Of a stretch of DNA of 64,000 nucleotides, positions 1 to 64,000 are shown in pieces. The notes under the pieces were generated by a model. That model was not told where the DNA came from and did not search any database. It saw nothing but the letters and a program-made list of their open reading frames with translations. The stretch is from positions 55,490,001-55,554,000 of the forward strand of contig OX485804.1 of the NCBI GenBank assembly GCA_950295325.1, written 5' to 3'. This stretch comes from Polytrichum commune. Taxonomy: Eukaryota > Streptophyta > Polytrichopsida > Polytrichales > Polytrichaceae. The position numbers and the translations under genes were made by a program. Every line of letters starts with the position of its first letter. Within the stretch, counting starts at the first letter, position 1.

Positions 1-250
1 AGTCAACATAATTGGGGGGGGGGGGGGTATCTCTACGACCATCTAATGAGTGCAAAAATCTTCACTTTGATAATGAATAAGATATGAAATTTATGAAAGT
101 GGCCACGGCCTTAATGTGGATTTGTTAACCATCAAATACTTATCGCATGTTTCATATTTTAAGAGAAGTGGGCTAGTCGGAAACAATGTCCATCTAAAAA
201 CCACCTACGGTTCTTCATCAATTCTCATCATTAGGTGACCGATCAAGGAA
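1..250 (+). repeat. Dispersed repeat R1, copy at window edge
   Basis: Degenerate copy of a repeat seen many times in the window. Landmarks in order are 'caacataatt', 'gaccat..aatgag', 'atgaataagat', 'ggatttg.taaccatc', 'cgtg.ttcatat' and a 'ctac..' tail. Other copies lie near 19.0-19.8, 46.7, 52.7-54.0 and 60.5 kb. This copy has an expanded run of about 14 G near position 15, where other copies show only a few G. No coding potential was seen; it may be part of an LTR or a satellite-like unit. Confidence 0.5.
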
Positions 251-1014
251 ATTCTTCATGTGGGAGCCACACATGTTCAAAATTGTCAGTTTTGAAATGA
301 AGTTCGCTAAGCCAAGGTAAAAGAATTTTGACCTTGACATGTGCCTAACTTTGAGGAGCTTGGTTGCAAGGTTGGTCCCTCTATGATTCGATATAAATGT
401 CCGTTTTCAGACCCAATTCAAGATGGCGGTTTTGCAAGATGCGAATGTTATACAGTGCCCAAACAACCAAATCTGACCTCTGATTATAAAAACATTAGAT
501 CTACAAAAAGAAAGTTATAGCAAAACGTAAGTGCAAAGAAGAGTAAGTGACACTAAATACCATAAACAGTGTAAGGTAGCATTGGCTTGCAGGAGTGAAG
601 TATTAGAGAGAGTGATGCCCAAGTGGCAGGTGTGTATGCTGTTGATGCTTTAATCAACCTATCGTCCTTTGTCAATGTGCCTATCTTCCTTAGTGTCTGT
701 GCCCACACCAGGAGCCAATGGTCACGGCCAATTGGTAAATTCTATTGATTGACCATAATCACATACTCGGGAAAAACACCAGTATCCATGATACACAGTA
801 GAGCCCATAAATCAAGCCTTGTGTTGTAGGCTTCACGCGGCATCTTGAAATGATTACAAAAGAAAATACTTTAACGACCGCCGTACGTGTAGTCAAAGGG
901 TAGAGAATGAATGAGGCTATAGCTATGAGTCACAATAAAAGGAAATCATAATAACTCCACTGAAGATTGTAACTCCTGGGTCACGACTAAATGTATGTGG
1001 GTCTTAATTAGGGC
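251..1014. other. No recognised feature
   Basis: AT-rich sequence with no long open frame, no terminal repeats and no motif I can name. It may hold the decayed 5' part of the LINE that becomes recognisable just downstream. Confidence 0.4.
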
Positions 1015-4000
1015 TTGGCTGCACCTGTGATGGAGGTTAAAAAAATCTCCGTCAATGAAGAGAAATCTCCGTTATCAAAGGTTACCATCTACAATGAGGA
1101 GCTACAAGGGGAAGTTAATAAGCTGAGGGACAAGATGAGAGGCATTGAGAAACGGAATGCAATAGGTGTAGTCATTAGATCTAGAGTTCAATGGAAGTAG
1201 GTAGACGGGAGATAAGCGCTCAAGTGAGTTCTTTCAAGCAACACATAAGGAAAATACAAACGTGGTCATTTCAAAACTCGGAGGTAGGAACGGGGTAGTC
1301 TCGACCAAAAAGAAAGACCTATAGGACATTTGTCTTGACTTCTATGGCTCACTCTATAGAGGGTAATAATTGTTCATAAGAGGCTATGGTAGAAGTTCTT
1401 GATGGCTTACCCGTTTCATATACAGATGCAATGTATAAGGAGTTAGCCAAACCGTTTACCATCCTCGAATTCTTCAAAGTGAGCCAAGATGCTCTTTGGC
1501 CATGCACATGCATCTTTGAACCTCAACGGCAACCCAAGCATGGAATTTAGAGTGGGAAGAGGGTCAGGCAAGAATGCCCATCATCATCCTATCTCTTCTT
1601 AATAATAGGGGAAGTCCTAAATCATATTTTTAGGAAAGGAATGAAAGAAGGGGGAATTATGGGAGTCAAACTCCTAGGAGGCAAACAACAATGTATTTTG
1701 CAATACGCCGATGATTCTTCCTTTCTCATGGGGGGGATAAACCATTTGCTGATGAGTTAGTCCGTCTCCTAGAAATTTTCAGCCCGGTATCGGGCATATA
1801 GATTAATTGGCATAATTCTTGTGCATACTAGTTTGACTGGAATACCCCCAAACCCACCAGGCTTGGCCTCTACAATTGAACTTGGGCAGAGGAGAGTGAG
1901 CTCTCCAAACTACTCGGAACACCTTATGGTCTCAATCTCAAAACAAGGGATGTAGACCATTTCCTTATCAACAAAATTTCCAAAAAATTAGATTACTAGA
2001 ACACAATGAAACTTATTCTTGCTAGTAGGGCAATCATTGTTAACCAAGTGTTACTTTCCACACTTTGGATTATGATCTTTGTTTGGGGAGGCTTCAGTAA
2101 ACCACTTAGGAAAACTTGCAACATCCTTAGAAATCACCTATGGTCAAGAAAGAGCAAAGAATCCACACTAGGGTAGCCTGGAATGTTTGTTGTGGAATGA
2201 AGGTCATCAATGGTCTTGGCCTTGTGAACCTAGAACTTGCTAAAATATCCCTCTTATGCAAATGGATCATTTATGCAATGGAATCTAGAGGAATCCAATC
2301 TTCAAAATCTACTTAGATCCAAACTTGCATAATTTAACCCACAATTGGGGGGCAGTTGGGGAGCCAACCTGGATTGGTTTACCGTCCCCAAACACTAAAG
2401 TTTCTCATGCTCCAAGGTGTGGGGGCACATCACCAAAGCATGGTGCCACATGGCGTGCTCACTAGTCCAAATGCCACAGCGAGATTTTTATAGTGTTCTT
2501 CATTCTAACATCAGGTGGTCTAGCAACATCAAGCTCATTGGGCACGGATTCTCATATGCTTGTGCCAAAGCACTCTATAGAAACAGTCTTTGCGTGGTAG
2601 ATGATGTCTGAAACATGGAACCTAGTCAATTCATTTCATGGCAAGAGGTCCAAGTTAAATTTGGACTGCTTGACACGGAGGTGGGAGATTGGGACCTTCA
2701 CAAGGACAATCACACATGAATGACACAATATTCTTGAAGGTATAGAGAGAAGGTCAAACATGGAACTTGGATAGGTTTTCATAAATTAGTAATCAAACCT
2801 GGTGAATTTTTTTAAAATGAAGAAGCATTTGACCCTCATTGTATTCGGAAAACCCGGATGACCCTTCCAATCCCAATTCCATGTTTTAGGGTTGGTCCAC
2901 AATCAAGATGTCTTCAAGAGTGGAAGAAGCCAAAAGGTGAGTTTGAAGGGGCTTATCACTAGGGGCGGGCACTGGCAACAATGTAAAAATCCACGTGTAA
3001 GAAAATGTAGGGTGGATTTTATTTAAGACACAAAAATGTTTTTAAAAATATACAATAGCATCATCTAAATGTGAATTTGAGAATTATATATAATGTACAG
3101 TGTGGTTTAAGTTGTGGTATTTTGTTTATTTATTTAAATGTAAAGTAGAAAAAATTAAATTTAGTTTAGATTATTTATTTATTTATTTATAGGTTCAAAA
3201 TATATCATCTTCCATTAGTGGCATTGGATGAAGAATAGACAAAATATATGTGAACATGTAGATGGATTTGTTGAAACCGTTGCTTTTGAATGAAAGAGAT
3301 CCGTCATCTGGCGATGGAAGGGTTGGCTGGTTTATTTAGGGTTTCCTAGAAGGGTTCAAGAACCATATGTAGTATGCTAAAGTTTATAATATGATGGTTG
3401 TATGGGTATGTGTATAATGTGTAAGTATTGTATGCATAGTCCACTGTATGCGCAATGTATGAGTAGATTGTTCACACGAAATTTCTCCTACTTATAAATA
3501 AGATAAGATGATCATAATTATGCAACTCTAAAATTTATATATAATGATAGGGTGTTAGAAAATACCATCTAGTAGAAATTTAGTTACTTATAGGGTGGAA
3601 AATATTCAACAAAGGAAGGTAAATACCCCTCATTAAATAGGGGGTTCTCACATGTGTATACATAAATCAAGTGTAGGTGCAACCCCCGTGGCTTATCATG
3701 AACTTAAGATTGCTAAAACCACTCGAGGCCAAAAGAAACATGAGGTCTACTTCTTCTACAATAAAAGAACATCCTTTAAATGGGACCCGGATAGATGGGT
3801 TGGGAAAGATGCCACACTTTTCTTGGATTACACTAGCAAAAAGTTAGGAACTTCTAGACCCTCCACTCTTCACGACGGTCACCCTCAATAAATGGTAAGG
3901 GTTTCTCTTGGATATGTACCGACTCAGGTGGGCACATATCTAAGATAAAGGAAGAGTTGGTAAGAAGTGGCCTTAATCTAGTCCATATGGCACTAGGCAC

Positions 4001-4394
4001 TAGCTGTCAATGAATGAATGCCAAGATTTTGGTCAACATCTTTGTTCAATTCACCTATTGTCTTCCCTTCAACAAGGAAACTCTTAATCATAAATTTTGG
4101 GATTGCATCCAAGCTCAAAAATTTGGTGATTGGCTTTATAAATATTTTTTGAACTTAGCGGTGCCTCGCATCACCCATTCTATGAATTTAATTGGCAAAA
4201 TGGTATGTTTGGACACGGCATCTAGAAGATATACAAAACATGGTTTGGGATTTGGCATCTCTTCCAACGCATTGTCATGTGGATTATTTGAATTGAACGT
4301 AACGACAAGGTTTTCAACCAAGAGTAGTGGCATGAACTCAAGGTTAAGAACCTCATTTGGGAAGAATGCATTATCTATGATAAAATGGCATGGG
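1015..4394 (+). pseudogene. LINE (L1-type) ORF2 remnant with reverse transcriptase
   Basis: Decayed ORF2 of a non-LTR retrotransposon, which would encode a reverse transcriptase for target-primed insertion. Reading across three frames gives family-like blocks: SRVQWK and SEFFQAT at the start, LNLNGNPSMEFR before the palm, then the catalytic YADD at 1704-1715 (QYADDSSFLM), SKLLGTPYGLNL, and KVWGHITKAWCHMACSL near 2420. The 3' part has KWDPDRWVGKDATLFLDYT near 3780 and a C-terminal block ending at the position where a solo LTR was inserted. There are many stops and frameshifts, and the RT fingers between about 1380 and 1480 look deleted. The host frame appears to resume after the LTR. Similarity to non-seed-plant L1 elements is recalled, not searched. 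Confidence 0.75.
4390..4394. repeat. Target-site duplication, left (ATGGG)
   Basis: ATGGG precedes the LTR start and recurs directly after its end at 6366-6370. Five base pairs is the expected size for LTR retrotransposon integrase. Confidence 0.8.
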
Positions 4395-6365
4395 TGTGAG
4401 CCCAATATTGTGCCCACATGTGTTCTTAACTTCTAAATTTACAAAAGCTTAGACTTTGGGATTGCATTGAATTCTTGAAAAGATAAAAAGAGTGATGTTT
4501 ATTAGCGTAGAGTGTAGTTACGTTAAGCTTAAATTTTGAGTTAATTAGAGTATTAGGACCTTAGCCTAATTGATCTAGGAATTAGTGAGGGGTAGGTAGT
4601 CCCAAGGCAAGGAGTTCAAATTCAGGGTTTTAGCGTTTGAATTGGGACCCTTGTTGTCCATTGAGGGGGGGGGGGGGTTAGGGCTTTACGGATAATCCAG
4701 GGAATGTGGCCGAAGGAGTAACCCCCTGATGCCGCAGAGATTCACTGAGAGTTCGGTGGAGGCGGCTGGAGACTCTGGGTGCGGCGGCTAGGGAGAATGG
4801 ATTTGCATAGTCAAAGTGGCAAAGACAATCTAGGGGCAGAGGAAGGTAGGGGCCATTGGAGGAAGCTCCGAAGAGGTCAGGATTGTGCGAGGGAATTGTG
4901 CCCTTCCCAGTCAAGGAGGGCTAGAAGGAAGAATGTCGTGGATGGTCTCGGGGCAGGAAAGTTGAGTTCTTGCAAGGACTAGGTGTTTTCGAGGTGGAAG
5001 CAGGCACTGCTGGCGAGCACAAAGAGCTTCTGGAACCAGGAGATGGATGGCCGGAAGAGGGCACAGGATTTACCCCGCTGAGAAGCGGGTCTAGAAAATA
5101 ATGCGGCAGCATCAGAAGGCAATGCAACATGTCTTCACTGGTGAGTGTCATCAAAATGCCTTCTGAATGCTAGAATTGAGCTTGGGAATTGCGGGATGTG
5201 AGAGTCGAGAGTGGAAACATCTGGAAGGGCGACTCAGAAGTCAGCGGTGTCGGGAGCAGGGTAAAAGGCTACCGCCCATCCACGTGTTTGGGATCAGGGA
5301 CAGTTCGGCAAGGGGCTCGGAGAGCAAGCTGAGCGCTGATGAGAATTCTGAGGATGGATACAACCGTCGAAGGTAGGTGACTCTGGAGCTCAGTAGTATT
5401 CTGAAGTGGTCGGTCAAGTGGCAGGAGTTGGCGGCGTGGTAGTTGGATTGAATGTTGATTTCAGAGCTTACAGAGGAGCTAAGGTTGCAGCCAATTCTGG
5501 AGTTGAGAGGCAGCGGGGGAGCAACACAGGGGCAGGGATTTGTGGTGTCTAGACTATTATTGGAGGCGGCTCTCTCAATCACTGAGAGATTTGGTGTGCG
5601 TGGTTGTTGTTTGGCTCCCCTTTCTCGCATTGTTCCCTGCCGCAAATGGAGCTGGCCTAAGGTTACCGAGAGTAGTTAGAGAGGAAGGAAGGCAGAGGGA
5701 GATGGTTATGCCGATCAATAGAGGTTACGGTGTTGGTTGCTGGGAATCAACTTGGCAGACTGCTAAATGAGGAGCAGGAGGTCGACTAGGAAAGAGGTCT
5801 CTCGGGCACTGGACTTTCGATCTAGGCACTGGAGTTGAACCACTGGAGGGAGAGTTCATTCGAAGAGGCAGGGAAGGTAACTCTACAGAGGGCCTCCTGG
5901 AATGGCATGGGAGTTACAAAGGGTTGGGTAGCTTCAGGGTTATTACAAGGGCAAGGTTGAACAGTAAGGTTTGAATTTAGTTGTGTGGTTTTTGAGTGAA
6001 GAGTTGAATAGACATAAATAGCACGGGCATGCCAATAGTGTAAAATGGCATTGCCCTAGTGCCATTAGGAAATGGCTTAGGGTAGTTAAATAGCTCATTG
6101 TGGTAGGGTTTGGGATTTTAGTGTGGTGTCACTGGTGTGTGAAGACTTAAGAAGTGAGAGTGATGGGTAACATCCATGAAAGAGAAGAGCATTTCTAAAT
6201 GCTTGAACCTTACTTCCTTTTGAGTAAAAGTTGTGTGTTTGATGTTTTTATGGTGGAAGCATTGGGGCCTTAGTTCCAAGAGTTAATTGAGGTTAAGTAA
6301 GTACATGTGAGCTCTAGACTTCCACCCGGACTACGACGCATAAGGGTGGGGTTTTAGGGCTGACA
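4395..6365 (+). mobile_element. Solo LTR A, TGTGAGCCC family
   Basis: A 1971-bp solo LTR. It starts TGTGAGCCCAATATTGTGCC, ends CGCATAAGGGTGG...GGGCTGACA and is flanked by perfect ATGGG duplications. The same start and end are shared by segments at 6625-7832, 14560-16230 and 40295-41997. The interior carries a run of about 13 G near 4665 and a GC-rich stretch (about 4680-5900) with chance open frames on both strands and no recognisable protein. It lies inside LINE codons, so it is younger than the LINE. No internal retrotransposon coding region is present, which fits recombination between two LTRs. Confidence 0.85.
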
Positions 6366-6624
6366 ATGGGAAAAGACTCTCATATGCATTGAGAGATGCT
6401 CTCTGCCACATGCCTTTGTCATTGGGGAATTTGATTCGTCATGGGGGCATCCTTTGCCATCGCCACAGACTCACGATTTCATGGAACTGGAAGATCATGG
6501 GCAAGCAACTGCCTTGGTCATGTGGGTTAGGTTGGATGTTTATTCTTACCATTAGTGGTTTGGAGCTTGCATGAAATTGGGCATGACGATGTTTTGTTGT
6601 GGGCTTGTTACTTTGGTTACATGA
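6366..6624 (+). pseudogene. LINE ORF2 remnant, continuation after solo LTR
   Basis: With the solo LTR and one ATGGG removed, the LINE frame upstream (..IIYDKMAW) runs on through this block. A later frame reads LCHRHRLTISWNWK, similar to the C-terminal end of this LINE class. It is cut again at 6624 by the next LTR. It has several stops. Confidence 0.5.
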
Positions 6625-7832
6625 TATGAGCCCAAAATGGTTGCTCATATTTGTTTTATGTTTAGAATTTACTTAGAATTGCATTTGAAGTCATTATTGG
6701 AACCTCAAAAAGGATTAAAAAGAGTGAGGCTTGGTGTGGATTTATGTTTTAGGCCTTAGGCTTATTTAGTGTGGTTAATTAAAGGATTAGTGTAATTAGG
6801 GGTTGAAATTTAGAACATAATGGTTGTGGGTTAAAGTAAGGGAAGGGGCCTCGGGGTTTAAGTGTTTGAATTGGGACCTATCGTGTTGGTTTAGGGGGTG
6901 AGGGTTTAGTGGATAGGATGAGGTTCTATTATGTAGGAGAGGGGTAAGGGGTTAAGCTCTCTCGGGTTTTGTGTGTGGTTTTTTTTTTTTTAGTTGAGCA
7001 GGGAGAAGCTCAAGGAGCTCGGAGGTTGCGGCATTGAAAGGCTGCTGGTTTAACTAGGATTCAAGAGGCTGAGCTCGAAGGTTGCGGCATTGAAAGGCTG
7101 TTGGTTTAACTAGGATTCAAGAGGCTGAGCTCGGAGGTTGCGGCATTGAAAGGCTGTTGGTTTAACTAGGATTCAAGAGGCTGAGCTCGGAGGTTGCGAC
7201 ATTGAAAGGTTGCTGGTTTAACTAGGATTCAAGAGGCTGAGCTCGGAGGTTGCGGCATTGAAAGGTTGCTGGTTTAACTAGGATTCAAGAGGCTGAGCTC
7301 GGAGGTTGCGGCATTGAAAGGCTGCTGGTTAACTAGGATTCAAGAGGCTAAGCTCGGAGGTTGCGGTATTGAAAGGCTGCTGGTTTGACTAGGATTCAAG
7401 GTTGGCTAATGGGTTGAGGCCAGTGACGGGTGATGACAGGTGTGACCCCGAACCCACACATCGTAGTTTCTTTAAGTAATAATGGGGACTGGAGTTATAA
7501 AAAGGAGGGGGTTTAGTAGTGCTCACACTACATTATATTATGGCTAGCTACCTAAGCTTAAAATGATGGATTAGTTTAGATCATTAGCTATCCGTGTAAT
7601 TGGGTGTGCACTTGTGTAGGATTTTGATAGGGTGTGTTAAGAGAACAATAATAGAGAAAAGCGTTTGTCAACGCTTGTACTCATGATATGGAATAAATTG
7701 GTGTGACAAAATGGATGTGTGATGTAATGGGGATGAATGATGTTGGAAAGATTAAACTAGGACGAGTATGAATGTGAGCCCCACGCCCTTACCCGGACTA
7801 CGACGCATAAGGGTGGGCAGTTTGGCCTCACA
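6625..7832 (+). mobile_element. Solo LTR D, TGTGAGCCC family
   Basis: A 1208-bp LTR-like segment starting TATGAGCCCAAAATGG and ending CCCGGACTACGACGCATAAG...GGCCTCACA. Flanking pentamers are CATGA (6620-6624) and CATGG (7833-7837), an imperfect duplication. Shared interior text with LTR A includes 'aaaaagagtga', 'gtttgaattgggacc' and a G-rich step. It holds a 56-bp minisatellite. Confidence 0.7.
7017..7400 (+). repeat. 56-bp minisatellite, about 6.8 copies
   Basis: Near-identical head-to-tail units that include 'ggaggttgcggcattgaaag' and 'ggtttaactaggattcaaga'. One unit is one base short. The array lies within solo LTR D and is absent from LTR A and LTR B, so it expanded in this copy or subfamily. 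Confidence 0.9.
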
Positions 7833-7837
7833 CATGG

Positions 7838-8095
7838 CGGCTTGGGGGTTGTCCTTGGTGGGTAGCTTGGTGGGTTGTCCTTGGGTGGGGAGAACACACC
7901 ACCGGAACCTCCATGGTGGGAAATTTGCTTGTCAACTTCTTTCCACCTCATAGCTGTCATTGGATTTCATGTGGCATGACAACCTTCCAATCGATGAGGC
8001 ACATTACCCTGGCATTGATTGGAATACAAGACCCAAAGATTAAATCTAATGTGAGACCACAATATCATCTCATATTGTGACACTTTCAACCAAAC
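7838..8095. other. Intervening sequence, no clear feature
   Basis: Short stretch between two LTR insertions. It may be more of the disrupted LINE 3' end, but no motif supports that. Confidence 0.3.
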
Positions 8096-8629
8096 CAACC
8101 TGTGAGGCCAAATCCACCACCCTTAAGCGTCCTAGTCCGGGTGATGACTTTGAGAATCACATTATCTATTACAACATTGAACCATATGCAAGGAATTTTT
8201 CATGTTCGAATGAACATGTATTGTCTTACTCATTGTACTTTATTAATGTTGGCCTCTTGGCTGATGCTAGAGTTGGCCTTCTCAAGAGTCCAACCCGCGG
8301 ATTTAGCCACACATGCCCTTAAGGACATTCCCCTCGCTCGTTTAATCTTCACTCCCTTTTCCTTGTCATTGCAAGGATCTCCCACATTCTCCATTAATAA
8401 TGCAAGTGCGTTATTTGACCAAGAGATTCAAGTGTTGAAAAACACTTTTCTTCACGGATCAACACACTCATACAAACCCACACATGCCACAACTAGTCTA
8501 ATAGGTCTAACTACTTAGCCACCACTAAATGGCCTAATGTAATCTAGTTTTTTATATGCTAACACCCATTAATTGGGCCTAGCCTTGATAACCCCTAGGC
8601 AGCCTAATGGTTTGCACTAATCACCTCAG

Positions 8630-9045
8630 CAGTTTGTGCCATTAGCCTTCGGCTGGGCCCTTCCAGCAGATGTGCCATTAGCCTTCGGCTCCCCTTCCAG
8701 CAGCTGTGCCATTAGCCTTCGGCTGGGCCTCCAACAGTCTGTGCCATTAGCCTTCGGCTGGCCCTCCAGCAGCTGCTGATCTCACTACTAAGCTTAGGCA
8801 GTATGTGCCATTAGCCTTCGGCTCCCCTTCCAGCAGCTGTGCCACTAGCCTTCGGCTAGGCCTCCAACAGTCTGTGCCATTAGCCTTCGGCTGGGCCCTT
8901 CCAGCAGCTACTGATCTCACTACTAAGCTTAGGCAGTATGTACCATTAGCCTTCGGCTCCCCTTCCAGCAATCTGTGCCATTAGCCTTCGGCTGGGCCCT
9001 TCCAGCAGCTACTGATCTCACTACTAAGCTTCGGCAGTATGTCAC
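8630..9045 (-). repeat. Compound minisatellite
   Basis: A short unit built on 'gtgccattagccttcggct' plus 'ccttccagcag' is repeated about ten times. A longer unit containing 'ctgatctcactactaagctt' is interleaved three times (near 8775, 8910 and 9010), giving a higher-order pattern. It lies inside segment E. The open frame on the reverse strand here is only the repeat read as codons. Confidence 0.85.
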
Positions 9046-9106
9046 TAAATAACCATTAACACACCCTTATCTACTAACCACACATCTTCTAATTTCTACT
9101 TCTTCC

Positions 9107-9142
9107 TTTTTTTTTTTTTTTTTTTTTTCTTTTTTTTTTCTT
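9107..9142 (+). repeat. Poly-T tract
   Basis: Nearly uninterrupted T run of over 30 bases with few C, just beyond the minisatellite inside segment E. Confidence 0.9.
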
Positions 9143-12100
9143 TCTTCTCTCCTTAACTAAGGAACTAACCTACCTGTGAACCCTTTGAGTGGTCCACCAC
9201 TCTGCGGGATCACTTTTAGTTAGAATGTTAGCATTAAAAGTTAGAATTGATAGGGAATTTAGGAAAAATTAGTTCATTTAGCATTTAGCCTAGAAGAAGG
9301 AAGGTCAAAATGAAACTAAGTAGTGCTAGAAGATAGCAAAGTAGAAAAAATGTGCTAGCTAGTAAAAACAACTAGCTAAGCAAATATTAGTAGATGCTAG
9401 CTATTAAGCAAATGTTAGTAAATGCTAGCTAAGCAAGTGTTAGTTTATTAGTAGTGTGAGGCACACAAGACTATTAGAGGTGGTTTAGGTAAGAAGATAA
9501 AATCGGCGTGAAGAATTTTGAAGACAAAAAAGAAAGAGAGCAAGGGGGATACTTGCCCACTTGCCCCCTTGCCAACTCGATGGCGGAAAAATTAGAAAGA
9601 TTTCTAAAGGTTTTTTGTCGGAGCCACCTCGGCGAGAGGGTGGCAACCTCAACCGGGAAAACCCCCGAGCCAAAATTTCGGGAAAGGGTTTGAAAAATGG
9701 ATCCGGTGGAGGAGGGGTCCAACCCTTTTGTGAGAGGGTTTAAAAACCCCTCCTTCCACCTTGTAGCTCTCGCTCTTTCTCTAGTTTTTGGGCGAAGCCC
9801 TGCTTCAATGTAGTTAGGAAAAAATCCTTTAGCATGTATTCTCAATGGTCTAGAAGAAAGGCTTGAGAACCTCCTCTACTCTCTCTCTCCTAGTTAGGTT
9901 GTGTGTTTATTAACACACCAACAAAATTATTCCTTCTTTTGTAGAGGTAGGTTGGATGGTAGAGTTTTGAGTAGAGGCATTATAGACCTCATCTGCCAAT
10001 GCCCTGAAGGCTTAGTTCAAAAGCTAGAACAAGATACTTATTATTTTTCTCTTAGAGAGATTTCATATAGCTATCCATAGCCGTTTCCCATTTGTGATTT
10101 GGTTGAGATGACAATTAGTTATGGATTTTCAAAGATGGAGTAGAAAAACTGGGTGGTCTTGTGGGTAGCGGCTGCTGGATCAGACCTGCGAGCCCAATAG
10201 GAATTTTAATTCCAAGAAATTATATTTTTCCCAAGTAGAACTTTTGTGTAGCTTTCCAAAATGGCTTAGAACATTTGATTTGAGCATGATTTGAATTAGA
10301 TATGAATTGTGCAAGATGGGACACATAGTTTGAGAACTTTTGGTTGACTGCTGCATTACAGAGGACCTGCTGGGTTCACTTCGGCTTACCTTTCTAATCA
10401 CATATTTTTATCAAATACATCTTTTTAATATCTCTCCAGGGTCATATAGAACGTTTGATTTGACTAAGATTTGAATTAGATATGAATTGTTGAAGGCGAG
10501 ATACATAGTTTAAGCCTTCTTGATTGACTGCTGTGTTACAAGGAGTCCGCTGAATTTCTATTAGCTTAACCTGCTGATGTCATAATTTTTCTAGTTAGAG
10601 CTTGTTCATAGCTTTCCAATGGTATAAGGAAAGCCTAGATCCAAGTAGTAAGGAATGTGCTATGAATTTTTGAAGTTAGAAGGTAGATAGGTGAGTTGGA
10701 AGGGTCGGTTGAATCGACCTCACACTTCCAACCCTCATAACTTTTGCATTTCTTATCCGATTAGAGTGATTTTTAGATCATTGGAAAGATAATTTGGTGC
10801 ACTAAGTATAAATATTATGCTTAGGATTAAATTACAGGGCAGAATAACACTTTATATTTTAATTGTTAACTAAGGTACGCTTACTACCAAACTAGTTACA
10901 AAGAAGGAGGCAAGGTCGACGCTCGGAAAGTGGAGCAAGGAAGGAGGTAGCGGCTCGGCCTACATCAAGCCCAAATCAACCGAGGAAAATCGAGGTAAAT
11001 TAACTAACCTTAAGCCTTCCATTTAGGATTGGAGGGAGCACGGCTAAGGTACGCATCTCTAAACCCACTCACCTATCTCGTAAGGTCAAGTGGCTTGACC
11101 ACTTGACCGCCAAGGGAGTACCCAATTCCATTGTTTTCGGGGCCCTTGGTATGTTTTGTGGTAGTAGCTTCATTTATTAGCAAGTTTCGTGTGTGGTAAG
11201 TCGGATTAATCACCGACACGACCACTCTGAATGTTGTTGGTGGAAAGGTGGGGTTAATGACCCGCGAATCCACTATTATGTTGTTGGCCCCATAGATTGG
11301 GAGTAATGGCCCAATTTATGAAGATTGCGCAACAGGTTGAACCTACAGGTCGCCCGTCACCCTGGTCCCATTGAGTTGCATTTCGTGGTCTATCCAGTGT
11401 AAACACATTTAACAATCAAAACATACAAAATAAATCGTAAACCCTTGTTGGCAAGAGACCCGAGGTAAGGGGTGATGCCTAATATGTTAATGTAGTAAGT
11501 TAGGACGTGCAAACAAAAGTAAGTAATTAAGAAGGAATTTGTATGAAGGGTGGGACTTAGGCCAAGTTCCCCCGCTTAGAAAACTAAATAGAACTAAATA
11601 AAGAAATAGGAAGAATTGAATGGTCCATAAAATTGTCGTTATTCCGTTCGTTGAGTTAGGGTGGTATGAGTCACACCCGGTTGGGTGTATCAGAACCATC
11701 CCAATTCACAAATTAGGATTGCCTTGGTTTCAAGGCTGGTGCGTCTGCGCGTAGAATAGGTTGTAGGTTAAGGTTAGAACTAGATATGAAATTGGTTAGT
11801 GGAGTTTAAAGCCACACTAGTAAAAAACTAAGGCCTAACCTCCGGAGGTACTACGACGCATATTTAATCTCCCTTAAAAATCTAACTACTCACGTTATAC
11901 ACCTATCATCCGGGTTCGGCTTGGGCGCCTGCAAATGCAGGCCACCTTCACCGAAGGGCTTGTGTGATACTTTTAGGCTCCCTCGAAAGGGGGTGGCCCA
12001 AAAGTACCACACTACCATACTAACTTCACTAACAACCATCTAATCTTCCTAGGTAATCCCAAGTTCTAAAAGTGCACTCACTTGGGAGGCATTTAGAGAG

Positions 12101-12623
12101 AGAGCTTAACTAATTGTCTTCACTACACTAATCACCCACACACGTAGCTCAAGCTCTTAAGAGCTTGCTCCCTTGAGAGCACTTGATGGAGAGAGTCGCA
12201 AATGAGAGAAAGAACACCTTAAGTAGCAAAGAGGGAGAGAGGGAGAGAGAGGTGAGGATAGGGGGGGAGGATTAGCACCTCCAATCACAATCCCTTAACC
12301 TTCACCTTCAAAGTAGGGACTAATCCCCTTCCACCAAGCTTCCTTCTTCCTAAACTAACAAAGTGGGTCCAAAAGTGGGCATTTAACCCGTGGACCTCAC
12401 CTTGCCTCACCTTACCCCCTACTCACATAATCAAGGCATCCTCTTATTGAAATCAAACCTTGAAATAACTACACAACACATTCTAATGCCTAAACTTAAA
12501 TCCACACCACACTTCACTCTTTTTATGTTTTGTGAATAATCATAACACATCAAAGTCAAACTAAAATTGGTTTCGAAGAGTTAATCACCACATGTGGGCA
12601 CCATTTTGGGCTCACACAACCTT

Positions 12624-12912
12624 CACTAGAAGAAAACTATGTCCAAAAAAACCGTAGCCGAAATCGGCTGCAATTCTTTCGACTAGCCTAATTTGCAATC
12701 GCTAAACGACTACAATTTTTTTTCAATTGAAATTGAATTTTTTGGGGGCATGTAATATACCGTTGGAAAGGTGTTTAGAAGACCTTTCCAACAATATATT
12801 ACATGCCCCCAAATTCCTAAAATCTAGTTCCTAAACTAGAAAACAAATTTGCACTTGTTTAGCGATTGCAAATCATGCTGGTGTTAAAAAACGCAATTTA
12901 TTTCTACTAGTG
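12624..12912 (+). mobile_element. CACTA-type MITE
   Basis: A 289-bp element starting CACTAGAAGAAA and ending in the near complement TTTCTACTAGTG. Nested inner inverted repeats pair 'gcaatcgctaaac' with 'gtttagcgattgc', and 'gggggcatgtaatata' with 'tatattacatgccccc', so the strand can fold on itself over most of its length. CACTA termini with a 3-bp duplication are typical of EnSpm/CACTA elements; here the flanks are ctt and ttt, an imperfect match. It has no coding capacity. Confidence 0.75.
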
Positions 12913-13773
12913 TTTGTTGTGACCATGCATCCCCACGTGGATCAAGGACAAGATTGTATGTGCCATATGTTGTTGTCTTTGGGAACCCAAAGGCGCATAG
13001 ACCATTGGCTCTTGCGGTCATATGGTCCATCTCAATTGTTTGCTACCTCACATGTTGCATCAACGTTGTTGTCCTTCATGAAAAGACCCTCTACATCGCA
13101 GGTTGTATGAGCAATTCGGCATGCAATGGGATATGCCTCTGAATTTCAAGTACAAGAGCACCCACAACGTACCGCCCATAGAATATTGCAATCCTCTTGA
13201 TTATAGTTGGTTGGTACAGAAGTGTGTCAAGGACCTCCAATGCTATCCAACAAATCTCACGCCCAAAATCATTACAAAGGCGGCGCATGAGTTTTACCCC
13301 AAGTTTGATGCACAAACCTAAGGTTTCTTAGAAATTTTGTACTAAGGCATGGAAAGCCATGCTGGCACTATTGGGGAGTTCATCCTAGGTCCTCGCCCTC
13401 AAGGTTACATTTTTAATTCCAATGGTAAGCAACCATGGGGATATCCCGCTTGAACTTATTATGGGCAAGGTGAAAACTTGGGATATTGAACCCATGTTGG
13501 ACGTTCAAAAATTTGGTCCACTTTGGCAATGTATCATTTACTCTCGGTGGCCACATAGTTAGCATCCTTTGTGCTATCTATTGTGTCGATGGAACTAAGG
13601 AACGTTTCACCCACCAGACAAATTTGCATGATGTTCAACATAGGCCAATGGACAACATCCCCCCATCCATCCAAATAAATAGTGCAATTATATCTGTGAA
13701 GTGATGATTTTGTCTTCAACTCCATTGTTTTTGTGTATTAAAACTATGCATCGTAAGGTAAAGTTTTGCGCAT
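12913..13773 (+). other. Coding-like but unrecognised segment
   Basis: Several overlapping plus-strand frames of 60-75 codons occur between 12910 and 13705, for instance one with 'GMQWDMPLNFKYKS' near 13120. Stops break them, and I recognise no family. It may be a decayed gene or the far part of a transposon. Confidence 0.25.
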
Positions 13774-14345
13774 TCAAGCACGATGGGTTGGCAGTTGGTT
13801 TAGAATTTTTGCCTCATTGGTTACCTTCATAGCATCGATGAATGCGTGATGCCAGAAAATCCTAATGAAGATATTAGCTTCGTAAAAGACTTGAGACCAT
13901 TTTGTATCCGACTCACATTTCTTGGAAGTTTTGCGTGGGTTGTTCTTTAAGACCCATTTGACGTAGGGAATGTAGGTGGAATTTGGGAGTCTTAGCGGAC
14001 ATTGCCTCTCCTGCCAGTGATAGTGTGGGGGATGTAGGAGCAACTTGACTTCCGTTTGCATCGGTCATTGCGCTCCATGAAGCTTGTTGTTGGGAGGCAA
14101 CCACATCATCTCCCCCTCCTCGACATATTCATCCAAAACATCATCCGGAATTGTTGGCCACACACCATTGCACTTGGCAAATAAAGCTTTGACAATCAGC
14201 CCTAGATGTTGACACAATGCAACCTCCCACATGCAACCATCGTTCTTTTTTGTATTCTGAATGGGCATGTATATGGTCATTTCTATACACTAATTTTAGC
14301 TTGCAAAATTTACAGTCTACCTTCTTGGACGTTGGAGTCTACTCC
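13774..14345 (-). pseudogene. hAT-type transposase N-terminal remnant (BED finger)
   Basis: Reading the reverse strand downward from about 14345 gives VDCKFCKLKL, a C-x2-C pair like the start of a BED zinc finger, then KCNGVWPTIPDDVLDEYV, like the linker after BED fingers in hAT transposases. Next come TKWSQVFYEANIFIRIFWHH and AFIDAMKVT...LPTHRA, which resemble the segment where hAT proteins read 'F..A.IPF...R.P.F..A...'. Frames shift between these blocks and stops occur. The catalytic core is missing. A solo LTR lies just upstream of the fragment. The family call rests on recalled motif order. Confidence 0.5.
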
Positions 14346-14559
14346 TTGGGCACATACCAAGGCTTTCATTGTCTCACGTACACATACCAATGTAGCCCAC
14401 TACCTCTCTCCACTTGCAACAATTACCAAAAGGCAATCAAGGACAAACAAAGACAGTGCGAAAATTGAGTGTCAATGGAAAGAAGGGTTCTATAGTTCCG
14501 GCGCATGGATCCGCATTGAATATAAAAGATTCTTATGTTTTAAGAAGCATGCTCAACCC

Positions 14560-16230
14560 TGTGAGCCCAATATGGTGCCCACATTTCAAGATAACCTTAA
14601 CAACATCCAAACATTAGCTGTAGCGTTTTGATTGAGTTGGTTTAGAAGCTAGGAAGTTAAAGTGCAAAAGTTAAGTAGGTTAAGTTAATTAGTGAGATGT
14701 GGGAAATTAAATGGAAAATACCAAAAAAAACGAGTGATTAATTATTTAGGTTTTTGGAACACTTAAACTCAAGTGATGGGCTGGGCTTATGATTGGCTAG
14801 GTTTAAAGTATTGTTTGTATTAGGCTTGGGTTCAGTTTGGTTGGGGGGGGGGGAATCTCTTCTCGACTTGGATTAGGCTACTGGAATGTCGGATCCAGGG
14901 AAAGGGGGTCCAGGGAACTCTGGGAGCGGCGCTGCTCTCTCTCTCTCTCTCTCTTTCGGCTGGTAGGAAGTCGACGGTATGCCGCCGGGGCAAGGTGAAA
15001 ACAGAGGATTTGGGCTGCAAAGGAGGCAACTCGAGGGAGTCTGGTCTCGGTGATTGAGGACAAGAGCTCGCTCTTAGTAGGTGAAGGAAACATGTGTACA
15101 CACTGATGGGATCAGGGATCAAAGGTGGTCGGACTGAACAATGCAAGCGCCGCTCGGCAGTTGGGAAAGGAAGCGAGAGCTATTGATTGGGAATCTGGCT
15201 GATTCTCACCATGCTTGTTGAACCAAATTTCTGATGAGGGCGGAAGCTTCGAACTACCACGGAGGAATGTGTCGGCGAGCAAAGGACCCTGGACCCAATT
15301 CGAGGTGAGAGAAATTCTCTGCCTTGGAGGGTCGAATTGACGAAGTGTTGGTTCCTGGTTGGCTGAACTCTCAATGAAATTCAGCACTGGGTGCCTGGGT
15401 GAGAATTCAAACAGTGTCGGGACAGTGCACATGGGTTGATGCGGCTAGGCAGAAAGGCAACATTGTTGCTGCTCCGGAGGACGAGGCTGAGGGGAAGTTT
15501 TTAAGGAGATTTGAGGGAGGGACACATGGCCACTGAGCCAACAACCATCAAGGCTGCCGCTAGGTGAGTCTGGAGAGATCCCCCTCAAAGAGCGCAACTT
15601 GAAATTGTGAAGGGCAGGCATGAAACTTGGGTGGAGCTAAGCAAGGAATTTCGCTGCTGGGGGGAGAGGTCGACTCAGTTGGGCAAGAAAAAATTGGTTG
15701 TAGTGACTGGTGACGGGACCAGAAGGCTGGGGGTTGCAACCAAACTGCCAATTCCAGGGGACCCTTGAGCTGTACTGGAGACAGAGGTTGGCACTCGGCT
15801 CTAAATTAGTGTGGCTTAGAGAACAGAGGGGTTATTAGTTAGGGCTAACATAGTAATTTGGTATAGGTTGGGTGGAGATTACAGTAGCCGATGTGTGGTA
15901 GATGAGATAGGAGACCAACCGTTGAATTCAATCAACCCGGAGCAAGTTTAAGTATTTATTAATACTTGGACATTTGTATTGCTCTCGGGTGGATTTTTGT
16001 GGGTTTGGCAAAAGATTAGCTTAGTTGGAGATTAGGGATCCGTGTGGGTTTAGGCATCCATGACAATGCCAATGTGTGATGTCATTTTTATTATGAAGAG
16101 TTGTTCACTTGATGGCATTCCTCAAGGCATTGAATGGGTTGATTGGAAGGAAGGGAGTGGTTCAATGCATGTGAGTACCTAGCCCACACCCAGACACGAA
16201 CACATAAAGGGTGGTGGTTTAGGTCTTACA
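14560..16230 (+). mobile_element. Solo LTR B, TGTGAGCCC family
   Basis: A 1671-bp segment starting TGTGAGCCCAATATGGTGCC and ending near CACATAAAGGGTGGTGG..GTCTTACA. Perfect AACCC duplications flank it (14555-14559 and 16231-16235). Like LTR A it has a G run about 280 bp in (near 14845), followed by a GC-rich stretch with a (CT)n run near 14937. Chance frames in the GC-rich part match nothing. Confidence 0.85.
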
Positions 16231-16235
16231 AACCC

Positions 16236-16625
16236 CATGCCAAGCTTATCATGGTGGCATACCATTGCAACTTTTGTTCAAAGAATTTCAACTGCTTGTT
16301 GTAGTCGATCTTGACAAATCCTATTCCATGTTGACTACCATGTCAATTGCTCGTCGCAATTGATTGCCTTGAGTTGATAGGTAACCAACATTCAACTGCC
16401 CTAAGTCAACTACTAGCTCGGGGGGCTCACCTAGTGTGGGATGTTGCATATATATACGTGCAATATCCAACATATATATATATATATATATATATTTGGG
16501 GGGGGGATTTGTTATTTTTTGCATAAATTTTGAGGACCATATAATTACATAATATTGGAGTTCAAGCCTTTTGATGGGATGGTATCTTGATTATAAATTT
16601 TAAAGTTTTCATATCCATAACTATA
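16236..16625. other. Unassigned; contains a (TA)n microsatellite
   Basis: Sequence between solo LTR B and the next MITE. A (TA)n run of about 24 bases lies at 16472-16495, followed by a short G run. No coding signal. Confidence 0.5.
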
Positions 16626-16633
16626 TATTTATC

Positions 16634-16973
16634 CTCGGGGGGAGGGCAGTGTGTTAAAAAGTTAAGGATATAGGTGCGAACAACCACTATTTTATAGGGG
16701 GGTATTACTTTCAATTCTCTTCTTTTTTTCACATGCTATCATTATGTAAATTTCTACTTTGGGTTAATAGAAAAATGGCTTGCATTACTTATAATTTCAA
16801 ATTACCTATTATTCCATACCCTATAGTACTTTAAAGATGTCCAATGCCATTTTTGATACCCTATATTACTCTTAAGCCCAATTATAAATTTTTGCTCCCA
16901 TGTTTTAAAAATACCCTATCATTTGTTCGCACGTATATTGCTACTCCAACCAATGACTACCCCCCCCCCCGAG
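16634..16973 (+). mobile_element. hAT-type MITE with poly-G/poly-C ends, copy 1
   Basis: A 340-bp non-coding element starting CTCGGGGGG and ending CCCCCCCCCCGAG. Perfect 8-bp duplications TATTTATC lie at 16626-16633 and 16974-16981. Two more copies (48696-49049 inverted; 58358-58706) share the interior: 'gtgtgttaaaaagttaagga', 'gggtattactttcaattctc' and 'ttgttcgcacgtatattgct'. An 8-bp duplication is the hAT signature. Almost all of the inverted terminal match is a homopolymer. Confidence 0.85.
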
Positions 16974-16981
16974 TATTTATC

Positions 16982-17532
16982 TTAAGAATTTTTTTTTTGG
17001 AAGTAGGACTAGAACTAATAGAGGCATTTTCAAGATTCCAATACACCAAAACATATGAATGGTGGAAGGTCAAAACATAGCAATGAGAATTGCCTTTGGT
17101 ATACATTTATTGATGAGATGTAGTGTAAAAATTACATCACAAATGATTTAATTATGAACCAATAAAGTCTAGGATACACATAGACAACTTAACCTTGAAT
17201 AGAATCTAACCTTCTTATGTTCCACCACCCTAATTTCATCCTCATGTATTAAAGAATCCCCACTCATCCTTCTCAATATCGGTTTTAGAATCTTGAAGTA
17301 GATTGAGAAGGTTATGGTCCCCTATGATATTCTCAAAGCCCCTTAGACAAACTGAGATGTGAGGTTCTCAATCTATTTGATCGAAGAGTTAATCATAACC
17401 AACCTTGAATAAAATCAAGAAATTTTTGAGGGATCCCACAAGCAATTTTGTGACATTAAACCACAAAGGACCTATTAGTGTTAGCGACGAATTTCAAACC
17501 AAGACCCCTCTACATGCAACTCATCTCCCAAA
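16982..17532. other. No recognised feature
   Basis: AT-rich sequence with short broken frames only. No repeats shared with the rest of the window were noticed. Confidence 0.4.
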
Positions 17533-17780
17533 ATGACTACCCTAGCCTATGCGTATTGGAATTCAATAGGTCTAGAGATGAGATTGCACAAGCAAGTTAC
17601 ACATACACAAAGGCATGTGAACAATGCTTGGAGTGAGATGGTCTCCTCCACCCCTTGCATTGCCCTTTATTACTCATGTTCATCTTGGTTGATACAAATA
17701 ATATGGGATAACTCTTCTCCCACTACAGACCAGCCTTGTAGGCTTATTACAACCTTATTACTTCTAGTATTATGATTCTA
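17533..17780 (-). repeat. Copia LTR fragment, reverse orientation
   Basis: 'tattggaattcaatagg...agattgcacaagca' followed by 'aatgcttggagtgagatggt' and 'caaataatatgggataac' matches, in reverse complement and in the same order, the sequence upstream of the copia gag gene (42190-42420). A related piece lies at 38228-38405. Confidence 0.6.
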
Positions 17781-17925
17781 TGACTATGAGCAATCTAATG
17801 CTCCACCTTCAACAATGCGTCTTCCTGCCAGTCTAACAGCTTTGACCCACTACTTTGAACTTTTTTCGCAACTAGGTTTTGGTCATTGCTGACCCCCACA
17901 AATTGAAGACTCATGCACATAAAAC

Positions 17926-18595
17926 CAGGCCTCCTTAAATGTGGGATTCTAAAAACAGACCCCACTTTTACCACATTTAAGCCTCGCCAGACCCCACTTT
18001 TAAGAGAGTAAGACCAAAACATTGTTCAAAGCATTTTTGAGAGAGCATTGTCCAAAGGTGCAAAACGATGCACTTGGGGTTGATTGCAGTTACAGGTACA
18101 CTTGCAGACCTTGTTGCGGACCTCCGCGTCACTATAGTGATCATGCCGAAGAAAAAGTCGAGCCCCTGGCAGCCGGCCTACAAACAGAAACTCGGGCTGC
18201 ACGTGACGAACCGCGATGTCAAGACATCCGCAGTTATCGAGGCGGTCTGCTCGTTTTGAATCAGATTTTTCTGTTCTCAAATGGGAAAAGGACCCGTACC
18301 GCGACAATTTGCTCGACCTGTCGCTGGAGGGTGTCTTCCAGAGCAAACAGTTTGACGTACTAGCCATCATTTAAATCATGTTTTGTATTTGACTTCGCTA
18401 TCATGAATAAAACAAACACAATTTGAGGCGCCAATTTGACTCTAAATTCTAAAATGGCCCACATGGACCCCATTTTAAGCTGCTAAAAGTTGCTAAAAGT
18501 GCTAAAAGTGGGGTTTACCACTCTGGACCCCCAATCGACCCCACTTTTAGCTTAAGAGGGCTAAAAGTGGGGTTTACCACTCTTAAGGAGGCCTG
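17926..18595 (+). mobile_element. Non-autonomous hAT element with coding fragment
   Basis: A 670-bp element with inverted ends CAGGCCTCCTTAA and TTAAGGAGGCCTG, flanked by perfect 8-bp duplications CATAAAAC (17918-17925, 18596-18603). Both facts fit the hAT superfamily. Subterminal copies of 'ctaaaagtggggtttaccac' and its complement cluster near both ends, as expected for transposase binding sites. The centre carries a coding-like fragment, described separately. Confidence 0.88.
18068..18370 (+). pseudogene. Transposase-like N-terminal fragment inside hAT element
   Basis: One frame reads PWQPAYKQKLGLHVTNRD then TSAVIEAVCSF. After a frame change comes LKWEKDPYRDNLLDLSLEG and a short tail. The order (a basic 'PW.PAYK..LGL' block, a C-x-F cysteine site, then 'DPYRDNLLDLSLEG') resembles, from memory, the N-terminal DNA-binding region of some hAT-like transposases. 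No catalytic core is present. GC content is higher than in the flanks. 'aataaa' at about 18404 could be its polyadenylation signal. It is more likely an internally deleted autonomous parent than a captured host gene. Confidence 0.5.
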
Positions 18596-18603
18596 CATAA
18601 AAC

Positions 18604-19019
18604 CTATTCATTCCTCGTGTGTGAAGCTTGTGGACATATTGTTCACATCGCACGTCAATCCTACATGCTGCAATTTGTTCAAAACCTAAATTTGCATATG
18701 AAATTTGAAGGTTTTGAACAAATTAGCAACTCTTGATAGTCGCAATTATTGGCATGGGCGCACCCACTTTGGCATGCATGTCATCGCTTGAAGAGAAAGA
18801 TGATCGCCACTTTGATTCTTGTAGCTTTTACAACTCAACTTCAATTTTGAAACTTGAAATGATAATCTTTGTGATTTGCAGCCACTAAGTAAATGAGACG
18901 ATTCCCAATATGATCCAATGGCAAAATTACATGTGAAAACCTGAAAGAGCCCACACTAGGGCTAGATGCTACCTTGATTGATTATTTTCCATCATGTGAT
19001 TTGAAGGTTTGATCCTTCC
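18604..19019. other. No recognised feature
   Basis: Non-coding AT-rich sequence. A short inverted match ('gttcaaaacct' and 'ggttttgaac') lies near 18675-18718. Confidence 0.4.
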
Positions 19020-19800
19020 AACTCAAAGATTAAGGTAAGTGAGCCTCATTCATTTAATGGTTTTAAAGAGGCACATGTAAATGAGTGGTTTATAATTAGG
19101 TGTGGTCTAAGAATGAACACCAAAAATATATATGTACTTAGAAGAGATTGAACTATGTGCTCAAAAATTGGTAGAAGCAATTGAGTCTCCATAGTGAACA
19201 TAGTAATGGGGAGGAGTTGTAGGATTATTCAATGCGAAAGTGGATCTTCACTTTATAATGAATAAGATCTATTCATAGAAGATCCAAAATTGACGAGGAA
19301 AGGAGAAAAAGGCTATAGTGATGATTCGGATTTGCTAGTCATCTTGTACTAATTTCGTGTCTTATATCCTAAGGTAGACGTGCCTAATTCTGTTACTTAT
19401 TTGAAACAAACAACCAATATATGAAAGGTATGTGATTTGGTGTGGCTCCAAGAATGGATTCCGATTTACCAAAATGACACATGTTTAAAAGCGACTGGAC
19501 TACGTGCTCAAAATATGTTAACTATTCTAAACTCAACAATCAACATAATTGGGACGACCTACATGACCATTTGATGAGCACGACTATCTTCACGTAGATG
19601 ATGAATAAGATATTCATATGAGCTCCAAAAATCATGACGAAAATGGCTATGGCCTGGCTTTGGGATTTGCTAACCATCTCATACTAATCGCGTGATTCAT
19701 ATCTTAGGAAAAGCGGTCTCGCAGGAAAAAGTAACCATTTAAGACCTATCTACCTTAGGAGAACTTAGAACCAGGGTGCAAAGCCAAAAGTGTCCATGTA
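19020..19800 (+). repeat. Dispersed repeat R1, two head-to-tail copies
   Basis: Two diverged copies in tandem. Each contains 'aggtgtggtct/tggtgtggctc', a 'gtgctcaaa' step, 'caatcaacataattgggac' or its trace, 'atgaataagat', 'gatttgctaaccatct' and 'cgtg.ttcatatctta'. The second copy runs directly into the repeat at 19801. Confidence 0.6.
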
Positions 19801-19945
19801 AGCTCACCAATGAACGGGGAGAAACCGGCTGCTAGTTACATATGAACTGGTTGAGTTTGGGAAATACAATCGGTTGAAGTTCAAGACTTCACGAAAATCA
19901 CCAAACATTTTACACCTCAAATTAAACTTGCAAACATTGAGATCT
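19801..19945 (+). repeat. AACCGGTT-rich short element, partial copy
   Basis: Partial copy of the 252-bp element defined at 21098-21349. Shared text includes 'ctgctagttacatatgaact', 'ggttgagtttg' and 'ggttgaagttcaagactt'. No target duplication could be assigned. Confidence 0.5.
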
Positions 19946-19953
19946 CGACCAAT

Positions 19954-19999
<46 letters not shown>

Positions 20000-20639
20000 A
20001 ATCACGTGACCTGTCAAAATTTCATTTTTCATCGCACACATGAAAAAGGAGCAAGGTATCAACTCGATCTATTTCCTATTTCTTTACATTTCATCCTACA
20101 ACTAAAATTGTTGAAATTTCGACATATCACGTGACCGCGGGACACGTATTTGTGATTGTTTTGACCAGTGTGTGATCGATTTAAAATTCCCCTATCTATC
20201 TACCTATCTATCTACCTATCTATCTATCTAACTCTCTCTAATAGCCTTCCCTGAATCCCTGCAGCCAGATGACGAGTGAGTCATGGGCTCGGGTGGAATC
20301 AATATCTTTGAACTTGGTGGGCATGCAGAAGTCACGTGTATGATCTCGGCCACGGGAACACTTACTGACCCTTCTATAATATTCTGTCCTCATAATGGCC
20401 ATATATATTGTGAATGATGATGCAGTACACAGAGTAATGATTACTAAGAATGTGGCAATTATATCATGCAAGGGAATGTCCCCTGTTTGTTCGTTCGTTC
20501 ATTCTTGCCCAGCATGCATTGGATTGGCAACACTCTCGAGAAACCATTATTAAGTTACAACTTAAGTAGCTGACCTGCTCCACTATATACGTATATATGT
20601 ATGGTGACTTATACTGGTCGCTGTTCAGTGTAGATCGGG
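19946..20639. repeat. Microsatellite-bearing unassigned region
   Basis: Holds a (GA)n run of about 40 bases at 19958-19997 and a (CTAT)n run at about 20191-20230. The rest has no recognisable feature. Confidence 0.7.
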
Positions 20640-20885
20640 TCAGTGATGGGGGAGATTGTTTGGGCATAAGTTAATCGGTTGAGATCCTAGTGTTTGCAAC
20701 TCCAACCGGTTACATGTTCACATCCTCCGGTTTTTCTTTATTGATTTTAGGTATATTCCACAGATCCTTCTAAAGTGATTGGTAATTCTCCTGGAGTCTT
20801 GAACTTCAACCAGTTATTTCTCAAACTCAATCGGTTCATCTGTAATTAACTGCCGGTTCTCCCCGATCACTGGATAGGATACCAT
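20640..20885 (-). repeat. AACCGGTT-rich short element, second copy
   Basis: Matches the 21098-21349 element in reverse complement along its length: 'gagatcctagtgtttgcaac', 'ggttacatgttcacatc', 'gtcttgaacttcaaccagtt', 'caaactcaatcggttcatct'. A purine-rich 'gggggaga' near 20648 resembles an LTR polypurine tract, but homology continues through it. Confidence 0.6.
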
Positions 20886-20987
20886 TTTTTAATTTTTTTG
20901 TTAATACCATTCGGGTATGTACCTATAATGAAGATTTCACTTTTTTCTGCTAACCAGTATGACATGAGTATTTGATGGTATTTGGGT

Positions 20988-21640
20988 CAGTAAGGTAGAT
21001 GAGTTTTTAAATGGTTACTTTCTTGACTAGCTTGCATATGACAAAATATGAAACACGTGATTAGTATGAGATGTTTAGCAAATCCAAATTGAGGTAGTGG
21101 CAATGAACAAGAAGAACTGGCTACTAGTTACAGATGAACCGGTTGAGTTTGAGGAAAAACCGGTTGAAGTTCAAGACTTTGGGAAAATATTGGTTACATG
21201 TTGGCATCTTTCGGGTTTTTAGAGGAATTAATAGAATATATCTCAAATTAATGAAGAAAAACCCGCAAGATGTCAACATGTGACTGTTTGGACTTGGAAA
21301 CACTAGGATCTTGATCGATTATGCCCGAAAATCTCCCTAGACATTGGGCGGTAGCCACTTCCCTCATAATTTTTGGAATTCATATGAAATTCGTATTCAT
21401 CAACAACATGAAGATTCTCGTGCTCATTAAATGGTCATATGGCTCCTGGCGGTAATGTTGACTATCGAGCTTAACATGTTTTGAGCATTTAGTCTAATCT
21501 CTTCTAAACACATGTCTTTTTTATATGTGTTCTTACAACCACACCTAATCACATGCGAGTCAAATGTAGGTCTCCTGTAAAGATAAGTAATTGAATTGGG
21601 CACGTCTACCTTTATACCATGCAAGAACTATCATACCTAG
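20988..21640 (-). repeat. Dispersed repeat R1, reverse copy, interrupted
   Basis: Reverse-oriented R1 copy split by the 252-bp insertion at 21098-21349. The left part ends 'agcaaatccaaattgaggtag' and the right part resumes 'ggtagccacttccctcataa', which reads straight through when the insert is removed. Confidence 0.65.
21098..21349 (+). mobile_element. 252-bp insertion with 5-bp duplication (GGTAG)
   Basis: Starts TGGCAATGAACAAGAAGAAC, ends CTAGACATTGGGC, and lies between perfect GGTAG copies (21093-21097, 21350-21354) inside an R1 repeat. The interior contains two AACCGGTT-type palindromes ('gaaccggttgag' and 'aaaccggttgaag'). Related copies lie at 19801 and 20640. The family is unclear: a 5-bp duplication would suit an LTR-derived element, but the ends are not TG...CA. 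Confidence 0.65.
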
Positions 21641-22677
21641 GTAAAATCACCCTAGTATCAATATGGTTTAGAATGATACTAATCTAAATAATATGTTGGG
21701 TATGCAAAGCTTCTCACTTTGATATACCCATCAATTATCAATATTTCACTGATATTACGATTTTGATGTCCACATAGAGGTTCTTTGATACCGCTATTGA
21801 TGTTGATTATTGATACCATGCGTTCACCTATATACCAAACCAACACATTACATCGGTTAATACTGTTGCGCATGGGTAGATTTAAAGTGCAATTTACCTA
21901 GGGCAGCTCTCTAATGAAGCCCCTGCTATCGTAAAGAGACATAGGTACACTTTTGTTGTTTTGCTCTTTAGTGTGGGCACTTAAATAAAGTGCCATCAAA
22001 TTAGGGTGGACTACTTCAACCTTGTAGGGGTGGTGACGGAAGAAGAGCATGATGGATTCACACCGGGAGAGGGTAGACAACAACATTGGAAAGATATAGT
22101 CTCCAAATGGGAAAGAAGGAGCAAGTTGAGAAATACGTTAGTGACATTTGTGGACACGTAGATGGAGCCCACCGTGTGACAAATCTAGCAAGGGAAGGAG
22201 AGAGGAGCCCTGCTAATTAAGCGGTGTTCAAGATCGAAGTCTTTCAATGTCCTTCAAACGCGATTTGGCCCATCAAAACACAATCCCAAATTGCAATTGA
22301 AGACATCACTTGAAGTCCTTAATATAATTTGCATGTCACAAGAATCAACAAGCGTAGGGCATTGTCACTACAAGAAGTAGAGTTAGATGGTTGATTTCTA
22401 ATTGTTAACATGTACCATATGATTCATGCACAAGTTTAATATGAGTTTTGTATTTCATTTCTATATTCTTGGATTGACGTCTTGGATTTGAACCAACCTT
22501 TCAACTGAAGGGCTGAAATTTGAGAGCCCTTCAAAATGAAACTCATATGAGGGCTTCAATCTTGAACATTGCTACTAAGTCCCAACACTCTAGCAAACCT
22601 TTAGAAACATTATCATTTGTTGCCTGCGTGGTGAAGGGAGTTGAATTACTTTTTTTTGGAACATAGGATGCACTTGA
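21641..22677. other. No recognised feature
   Basis: AT-rich sequence with only short broken frames. A CACTA-like end (CACTACAAGAAG) occurs at 22366 with no partner end found. Confidence 0.35.
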
Positions 22678-23697
22678 TCACTTGGCTAGTTTTCCGTCAA
22701 GTAGAGAGACAATTTCATGCCTGGGAATCGAATCGCCAACCACTATGATCTGGTAGTTTAAGGCCATCTCAAATGAAGGGTGTTGAATTACATGTGCTGG
22801 GGAGGAACCATTGTCTATCGATACAATGGCATTTCTCCAAACAAAGTTCAAACCTTGACAAGGTATCGAAATGAATTGGCTCAGCACATACAAAAGATGC
22901 AGAGGTAGGTGAGTGGCAACACCCATTCTTTTCTTTGAGAGTAATCTCAAAACTTGGATTGAAAATGGAGATAAGATCTCTACAACCTCAAGGTGGCCAA
23001 AGAATGGTGAGAGAAACATTAGAGGATCACCCCTATTGAGGAACACCTCAACTTCCCAACCTTCCCTAAAAGCTATAAGAAAATTTTGCCCAACGGCATG
23101 AAGGATTATCATAGTAACATACAAGATAATCCAACTCTACCAAGGCTCAATACATGAGAGTGAAAAGCACTAGACACAATATTCTCCAAAACTTCATCTA
23201 TCATATTTACACTAGTCCCTCTCAATGGCAAGTGCCAAAGCTAAGCTAGGAGCCTACAACCAATGAAAAAACCGTCACTAGCCTCGGCCAAAGTCAAGGG
23301 CAAGGGGAGGCCGCATAAGCCCACCCTTTTCACTAAACATGGGAAACTAAAGTTATGCTCTCCGCAGTTCCATAGAGATGTGCATAGTGGGAAAGAAAGT
23401 GGTCTACACAAACTATATGTGGAAGATAATAATGTGCACGGGGTAGGTCGGGGGAGGAGGATAACTCTTATTGGGCATCGTGATTGGAAACATGATGTTG
23501 TGGTTTAGATTGTGTGGGTGTCTTGGCAAAGAACAAGATGCAACCTTATGCATGAACACGTCTCAATGTGGCAAGCAATAGTCAATTCCCTTGGAGGGAG
23601 GGGGGGGGGGGTTCACCAGGCTATTGAAGTAGGAACTACTTGCAACACAAATAAGGATCCAATTATTTCAAGGTTAATAAATTTTGAAGATGTGTAG
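22678..23697 (+). pseudogene. Possible LINE ORF1 remnant
   Basis: A lysine- and glycine-rich plus-strand frame at 23263-23508 starts MKKPSLASAKVKGKGRPHKP and continues with LCSPQFHRDVHSGKE. That basic, low-complexity style resembles the linker of ORF1 in the same kind of LINE as at 1-4 kb; this is recalled, not searched. A 148-codon open frame on the reverse strand (22678-23124) is unexplained and may be chance. A run of about 12 G lies near 23602. Confidence 0.25.
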
Positions 23698-24204
23698 ACA
23701 TAAATATTCACATAGTATAATATTGTATGGGACATATAAATAAACTAGGGGCTATTAAATTTGAAGTGGGAATTTTCATGTGAAATATAGATTTTAAGGT
23801 TTCGGAATTAGTGGGATTAATAATGAGGATCACCCATGTGTCTTTGCATAATTAACACGAATGTTAAATGACAATTGCCATTGAAAAATGACAGATTAGA
23901 ATCGGATGATGGGACCCAATTCCAATCATGTTAAGGTTTGCCTAGGATTTGCGGTGAGGATTGTCCACTGCTAGTTTTGTTTCTCACACTAGTGTTCTCT
24001 GCTTTGCACATGTTGGAGGGTTTTGCTATGGGAATTGAGGTTTCAATATTGTCATCAAAGTTCGTTGCTTGTGCGTATTGAATGAATGTTTTATGGAAAT
24101 TGGGGTACATGATATCCTCCTTGGGTTAGTTGTTTGTGAAGAAGAAATTGGGTTTGTTGCTAGAAGCAGTTGGAGGCATGCATAGCTGTCAATTAGGAAT
24201 TTGA
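23698..24204. other. No recognised feature
   Basis: AT-rich, no open frame of note, no repeat shared with other parts of the window. Confidence 0.4.
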
Positions 24205-24612
24205 CTTTTGGGACGCCGAATATAGGTTCAATTGAAGTGGCTCAAATTTAATCTAGGTCATGTACTATTGAAGTCTAAACACCTTCAAAGCTTTCAAAGA
24301 AACCCTAAAATACTCAACTCAAATTCTTGAAGTCTACACACCTCCAAACCTCTCAAATAAACCTCTCAACATTCAAGAAATTCAAATCACATGCTCTTGC
24401 ATCAAACGTACATTCAAGAAAAAAACAAAAACATAGAAATACTTACAACAACAAAATGCGCCCTCGGACACCTCCAACGCTCCGAAGCGCCAACTCCTCA
24501 AGACCCACTCCGCAAATTCAAATGCAATCAAATCTCTAGGCACTTGCATAGTGGGCCCATAACCTATTGGAATTAATAGGAGATAATATTGCACAAGCAT
24601 AGACACCTCTAC
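24205..24612 (-). repeat. Copia LTR fragment, reverse orientation
   Basis: Its reverse complement aligns over about 380 bp with 42350-42720 upstream of the copia gag. Shared text includes 'gcatttgaatttgcggagtg', 'ttttgttgttgtaagtattt' and 'gaatttcttgaatgttga'. It ends abruptly at the proposed gypsy LTR start. Confidence 0.75.
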
Positions 24613-24616
24613 AAAG

Positions 24617-25135
24617 TGTCACGTGGCATGGTGTCAAACACCAAGCCACGTCTTGGCTTGTTAGTTTATAGGCTAATTAATCTTGTTATTTAGTTTATAA
24701 ACTAAGCATCATGTTAGTATAACCTTCAGGGTAGTAACCCAAGTTGAAATGGTTGTTTAGGAGTTGTTTTTGCCTTGTGGGACCTTGCCACCCTTTGGAA
24801 GGTTCTCACCCCCTTGCCATAGGACCCACTTAGGGTTAGGCCTAAGATATCAAGGCACGGCAGCTCCTTTGGCTTGGCATTCTTGCCAAGTCAAGTTTTG
24901 TAGTTGTATGAAAGAGAGCTTATGGTGTAGGGTTTGCTTCAAGCATGACGGATTGTCATTGAGTAAGGCTTATGCGTTTTCTTCATCTCCTTCTACACTC
25001 TTGGATCTTTCACGTGTGGAGTGAGAGATAGCTCGTCTTGTATCAAATGAGTCTTGAGAGATGTTATGTATCTTAAGAATATGTAATGCCTCCTTCATTA
25101 CTTGGTTTCTAGATATGTATCTCATTCACTTGACA
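24617..25135 (+). repeat. Probable 5' LTR of gypsy element
   Basis: Starts TGTCACGTGGCATGG and ends CACTTGACA, directly before the gypsy open region. 'gttatca' at 25141 resembles the TGGTATCA primer site complementary to initiator methionine tRNA. The start contains G-box-like CACGTG and a nearby 'gccacgtc'. No matching 3' LTR was found after 38.2 kb, so this is a positional inference. Confidence 0.4.
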
Positions 25136-25152
25136 AGAACGTTATCATTTCA

Positions 25153-25669
25153 TAATGGAAGGTGTACCATTGGCATCTAATTATGATGCCAAATTAGAGC
25201 AATATTGTCGTTTTGAAATGGCAAATTGCGGAAGAACTTCATCCTCAATGAGTTTTTGCTACATTGGCTCAAGAATTTGGGACAAAAAAGGCCGGTAAGA
25301 CCTTTTCTCAGGTTTTCTTTGAAGGTACTCCAACCTTTGAGAACCAAAAGATTACAAAGGTGTATTAGCACACTACAAGGGTTTGTTGCGACAACTCCGA
25401 GTGATGATGCTGGGGGCAAGGATGTTGCCTCTTCGTCAAGTTGACGATCGAAGACCGTGCCGGCACTAGAGGTGGATCCTTTGAAGAAGAGGGACACCAC
25501 AAAGTTTGATGATTGACCATTGGAGTTGGGTCCTCATCTTATAGGTGCCGAAGCACGAAGGGTACGGACATTATTTGTTCGTATTGAAGTTGTTTTGCCT
25601 TTAGCCTCCACAATCTTGAGGGCTATAAAGGAAACCTATTTGGATACAGCTAGAGGACGATCATCCCAT
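25153..25669 (+). pseudogene. Gypsy gag/protease region, heavily deleted
   Basis: Begins MEGVPLASNYDAKLEQYCRF in the first frame after the LTR. It then breaks into three frames with stops over about 500 bp. A full gag plus protease would need well over 1 kb, so most of it is deleted. No zinc knuckle or aspartic protease motif is visible. Confidence 0.4.
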
Positions 25670-26628
25670 CTTTAGGCATTCATACAAGTTAAGTCTATCA
25701 CAAAGGATTGGTGTCCAAGCTCGTTGTGACGAATTATTGGACGCAAGTTTAGTGAAATTATCTAATGGGGAGTACGCTTGTGCAGCGGTCATGCCTTCAA
25801 AGAAGGATATTTTTGGTAAATGGATGGAGAAGAGAATGTGTGGGAACTATCGTCCAGTCAACAAGAAGACAAAGTTGGACCATTATTTAATGCCAACTCC
25901 AGAGGAATTGTTTGACACAGAAGGTACGCTCGAATTTTTAGCACATTAGACTTGAGATCCGGCTATCACCAGTTGCCTCTTTGGCTCCAAGATCGAGTCA
26001 AAACAACATTTTGGGAGATTGATCGCGACGGAAATGATCAACTCTATCATTGGAAGTTTCTTCTTTTTGGTCTCAAGAATGCACCGGCTGAGTTCCAGGG
26101 GGTAATGGACCAAGTGCTAGTAGGGTTGCCCTTTGCTCGGTGCTATATTGATGATGTTATCATCTTTAGCAATACACCACAAGAGCATGTGAGGCACTTG
26201 CAAGCAGTTTTTGAACGGTTATGTAAGTGGGGCTTACGTTTACACCATGGAAAATGCAAATTCTTCCATGACCGCCTACCTTATCTAGGACATATGATTG
26301 TACCGGGAGGACTTGGGGTACAACAAGCAAAGGTGGATGCTTTGCAAAAGATCCCGGCACCTAACAACGTTCCACAACTTTGTGTTTTCCTCAGATTGGC
26401 AAACTATTACCATCGATTTGTCAAGGACTTCAACTTGATTGCCAAACCTCTTACTATGTTTACAGGCAAGGACCAAGATTGGACTTGGGTCTGCGAGCAA
26501 TGTCATTCCTTTGAGACATTGAAGCAAATGTTGGGATCTGCTCCAGTGCTTCGACATCCCAACGTTACAAAAGTTTTCCAACTCCATACAGATTGGAGTG
26601 CATTGGGTTTGGGAGCGGTCTTGACATA
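25670..26628 (+). pseudogene. Gypsy pol: reverse transcriptase domain
   Basis: Two in-phase blocks with a break at about 25949. The first has AVMPSKKDIFGKW, MCGNYRPVNKKTK and LMPTPEELFD. The second has LRSGYHQLPL, WKFLLFGLKNAPAEFQ, the catalytic YIDD (26144-26155), LPYLGHMIVPGGLG, LANYYHRFVKDF and the connection block FQLHTDWSALGLGAVLT. This is a Ty3/gypsy (Metaviridae-type) reverse transcriptase. A stop follows LGAVLT. The catalytic aspartates are kept, but the reading frame is not intact. Confidence 0.93.
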
Positions 26629-27370
26629 AAATGATGATGTAGGACGAGAGTATGTTATCGCATATGCTTCACGCAATAATAACAAAGCGAAGTCCAATTA
26701 TTCATCCTATGAGGAAGAGGCATTGGCTACTATTTGGGCCATCTCTCATTTTAGACCATATTTATATGGTCAAAAATTCCCTTTGGTGACCGATCATCAA
26801 CCATTAAAATGGCTTATGGAGTCGGATAAGCTCACTGGTAAGCTTGCTAGATGGGCATTGTTACTCCAAGAATATGATTTTGAGATTGTTCATAAAGTGG
26901 GAACCTCTAACTTGGATGCAAACGGACTCTCTCGCAATCCAAGTCCATCAGAAGAGGATTTAACTGGGGCTAGATGGCACGAAGATTGTGATCGAAAGGC
27001 GGTTCCAAGTTGGCATGCTTTGGTATATTTGGCCTTGATGGTTAATTCAACTTCTGAGGAACCAGATCAAGGTGCACATGAAGAATCTAACAAGTCCCAA
27101 GTGATTGGTGATATCTGGGAAGACCTTCCAATCTTGCACAAATTACAGCATGGGACATATCCTACATCCGTCTCGGCTGTGGAGCGAGATAGGATTTCTC
27201 ACCCAATAACACGATTCCATTGGGATAATGGATTGTTATTTCGATTGTGCCCTGATGGAGCTAGGCGTATAGTTCCAAGGCCTAACCAACATGTTTCCTT
27301 AGTACGACAAGTACATGAGGAGTTGGGTCACTTTGGGGTGCGTAAAACACATTCGATATTAAGCAACTGA
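26629..27370 (+). pseudogene. Gypsy pol: RNase H and integrase zinc domain
   Basis: RNase H blocks: YASRNNNKAKSNYSSYEEEA, then FRPYLYGQKFPLVTDHQPLK and LARWALLLQEYDFEIVHKVG, ending SNLDANGLSRNPSP. The integrase N-terminal zinc domain follows, with H-x4-H in HEELGHFGVRKTHS; its C-x2-C partner (CEVC) lies beyond the stop at 27370. It is open for 215 codons with no frameshift. Confidence 0.92.
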
Positions 27371-28100
27371 TATTGGTGGATTGGCATGTACCAGCATGTT
27401 GCTACCTATGTTGGTAGGTGTGAGGTATGTGGTTGGATTTGGTCAAGTTTCAACACCTTGTCACGCCAATTACAACCTTTACCCATTATGGGTTTAGGAT
27501 ATTGATGGAGTTTGGATTTTGTGGGACCACTCACCCCTACACCATGTGGGGCAAAATATGTTTTGGTGATGGTAGAACATATCAACAAGTGGATTGAACT
27601 TATTGTTTTATCCTAAAACTCATTTGAGTTGGCAGCCGCTGCATTTTTCGATCATGTTTTAGCACGATTTGGTGCACCTGCTAAGGTGTTAACTAATCAA
27701 GGAAGGAAGTTTCTTGGTTCCTTTGAGGAATTGTGTACCAAGGCCATCGTACTACACCACGAGATCATCTAGAGTCAGATGGTTTGGACGAATGTATTGT
27801 TCAAACGATCAAACGGGGTTTGTGCAAGTATGGCCTACTTCGTGGCAACCATCATGATTGGGACCTTATGCTTCCATGGATAGCCATGGGTTACCAATTT
27901 AGTTGGCTTCATATAGCCCTTACCCATTGTTGTATGGAAGGGAACCTATGTTGCCAAGTTCTATTAAAAAAAACTAAATCCACCTATAGATTTGGATGAC
28001 CTAGAAATTAGGGCTCGATGTCTATATGAGTGAGCTGAGTTCTTCAAACAAATCATGCATATGGCCATGGAAAATTTGTCTATTGCCCAACATCGTGATA
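27371..28100 (+). pseudogene. Gypsy pol: integrase core, mutated
   Basis: Continues YWWIGMYQHVATYVGRCEVC, then LDFVGPLTP (first catalytic D kept). The second catalytic site reads LTNQGRKFLGSFEE, where integrases have D at the N position. After a frameshift comes DGLDECIVQTIKRGLCKYG, with the glutamate kept, then DWDLMLPWIAMGY. There are at least three in-frame stops and one frameshift, so no active integrase can be made from this copy. Confidence 0.88.
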
Positions 28101-28438
28101 CATTGTGATATGCTTGTATTTGTAGCAGTGCTTATCGACCTCAATTGCGATGTTTCTCGAAGGGAGATTATGTCTACCTACAACGTGAGGCGTCCACAAC
28201 TTTGGATGTCAAAGCAGGGCGTACAATCCTTCGTGTGAAGGATATTATTCCAAGTGGCATTTTGCTACTTGAGGGGAAGGATGGACAAGAATGTCGAGAA
28301 CATTCTAAGAATTGCGCTCCTTGTCACTTTCCCATTGAGGGGACCTTGCATCCCGAATGGGCGGTGGCGCCTGAAGGTCTTCCATGTTTTATTTGTGGTG
28401 AGAAGAAAGGTGCAGCAACCATGTTCTTGTGTGACACA
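28101..28438 (+). pseudogene. Gypsy pol C-terminus with first half of a PHD finger
   Basis: Open frame reads KGDYVYLQREASTTLDVKAG, LLLEGKDGQECREHSKNCAP and EGTLHPEWAVAPEG, then CFICGEKKGAATMFLCDT. The cysteine spacing C-x2-C-x11-C-x2-(C) starts a PHD finger (C4HC3). The frame is cut after ..CDT by the transposon at 28439. The other half lies at 37666. PHD fingers read histone tails, so the element may use chromatin marks to choose targets (inference). Confidence 0.85.
28429..28438. repeat. 10-bp target duplication of MULE-like element, left
   Basis: GTGTGACACA, repeated exactly at 37656-37665. Nine to eleven base pairs is the MULE range. Confidence 0.93.
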
Positions 28439-28495
28439 GGGGAGTGCTATCTTATGAGCGGTGAGCGATGAGCGGTAACTTATGAGCAGTGAGGA
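28439..28495 (+). repeat. Left terminal inverted repeat and TGAGC subterminal repeats
   Basis: About 22 of the first 28 bases match the complement of the right end. Beyond that, five spaced TGAGCRR units continue. Such clusters commonly bind the transposase. Confidence 0.85.
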
Positions 28496-28621
28496 AGATG
28501 AAAATTTTGGTAATAGGGCCACCAATATCCTATAACCGTGGAATTGTGGCCTTAAAAATGATGATTTTAGGGTTTAGTAATAAGAGGGTTGAGAAGGATA
28601 AACAACATGAAGTCCAAAAAT

Positions 28622-31600
28622 TTATTCATCAGTAGTAGCACTAGACATGAAACTATCTTTTGCCTCATCATCTATATATATTCGAGCACCTTTGCATTGC
28701 GAATAGATTTTGGAACTATAGCAAGATTCTTCATTTGGATCCGAATCTTCGAGATTCAACATTGCAATTGCAACATTCTCGGCATATGATGGGAGATGCG
28801 GGCTACGGCTTGGACTTCGTAGGAATTGTCTATGTGCCCAAAACGGGAGACATGTCCTCTTTCCAATCGTATTCCTGAAATCAAATCGATGAAACATGTA
28901 AATAATGTGAAGAAATAAAAATGAACCAATGAATTGAATGAAACGAATGAATTGAATAAAAATTTATTGTATTAAAACTTACTCACACTCAAATTCAAGC
29001 ATCTCCTCATCCGAGAGGTCATCATCTTCTTTTATGAGATCTTGTATATTCTCCTTAGATGACCCCTCTTTCAAAACGTTTTCCAAAAGCGGTTTCAATA
29101 TGTGCTCAAACATGTCATTATCACCCTCAAATGCAAGAAGATGTCTGCCACATGCGTGTGTTGCTAGGATAGAAGCTCCAGTGGAACATGTCAAATCAAC
29201 AACGCGTCCATTCGATCGTGTAAACAATTCAATAAGATCTTGAAAAAAAAACGCGGCGATTTTTTATATGGCCCCCTCCAAGGTCTTCCCGATTTTTGAA
29301 GAAGCATGTTTTTTTCATCCACAAAATTGAAAAGCAAGTTTTTGCTTTTCAATCTAGTGCAAAAAAAAGTGGAGTTTGGTTGTCTCGTGGATTTTGTGGT
29401 AGTAAAATCCCTTACCAAGACATGAGCCATAAATGCCGGAGTCTACAAAAACATGTAAATTGTGTTAAAACTATATACAATACAAATAACACCAAAATAA
29501 TTAAATAGAAACAATTGTGATGTGTTATACTTACGGTGTAGGTTGGAGACTCCGGATCCTTGAACACCATGTACGAATTGAGGCAAATAAAAGTCCTAAG
29601 AACTTTCATGTTGCCGTTGTGTAAGGTTGAATTCAAAACCTTCTTGGTTTGCATATCGATAGCAGAAAATACTATGAGGATGCCATCATCAGACAAGATG
29701 GACTTGCACAAGGACATTGTTGCAACCATCCAGTTCTTGTCATATTTATTCCAAAGAGGAATTTCAGCAGGTCTATTGGAGAGGTTGAAGTTAAGACCGT
29801 CGGGAAATTGGAGAAAAACCAGGTCAACGACAAAGGGAGTCGGACTTCCCATGACATGAAATTCGCGATTGTCATTGAACTGAAATACCACAACATATCA
29901 CCATATAAGACACAAAATAAAACCCAAATGAAAGTAAGAACATTAGAGAAAATACCAAAACAATAATACTTACGTTTTCAATAAATTCCCGCCATTGGAT
30001 CCACTCAGGAGGGCCTACATCCACCCCTTCAGACTTGTTCTTGACAGCAGTAGATCGAGCAAACGAGAGCGTGAAAAAGTTTTTCAGTATGAATAATTCT
30101 TTTCTCAAAATATCCGTTGGCGCACAATGAATAGCGTCATAGGTGCTGGAGTAATGAAATTCCAATACATCGCACCCAGACTTTGAACTTTCGCCTCCAA
30201 GTGGATTCTTATCCAAATCATTGGAAAGAACAAGCAATTCTTCATGTTGTGAAATTTCCGATTAACCTTGTATTTTGGTTTCAGGAACATGTTTCCTCTT
30301 ACGACGTTTTGTCTCTTTTGGTTCGGGTTCTCTAAGTTTAAGCTGCACAATTTGTGCTTGCAAAATTGCAGTATCACGAGGATCCACATTTTTAGCATAA
30401 TTTATCTGACGGATTGTCTTCTCACTTGACGGACATGCATCCTTAGGACAATCAAGATACCAACTACAATCCTCATAGTGTGGGAGCGACCAATCCGAAC
30501 AAATGTCAGTAGTGAACATGCATGAATCTCCTGCACCAGTGTCACGCCAATTTGGGAAAAAACGAGGTTCCCCTATAACGCATTTATGTGGAATCAAAAC
30601 ATATCGAAAATACCTACACACAAAAATATTGTAAGTCAAATATTCCATGACAATTTGACAAATGGAATAAAAAAATCAAAAAAATAATAAGATTAAGTTG
30701 TACCTGTATAATACACGTTTCATAGCAAGATCAATATTAGGTTGCTCATCCCAACCGTTGTGTTTTTTTACTTTTCCGCTTTGGAATTCACGATTAATAT
30801 TGAATTGAAAGCCGCAAACTTCCAGGTTTGGATATACTTCGAGAGAGTAGGCACATCTGCAGGCAATTGAAGAGGAGATGAAAGAATACTTTGAAGCTCT
30901 TCGATAGCTTTTTTTTCCAACTGTGCCCAATATGTAGACTTTGATAACCAATCATCAAGTGCAGAATCAGAGAGGGGCGATTTCGGGAAATGCAATGCAT
31001 CTTTGTCAAATCTATTGCCATTCCACAGCTTGAGCCATCCAACTTTGACTTCTGCATCCACATTACTGACAGCAACACGATGGAGTTTCTCTTGTAGCAT
31101 TTCAAGCACCGAAAATGAACCCCAATGGTGTTTAACTTCTTCAAGGAAAGCAGAGGTAAGGTTGATGTCGGCAATCGCTAGTGGTTTCGTAAAACTAGAA
31201 GATAACATTGCACGTTTTTTGTTGACAGCTGCGGACATTGCTTTTGAAACTCCGTCTGATGTCCGTTCAAGAGGATGAGTTTCATTGTACTTGTTGAGAG
31301 CAATATCGCTAGCCTCAGCAAGTTCTTGCTGAAAAATCAAACAAAAGTCAATATTTATAAGTACATATAGATGTAATGTAAAATGAAGATGAATAAACAT
31401 AAGGCACATATTAGCAATGGTAGAAGAACTTACATGTACATGTAATCCAAAAAAATTGGTCGTGTAAAAAAATACCAAGTTTCGACAGACTTCTCCTCAC
31501 ATCATTTATAATTCTTTCGATCCAGTTGCTTTCTGAAGCAAGTCAAAGGCATGGTGCCAATACTTTGCATCCGATATAAAGTATGCACCAAATTGGTGGA

Positions 31601-32439
31601 TACGTGAGAATTTTCGGTTGACCTGAAAAAAACATTAAATTGATTAGATTCATGATGATATAATTTGGGAAACAAAATATAAACTAAAAATAAGTGTAAA
31701 AAAATAGGTAAGAACATTACTTGTTGATGTCATGCATAGCAGTCAACAAATTTGGAATGTCGTCAGGCTCGGGCGCCAAAATGATAGAATCCACAAAGAC
31801 ATGACGTTCATAATCTTCGGTATATACGCGGTCAATATAATTTTTCCAAGCAAGAAATCTGTGATTTCCATCCCATATAAAAAACATCTTGTTCTTGTAT
31901 GACGTCAATGACAAATCTGTATCCAATTGAAATTTAAACAGGGCATTGGCTTGAGCCCAATTTGAGCTCCAAGATTCGCGAACCTTATCATCCACGAATT
32001 GAAAGTTTCCCTTATAATCGGAGGCCGATATATAAAACACACGGTCACCATCACGATAACCATTGAAAAAACCAGCCTCCAATTTAGTAATGTCACCCTT
32101 CAAAGCAGGACGCACAATCGGCATAGGAACCATGCGACATAAGGGTACACGCAAGCGAGCATTAGGTCCAACACGGATTGAAGAAATTGTGGAAGTGGAA
32201 TTGATCTTTTGTTTGTTCGTAAGCTCCCACACTTTCTCTTGATAAGTTTTATTGTCACCATCATTATCTTATACCGAGTCAAAATCATCGAGAGATTCAT
32301 TTATTTTATTCTTATTCTTATTATGAAGATTTGACGATATATTCTGATGATGATGAACTTGTTCAGATGGACGATCTTGAATTGAATGCATTGTGGAATC
32401 ATCAGCAGTAGAAATAGGAGTTGTTATCTCCAAATCCAT
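28622..32439 (-). pseudogene. ParB-like / beta-class amino-methyltransferase-like fusion gene
   Basis: Seven exons with GT-AG introns are inferred: 32439-31721, 31622-31434, 31328-30704, 30613-29974, 29879-29535, 29442-28983, 28874-28622. Exon 1 holds a ParB-like region with DGNHRFLAW (about 31858-31872), where ParB-type nucleases carry G-x-HR. The middle has a Cys-rich stretch and a basic KRRKRKH (possible nuclear signal). Exons 5-6 look like a permuted amino-methyltransferase: VDLVFLQFPDG (degenerate motif IV position), KSILSDDGILIVFSA, then SGRPWRGP and, near the C-terminus, VVDLTCSTGASILATHACGR (AdoMet motif I, about 29170-29205) followed by LLAFEGD. Motif IV before motif I is the beta-class order. 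Stops at about 32270 and 30262, a lost G at the exon 1 donor and T-run or similar frameshifts in exons 2, 3 and 6 make it a pseudogene. It could be N6-adenine or N4-cytosine specific; that cannot be told. Confidence 0.75.
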
Positions 32440-32658
32440 TGATTGGTCGTAAAACAAATGAAATAAGTTTCATAAATATTTCAAAACCAATAGCAACACA
32501 TTAGCAATAACATTACAAAAACAACAGCAATAGCAACAACAATAAAAACAGAATACCACGAACAAAGGGAAGAATGACAAAAATTATTCTGGACACCGCC
32601 ATTTGCACCTTTAAATACTGTATGATTAGGGTGGCCGCTCAATCCAAAACTACAAGGG

Positions 32659-32688
32659 CAGACCCTGTGCGTTAACGCACAGGGTCTG
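32659..32688. promoter_or_regulatory. Perfect 30-bp palindrome
   Basis: Half-site CAGACCCTGTGCGTT is followed at once by its exact complement AACGCACAGGGTCTG, centred on GTTAAC. One arm plus centre (AGACCCTGTGCGTTAAC) recurs at 33145-33161. It is a candidate dimer-binding operator for one of the element's own proteins, or could form a cruciform. Confidence 0.85.
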
Positions 32689-32724
32689 TGTGTCCAACTA
32701 TAGGTCTACCAAAGTTGGGCGCGA

Positions 32725-32925
32725 GGTTTGGGTAGAACGACCCAAACTGTCCACACGGTTTCGATCGAGCGACCCAAACCGCCTACAGCCAGTTTGGGTC
32801 GAATGACCCAAACTTTCTCCGCGTGGTTTGGGTCGAGCGTTCCAAACCATGCTTACAATGTGAGTCGAACGACCCAAACTAGGCAGACAGTTTGGGTCGA
32901 ACGACCGAAACTGTCCGCAATTTAC
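32725..32925. repeat. Array of spaced palindromes (TTTGGGTCG-NN-CGACCCAAA)
   Basis: Six imperfect units of 20-22 bp, each a TTTGGGTCG arm facing CGACCCAAA across 2 bp, with spacers of about 11 bp, period about 32-33 bp. Three helical turns per period would put all sites on one face of the DNA. A related array sits at 35058-35212 inside the transposase gene. Confidence 0.88.
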
Positions 32926-33144
32926 GCTTGATTATGCGCAATTACCCAGTCATCACGAAAGTGCAAACAAACCTTGTACTGCACATGTAGCTGAGAGAGC
33001 TTGAAGCGACGAGCTCAGGTCCGACAGATGAGAGAAAAAAGACTGAATGCTTTGGGGGTGTGGCAATTTATAGTACTCGTCCCTACAGCTATATTTAGCG
33101 TGGCTCTTCGTGGCCCCATATAGCCACTATAAAGTTGCCAGCGT

Positions 33145-33161
33145 AGACCCTGTGCGTTAAC
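33145..33161 (+). promoter_or_regulatory. Half copy of the 30-bp palindrome
   Basis: AGACCCTGTGCGTTAAC, identical to the left arm and centre of 32659-32688, lying on the other side of the shared promoter region close to the rightward gene. Confidence 0.75.
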
Positions 33162-34891
33162 ATTTGTGCATCTGTTGATCTTTCAAACACATCACCATTT
33201 CCATTTAGAAGTGTTCATTCTACTCCTTCTCAACTTCCTATACATGTAGCCAAATCCCCTTGCGGTCTTATGTACAAGAAGGTGGTTCCCCAAATCTCAC
33301 CTTCTCAACGTCCTCCACTACACCCTTCCCCTTCATCTACAGGGTTGACTATGGTTGATGCCTTGAAGCTGACAAAGTCAAAAAAAAGATCAAAGTCCGA
33401 TCTTGAATCCATTGATTTTGACAGTATAGATGTTCGTGAAGTCAAATACTTACCATCTTCTTTTAATGATGATGTTTTGTTTCTCTTGCCTCCTGTGGCA
33501 TTCAAAGCTCCAAGTACGTATGGTCGCTCAATGGACGGCATGGACAAGATGTGCGACGGTCACCCTTGGTGCACCACCAAAACCACGAATATCCAAAATG
33601 ACTTTGGATTGTCCTTCCAGCGCTCTACTTGTGCTGGTCATCTCCAATGTCATAATGACTACTGTGATTACATGAATCGCAATGGGGGCCTCCGGAACAA
33701 CACTGAGTGGGCCGGTTCAACTCCTATCCCATTTGCTGTGGGTATTGGAACCCTACTAAGTCCACTGTCGAGTGTAAGGTATGTCGTTCCACACCTGTGT
33801 GCATTGCTTTGTGTAATGCTCGAATCATATACATCCACTCCACATCCGTTGGAATGTCCAGGGCTTGCATTCATCTTGGTGTACATGATCACCCTGTGGC
33901 CAATGGCACATGCCGTGAATCATTAGACATGGCATACCAATGTGTTGCAAATGAAGTATTGAAAACACCAACAGCAAAAAATTCAGCCATAGTTATGGCG
34001 GCGAGCAAACAATTCTTGGCCGATTACCTTCTCAAATCTCCCGCAAATGTCGAAGGCCATCATTTGGTTGGTTCATCCCTAGATGTCGTCATGGACAAAT
34101 TCAGCACTCTTACGTCTCCAAATTGTCGTAACTTTGTATCTGGATCAAAGCATTTTTGCGTAGTGGAATGGGAACTATGGATAGTATTATGGCGCTCAAA
34201 GACCACTCTGCTTTCAAATTCGTCTATGGTAGTCGGTTCCCAGGGCAGTCAAAGGACAAAGTGTTTGTTTTTAAGATGTCTGTAGACCTTCCAGGTAGTG
34301 GTGTGGAGCTTGTGAAGAGGATGCAAGTCGGTGGGGATATGGAGAATTCATGGATTATATTTGACCATGTCAAACGTTTGAAGGACTGGACGACCATGGC
34401 TTGTCATGTGTACGATAGTCGATACTGTAAAGTGTTGACTATTGCGTGTTGTAACATGCAATTTGAAGATGATGCAGCACAAATTCTCTTTTGGGAAAAT
34501 TTGAATGTTGTTATGGTAGAAAATGGTGTATCAAACGTAAACTTCAAAGGGTTTATGGCTGATAGTGCTCAAGCTAATTGGAATGCGGTGAGGGCGATTT
34601 ACGGGGATGGTGATCCAAGTCTACCCATGATTGCACGTGAGCGTACATGTCTTTTCCATTGGACCGCAAGCTTGGATAAGGTGACCCAAAAGTATATCAA
34701 ACCATCTTTGCAATTTCAACACAAACAAATATGCAAGGATTACAAAGACGCGAAAACAATGGACGACGCTGAGACCAAGTACCATGTGATTCGTTCTTGG
34801 TGGTTGTCATCTGGAGCTGCCTCCGAAGAAGGCATCCTTGGCCTTTCATAGTGGTTGGGATTTTGGCACTTTCGTTACAGACAATGGGATG

Positions 34892-35445
34892 GCCATATGC
34901 TACTTGTAAGTACATATCAAACTTCATTACTCAATGTAATATATCTTATGTTTTTCTTATCTTTGTCTTTGTGTGTTGTTCATAGGATATGATAATAGAA
35001 GAGCGTGCGGGAATGCCAACATGCAACCTTGCAGAGACTGTACACAACAAACAACAAACAATTTGGGTCGTTCGACCCAAATCTTGTAGGCAGTTTGGGT
35101 CGTTCGACCCAAACGTGGCAGCCATTTTGGGTTGAACGACCCAAACCTTATAGGCAGTTTGGGTCGTTCGACTCAAACGTGGCAGCTATTTTGGGTCGAA
35201 CGACCCAAACCTAGATATATAATCTATCTTATGTTTGTTTTATCCTTGTATTTGTATGTTGTTCATATGCTAATTGTAAGTACATATCAAACTTCATTAT
35301 TCACTGTCATTCACTATCTTGCCACTGATATATAATATATCTTATGTTTTTCTTATTCTTGTATTTGTGTGTTGTTCATAGGATATGACAATAGAAGAGC
35401 GTGCAGAAATGCCAACATGCAACCTTGCAGAGACTGTACACAACA
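34892..35445 (+). repeat. Tandem duplication of transposase intron and exon 2 start
   Basis: The block 'catatgctactt|gtaagtacatatc' through the intron to 'gagactgtacacaacaaa' (34892-35052) recurs at 35264-35445 with small changes. Both copies keep donor GTAAGT and an acceptor ending 'gttcatag'. Between them lies the second palindrome array. Only the second copy leads into a complete exon 2, so splicing may skip the first. Confidence 0.85.
35058..35212. repeat. Second array of TTTGGGTCG palindromes
   Basis: Five units, mostly TTTGGGTCGTTCGACCCAAA or the AA-centred form, separated by about 11-13 bp. Better conserved than the promoter array. It sits between the duplicated intron-exon blocks of the transposase gene. 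Confidence 0.9.
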
Positions 35446-36687
35446 AATGGCTCCAACAGTCCGGCAACAAGATGATTTGTTTATATGAAGCTACAGTGGA
35501 CGACATGATCCGTGCCTTCATGCAAATTGCAAATTACCGGACATGGTTGAAAGGGGGGTCTGATGGTAAAGGTCCTGATTTGGCATCCTTGAAACTCAAA
35601 GCGGCTGCCAGGTGTGGAGATCCAAAAATGTTGGCCGATGCCATGAAGTCTTATCCAGGGGCAGAAGACGTCAAGACTAGAGATTGTGCATTGGAAGGTT
35701 CAGAGCTCTTTGGTTCCACCAAACGCAAACTCAACCTACCACCAGGTGCTGATTGTGACTCTCATCGACCCGACAAAGTGAACTATTCCATTCCTCGTCC
35801 CAACACCCGAGCAACTCGTCAACGCATAGAAGAATCGTTGAGTTCTGCAATTCGTGGTGTGGCTCATACTACATCCGTGTTAAAGACAAATTGTCTTGCT
35901 TCCAAGTGGCACATTGCAAGATTACCACCCAACTCAGCCAAACGATGTTGGGCACTGCAGGCCATCACAGGGATTATGTGCAATGCCAAAGTCGGGACTG
36001 GGAAACATGGCACACCTGCTCCAACATACAAAGGGCTCAGGAAGGAATTTCGCTCTCCCAACAATGTGAAGTATGAATTTTGGTTTTGCCCTGATGACAT
36101 CAAACGTTGTGTGAATGGCAGTAAGAAGAAATATGTGTTGGACTGGCCTATAGTACCCAACACGTGGCCGGTAAAGATAGGTACCAATCTATCGCGAGAG
36201 GAGGTTTTGGCACTTGAAGATGCTGGATTTCAACTACAGCAGAGGGAGGCATTGTCCCCTCGTCGTAGGCTTTCAAAAATCGCAACTCTCCCCATCCCTC
36301 GCTCGCATTTTTCTATGCCACCAAACCCGGACGCCCACCCTACATTCAGGTTTGGGAAGACAGTGCGTTGTAATCCAACAGCACCGCTAGCGGATCACAA
36401 AAACAAATGGGAGAGCGCCGGACTCATGGAGGGTTACTATGTGGTTGGGGTCACTGCCATTCCATATCCGGGCTTTGGAGTGATAATCAACATTGTCTCC
36501 AAGCATGATATCACATATCATGTTACAATTGGCAACATCCCGCATTGCACATGTCCGGATTTCACAAAAATGTCCTCTCATGCATTGGGAAACAAAGGAA
36601 AATGGGTGTATTGTAAACATCTTTATTATGTGTTTAGATTTTTGTGCAAAGTGGATTACGAGAGTGACAAGTTCATTCATACACCTA

Positions 36688-37440
36688 CATATACCTATAA
36701 CGAGGTCATGCAACTACTTGAACTTGCTGGTATTATAGAGTGTGAGTAGTATTGCAAATGGTCTATTAAGTACCATATATTTGAATGTCAAAATATGACA
36801 TGTTTTGGTTTGGATTTTTATAATAAAAATCAGCAATGGGCTGGAAGTATTCCAAATGATTCAGTAACTTCATTTCTATTTAGACTACGACCCAACTGTG
36901 AGCGGTTTGATTGATTGACATGGATAAATAATAACAAGTTTCTAAAAATAAAAAATAATTGAGAAGATTCTACGCACATCCGCGTAGTAACGTCTTCTTG
37001 GTATCCGCCTATAGATTATTCCTGCTTTATCACTAGCTCAATTTGGGATAGCACCAGTCAATGTAACCAACCGGATTCGAACCCGGGTTGATACAGACCT
37101 AATACTAGTCTCTTACACAACTCGCATCCACAGGCGGATGTCTCAAAACCTAGTAGTTACCTACATATTGACTATTTCTAATATCTAATTTCCTTTCATT
37201 TGTAGATTCTGGGCCTTAATTCAACCCGTGAGCAGTTTGAGTGGCTCACAATTATGGCACCTACATGTACGTATAATGAGGTTATGCACCTACTTGAATT
37301 TGCTGGTGTTGTGGAATGTGAGTAGTTGTGCAAGTATTGGTTGTAACTACATGTATAAGGATGTCAATAAATGACATGTATTGGTTTGGATTATTATAAT
37401 AAAAATCAGCAATGAATTGAAAGTGTTTTAAATGATCCAT
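36688..37440 (+). repeat. Duplicated 3' end of the transposase gene
   Basis: The last 60 coding bases plus 3' sequence (36688-36870, 'acctacatatacctataacg' to 'aaaaatcagcaatgggctgg') recur at 37258-37440 ('acctacatgtacgtataatg' to 'aaaaatcagcaatgaattga'). The second copy ends with its own ECE-stop. A tRNA-like segment lies between the copies. Confidence 0.8.
36955..37175 (-). mobile_element. Possible tRNA-derived SINE
   Basis: On the reverse strand a perfect RNA polymerase III B box, GGTTCGAATCC (within 37073-37090), is preceded about 40 bases upstream by 'gatgcgagttgtgtaagaga', which resembles a degenerate A box or D arm. The following body ends in an A/T-rich tail. No cloverleaf with paired acceptor arms can be drawn, so it is not a tRNA gene. 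Clear target duplications were not found. Confidence 0.5.
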
Positions 37441-37554
37441 GGAAATAGGATCCTTTCACTTGTGCTTCATTTAAAATATTGGCAATTTACAATTGAAAAT
37501 ATGCAATTAATTTATCAAAATTTTGGTTGTGTATCCTAAACCCGTGTGTCTTTA

Positions 37555-37655
37555 CTAAATTTGGAATCATTGCTCATATGTTACTGCTCATTGCTCATGT
37601 GATACTACTCACCGCTCACCGCTCACTGCTCATCGCTCATAACATAGCTTCCCTC
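37555..37655 (-). repeat. Right terminal inverted repeat and TGAGC subterminal repeats
   Basis: Reverse complement starts GAGGGAAGCTATGTTATGAG and continues with about seven TGAGCRR units, more than at the left end. Confidence 0.85.
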
Positions 37656-37665
37656 GTGTGACACA
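37656..37665. repeat. 10-bp target duplication of MULE-like element, right
   Basis: GTGTGACACA, identical to 28429-28438. Confidence 0.93.
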
Positions 37666-37770
37666 TGCCAACAAGGCTAGCATATGGCATGCTTAAATCC
37701 GCCCTTGACTTCACTACCTTCAGGTGATTGGATTTGCCCTCAATGTCAAAACTCCTTGGAACATGCTTCA
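37666..37770 (+). pseudogene. Gypsy pol: second half of the PHD finger
   Basis: Reads CQQG-stop-HMACLNPPLTSLPSGDW then ICPQC. Joined to the part before 28439 it completes the C4HC3 pattern: C-x2-C, C-x2-C, H-x2-C, C-x2-C. The stop (TAG at about 37678) stands where PHD fingers of this type have W, one base from TGG. An unrecognised tail continues downstream. Confidence 0.88.
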
Positions 37771-38227
37771 TCTTCGGACAAGGGCTGATTATTTCTAGTA
37801 TGGATATTCATTATTGTTATGACGACAACATTGTCATTTTGGTGACTAGGCGCCAAATACACGGCAAGACACAATTTGATGGGTGGATTGCGAAAAGATT
37901 CGACAACAAAATCCATCCAAGGCGACTAAGGATGGGGCATTACATTAGTATCCAGCCTACAAATCTTGTTGCGATGCTTTTATCAAAGTTATTCTAATGC
38001 TCGTCGGCCGACCCTTGACGTCAACAAAGGATGTGAAGAAATTTTGAGCTTCATCTTTGTTGTGGCAATTGAACCAACTACATTAATTTGTGTAGGCCTA
38101 GTTGATAGACATGGGTGTATTTCTCAACTAAGGGGGGGGGGGGGGGAATTGAGAATGTATTAATAACACATTTGCTCTTGTATTATTACATGTATTTTTA
38201 GGTATGTTTTTTGCACGATGTGTATTT
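37771..38227 (+). other. Probable gypsy 3' tail, unrecognised
   Basis: Short frames continue (for example PTLDVNKGCEEILSFIF near 38010) but match nothing I know. A run of about 16 G starts near 38131. No polypurine tract or 3' LTR could be identified. Confidence 0.35.
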
Positions 38228-38405
38228 ACACGACAAAAGGCATATGAACAATGCTTGGAGTGAGATGGTCTCATGCTCCCCTTGCTTTGTCTTTTATTGT
38301 TTTTCTTCTGTTAATTGGTTTACACAAATAATATGTGATAATTCTTATCCCTCTTTTCACTAGCATGATAGCCTTATTCTAATCTTATTCTTTTTTATGC
38401 TTCTT
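38228..38405 (-). repeat. Copia LTR fragment, reverse orientation
   Basis: 'aggcatatgaacaatgcttg' and 'cacaaataatatgtgataat' match 17600-17775 and, in complement, 42190-42350. Confidence 0.65.
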
Positions 38406-38464
38406 CCTTTATATTTCTATTGACTACAAATAATTCTATAGTCCCACTTTGTGAGTAATCAAAG

Positions 38465-39060
38465 TGTGAATCTAAAATGATGCCCACATGTGTTGTTAAC
38501 ACTTGTAAAACATTACAAGTGATGTTTTTATGATTTATAACTATTCACAAAAATATAAAAAAAATGAAGCTTGAAGAAAGCTAAGTTTAAGCATTAGGCT
38601 TGTGTGGAGTAGATTGAATAAGTTTAGTAGTGTGAGGACATGACCTTGGTGAAAAATGTGGTAGGTAGAAAGCCAATGATAGTTAAATATTTGAATTAGG
38701 ATCTTTGTTGATCGTTTGAGGGAGGAAGGCTTAGGAAATAAGATGAGAGCCTACAAAGTAGGAGGGGATTACGAAGGCTTATCTTGAGGGTGCTCACCTA
38801 CTCCCTCTCAACTCACTATTTAAGACCTCGTTCTTCCCTCACTCCTCCTTTCTTTCCTTCGTGTTCATTGGCACCCCACGTGTTATAAGTGTGGGTGCGT
38901 GGGAAGCAAGATAGGAGCAGGTGTGTCTGCATGGGTGTAAGGTTAGGAGCCAAGGCTAGTTGGCCTTGAAGAGGGCTTGACCTCTTGTTAGTAATAGTTG
39001 GGCATGAATGATATAAAGTTCGGCTTTGTTTGAATACTTGGATTTACATTGATTAACCTT
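38465..39060 (+). mobile_element. LTR F, truncated, TGTGAGCCC family
   Basis: Starts TGTGAATCTAAAATGATGCC then 'cacatgtgttgttaacac', like the other family members. It shares 'tttgaattaggat' and a G-rich step at about 240 bp. No family 3' end or target duplication was found, so it is likely truncated near the tandem repeats that follow. Confidence 0.5.
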
Positions 39061-39107
39061 ATACTTATGCGGATGTGCAAAGTCTCTTATTGGAGCATTT
39101 AGTTTTG

Positions 39108-39560
39108 TTGGACTTCATATGAATTTTTGAAAGCCAAAAAACCGAGACTATGTCCAAACTTCCAAAAACTAGTAAAAAAGTGTAGATTCAAAGGGAACAG
39201 CGTAGAATTGCGACCATATACTTTGTGACAGTAGAAATATTATTGCATATTCATGTAGAGGACTTCATTACCTATCCATGGATACCAAGAACTCATTTTT
39301 TGGACTTCATATGAATTTTTGAGAGCCAAAAAACCGAGACTATGTCCAAACTTCCAAAAACTAGTGAAAAAGTGTAGATTCAAAGGGAACAGCGTAGAAT
39401 TGCGACCATATACTTTGTGACAGTAGAAATATTATTGCATATTCATGTAGAGGACTTCATTACCTATCCATGGATACCAAGAACTCATTTTTTGGACTTC
39501 ATATGAATTTTTGAGAGCCAAAAAACCGAGACTATGTCCAAATTTCCAAAAAAATAGTGA
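39108..39560 (+). repeat. 192-bp tandem repeat, about 2.3 copies
   Basis: Units starting 'ttggacttcatatgaatttt' begin at 39108, 39300 and 39492. The first two are nearly identical, and the third stops after about 65 bases. This implies recent duplication. No coding content. Confidence 0.92.
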
Positions 39561-39662
39561 CACACTCTTATAGTTTTTGACTAATGATGTTTTTGACTTA
39601 TGATGTTTATTGAATTACCGAGGGAGGATTTTCTACATATCATTATAACTTTTCCACTCGCG

Positions 39663-40294
39663 CTAGGACGAAATCGAAGGGTGGGAAATTTTTGGTGACA
39701 CAAAGGCTTCTAAATCCATTGCCTTTGTTAATATTTGATGCCTATTCTTTGCAAGTGGTTTGGTTAGCATGTCCGCAATTATATCCTCTGTTGGACAATA
39801 CTTCAAACATATCTCTTGGTTTTCTAGTTTCTCTTTAATGAAGCGATGTTGTACATCGATATGTTTGGTGCAAGAATGGTTTGTAGGATTTTTTGCAAGT
39901 GCTATGCATCTTTGATTGTCACACATGATGGATGTCGGTCCTTCTTGCACATATCCCACATCCGCCAAAAGTTGCCGAAAACAAAACGCGTCCTAAGTAC
40001 AATGGTTAGTAGCCATGTACTCCGCCTCTGTTGTAGATGATGCAATGGTTGGTTTTTTTTTACATTTCCACGAAATGACTCCAATGCCGACAGAATAACA
40101 CGTATCCCATGATGGATCGCCGGTCGTTTGCATCTCCCGTCCAATCTGCATCGCAAAAACCTCTCAAGACAATATCCTTGCCTCGGAGGCATAATTTGAA
40201 GTCCAAAGTGCCCTCCAAATGCCTCATGATGCGTTTTATAGCCATCCAATGCAGTGGACCGGCCTTCGACATGAATTGGCTCACCATACTCATT
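39663..40294 (-). pseudogene. Copia pol: RT end and RNase H, reverse strand
   Basis: Reverse-strand frames give SQFMSKAGPLHWMAIKRIMR, LRGFCDADWTGDANDRRS (RNase H aspartates present), then SIMCDNQRCIALAKNPTNHS, TKHIDVQHRFIKEKLENQEI and DMLTKPLAKNRHQ. This is the C-terminal end of a Ty1/copia polyprotein. Frames shift once near 39.97 kb. The 5' continuation lies at 42003-42189, separated by solo LTR C. Confidence 0.9.
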
Positions 40295-41997
40295 TGTGAG
40301 CCCAATTATGTGCCCACATGTAGACTTAACCACAAAAAGATCAAAATACTAGTATTTGCTTTTATTTTTTGAGTTAGTTAAAAGAACAAAAAATATTGAA
40401 GTGTCACAATTAAGGTTAAGTGGTGTTAAGGGGTCAAGCTAGGTGCTATTAGGGGCAAGTTGAGACAAAAAATAGGAATTAATGGGAGCCAAGCTTTTCC
40501 GAGGGGCCAAGTGGTTTTTTGGAAGGCTTCTGGAAGGGGAAGCCACCAGGGTGGATGGCAGCTGGAAACAAGGAGGCTCGGTAGGGGTCCAAAGGGGGAT
40601 TTCGGAGGCTCTCGTTAGGAAATAGAGTGTTGAGGAGCTAGGAAGGAGAACGGAGAGGGTGTGAAGCCCTGCTCCGCTGGTGAAAAAAAATCATCAGATG
40701 CACGAGGCTGGGTTTTTAGATTGGTTCCTCCGGTGATGTGAAGCGGAGGTGAGTGAGCTGCAGTTGAGACGGTGATGGCTGGAGGTGCAGGCCCAAAAAA
40801 GGAGCGGCTCGGGCTTACTCTTTTTGAGCTGCTGCCATGAAAGGTAGCCCAACATTCAAATTCAAACAGGGGATGGAAGTCACTGAGCACAAGGGGATCA
40901 ACAGCCATACCCAGGAGAGAGCGTAATGCCAAAGGGGCGTGGGTTTTCGGGAATAGCTTTAGTGCTTGAGCACTAGCCACACCCTTCAAATGCAGCAATT
41001 CTGCAGCCGAATGTGGGTAGTCCGGGGTTTGGATTAATGATGCCATCCTGGCTGGATTGACGCCGAGTAGTGTAGCTAGGAGGATGGGCAATAGTGGTAG
41101 AAGGAGAGGTGAGGCCCTGTCGGTGTTGAGACCAGGAGCTCAGAAAAAATGCATAGCAATACCAAATCAGCTGCGGCTCACCTAATGCAGGAAGAATTCA
41201 AGGGTCTGCTGGAGTCGGTGAGGCCAAAGGAGTCTCGACGACGATGGAGAGGTAGGAATGCACTGGCGAGGACGGAAGGATCAGCTGAAGGAAACCATTT
41301 AATTGACTGGCATTCCAGGCGGCACTCACATAGTTGCAGGTGTTGGCTTCGATCACAGCTTCAACAATCACCCTCGCCGAAAACAGCTAGAATTGCTTGT
41401 CCCGACCCCGAGGATCGTCAAGGGAGCTTGGGCAATTAGGCGAATTTGCTGGAATGGCTGCAGCCAGCTGAATCGGGACAAAGAGCTTTATTGCGAGAAG
41501 GGGGAAGGACCCAGGGGCGAGCTGGGCAGAGGAGGACTAACTGAGTATGCTGGGCAGGTGCCCTAGTCCAAGTATAAATTTTGGGCAGGGTAATTGATAC
41601 AGATCCAGGTTTATTAGCCAGATATTACAAAGTTTAGGACGGATTATGAGGATTAGTGTTGGGGATTAGCTAATAGGGCAGTAGTGAGGTGGCCTGATGT
41701 GGGCATTGGTAAGACTAATGACTCCGACTTAGGTGGCTCACATTGGTGAATTTTGAGGCTTTAAGTGTGGTGCGTACGGCTTGAGAGGTGATGATGTTTG
41801 GGAATACTCATAAGGGAAGAAGCATTTCTAAATGCTTGTGCTATTGAGTCTTTTTGAATAAAATTGCATATGTGACATTCATATTGTTGAAGCATTGGTT
41901 GTTGAATTCCAATGGCGGATTGAGGTACTCAAGTTCATGTAAGCGATAGGCCTTCACCCGAACTATGACGCACAAGGGTGGAGGTTTAGGGCTCACA
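40295..41997 (+). mobile_element. Solo LTR C, TGTGAGCCC family
   Basis: A 1703-bp segment starting TGTGAGCCCAATTATGTGCC and ending CGCACAAGGGTGG..GGGCTCACA. Perfect TCATT duplications lie at 40290-40294 and 41998-42002. It is inserted in the reverse-strand copia codons. The GC-rich interior (about 40490-41570) carries chance open frames on both strands. Confidence 0.9.
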
Positions 41998-42002
41998 TCA
42001 TT

Positions 42003-42189
42003 GCAAATGCAATATTGGCCCTCGTGGCCACCATTACATATATGAGAGATCCTACCCCAGCCTTGCATGGAACATCATCAATTCTCCTTTGCATATTCCC
42101 ATATAATATGGTTACCCACATCATATTGCCACTGAGCAACCTCACCCACGTAAACATCATCAATTATATTACCTCTAAAATGATGGGTA
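42003..42189 (-). pseudogene. Copia pol: RT segment upstream of solo LTR C
   Basis: In reverse complement reads DDVPCKAGVGSLIYVMVATR then a block that continues into the codons beyond solo LTR C. It matches the equivalent part of the forward-strand copia element near 45170. Confidence 0.8.
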
Positions 42190-43379
42190 GAAAGAATAAG
42201 GTCAAAATAAGGCTACCATGCTAGTCCGAAGAGGGATACGAGTTATCCCATATTATTTGTGTCAACCAATGAAGAGAAGAAAAATAATAAAAGACAAAGC
42301 AAGGAGAACATGGGACCATCTCACTCCAAGCATTGTTCATATGCATTTGTATAGGTATCTATAGTTTTGCAATCTTATATCTTATTGATTCCAATAGGTT
42401 ATAGGCCCACCATGCAAGTGAAGTGCCTATAGATTTGACTGCATTTGAATTTGCGGAGTGGATACAAAGAAGTTGGCGCTTAGGAGCGTGGGGGGTGTTT
42501 GAGGGCACATTTTGTTGTTGTAAGTATTTCTTTGTTTTTGTTTTTTTCTTGAATGTATGTTTGATGCAAGAGTATGTGATTTGAATTTCTTGAGTGTTGA
42601 AAAGTTTATTTGAGAAGTTTGGAAATGTGTAAACTTCAAGCATTTGACTTGAGTATTTTAGACTTTCTTTGAGAACTTTGAAGGTGTTTAGACTTCAATA
42701 GTACATAACTTGAGAGACTTGAGTGTTGCGAGACTTCTTTGAGAGGTTTGGAGGTATTTAGACTTTAAAGCATTTGACTTGAATGTTTTAAGCGTTCAAG
42801 AGTTTCTTTGAAAACTTTGAAGGTGTTTAGACTCCAATAGCACATGACTTGCGAGGATTGAATTTTGAGAAGATTTTTTGAGAATGTAAAACACATTTGA
42901 GGTAAAAGAGATCTTATTTGAATGATTTTAATATCTTTCAAACTATATTGAGGTATAGAAAATTTTATTTGAATGATTTGAGAGTGTAAGGCATTTAAGG
43001 TGAAGAATATCTTATTTATGTAATTTGAGTGTCTTTCAAACTCTCTTGAGGTGCAGAAAATCTTATTTGAATGATTTTAATATCTTTCAAACTATATTGA
43101 GGTATAGAAAATTTTATTTGAATGATTTGATAGTGTAAGGCATTTAAGGTGAAGAAAATCTTATTTATGTAATTTGAGTGTCTTTCAAACTCTCTTGAGG
43201 TGTAGAAAATCTTGTTTGAATGATTTAAGAATGTAAGGCACTTGAAGTGAAGAAACCTTATTTGAGTGATTTGAATGTCATAAGGACTTTTACGAGGTGT
43301 AGAAGATCCAATTTGAGATATTTGAGAGTTTAAGGCATTTAGGGTAAGAAATATATTGTTTAAGTGTTTTGAACGTATA
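42190..43379 (+). repeat. Copia 5' LTR and leader with internal tandem repeats
   Basis: About 500 bp at the left match three reverse-oriented LTR scraps (17.5, 24.2 and 38.2 kb), so this is probably the LTR. The rest is an AT-rich leader of related short units ('tttgaatgatttga', 'ctttcaaactctcttgaggt'). A near-perfect 149-bp duplication starts at about 42920 and again at 43069. Exact LTR borders are not resolved. Confidence 0.65.
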
Positions 43380-43389
43380 TCCGAACATA

Positions 43390-44340
43390 CGATGATATCA
43401 TTTGAAAACGAGGCCGCTAGAATCATTGACAAGTTCAAGGAAATGAACTTCAATCTTTGGAAGTTCAAAATCGAAATGTTATTGGCATCCATAGATCTTT
43501 GGTATATTGTGGACGGATCTAAGGAATCTCTATCTTTCAATGCGGATCCCAAAATGTTGAAGGAGTACCAAAGACGGGTCAAGAAGGCCATGTCCATCAT
43601 TGGCCTCAACTTGGAAGACAACCAACTTTCGCACATCAAGAGTTGCAAAGGACCCATGGATGAATGGAAGACCCTTTGTAAAATTCACAAGATGCGAAGT
43701 TTGTCTAACATTCTTTTCATTTGCCGCAAGTTTTTTACATGTAAGATGTAAAAGGATGACGACTTGGTGGACCACGTCAACAAGGTCAAGGCGCTCGCAG
43801 ATCAACTCGCTTGTTTGGAGGTACCTGTGAGAGACAAAGACATTGTCATGACCTTGCTTGATAGTTTGTCGGCGTTATTCGAATACTTGATCACCACTGT
43901 GAAGACGATGCTAATGAAAGAACTTACGATAGACTACGTGAGGACGCATTTAATACATGATATGTCAAAGCGCAAGGAGAAGGAGCCCGAAGGTGAGGAT
44001 ACCGCCATGGTGTTGCGACAAGGCAAAAATGGCAGCTCATTTCCGCGCCAAGGCACAAAATCGTGTTATTATTGTGCCAAACCGGGCCACATTGTGTGTT
44101 TTTGCTATAAAGCTATGAACAAGAAGCGAGAACAAACGAAGAATACAAATGACGATGATGTTTACACATTTTTAATGCGTAATGAAACACATTCAAAGAG
44201 CATGTGCAAGTGGATCATGGATTCGAGTGCTTCTAAGCACATGATTTCGCATAAGGCTGCATTTGACATGTATAAGGTAATCACTCCATGCAATGTGCAT
44301 TTTGATGATAATAGCATTGTCCAAGCTATCAGAATGGGAT
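43390..44340 (+). pseudogene. Copia gag and protease remnant
   Basis: Gag blocks: MNFNLWKFKIEMLLASIDLW, then YQRRVKKAMSIIGLNL and SCKGPMDEWKTL, a stop after FFTCKM (about 43750), then VDHVNKVKALADQLACLEVP. The zinc knuckle is C-YY-C-AKPG-H-IVCF-C (about 44063-44105), a complete C-x2-C-x4-H-x4-C. The protease starts CKWIMDSSASKHMISH, where the catalytic D is kept but the usual DSG reads DSS. The frame then decays, and the integrase region is deleted before 44.57 kb. Confidence 0.92.
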
Positions 44341-44569
44341 TCATTGTTGTGGAAGCAATCTTGGAAGATAGAATTTATCCAAATTTGTATAAAAGATATG
44401 CTCCACATACCCAAATTGCATGTCAATTTGCTCTTGGTGAGCAAATTTGTGTGGAACGGTTTGAAGGTCTAATTCAACATAAACGAATGCGTTGTCAAAT
44501 CTTACAACGGTGATGTCATTGCGCTTATAACACATTAACATAACTTATCATCATTAAATGCATACTCGT

Positions 44570-45694
44570 ATTAGGAGCGGCCACAAATTGGGAGATCCAC
44601 CAAATGAATGTAAAAATGGCATTTTTGAATAAAATATTAGAGGCGGAAATTTATGTGGATCAACCGGAGGGTTTTATATAAGAAGGGAAAGATGACTTTG
44701 TGTGCAAACTTAAGAAGCCTTTGTACGGGCTCAACAATCACCGAGAGTGTGGTACCACCATATCGACTCATTTTTCATTAACGAGGGTTTTTGTAGTAGC
44801 CAAGCGGATCATTTGTTGTACATCAAACAAACGGGTGAGTATTTGTTGATGGCAACCTTCTACGTAGATAATTTAATCATATTAGCAAGCAATGTAATCC
44901 AATTGAAGTGGCTCAAATTGGAACTCGAGAAGGAATTTAAGATGAGGGATCTCGAAGGGTTGCATTATTGCCTAGGGATGGAATTTGAGAGGAATAAAGA
45001 AACCTGTACCATTATCATGAACCAAAGGAGCTACATTGAAGAGGTCTTTAGGTGTTTTAACATGGAAGAATGCAAACCAATCGGAACTCCATTCAATGTG
45101 AATTTAAAATTGTTAAAATTTTCAAATGAAAAATTTGGGAATGTGCAAAGGAAAATGGATGATGTTCCATACAAGGTTGGGGTAGGATCTCTCATGTATG
45201 CAATGATGGCCACGAGGGTCGATATTACATTTGCAGTGAGTATAGTGAGCCAATTCATGTCGAAGACCGGGGTAGGATCTATCATGTATGCAATGGTGGC
45301 CATGAAGGTTGATATTGCATTTGCAGTGAGTACAGTGAGCCAATTCATGTTGAAGGCCGGTCCACTGCATTGGATGGTTGTGAAACGCATCATGAGGTAT
45401 TTGAAGGGCACTTTGGACTTCAAATTATGCCTTTGAAGCAAGGATGTTGTCTTGAGAGGTTTTTGCGATGCAGATTGGGCGGGAGATGCAAATGACTGGC
45501 GACCCATCACGGGATACATGTTTTTTGTTGGCATTGGAGTCATTTCGTGGAAATGCAAAAAAACAACCAATCATTGCATTGTCTACAATGGAGGCGGAGT
45601 ACATGGCTACTAGCCATTGTACTAAGGAAGCGGTTTGGCTTAGGCAACTTATGTCACCTATGTCTACGACCCCTCCCCCAATTAATTGCACTTA
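44570..45694 (+). pseudogene. Copia reverse transcriptase and RNase H remnant
   Basis: Starts inside RT with WEIHQMNVKMAFLNK (the usual catalytic D reads N) and DQPEGFI-stop, then KLKKPLYGLNN. After a frameshift the main frame (44747-45436) has ATFYVDNLIILASN, where the second catalytic site YVDD reads YVDN. It continues through RSYIEEVFRCFNMEECKPIG to GPLHWMVVKRIMRYLKGTLD. RNase H follows with LRGFCDADWAGDANDWRP and LSTMEAEYMATSHCTKEAVW after another frameshift. An in-frame 90-bp duplication occurs at 45179-45358. It ends near 45694 without a recognised 3' LTR. Confidence 0.9.
45179..45358 (+). repeat. 90-bp in-frame tandem duplication in copia RT
   Basis: Two 30-codon copies start GVGSLMYAMMATR and GVGSIMYAMVAMK, both ending with a SQFM block. 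They have diverged, so the duplication is old. Confidence 0.92.
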
Positions 45695-46659
45695 GGTGAT
45701 TGTGGCATTTGCATTGTGGGCGTTGGCTTCACCCTCCCTTCACCCCTTCAAGTGCTTGCCCCTACGGCCCCTCCCCCGCTATGTTTGTGGTCTTAGAGCC
45801 ACCCCACACAATGCCTAGGCCGCCCATGGGAGTTGGGGACAGTCTCTAGTCCCCAAACATTGCCCCCACCGCCAATTCTCACGACCCCATCTCTAGATTT
45901 CTTGTTCATCATTGGGCCAAACCGAAATTGCAATGTGGAATCAATTTCAACTGGGAAAGGTTGCATGTCTATCCACGCCATGGGGCGAACAACCCCTCTT
46001 CACCACAAACAACAAGCTATGCGGGGATTCAAAACTCTGGTGCCAACTCCCCAACATTCGAGCCTTGAAATTGCCATTATCGTCTCAGTGTCGAACAACT
46101 TTAGTCAGAGAAAAAACTCATTACATCCTCACTGATTTCCATACCCCCATCACGCTCAACAACTATTATCTCGAAACATCAAATGGAATCCTACCTTTCA
46201 TCGCACCATGTTTTTAGTGGATTGCAACACCCACACCCCACACCTGATTCCACACACCGGATATAAGGTAGTCCGCCACAAAGAAGACTTTGTTGTTGTG
46301 ATGACTTGTAGGTGGTTGGTTGGTAGAGGGCATAAACTCTTCCCAGTGGAAGTGACACTGCTCTTTAAGTAAGTTAGTGAATGATCACAGCCGCACAGGA
46401 GGCAACTTCTTCTCCCTCAGCTGTAAGTTAGTACGCAAGCCACGGCTCTGTCACTCCCGCTTTCTGGTATCTTGTTACTTCCCTTGGGTCACATAACCAG
46501 TTGGCTAATCTGGTACTTAAGTTACGGGTCACTCATGCTTCTCAGTTCCAGCTCCATAGCCCTAGCCCTCGGTCCTTGATGCAGGCCCGTTTTACTTGAT
46601 TGTACTTTAACCTCTGCAATTCTTTGCTTGTTAGTTGTTTTGCAGTGACCGTGACCTCT
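45695..46659. other. Unrecognised, moderately GC-rich
   Basis: Plus-strand frames of about 100 codons (45833-46217) are proline- and serine-rich and match nothing known. No repeats or ends were seen. Confidence 0.3.
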
Positions 46660-46960
46660 CATGTTGGTTACACGTGTAAGGTAAGTGAGCCAAACTCGGT
46701 TCCTTCTCTTAATCGGACGCATGTAGTTTGAGTGGTGTGTGATTAGGTGTGGAGCTGGTAATGGACACTTGAGAGACATGTGTTCAAAAGAGATTGGATG
46801 ATGTTGATGCGATGGTTTACATAGTTAAGACTCAAGAGGACATCTATGATCACTTGACTCAAAAAGAGAATCTTCACTTTGATCATGAATAAGATGTTCA
46901 CGTGAACTCTGTTAAACACTTGCTTGATACCATGTAAAGCTAAGAATACCTAACCACCAC
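46660..46960 (+). repeat. Dispersed repeat R1 copy
   Basis: Shows 'aggtaagtgagcc', 'gtgtgattaggtgtgg', 'cacatgtgttcaaaagagat' and 'catgaataagatgttcac', in the order seen in other R1 copies. Confidence 0.5.
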
Positions 46961-47387
46961 CATGTGAATAAACATTGTAGAGAATTAGCACATATGGGTG
47001 TATCTCTCATTTGATCTAGTGAGAATGTTGGGTACTATGTATAACTTGGTAGTTTGTTCACAGATGTGTATGAAGAAACTAGGATGAACCCTAGAAAGTC
47101 TTGGAGCTTATCTCAAATTGTTATGAATTTTGAAAATCCAACATTGACATTGAATTGTAAGAAGGACACATAAATACCTCCCCCCCCCCCCTCCATTAAT
47201 GTTGACCATTGAACCTAGAATAGTTAACAATTTTTAAGCATGAAGTCCAATCTTTTTTGAAAAATATGATTTCATGATGTCCATTTTTAGATTTGCAACT
47301 AATTAACAACCCACCACTCAAATAGAGGTGTGTAGATAACATAAGAAACCAAATTAGGCCCGGTTACCTTAATCACAATTATGGTTG
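46961..47387. other. No recognised feature; poly-C tract
   Basis: AT-rich sequence with a C run of about ten bases near 47180. No coding signal. Confidence 0.4.
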
Positions 47388-47396
47388 TGTAGTATA

Positions 47397-47489
47397 GGCT
47401 GGGGTGAACCAACCCGTACACTGGTTCCTTGAAGGCAAGGGTTTAGGCATCCAACAAGGAACGAGTGTATGGGTTGGTTCACCCAAATA
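47397..47489. mobile_element. 93-bp foldback MITE
   Basis: Two arms of about 29 bp, 'gggtgaaccaacccgtacac' and its near complement ending 'tatgggttggttcaccc', around a loop of about 25 bp. Perfect 9-bp duplications TGTAGTATA lie at 47388-47396 and 47490-47498. The duplication size suggests MULE mobilisation, but the outer few bases do not pair. Confidence 0.75.
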
Positions 47490-47498
47490 TGTAGTATA

Positions 47499-48687
47499 GT
47501 GTGCAAGTGATAACGTTTTACAATGTATTATGAATAGATACATGGTATAACTTAGCCCTCAAGTTTGAGATTGATGATTCTAACCATTGGGCCCTTGCTT
47601 CCTTCCTGAAAGCCATCTCACTGGAAATGCAAAGACATTGCTAAAAGAATATATCATCTGGGATTTATGTGATTTTAACCATGAGAATGATCTTATGATA
47701 TCCACCAAGTACACTTAATTGTCTTATTAGTGTGTGTTACCAGTTGGAGTTATGCATTGCTATAACATTTTCCTGAGTGTATGATTTTTTACTCAAGCTA
47801 CATAAATAGTTAGTAAGCACATTAAAAAATGATATAACTTACTTGGTAAAAAAAACAATGTTAGTAAAAAGTGTTAGCAACACGTAACTCCAAATGGTAA
47901 CCCACACTAATAGGACAATTTAATGTAGTGATTAGATCATCATCCCTCTATGGTTGTGAGAATCCATGTGTTCGGTCCCTCATAATCTTCATCAATCCGC
48001 CTCTTTGAGGTACTTTGAAAGAGTTGTCAAATAGAGTTTTGGAAGGCCTTGGACATTATCTATACAATGCCCATGTAGGCTCCACGTCATTTGGAATCCA
48101 ATGAATCATTTTTCATAGTTTTCGGATTGTGCTATAAAGTGGAATAGGATGAGATAATCTAAATATAACAACACTTAGCACTAGGTTGTAGCACTATAGG
48201 GCCGGGAATGTTGGGAGCATAATGTTCTATTTATGATGGACCGCCCTTACAAAATGTACAGTTTTGCACATTGTTCACTATGCAAGGATGAACCGACAAT
48301 TGGGCCATCATCCAAGATACCCTTTGAAATTATATATATGACAGAACAAACTATTCTACTAGCAAGGCATGTTTACATGTTGGTGCCCCACGTGCAGCTC
48401 AGCACTGGCTATCCAGGTTAGTGCTAGGCTACAACATGTTAGCCTCATATTCTTGCCAATCATTTACGATTGTCCTACTTATTACGACCACCTCTCCCTC
48501 TTTAGAAAGGGTCCAGAGAGGGTAGCATATTAGGACTACTCCTCTTTTCTTTAGAAAAGGTGTAAAGGGTAGGCTTAGTAGTGTTATGAAGTGCTCATTG
48601 AAGTTCAAATTGTAGGATTCAAGAGGACCTTGAATAATATTATACAATTGCTTGTGTTCATTTTGTTGACCTTGGGAATTATGTTAG
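47499..48687. other. No recognised feature
   Basis: AT-rich, only short frames. A short 'ctttagaaa.gg' motif occurs in inverted pairs near 48500-48560. Confidence 0.4.
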
Positions 48688-48695
48688 ATTAAAAC

Positions 48696-49049
48696 CTCGG
48701 GGGGGGGGGGGGGTAGTCATTGGTTGGAGTAGCAATATACGTGTGAACAAATGATAGGGTATTTTAAAAACATGGGAGCAAAAATTTATAATTGGGCTTA
48801 AGAGTAATATAGGGTATCAAAAATGGCACTGGACATCTTTAAAGTACTATAGGGTATGGAATAATAGGTAATTTGGAATTATAAGTAATGCAAGCCATTT
48901 TTCTATTAACCCAAAGTAGAAATTTACATAATGATAGCATGTGAAAAAAAAAAAAAAATTGAAAGTAATACCCCCCTATAAAATAGTGGTTGTTCGCACC
49001 TATATCCTTAACTTTTTAACACACTGCCCCCCCCCCCCCCCCCCCCGAG
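48696..49049 (-). mobile_element. hAT-type MITE with poly-G/poly-C ends, copy 2
   Basis: 354 bp, inverted relative to copies 1 and 3. It starts CTCGGGGGGG and ends CCCCCCCCGAG. Perfect 8-bp duplications ATTAAAAC lie at 48688-48695 and 49050-49057. Its end tracts reach about 15 G and over 20 C, the longest of the three copies. Confidence 0.88.
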
Positions 49050-49057
49050 ATTAAAAC

Positions 49058-49894
49058 CATGGGATGTGAATCCTACTAAGGAGCTCATTTTTTAATCTGG
49101 ATCTCTTTGCACATGGTTTCACTGTTAATCATCAATACATAATAAATAAATAAAAGAGGGTTTTGAGTATTGTTATGTTAGATGACACTAAATTATTAAC
49201 ATTTCACACTATTTTGACCAGTTACTAGAATGGTAAGAATGCACTATAATGGGTATACTATAGTGGCCTTGCTACACTCTAAACTCTGTGGTATCACACA
49301 TGTGGCAACCAAAGTGCACGTGATATTACAGATTTTTGTAGTTTTAACATGGATGCGTGACACTATAGAATTAGTGTAGCATGTGACACTATGGAATAAC
49401 ACAAAGTGCAACATTTTAATGGTATGGTGTGGTCCACTCCACTTGGCCTTCCCGGGCGATGTGGCATATGCATGCACCGACATTCAACAAGTGGCATAAG
49501 CAGGAGAAGAAAAAGAAGAAGAAGGTGACACTCCACATATCGACACATGGCGCAATGCGAGGGTGTGGGTTGACTTCTTTGGTGGTTTGCATTAAGGACA
49601 AAATTCGTGATATAAGGGAGAGAAACATGACAATAAGGAGTGAGATTTGAAGTACGAACATCCGTTCCCTAGGGTTTCGGGATATTAGAGAGTGAGTGAC
49701 ATTATGGGGGTTGATTACGGAGTTTAGGGTGTGTGTACGGATGAACGAAGAGAGTTCCAATACACAAATGCTTGTGATCCGGTTAACTTAGTTGACCCAA
49801 GATATTCACATTCAACCCGGATTTTATTTTGTAGAAAGTACGGTATGATCATAAAGAGGACTCTGAACTTAGTTGGAAGTGTAACAGAGAATAT
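49058..49894. other. No recognised feature
   Basis: AT-rich sequence with repeated short phrases such as 'gtgacactatagaat' near 49355-49400, and a purine run near 49500. No gene was recognised. Confidence 0.35.
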
Positions 49895-51480
49895 CTAAAA
49901 AGCTGGAGAATGGAATGGAATGGGGCCAAAGGAAGGAATGAGGGAAGCTGGAGGCACCTTATCCACCGTCCCCTCTATCCGCTCCTCCTGTCCAAGCACT
50001 GCCGCTGCCAGGACCCAAATCTCGCCCGCCAATGGCCGCAGGCCACCGCCGCATCCATCCAGCCTTTGACGCAGTCCCGTCCAGTCGCGGCAGCCCCCAC
50101 GCCCGCTTTTCATCCTACCCCGCCCCGCTTTCATCCAAATTCAAGCCTGGCTCGCTGGGGGAGACAGGGAATTTATCGTACATAGGCGCACCTCTCATTC
50201 ATTCATCCAACATAGAAGACCTGGAGTAGCTAGTATGCAGTCCGAGGGTTACTTTTTAAAAGTAGGTTGATGAGGTCATTTGAGATGTATCGGCAACAAA
50301 TTTACAAGGGGATCAATTTTTTTTTTACTGTTGTATGGATGAGAGGTACGTTCATGGAGGATAATTCCCTTTTTCCGTTAGTTGGCGTGGTGGTTGGTTT
50401 GGAATCCATGGCGTCTGTGTAAACTCATCTATTGTGGATGAAGGGGCTCCAGTTAAAAAGGAGGTCCTCTACAAGATTGACAGTTGATTCATTCCAACTC
50501 GACAACACTAGACTAATCCGAGGTCTCCAACTCTACTTGTGGAGTCAAATTGTCTAACCACACTAAATATTGCATTCGGTGTCACCAATTCTAAATGCAA
50601 ACCACCCATGTAGTGTCACTGAGACTAAATGTTAACCTAACATTATTCATCACACCTTCAAATTTTTATGTTTTTATTGGACACTATAGATTTACAATGT
50701 TGCAAGTGATGTCACTTACTTAAGTGATTTTTCATTCAAGTTTCAATAATCCATGACAGTAATTCGTTACATAAATGTCATTATGTAGAATATACTGAAA
50801 GTGGATGACCCAAACGAAATCAAGATCACAACATGTACAAAATCATTCTTACAAATTTCTATAAACAAGATTAGCACATGAACATGAATGAAATACAACA
50901 TTTAGTGTAGTCATTTACATAATTCACTGCGTTTTCACCTCCGCTCGCACGGGGTGAGATTACATAGACACCACGAACCCCTAGCCAGTGGTGGTTGGGC
51001 GGGCAACACTACTCTAGTCCCGGGTGGGATGCAAGTTGATGCAACAAGAGTTGCCAATTGTGGGAGGCAGCAGCAGTAAAGGTTGAAGAGGGGAAGGAGA
51101 GGGGCTGCTAAAAATAGTCACCTAGGCATGAACACACGCAACGCATCGCATGTAACCTGTCGGAGTGAAAGCAGGAGAGGAGAGCAAGGCGAGGGGAAGG
51201 GGGGAGGGGGAATTGGGGGGGGAGCTGGCGGCCATGATCGTGAGCGCGGTGACGAGGCTCTCCAGGCTTGACCCAGCCGTCATAGCCGCCACCCGCGGTG
51301 TGAACGCTTCCCGCGCCACCTCCCTGGAGACAAGTGGGCCATGAATGCGGCATTGGCAACTCGCCCTCCACCCTCCCTGACTCCGAGCTGACTCCCTGGT
51401 TCCCAGGCTCCTGCCCCCCTAGGCCTGCTCACTTCACCAAGCCTAGGGAAATGGGCCATGGGTCGTTAAATGGTTAGTTC
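49895..51480. other. Two GC-rich islands, no confirmed gene
   Basis: GC-rich patches at about 49900-50165 and 50940-51480 stand out from AT-rich surroundings. The first reads as proline- and alanine-rich frames on both strands. The second contains a short ATG frame at 51234-51344 described separately. They could be 5' ends of host genes, LTR-like GC-rich blocks as in the solo LTRs, or captured fragments. Confidence 0.35.
51234..51344 (+). CDS. Short presequence-like ORF, possible first exon
   Basis: A 36-residue frame starts MIVSAVTRLSRLDPAVIAAT and continues RGVNASRATS. It has no acidic residues in the first 12, spaced arginines and many A, S, V and L, as in mitochondrial or plastid targeting peptides. 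It lies in a GC-rich island. A stop follows LETSGP; a donor-like GTGGGC inside that codon run might end an exon. No downstream exon was recognised, so this may be chance. Confidence 0.2.
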   Translation: MIVSAVTRLSRLDPAVIAATRGVNASRATSLETSGP

Positions 51481-52679
51481 CCACCCCCAGTTCTCCTTCG
51501 ATGTGAATTGCACTATCAGGCTCGTTTACACCATGGACCATGGAAGTTGGTATTTTTCCATGGTCCGAATTTTTTTAAAATAAAATCAACTTACACAGTT
51601 TTTGGGTCTCTCACTAGATGTAAATCGAATGTGGACCAGGAGGAATGACCATGCATCAAAAAGTGCATGTGTTGATTTTTCCTAAAAAATAATAGTTTTG
51701 AAAAAAAATTAAGTTTGCCCGGAGTGATACCTGGGACTTGTGGCGCCATAGGTGAGAGGGTCCAAGTGATCCTAATGTGGATAAGGGCCCTAGGCGTTGA
51801 GAACACCTCCCACCCACGGAGACTAAGAGTCACAAGGTTAAGGCCATGAGCATTGGGTAGCTTGTGGCGTCCGGATTCTAGAATGCTCAAGAACTCCCCA
51901 AACGGAGGTGTGAGCTAAGAGATATGACAATTTGAGTGGGGCAACACCCAACACTCGAGGGGGCATTGTGAAGGGATGGAGTGACCTGAGAGTGGCACCC
52001 AAGAGTGTGAAGGTTAGGACAACCATAACTCCCAAAACACTTGTCCGAATGGGGCAAGTGAGGAATCTATCGGCATCTACGCAAAGAGTAGATCTCAATG
52101 AACTGGAATTGCTTGATATAATCAAATATCAAAAGACGAAGTTATGAAGGTTTGAAGCTGTTGGGGGACTCCATTCCCATCGGCTAAAGGAAAACGTCTA
52201 CCTCGCCCCAACTCTTAGGAGAGTGACAAAAGGTTACTTGATGATGGGGTAGGGGCCCTACGCAAAATCCTAGAGGCTTAAAGGGGAGGCGGCTCTACCA
52301 ACCGACCTGCCTGTTGCACATCAGCGTGGCCTCCACGGGCGTTGGCCCAACGTGGGGGCAAAGTTGCCAAGTTGCTTTGGGTTGTTGTAGTGTTGCTCCG
52401 GCAACGTAATGATCAACTCAAGATTGGATGGACATGTATGGAAGTCCACACCTAACCGTTGGCTACCTACTAAGGGGAGAGTCCTTAATGCATGTATAAG
52501 AGGGTTTGGTAACCAAACTATGAGCTTGGAGATTGGTATGGGAAGCTAACCATGCGCGTGTGTGGGATGTGCAGGGCTAGCGTTCGTGACACTTGCTAGA
52601 GCTGCGAAACGGTGAAGATAAGTCAAGGCGAGCTAGCAAGAGTCGTGACACTAGCGGTTGGTTGTCCCCATTCATTGGG
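51481..52679. other. Unrecognised, LTR-like text
   Basis: No coding frame of note. Phrases such as 'gacaaccataactcccaaaa' are reminiscent of plant LTRs, but no ends or second copy were found in the window. Confidence 0.3.
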
Positions 52680-53980
52680 CTAACAAATCCAAATTGAGGT
52701 TGTAGTCACTTCCCTGATAATCTTAGAGCTCGTATGAATGTGTTATTCATTATCAATATAAAGATTCTTGTGCTCATGAAATGGTCATGTAGGTTTTCCT
52801 ATGAGTCTAGAATGGTTGGTACCATGTTCTGAGCACTTATGTAAGGTAGATGGGTTGTGGGTCCTAAAATGGTTACTTTTTGCCCCCAACTAGTCCTACT
52901 TCTCCTAGAATAAGAAACGTGCAATTAGTACGAGATGGTTAGCAAATCTAAATCGAGGCCATAGCTACTTTCCTTATAAATTTTGGAGCTCATATGAGAA
53001 TCTTATTCATAAGCAAAGTGAAGATTTTTGTACTCATAAAATGGTCATGTAGGTTTCCCTAATCATGTTGACTATTGAGACTAGAGTAATTACCACCATG
53101 TTTGGGGCACTTAACCAAGGCAGATGGGTCAAGGGTCTTAAATAGTTATTTTTTCCCTGGACTAGACCCACTTTTCCTAGGATATGAAACACGTGATTAG
53201 TTAAAATGGTCAGCAAATCCAAATTGAGGCCGTAGCCACTTTCCTTATAATTTTTGGAGCTCAATATGAATATCTCATGCATTATCATAGTGAATGATTT
53301 TGCGCTTGTTAAATGGCCATGTAGGGTCCCCTAATCATGTTGACTATTGAGTCTAGAATGGTTACCATGTTTTGAGCACATAGTTCAATTTTTTTTTAAA
53401 CACATGTTTTTGTTGGTGTTCATACTTGGAACCACACCTAATCACATACAACTTGAATATAGGTGTCCAATCAAGGCAAGTAACCAAATAAGGGTTGTCT
53501 ACCTTGTGTAGATAAGGTAAGCGGGTCTAATTCGATACTTATCTTAAATGGACACCTAAGGTAGATGAGTCTTAAAGAGTTACTTTTTAGGGGGACTAGC
53601 CCAATTCTCCTAGGATATGAAAGATATGATTAATACAATTTGGTTATCAAAGCCAAATCGAGGTTGTAGCCACTTTCCTTGTAAATTTTGGAGCATGTAT
53701 GAGTATCTTACTCATTACCAAAGTGAAGTTTCTTGTGCTCATTAAAATGGTCAATCAGGTCCCCCCATCCCAAATTATGAGTATTGGGCATAAAGTGGTT
53801 GGCAAAATTTGAACATGTAGTCCAATCACTTTTGAGCACATATCTTTTGGGTGTCCGTTCTTAGATCTACACCTAACCACATCCCACATGAACATAGATG
53901 TGCAAATTATTGGTACATTGGATCTAGGCACATCTACCCTTATGTTTGAGTGGCGTGTGGTTAGGTGTGTATTGAAGAAC
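52680..53980 (-). repeat. Tandem array of repeat R1, reverse orientation
   Basis: At least three head-to-tail units with period about 268 bp, then a more diverged one. Repeated landmarks are 'agatgggt', 'ttggttagcaaatc', 'gtagccactttccttataa', 'ttggagctcatatgag' and 'tcatgttgactattgag'. Confidence 0.7.
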
Positions 53981-54733
53981 AAACACCAAGAAACATGTGT
54001 ACAAAAGATATTGGACTACGTGCTCAAAATTTGCATGGATCAAGATTTAACGGTCAAACATGATTGGAGGGCCCTATGTGACTGAGTTATGGCTCCTCAC
54101 CATCTCCTATAAATACATATGAATTTAAGGCAGGTTACGATTGAGCCTTACTTCTCCATCTACACTCGTGGATCAACCCAAAATTTAAAGAATGCAAATC
54201 ACAGTTAGACATATTTCATAGTGAACAAGAAATAATAATCGTTTCAACATGTTTATCTTAACTCTTACTGAATTTATGTACTTTCATCCCAACTTTACTG
54301 CGGACTATGCTTAGGTATGCAGGTGTTATTCGCTTGAATTTTATTGTTCTCCATCCTCTATTGAGCATATTTGTGTCTTGTTGTTTGTGTTGCATTAGCA
54401 AATCTATGATAAAACGTCAACCCACAAGAAGAAGAAGAAGAAGAAGAAGAAAGACAATCGGATCTCCCCTAATTTAGTACGGTTATCGGAAGTGCATGTG
54501 TGTTGATTCCGTACATGGTTAGTTCTCCCACCTGTGTTGACAATTGAGTGTACAGTGGTTAGTCAAATTTGAAGACATAGCCCAATATCTTTTAACTACG
54601 TGTCTTCATGGCATATCTTCTTAGATCCACACCTAACCACACACCATTGAAATATTAGTGTCCGATTAAGGAAAATAATTAAATAACACCCATATACATG
54701 ATATCTTATTATCTTCAAAACGTTCACTATAAG
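53981..54733. other. No gene; (GAA)n microsatellite
   Basis: Holds a (GAA)n run at about 54426-54452 and traces of R1 ('ccacacctaaccacac'). No coding signal. Confidence 0.5.
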
Positions 54734-54895
54734 CAAACGTGGGTCTGGATGACATGGTCCAAAATGACCCAGTTGACATCGTGTCATCTAGAGTAGCTTC
54801 CAAGCGACAAATCACTACAAGAAATACATTGGTCTAGATGAACATGACATCATTTTGGTCATTTTGGACCATGTCAATTGAACCCATGTTTCCTT
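54734..54895. repeat. Inverted repeat around a CACTA-like end
   Basis: Arms of about 55 bp share 'gacatggtccaaaatgac' and its complement, together with 'gtgggt' and 'acccat' flanks. The loop contains CACTACAAGAAATACATTGG (54813), a typical CACTA terminus. It may be two CACTA ends joined head to head after a deletion. The 3' partner end was not found. Confidence 0.5.
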
Positions 54896-55384
54896 GTGGT
54901 CTTCTAAGTACTTTAACAAAATTGGGTATATTGCAAGGTAATCCTTGTGACGCATTGCTAATTTGATCATCTAGAATCATGTGATTTAAACCTATGTGTT
55001 CTCCTTGTGATTGCGCATGTGGTCCTTGTCACATTGGGCCAAGGATTCATGGTAGCCATATAGATTGAGGCAAAAACATTGGGAAATTATTATATCATGT
55101 ACAAAGACAATTGGTGAGCATGTGCCATTGCAACTAGAATTTCAAATTTTTATATTCTATGAACTCAATTACAAAATTCAAAGGTAAAAATTTTGTATTC
55201 ATCAAGTGTATTGTCCCCTCCCCTCCAACCCGGTTGCCGCCTCACCTTGCCTTTTGCACAACAAAATGGAGGATGTCATGGTCAACTTCAAAGCTTGAAG
55301 CCTCATTGAAATGATTTTGAGCTTTGGTAAACTTTAGTATTTTATGTAAATTTACATATACATAACTAAACTACTAACATGAGC
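54896..55384. other. No recognised feature
   Basis: AT-rich sequence without open frames or repeats. Confidence 0.4.
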
Positions 55385-57010
55385 ACCTTATCATGTCGGT
55401 GATCAAGACATAGCATTACTAAGTGACACATTACCAAGATCAAGAAGATTCAAGCATTCCTTTGGCAACTCAACGTGGGGGTTCTTTGAGTTTGTGCCTG
55501 GAACACTTGTCCTGGGTCATGAAGGCAAAACCCTCAAATGCTACTTCATGGATTGTAAGAAACCTTGTAAGATTTGGAAATTTTTAGAGATGTTAAGATG
55601 GGGTTGAGATCGCGATTGGCCAACTCCCCAGCAACTCTTGGAAAGAGATTCCACCAACATCACTCTCATTGGCCATGGTAGGAGGTACAAGACTAATGAC
55701 AAATGTGATGAACAATAAACTTATAGATGTTATTATTTAACAAATTCATTGTGCAAGATGTAGATTGTTTATTATTGGTGAGATTATGGTGGAGGGTCTT
55801 ATTTGTCAAAAAACTTGTTGCAACACCATGTAATGTGGAATGGCCTTGGAAGGGCACATGAAAACCACATTATGAAGCATGTGAAACTTAGAATTGTAAA
55901 AAACAAACCACCTTGAGATTGAATTTGTTAGCATTTGATGCACCCGTGAGGTGCATTTTAAGATTGACTTCCCTCACCTCCAATGCAAATTATCCCCCCA
56001 TCTGCCAATCACAATGGTACACTCACCTTGGAACCAAATTGATTGGTCTCCATCTCCTTATGTATGTGTGTATGTATCTCAAAGTGTGTACATACATACT
56101 TATACATAATAAAAGATCTCAATGCTGGCAACTAATTTCATGAATGGTTTTGTAGTCCGCAACCATGGCCTACACTCTCATGTAATAGGTTCAATTGAAC
56201 ATTTTACTCATTTTATGTATATATGTAGATTTTAAGATGAAATTAGAAGGAATATTCATGATGTCAAGCCCAAAGGAACAATTTGAGATAGGTATTCCCA
56301 ATAAGTTCATGCAATTGCAATTCGCCACCCTTTTGTTGCCCAATGAAAACATGCCCTAAGATAGATTATCGCCCCAAGAAGGCAAAGCGTGCTATATGGA
56401 TAAAGCACGCAACTTTGTGGCAAATACTTAAAAATAATTGACAATCGGATGAGTCAAAGTTGTCTTCACTGTGGCTCGCAATTTGTGGAGTCGGTGGAGC
56501 ACATATTTTTCACTTGCCCTCTGGCTCAACAAGTGTGTCGCTATGCAGCTTACATTAGGTGGCAACTCTTTGCCTAAGGAGGTATCCTCGGCCCTCAAAA
56601 ATCTTTTCCATTGATTCAATGCCTCTTTGATCAACCCCTTTTCAAGACACTAAAACAACTCAGTTGCATCTGGTTCTTTTTGAGAAGTGGTTTTCCAAGG
56701 ATTATATGACGCCACCAGAATAATCTAGCTTTTAATGCCCTTCAATGATATGTGGAGAAAATACACCAAATGGTGTGGGAATCTTTGTTGGACTATGGTA
56801 GAATTGAGTGGAAACGGACTCTCATGAACTTGGAAAAAGCTTTGGACCTTGCCTATCAAGATGTTCTTGAGGAATTTGATTTGGTGTGATGTGTCAAAAG
56901 TCTTATTGTGACTCAAAACAATTTGGTGGTCATATGCAAGGTTAGGCCCCGGATGAGCAATAATTCTTGATGCCCCTCGGCTTTGGGTTTCCCCCCGAGA
57001 TGGTTGCACT
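55385..57010 (+). pseudogene. LINE ORF2 C-terminal remnant (zf-RVT)
   Basis: The clearest part (56400-57000) reads SCLHCGSQFVESVEHIFFTC, then PLAQQVCRYAAYIRW: the C-x2-C...H-x4-C pattern of the zf-RVT domain at the end of plant LINE ORF2. It goes on with IQCLFDQPLFKTLKQL, IIWRHQNNLAFNALQ and VWESLLDYGRIEWKRTLMNL. Upstream, weaker blocks (PTPQQLLERDSTNITLIGHG near 55620) fit the region before that domain. Stops and frame changes are present. The family differs from the LINE at 1-4 kb. Confidence 0.65.
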
Positions 57011-58349
57011 TGGTTTGTTCTTATGATTGATTCTTTTAAATTTGTGCCAAAAAGAAAAGACAATTGGATGAGTCAAGATGACTCCTCATGATAAGATGCT
57101 ATATGTCATGCTATTAAATAGTCACTCTTCATGGCCCATAATAGTCTACATCCCATTGAAAGGACAATTTACACCTAGTCCATGTAAAGTGAATATTGAA
57201 ATTCAATAATACCCCATTTTGTTGGATGTAACCATGGCCCATGGGATGCAAGGCTCAAGACAAAAACAAATCAATAGTACGATGTTCTTCTCAAGTTTAA
57301 CTCAAGAGTGACCATTGGGAGGGGGACCATATCTATTTGTTTTTATATCCGACAATGTGGGATGCCTATCATTTGAATAGAATAAATGTACAGTTGTGAG
57401 ATTTCATGTACCATAGTCTCTCAAATTTCCGTTAGACTTGCCTCCAAGAGGTGGACGAAAAAATGCTCCCAAAAACTGGGAAACATGATTTTCTTTGGCC
57501 ATGTAGGATTCCGGGTAGACTTCTCATAAAGCAAGAATGGCATGGGTTTTGGCCTACAATACCTCAACGGTAGATTTGAATGTGGTTCACAACGGTTTTC
57601 TTGACCAATCGCAACTTCAAGACTTCTCATGATCATTTTTACATGGTCTAAACGTAAAAGACCTACTCAAACATCAACTCCAAACAAGGTACACTAACTC
57701 CGTAAATCTAACAGGACTAACAAGGTACACTAATTCCCCTCACCAATTTTAGAGTGTGACCATCATTGAGTATTATAATTAGTTTAGTACCTCAGGAAGG
57801 AAGGGCTAGGTAGACATAATCACCAGTAAGGTCGACCTGTAGCAATTGCATGATCTCACTATAAGCATATGAGCTTAAACAACATGTCGTGTGTTGGTAA
57901 AAAATGATCAATATGCCACTATGGTAGATTTACACATTTTTTAGTGGCGCAAGACAATTTTCATTAACATAGGACATATTGCCCAAGTCATATATGCTTG
58001 TAGTGTTCACTAGTTGAAGGTTGTCTATGCCATCAAGGAATTACTTCATTTGAATCCATTTAGTGCCATTAATGACATTGTCTGAGTCTTGATGCTATGC
58101 ACTATTGCATCACAAACCCTCTAAACTCATGTAACAACATTGATTTCACATTGTTTCAATAACATCAAACTACAACATGGAGAGTCAATGCCCATATTAA
58201 GACATAGGGTTGCAAATTTAATCTTTTGGTTTTGTCTTTATAGTTTCAAGACTTAAAATATTGCATTGAAATTCATCAATTTGAAGTATTATTGGATGGT
58301 TTCTTAACTTACAGTTGAGTTAACATAGGAAAACCATTGAAACCTAAAG
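57011..58349. other. No recognised feature
   Basis: AT-rich, short frames only, no repeats matched elsewhere in the window. Confidence 0.4.
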
Positions 58350-58357
58350 GGTATGTA

Positions 58358-58706
58358 CTCGGGGGGGGGGGGGGGGCAGTGTGTTAAAAAATTAAGGATA
58401 TAGGTGCGAACAACCACTATTTTATAGAGGGGTATTACTTTCAATTCTCTTCTTTTTTTCACATGCTATCATTATGTAAATTTCTACTTTGGGTTAATAG
58501 AAAAATGGCTTGCATTACTTATAATTCCAAATTACCTATTATTCCATACCCTATAGTACTTTAAAGATGTCCAGTGCCATTTTTGATACCCTATATTACT
58601 CTTAAGTCCATTTATAATTTTTAGCCCACATGTTTTTAAAATACCCTATCATTTGTTCGCACGTATATTGCTACTCCAACCAATGACTACCCCCCCCCCC
58701 TCCGAG
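58358..58706 (+). mobile_element. hAT-type MITE with poly-G/poly-C ends, copy 3
   Basis: 349 bp, same orientation and almost the same sequence as copy 1. It starts CTC followed by about 16 G and ends with ten C then TCCGAG. Perfect 8-bp duplications GGTATGTA lie at 58350-58357 and 58707-58714. Confidence 0.88.
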
Positions 58707-58714
58707 GGTATGTA

Positions 58715-59695
58715 TGAACAACTAAAACACAAATGTTTTCGGTCACTTGCATTCTAAGATGTGGGAGGGGAGTGGGGAGGCACTGATTTTTGAGAGAGGG
58801 AGCTATGTACATACCGGACTCATTATGTTACGAGAGTCTTCTACTATCTTCTTTGGGTCATGTATGTTGTGGAGATTTAAAACCCCATTTTTCTCTAAGG
58901 TGTTGGTATTGCCAAATTGCATGAGATTAGTCTTGGGCAATTCATGTTGAAGATATAAGTTAAGCTTCATTAATTATCAATAGTTTTGGGTTCTTGACTT
59001 ACTCATCGTATAACAATGTGCGAATAGAGCATACTCAATAAATATGCAAGGTATGCATGTTCAAAACCAACACTATTTACACCAGTGTCATACATTTGGG
59101 GGTTTATTATAGGTTCATCATAGCATTATTTAGTTGCTATCAACCATTCCATTCTAATCATATTCAATGACAGTGCTTCACCCGAATCTCACTTGTTTTT
59201 CCAATCTGAATCTACTTATTGATAAACATCCGTAAGGTATAATTCTAACACCTTACATGACATAATCCTGGCCCCACCCATCTTGGTCACTTAGTTGAAT
59301 AATATTATGATTGAGAGTGGTGTCCTTTCAAAATATGAAATTATGAAGGGCTGCTTTTGACGTTTTCCCATATTTATACACAAACTCCGAGTGAAAGGTA
59401 AGATGACATAGAGTTTCATGTGATGTAGATCGTCTGCACCATCCTACCTACTAAGAGGCCATCCTAATTAAGTTCGGCCAGATCCCCAAAAATTTACTGT
59501 GACCATGATCCCTAATGATTCGAATAGTATCTTGTTCCCAATTCTGTCACAGTGTTGATACTGTGACAGATTAATCTTCCACTTTGTTCTAGATCGAGCA
59601 CAGAGTTTCTGGTGACATTCAAAGGCCACTGGGCAGCGGGTATTAGGTATGTGGACCTCAAGTGGAATACGGCAAGGCTTGTACTTAAGGGCAGA
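58715..59695. other. No recognised feature
   Basis: AT-rich, no clear frames. A short inverted phrase 'tgtcacagtgttgatactgtgaca' lies near 59546. Confidence 0.4.
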
Positions 59696-60840
59696 TGTTA
59701 CCAATGAAGACACATGTTATACTGAGATTGGGCCATGTGCTCAAATATAGTAATATTCTGGACTCCATAGTTAACATAAATGGGAGGGCCTCTATCGATA
59801 CGATCACCGAAAATGAAAAGAAATCTTCAGTTTGACCTCTTGAACCTTTTTCCATTTCGATTCCGATCGTGAAACTCCGACTGACGATTGTTATTGTGAG
59901 ATCCACAGTTGCTAACTGGGTAGGATCGGATCCGACAGCCTGAATTGTTTTGTGGAGTGGGAAGTGTCGACAATAGGCCCACATGCTTTGAGATTGATGT
60001 GCCATGCAGCGCACAATACAAGTTACGCTTATGATACCAAGCTGTATCCCATGCCAATGTTGACAATAAGTTCCGAGATTCAGACAGTAGACAAGCATGC
60101 CTCCTTTTGCGGAGCCCTCCTTTGACTGAAGCGCTCATCGGCCGCTCAGATCCTCTGGATATGTGTCCCAGACTCCCCACGGGTTGTGTTGCAGCTCATC
60201 GTTTACGAATTAAAATCAGACCGCCATCTTCCTCCAGATGAGCAAGAGCCAAGGTGTGTGGCCCTATTGTGGGCGGGCTCCCAACTTCACAACCGATTCG
60301 GGCCGTTCAATCAGATCAAGAATCGTCTACTCCGGCTCGCAATGGGGAGTGATCATAAGCATCGTCATTTTGCGTTTCTAGAATCCGAGGTGCGATGTAA
60401 TTGTTATTCGAACGAGTCTCTCTTTCTCTTTGAACGATCACATGCTAGACCCTCACATTCGTGTCACGGTAGATTTGTTGCCTAATTCAGCTGTCTGATC
60501 TTAAACGGACACCTATGTTTGAGTGGTGTATATTGGGTGTGAATTTACAAACGGACACCAAAAAGTGATTGGTCGACATAATTCTAGATGCAATAGTCAA
60601 CATAATTGAGGGGGCCTACATGACCGTTTAGTGACTCAAAGATTCTCCTTTTGGACAACTGATAGGATATTCGTACGAACTAGGACGATTATGAAAAAAA
60701 GTGGCTATATGTGCATAATATGGATTTGCCGATCATCTCACACTAATTGTGTGTCTCATGTCCTATAAACACTGGGTGCAGAGAGAAAATGTCCGCTTAA
60801 GGCCCACTTACCTTAAATAGTGAGCCTATAAGTGTTTTCT
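59696..60840 (+). repeat. Repeat R1 copy split by a GC-richer block
   Basis: R1 landmarks occur at 59700-59830 ('gtgctcaaatatag', 'gttaacataaatgggagggc') and again at 60490-60840 ('caatagtcaacataattgag', 'tcctataaacactgggtg'). Between them lies about 650 bp of GC-richer sequence with overlapping frames on both strands that I do not recognise. It could be an insertion, but no duplication was found. Confidence 0.4.
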
Positions 60841-63800
60841 ATGTTTTGAGCACACAATCCAATATCATTGTAAGTACGTGCCCTTTTGGTGTTCGTTGTT
60901 ATGTACAAGTTGTGCCACACACCACTCACATTTAAGAAGAGTGACCATGTGAAGCCCAACGACCTTAGTAGAAGTTGATTGATGAAGGATTACTAGGTGC
61001 AGCTGTGAGGCCTAGTAGTGCCACGAATTCTGTGGAAGGGAACTGGACCCAGAGAGAAGTCAAAGATCCGTCATATATTCATGGGGGGACAAGATTGGGA
61101 CCACTGATTTTGCGTAATTGGCACATAAGTTTCAAGAGTTTGCAAACTGGCCAACACACTCACGTGTTCTCCGACCTTCCAATGGTTTGCGGGAAGTATT
61201 TGTGCGTAATCCTCTCCCCAACTTGTAGGCCAGGGCCGGCATGCCATATAACCTAATATAAAGCTGTACATTGTGGTGAGTCATGAGGACCACAATTTAA
61301 TAACTTGCCCAATCCAGTTGCAAAGCTAGGCTCTAGCTTTGAAGGCTACATGTTTGGGTTGTTTGCCACCAAATACTTCACCACTTCAAGTTCATCTTCT
61401 TTCTCTTCTTTTTTCGGTATAAACACAAAAGAAACCCTCTACGTGATTGTCAAAAACATCGTAGTGTCACCGGGACCCGACACAAAGAGAGGGGCGGTGC
61501 TCTATATATGGTGCCAGTGGAAGTAGTCAACCAAAATGATGTGTGAGAAGACACCTAAGCATGATTTAACTTAGCCAAGGAAAGGCGCATTGACATTTCA
61601 AATAACATTGTGAGGTGGACCGAAAGCAACGGAGATTGTGGTCTTCACACAACGTGTCGAAGTTGTCCATGACTTCTTCGTAGCTGAAAACCTCCTCTAC
61701 ATTCTTAAGGGCTTTGACCCATGTGATCATCGCATACTCAAGAAGACCTTGCCAAATACATTGTTGCGCTTTTCTCTTTAAAATTGGTGTCTTGAGGGAG
61801 GGTTCTTGCTTGGAGGAGGTTCCTCCTTATGGCAATTGTGTAGCTAAGAAAATATTCACCAATTTGCCACCTATGCCAAAGGATCGCTCATTGGCACCAT
61901 TCCCACCCCAGTTTGCGCATGGGAAGACAACCTTTGAGGAAGCACCCTCGCCTACCAAGATAAAGCAAGCAACTCAATTGCCACTAAGGGTCTACTAGAG
62001 AATTTGCTAGACAAAAGGCACCCAATAGACCATGCAAAAGGTAATGAGCATGTCTATTGGCGTCATACTCTTGGTTGTCAAGCTTAAACATGTGAACAAT
62101 GATTTCCACGGACTCAAAATGAATGTGGTCAAAGTCTCACATACTCTTGGTGGTGTTGAGCCCATTCCTATGCGAGTGTGGTGCTCTCAAAGTAGACGAA
62201 CCATGGTCAACCCCTAAAGATCCAAATTCCATCATATGTTCAGGGACATAATGCTGAGATGTAAGGTATTTCAGGATGAAAGACCTTAAATAAATCCATC
62301 TTCTAAAAGACCTTAAGGGGGATCCTAAAGTACACTTACCTCTCCCTAAAAATACTTGATATGTTGTTTATTCTATAAAATTAGGTGGAACAATGCCCAC
62401 TTACTTCAAAGAGGAAAATATTAGAACATATGAAGACTTAACATAGGGTCCCTTATTAACAATTAAATTTTTTTTATTAAAAAAACATAGGGATGTACTT
62501 GATGCATACCACTATGTGGAAATAAAAAAATCACAACATATCAAGAAAGGGGTCAAGAATATTTAATTTATGTAGCATTGGATATCAAGTCTTTGTCTAC
62601 TTAGACTTGGATGAGAAATAATTATCCCAAGGAATTGATTGTACATAGTCCATGACTCTTTGGAGAGGCATGCGCCTTGTGAATAGTGCTAGTGGTTGTT
62701 TATAGTGGTCACTTAGACATTAGGCCAAACAATAAACCATGACTTGTTATAATAATTACATGACTTGAGGTCATGGTGTACACATTATGTTTCTTGTAGT
62801 CTTGTTTTGATTGACATTTTGATCAAATTATAGTGTTTATAAACACTAGGCACGTACCGACAACATTTTATTAGGATTGTCTCACCAAGGTTCATTCCCC
62901 CTATCATTTGCAATGCATCATCCAAAATCACAAATGTATGTTCTAGCTAGTTAGGGTTGCAAAAACAATTTATTTAGATTTTCTTATTGAGGTGGGGATA
63001 TGTTTAATGTTTTCTTAAGAGGCATAGGAGGGTTCTCATCTAATATGCTTATGGTGTGGATGGGATTTTGGGTGGATCAAAGCATCAACTACTAGATTGA
63101 AGTGTATGTTCTCTACTTATGATATGTGTGGGGTTGTTGGATTCAAGCCCATATGTTCTGGAACTACCAAAACATTTTGCCAAAAATATATTTTGTAGAA
63201 AGTGTAGTATACTATAAATATATGTCCTATCTTTTGTGTAAGTATCAAGAGGGCCAATGACATTGACAATAACATAAAAATCTCATAACGTACATTTATA
63301 TTAGGATCCAATACATAATATTTCTCAAATATATATCCTCATGATGCGTATGTGTACTACACAACACACTAAGTGCTTACCTCAAGAGTTAATGTAGCGC
63401 TCTAGAAGTAGTGTGCTGACACAACGCCTTGCGGGGCTGGACCTTGGAGTGTCGCCCAACTCCTGCAAATCAACAAATGGTGGTGATGATGGTCAACCAA
63501 GAATAAGGGGGTGATTAGTAACTAGGTGCCAGAAAAAAATACATATATTACTTTAGGCCCATGGGGCCTAACTAGGAGTGTTGTCGCATGTTGACACACC
63601 TTTGGCCGACAATACTATTATGCCCATAACTTCCCAAATTTTCATCCGATTTGGATAGATGAAATACCTTTGGAAAGCTATTTTTAAGGGCTTTCCACCG
63701 GTGTAAGATTTGCCTCAATCCAATAGGTTATGCGGTCTACTAGAGCCTGCCAAAGTCTACTAGAATGTTTAGCCACAAACTTGGTACTTGGGTTCACTTT

Positions 63801-63998
63801 AGGTGGAAAGTCCATTCTTTTGGTAGTTAGTTGGGACCCTGCACAAAGGACCAAAGGTTAGTATGAGTAGGGTATGCCTTATGAGTGTGGTTCTTTTGTG
63901 GCATTGTGGATGTAGAGGTTTAGGTTGTTATTCTTGTATTGTTAGGGTTTGTTCGAATACTCCTGCCTTCTCCCTTGCATTCTTGTCATGTCTTCCCT
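60841..63998. other. Unrecognised terminal region
   Basis: Short plus-strand frames near 60975-61256, 61305-61526 and 61714-62217 match no family I can name. One contains FTNLPPMPKDRSLAPFPPQF, a proline-rich stretch. From about 63410 the text resembles a plant LTR ('cataacttcccaaattttca', 'tttggaaagct'), but no borders are visible before the window ends. Confidence 0.3.
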
Positions 63999-64000
63999 TC

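Follow-up and report, generated by a model that had tools for sequence, protein, structure and literature searches.

A ParB-like, methyltransferase-fold gene and arrays of candidate cognate palindromes in a MULE-like transposon family of Polytrichum commune

Related systems

Genes that join a ParB-like part to a methyltransferase have already been described in algal transposons. In Ectocarpus, the element Sola1-1_Ec32 holds a gene of 1104 aa with ParB-like and N4/N6 methyltransferase parts, which lies opposite to the transposase; similar proteins are cited for green and red algal transposons, with the suggestion that proteins of this type act on the transposon that encodes them, by binding and modifying it (PMC12477816, accessible portion). 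As far as that portion describes it, Sola1-1_Ec32 resembles the locus reported here, from Polytrichum commune, in having a ParB-like plus methyltransferase gene antisense to the transposase of a DNA transposon. However, it is likened by description only, being a giant Sola-1 element of 21.5 kb from a brown alga and not a MULE, and the accessible portion of its description mentions neither palindromic arrays nor a test of selection.

Another related system is VANC, from the VANDAL MULEs of Arabidopsis, whose motifs are arrayed in tandem, in introns as well as between genes (PMC5735166, accessible portion). By description, VANC shares with our locus its nature as a MULE accessory gene and the presence of arrayed, family-specific motifs, but these motifs are short and of one orientation, whereas here they are 20-bp palindromes. 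Moreover, ParB-methyltransferase fusions are frequent in phages, and phage and bacterial ParB-N6_N4 methyltransferase fusions (PMC12704722, accessible portion) show the same order, ParB followed by the methyltransferase, with a motif I region that can be aligned with ours. The bacterial-type fusion used for comparison (L001) differs in its length of 443 aa, its DPPY and FAGSG motifs and its clear ParB profile matches; it is encoded on a small contig, C12, that looks like bacterial contamination. As to MULEs themselves, the groups of a published survey share with our element target-site duplications (TSDs) of 8-11 bp, SWIM (a SWIM-like motif in our element) and, in several groups, second antisense ORFs, and the word 'methyltransferase' is absent from its main text, in the portion accessible (PMC6446971). 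An earlier sequence-only reading of this locus had known of no description of such a gene pair in a plant MULE. This has to be narrowed, since the gene type is published for algal transposons (PMC12477816, accessible portion); an example in a plant MULE was not found in the literature searched.

The element and its copies

The window, that is, the whole stretch of 64 kb that was analyzed, contains an internally deleted copy of the element, whose features are collected in Table 1. The duplication GTGTGACACA is perfect over 10 bp and, on the plus strand of the window, occurs nowhere but at the element edges. When joined over one duplication, the flanks read CFICGEKKGAATMFLCDTCQQG*HMACLNPPLTSLPSGDWICPQC, which is a PHD finger (Pfam PF00628, 3.7e-13, with X placed at the stop), and the frames 5' of the insertion are those of a Ty3/gypsy-type pol (Pfam PF17917, 1.2e-27). 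The duplication, together with flanks that restore the PHD finger of a gypsy pol, indicates that a gypsy-type retroelement received the MULE-like element, whose limits are thereby exact. The proposal that the seven-exon gene lies inside a MULE-like transposon was thereby borne out, as terminal inverted repeats and the perfect TSD enclose both the gene and the transposase.

Table 1. Features of the element and its insertion site (positions in the window)
Feature	Position	Strand	Remark
Insertion target, a Ty3/gypsy pol whose C-terminus is a PHD finger	25629..28438	+	Pfam; resumes at 37666
Left 10-bp target-site duplication, GTGTGACACA	28429..28438	.	two plus-strand occurrences in window
MULE-like element, internally deleted copy	28439..37655	.	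9.2 kb; terminal inverted repeats and TSD, comparison with six copies
Left terminal inverted repeat, starting with GGGGAGTGCTATCTTATGAGCGG	28439..28493	+	
Whole seven-exon second gene	28622..32439	-	divergent from transposase
Exon 7, C-terminal tail	28622..28874	-	
Exon 6, methyltransferase-like motif I	28983..29442	-	VVDLTCSTGAS at 29171-29203
Exon 5, methyltransferase-like motif IV region	29535..29879	-	DLVFLQFPDG at 29796-29825
Exon 4	29974..30613	-	
Exon 3, middle region	30704..31328	-	
Exon 2 (STENSHVSTNLVHTLYRM)	31434..31622	-	frame broken in window copy
Exon 1, acidic/basic N-terminus and ParB-like region	31721..32439	-	DGNHRF at 31855-31872; stop in window copy
Array A, 6 sites of TTTGGGTCGWWCGACCCAAA (up to 3 mismatches)	32727..32910	.	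spacing 32-34 bp; in the region separating the divergent genes
MULE-like transposase, broken in window copy	33147..36749	+	motifs read by eye, SWIM sub-threshold
DDE-like part, MADSAQANW	34555-34581	+	
Array B, 5 sites	35062..35209	.	spacing exactly 32 bp; in the intron that separates the two large transposase frames
SWIM-like CTCPDF	36546-36563	+	
Right terminal inverted repeat, ending with ATAGCTTCCCTC	37587..37655	-	
Right 10-bp target-site duplication, GTGTGACACA	37656..37665	.	second of the two plus-strand occurrences

Assignment to the MULEs is based on the TSD length, the termini, a SWIM-like CxCx..CxH motif and reading by eye. The TSD of 10 bp is within the MULE range (8-11 bp, PMC6446971) and terminal inverted repeats are present; the Pfam SWIM profile (PF04434) gave sub-threshold matches (E 0.039 and 0.06), and no MULE transposase domain was found among Pfam matches up to E 10. 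In copy L037, the transposase consists of two open frames, one of 742 aa (element positions 6954-9179) and one of 455 aa (9555-10919), and the intron between them holds array B. Among six full copies, the second frame is stop-free in five and the first in two.

The window belongs to a 407.8-Mb assembly, whose 64 contigs include large ones of 42-78 Mb (C1-C7). The methyltransferase part of the window gene gave at least 202 genome matches, a lower bound for which 142 of 1547 first-look candidates were scored and in which one copy may yield two matches. Six full copies were fetched (L034-L039, 13 kb each), all of them among the 30 best-scoring loci. These copies measure 11.6-12.3 kb, as compared to 9.2 kb in the window, where a stretch of approximately 2.5 kb is missing from the interval that separates array A from the transposase. 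In each of the six, a left and a right end enclose the second gene, the transposase and the two palindrome arrays, so that the check for copies with the same terminal repeats beside the transposase came out positive throughout; a host gene caught in a nested insertion was rejected on the same ground. TSDs of 10 bp (raw strings of 10-13 letters, trimmed to the letters outside the termini) flank the window copy and five of the six fetched copies, L035 being the only one in which the duplication is absent, and the left terminus is present in 28 of the 30 best-scoring loci, absent in L015 and L020. In addition, three copies share a conserved minus-strand open frame of 106 aa (element 6129-6446 in L037), a possible candidate for a third gene of the element.

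The second gene: structure, domains and selection

The seven-exon model agreed with the splice sites in the window, with GT donors after exons 1-6 and AG acceptors before exons 2-6; the exon 7 acceptor is CAG in copy L037, corresponding to an exon 7 start at 28874 in the window. The motifs DGNHRF and VVDLTCSTGAS were found as previously read (Table 1), the latter followed by CGRHLLAFEGD. As to the KSP..FF..LI element said to precede this C-terminal stretch, the six other copies have it without interruption, but in the window it can be reached only across a frame break. The window copy of the gene is indeed broken, with a first stop at codon 57 and more frame breaks beyond. Exons 1-6 are all kept in the six fetched copies and are open over 992 aa in L034, while the other five carry stops or frame breaks.

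The 5.8-billion-protein set returned no match at E<=10 for the full-length conceptual window protein and a single match for its residues 84-280, the exon-2 stretch being off-frame in both queries. The single match is an 1147-aa protein of the moss Ceratodon purpureus, M758_1G295400 (hereafter P0001), and a search with residues 228-420 of P0001 gave nothing but P0001 itself. Identity in the match that led to P0001 is 42%, over a span covering 76% of the ParB-like query region. In tblastn, the main pieces of the second gene are colinear with P0001, in order, from residue 218 to 1125; for the motif IV piece by itself, only E 0.11 was reached.

The motifs of the C-terminal part stand in the order of beta-class methyltransferases, and the earlier assignment to a beta-class amino-methyltransferase fold gained support from several comparisons. 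PHROG methyltransferase profiles matched at 5.7e-5 and 9.4e-4 with window pieces and at 5.6e-6 with the Ceratodon protein, and hhalign against the L001 protein gave a probability of 84% and an E of 7e-6 over the motif I region. Pfam PF01555 stayed below its cut-off of 26.7 bits with the window pieces (E 0.012, 16 bits) and passed it with P0001 (30.4 bits). Searches against solved structures returned sub-threshold matches only, the best being DpnA-type adenine methyltransferases (E 0.053, motif I region of P0001).

Motif I, as DLTCSTGAS or a one-letter variant, is present in all 30 best-scoring loci (27 exact), and aligns in hhalign with FAGSGAT of the L001 protein as a non-canonical form of an FxGxG-like motif. 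Motif IV was matched in the same 30 loci, in 25 as exact DLVFLQFPDG and in five as near variants (QFPN, QFSD or DLIF); one further match of the motif IV scan was off-frame. The canonical motif IV tetrapeptide is (D/N/S)PP(Y/F/W), and it is absent at motif IV from the 30 loci and from the window, QFPD-like letters standing in its place. P0001 differs in that it has DLIIIDTPFD, with DTPF kept, and two loci of a diverged family introduced below have DLILADLPEG (L057) and DLILADIPEG (L058). As a non-canonical catalytic tetrapeptide makes base methylation activity doubtful, the base-modification role once proposed for this gene is itself in doubt. Active self-methylation, in which the array-bound protein would write N6-methyladenine or N4-methylcytosine on the transposon as an epigenetic self-mark, has in its favour the methyltransferase fold, the constancy of motif I, the DTPF of the moss homologue and the same proposal for the Ectocarpus gene (PMC12477816, accessible portion); nevertheless, given the QFPD-like motif IV throughout the element's family and DLPE or DIPE in the two diverged loci, we consider it unlikely. 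Judging from these motifs, the domain may still bind AdoMet, and in the element's family a regulatory or degenerate domain is more likely than an efficient 6mA/4mC writer.

The ParB half of the proposed fusion fared less well. No ParB match was obtained in Pfam, PHROGs or NCBIfam for this gene or for its moss homologue, PF02195 giving none at E<=10, and AlphaFold2 models of the ParB-like part had low confidence (mean pLDDT 38.5 and 42.7). In hhalign against ParB, DGNHRFFAW falls on the matching box of ParB, in an alignment that is not significant (probability 0.2%). What stood is the box: DGNHR, of the G/D-x-x-R type with its conserved Arg, is invariant in the five aligned sequences. The label 'ParB-like' therefore refers to this box, to its conservation and place in the alignment, and to the published algal architecture. 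With moderate confidence, we take the second gene to encode a protein at least about 1000 aa long, in which an N-terminal ParB-like box is followed by an extended middle region and, at the C-terminus, by a beta-class amino-methyltransferase fold.

Selection was evaluated as dN/dS (Nei-Gojobori) on two subfamilies, L034/35/36 and L037/38/39. For the second gene, the nine between-subfamily pairs gave 0.13-0.18 (in the L034-L039 pair, 116.5 synonymous vs 66.5 non-synonymous changes), and the window copy paired with L034/35/36 gave 0.23-0.25. By region, four pairs gave 0.08-0.14 in the ParB-like part, 0.12-0.17 in the middle, 0.18-0.30 in the N-terminal tail and, with few changes, 0.27-0.35 in the methyltransferase part. 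The much lower dS of the latter (0.04 vs 0.42-0.48 in the ParB-like part) suggests exchange between subfamilies. Between-subfamily ratios so far below 1 indicate that the protein has been maintained by purifying selection, while the within-subfamily ratios of 0.46-0.93, window pairs included, are those expected of copies decaying after insertion, as most copies are. For the transposase, four between-subfamily pairs gave 0.07-0.14 in the second exon and 0.54-0.84 in the first, which points to faster evolution, or to decay, of the first part. A chance gene model is excluded by the genome matches taken together with the between-subfamily ratios.

MULEs often carry gene fragments, and a captured, Pack-MULE-like passenger gene, useless to the element, would agree with a second gene that is broken in the window and in five of the six fetched copies. 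Against this, exons 1-6 are retained in all six, a diverged relative family has palindrome arrays of its own (see below), and the protein is under purifying selection; on the selection evidence we rejected the passenger explanation, which we regard as highly improbable.

Palindrome arrays and their possible reader

The 20-bp palindrome of the element's family, TTTGGGTCG-NN-CGACCCAAA, has a 9-2-9 layout and occurs in two arrays, both in the window and in the six copies. Allowing up to 3 mismatches, TTTGGGTCG-WW-CGACCCAAA has 11 matches in the window, all within the element, against 0.02 expected. The six fetched stretches of 13 kb hold 13, 20, 24, 19, 18 and 20 matches; in L035, five of the 20 lie past the right terminus and 15 within the element, and the number within the element ranges from 13 to 24 per copy. 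Neighbouring palindromes are spaced by exactly 32 bp in 87 of 99 cases, a count that takes in the five outside sites of L035. Genome-wide, there are 2763 exact matches to this palindrome and none to the reversed control. Among these, the sites listed first on C1, up to 3.5 Mb, form ten clusters, seven of which were placed by sequence in the element's family, a related element or a second repeat family (loci L038 with L044, L046-L052 and L055), and three by nearness to a match of the element's family only (C1 475-478 kb, 3440 kb and 3490-3494 kb).

In the second repeat family (L050-L052, L055), the same palindrome occurs both within a gene and in the sequence surrounding it; the box of this gene reads DGQHS in L050 and L051 and DGQYN in L052. 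The gene has no Pfam match, a PHROG ParB-like match was obtained for L051 only (E 0.052), L050-L052 show no tblastn similarity to the second gene or the transposase of the element at E 0.01, and hhalign against ParB, the L001 methyltransferase or the element's family was non-significant. A stretch beside one copy of this family (L054) holds large open frames on the opposite strand, with no relevant Pfam match. As the same palindrome is present in a family that shows no BLAST similarity to the second gene of the element, the arrays could have a different reader, for instance the transposase or a factor of the host.

A third, diverged family (L056-L058) is homologous to the element's family, with 37-44% identity to P0001 in the ParB-like part and the boxes DGNHRRQAW (L056, L057) and DGNHRRQTW (L058). 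The palindrome of the element's family is absent from these three loci of 8-9 kb. They carry instead another 9-2-9 palindrome, GTGTCTCGG-NN-CCGAGACAC, with 16, 12 and 19 sites at up to 3 mismatches, located upstream of the gene and inside it, and spaced within arrays by approximately 160-490 bp, as opposed to 32 in the element's family; in L058, the majority of the sites are imperfect palindromes. This second word is absent from the window, from the six copies of the element's family and from the three loci of the second repeat family tested. Protein family and site thus vary together, over two protein families of which the second is known here from three gene loci with their sites; no other observation hints as strongly at the gene's own product as the reader of the sites.

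Based on these results, we consider it on balance probable that the second gene encodes a sequence-specific DNA-binding accessory of the transposon, VANC-like and with cognate palindromes, in a MULE-like family of two, perhaps three, genes. The protein would bind the 20-bp palindromes as a dimer and spread or cluster over both arrays, the one in the shared promoter and the one in the transposase intron. It would maintain expression of the element or shield it from silencing by the host, in a way similar to VANC acting through its tandem motifs. Another explanation is that the array-bound protein is a co-factor of transposition, which joins the element ends or the transposase, or represses the latter, with silencing uninvolved. 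Parallels exist in mudrB and in the CACTA proteins that bind subterminal repeats, and the position of the arrays in the divergent promoter region and the transposase intron, in six of six copies, would fit autoregulation. Nevertheless, the arrays are set back from the termini, by approximately 4.3 kb on the left and 2.3 kb on the right, unlike subterminal repeats, and we find a co-factor role not very likely.

The DNA-binding accessory that we favour may also belong to a wider scheme, which we put forward tentatively from the pattern of proteins and sites: a parABS-like self-recognition in eukaryotic transposons, in which a ParB-like, methyltransferase-fold protein and 9-2-9, parS-like palindromes would co-diverge, several transposon types of one genome would share or exchange arrays, and each family would mark and de-silence its own DNA only. 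As far as the literature was searched, the paired arrays, as candidate docking sites, look new. Compared to the algal precedent, candidate binding sites have been identified and are family-specific, selection has been measured, and the catalytic motif is non-canonical. Overall, a published suggestion becomes testable with one protein, one 20-bp word and, in the relative family, a built-in control of specificity.

Repeats within the window and the interrupted retroelement

The array of five 20-bp palindromes in the transposase intron (array B) is flanked by a 118-bp direct repeat, which suggests segmental duplication as the origin of this array. A separate tandem array lies elsewhere in the window. 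Near its C-terminus, the Ty3/gypsy pol interrupted by the element strongly matches a PHD finger, a domain of the chromatin-reader type.

Coordinates of the features described
Feature	Location	Position	Detail
Tandem array	window	7015-7400	56-bp unit, 6.9 copies, 96% match
Direct repeat	window	34934-35051 and 35330-35447 (span 34934-35447)	118 bp
PHD finger	window	28109-28438 joined to 37666-37800	Pfam PF00628, 3.7e-13
ParB gene	L001	1468-2799
ParB gene	L002
106-aa frame	L037	element 6129-6446 (-)	also in L034, L038
Additional palindromes	L035 (with L043)	12152-12312 from element start	5, spaced 40 bp

Related families and small contigs

The second repeat family (L050, L051, L052, L053-L054, L055) has the same palindrome arrays as the element. 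It contains a DGQHS-box gene, a downstream 498-aa frame, a NIF-phosphatase-like frame (PF03031, 1.8e-7) and, on the opposite strand, large frames. In the diverged ParB-methyltransferase-like family (L056, L057, L058), the palindrome array differs from the element's, being GTGTCTCGG-NN-CCGAGACAC. ParB genes of phage/bacterial type were also found on small contigs C12 and C23 (L001 and L002), one being a ParB-N6_N4 methyltransferase fusion; these contigs are probably bacterial contamination of the assembly.

Full-length copies of the element

Directly outside its right terminus, L035, the sole fetched copy without a target-site duplication, carries additional palindromes. A conserved minus-strand frame of 106 aa with many charged residues, deleted from the window copy, is possibly a third gene of the full-length element.
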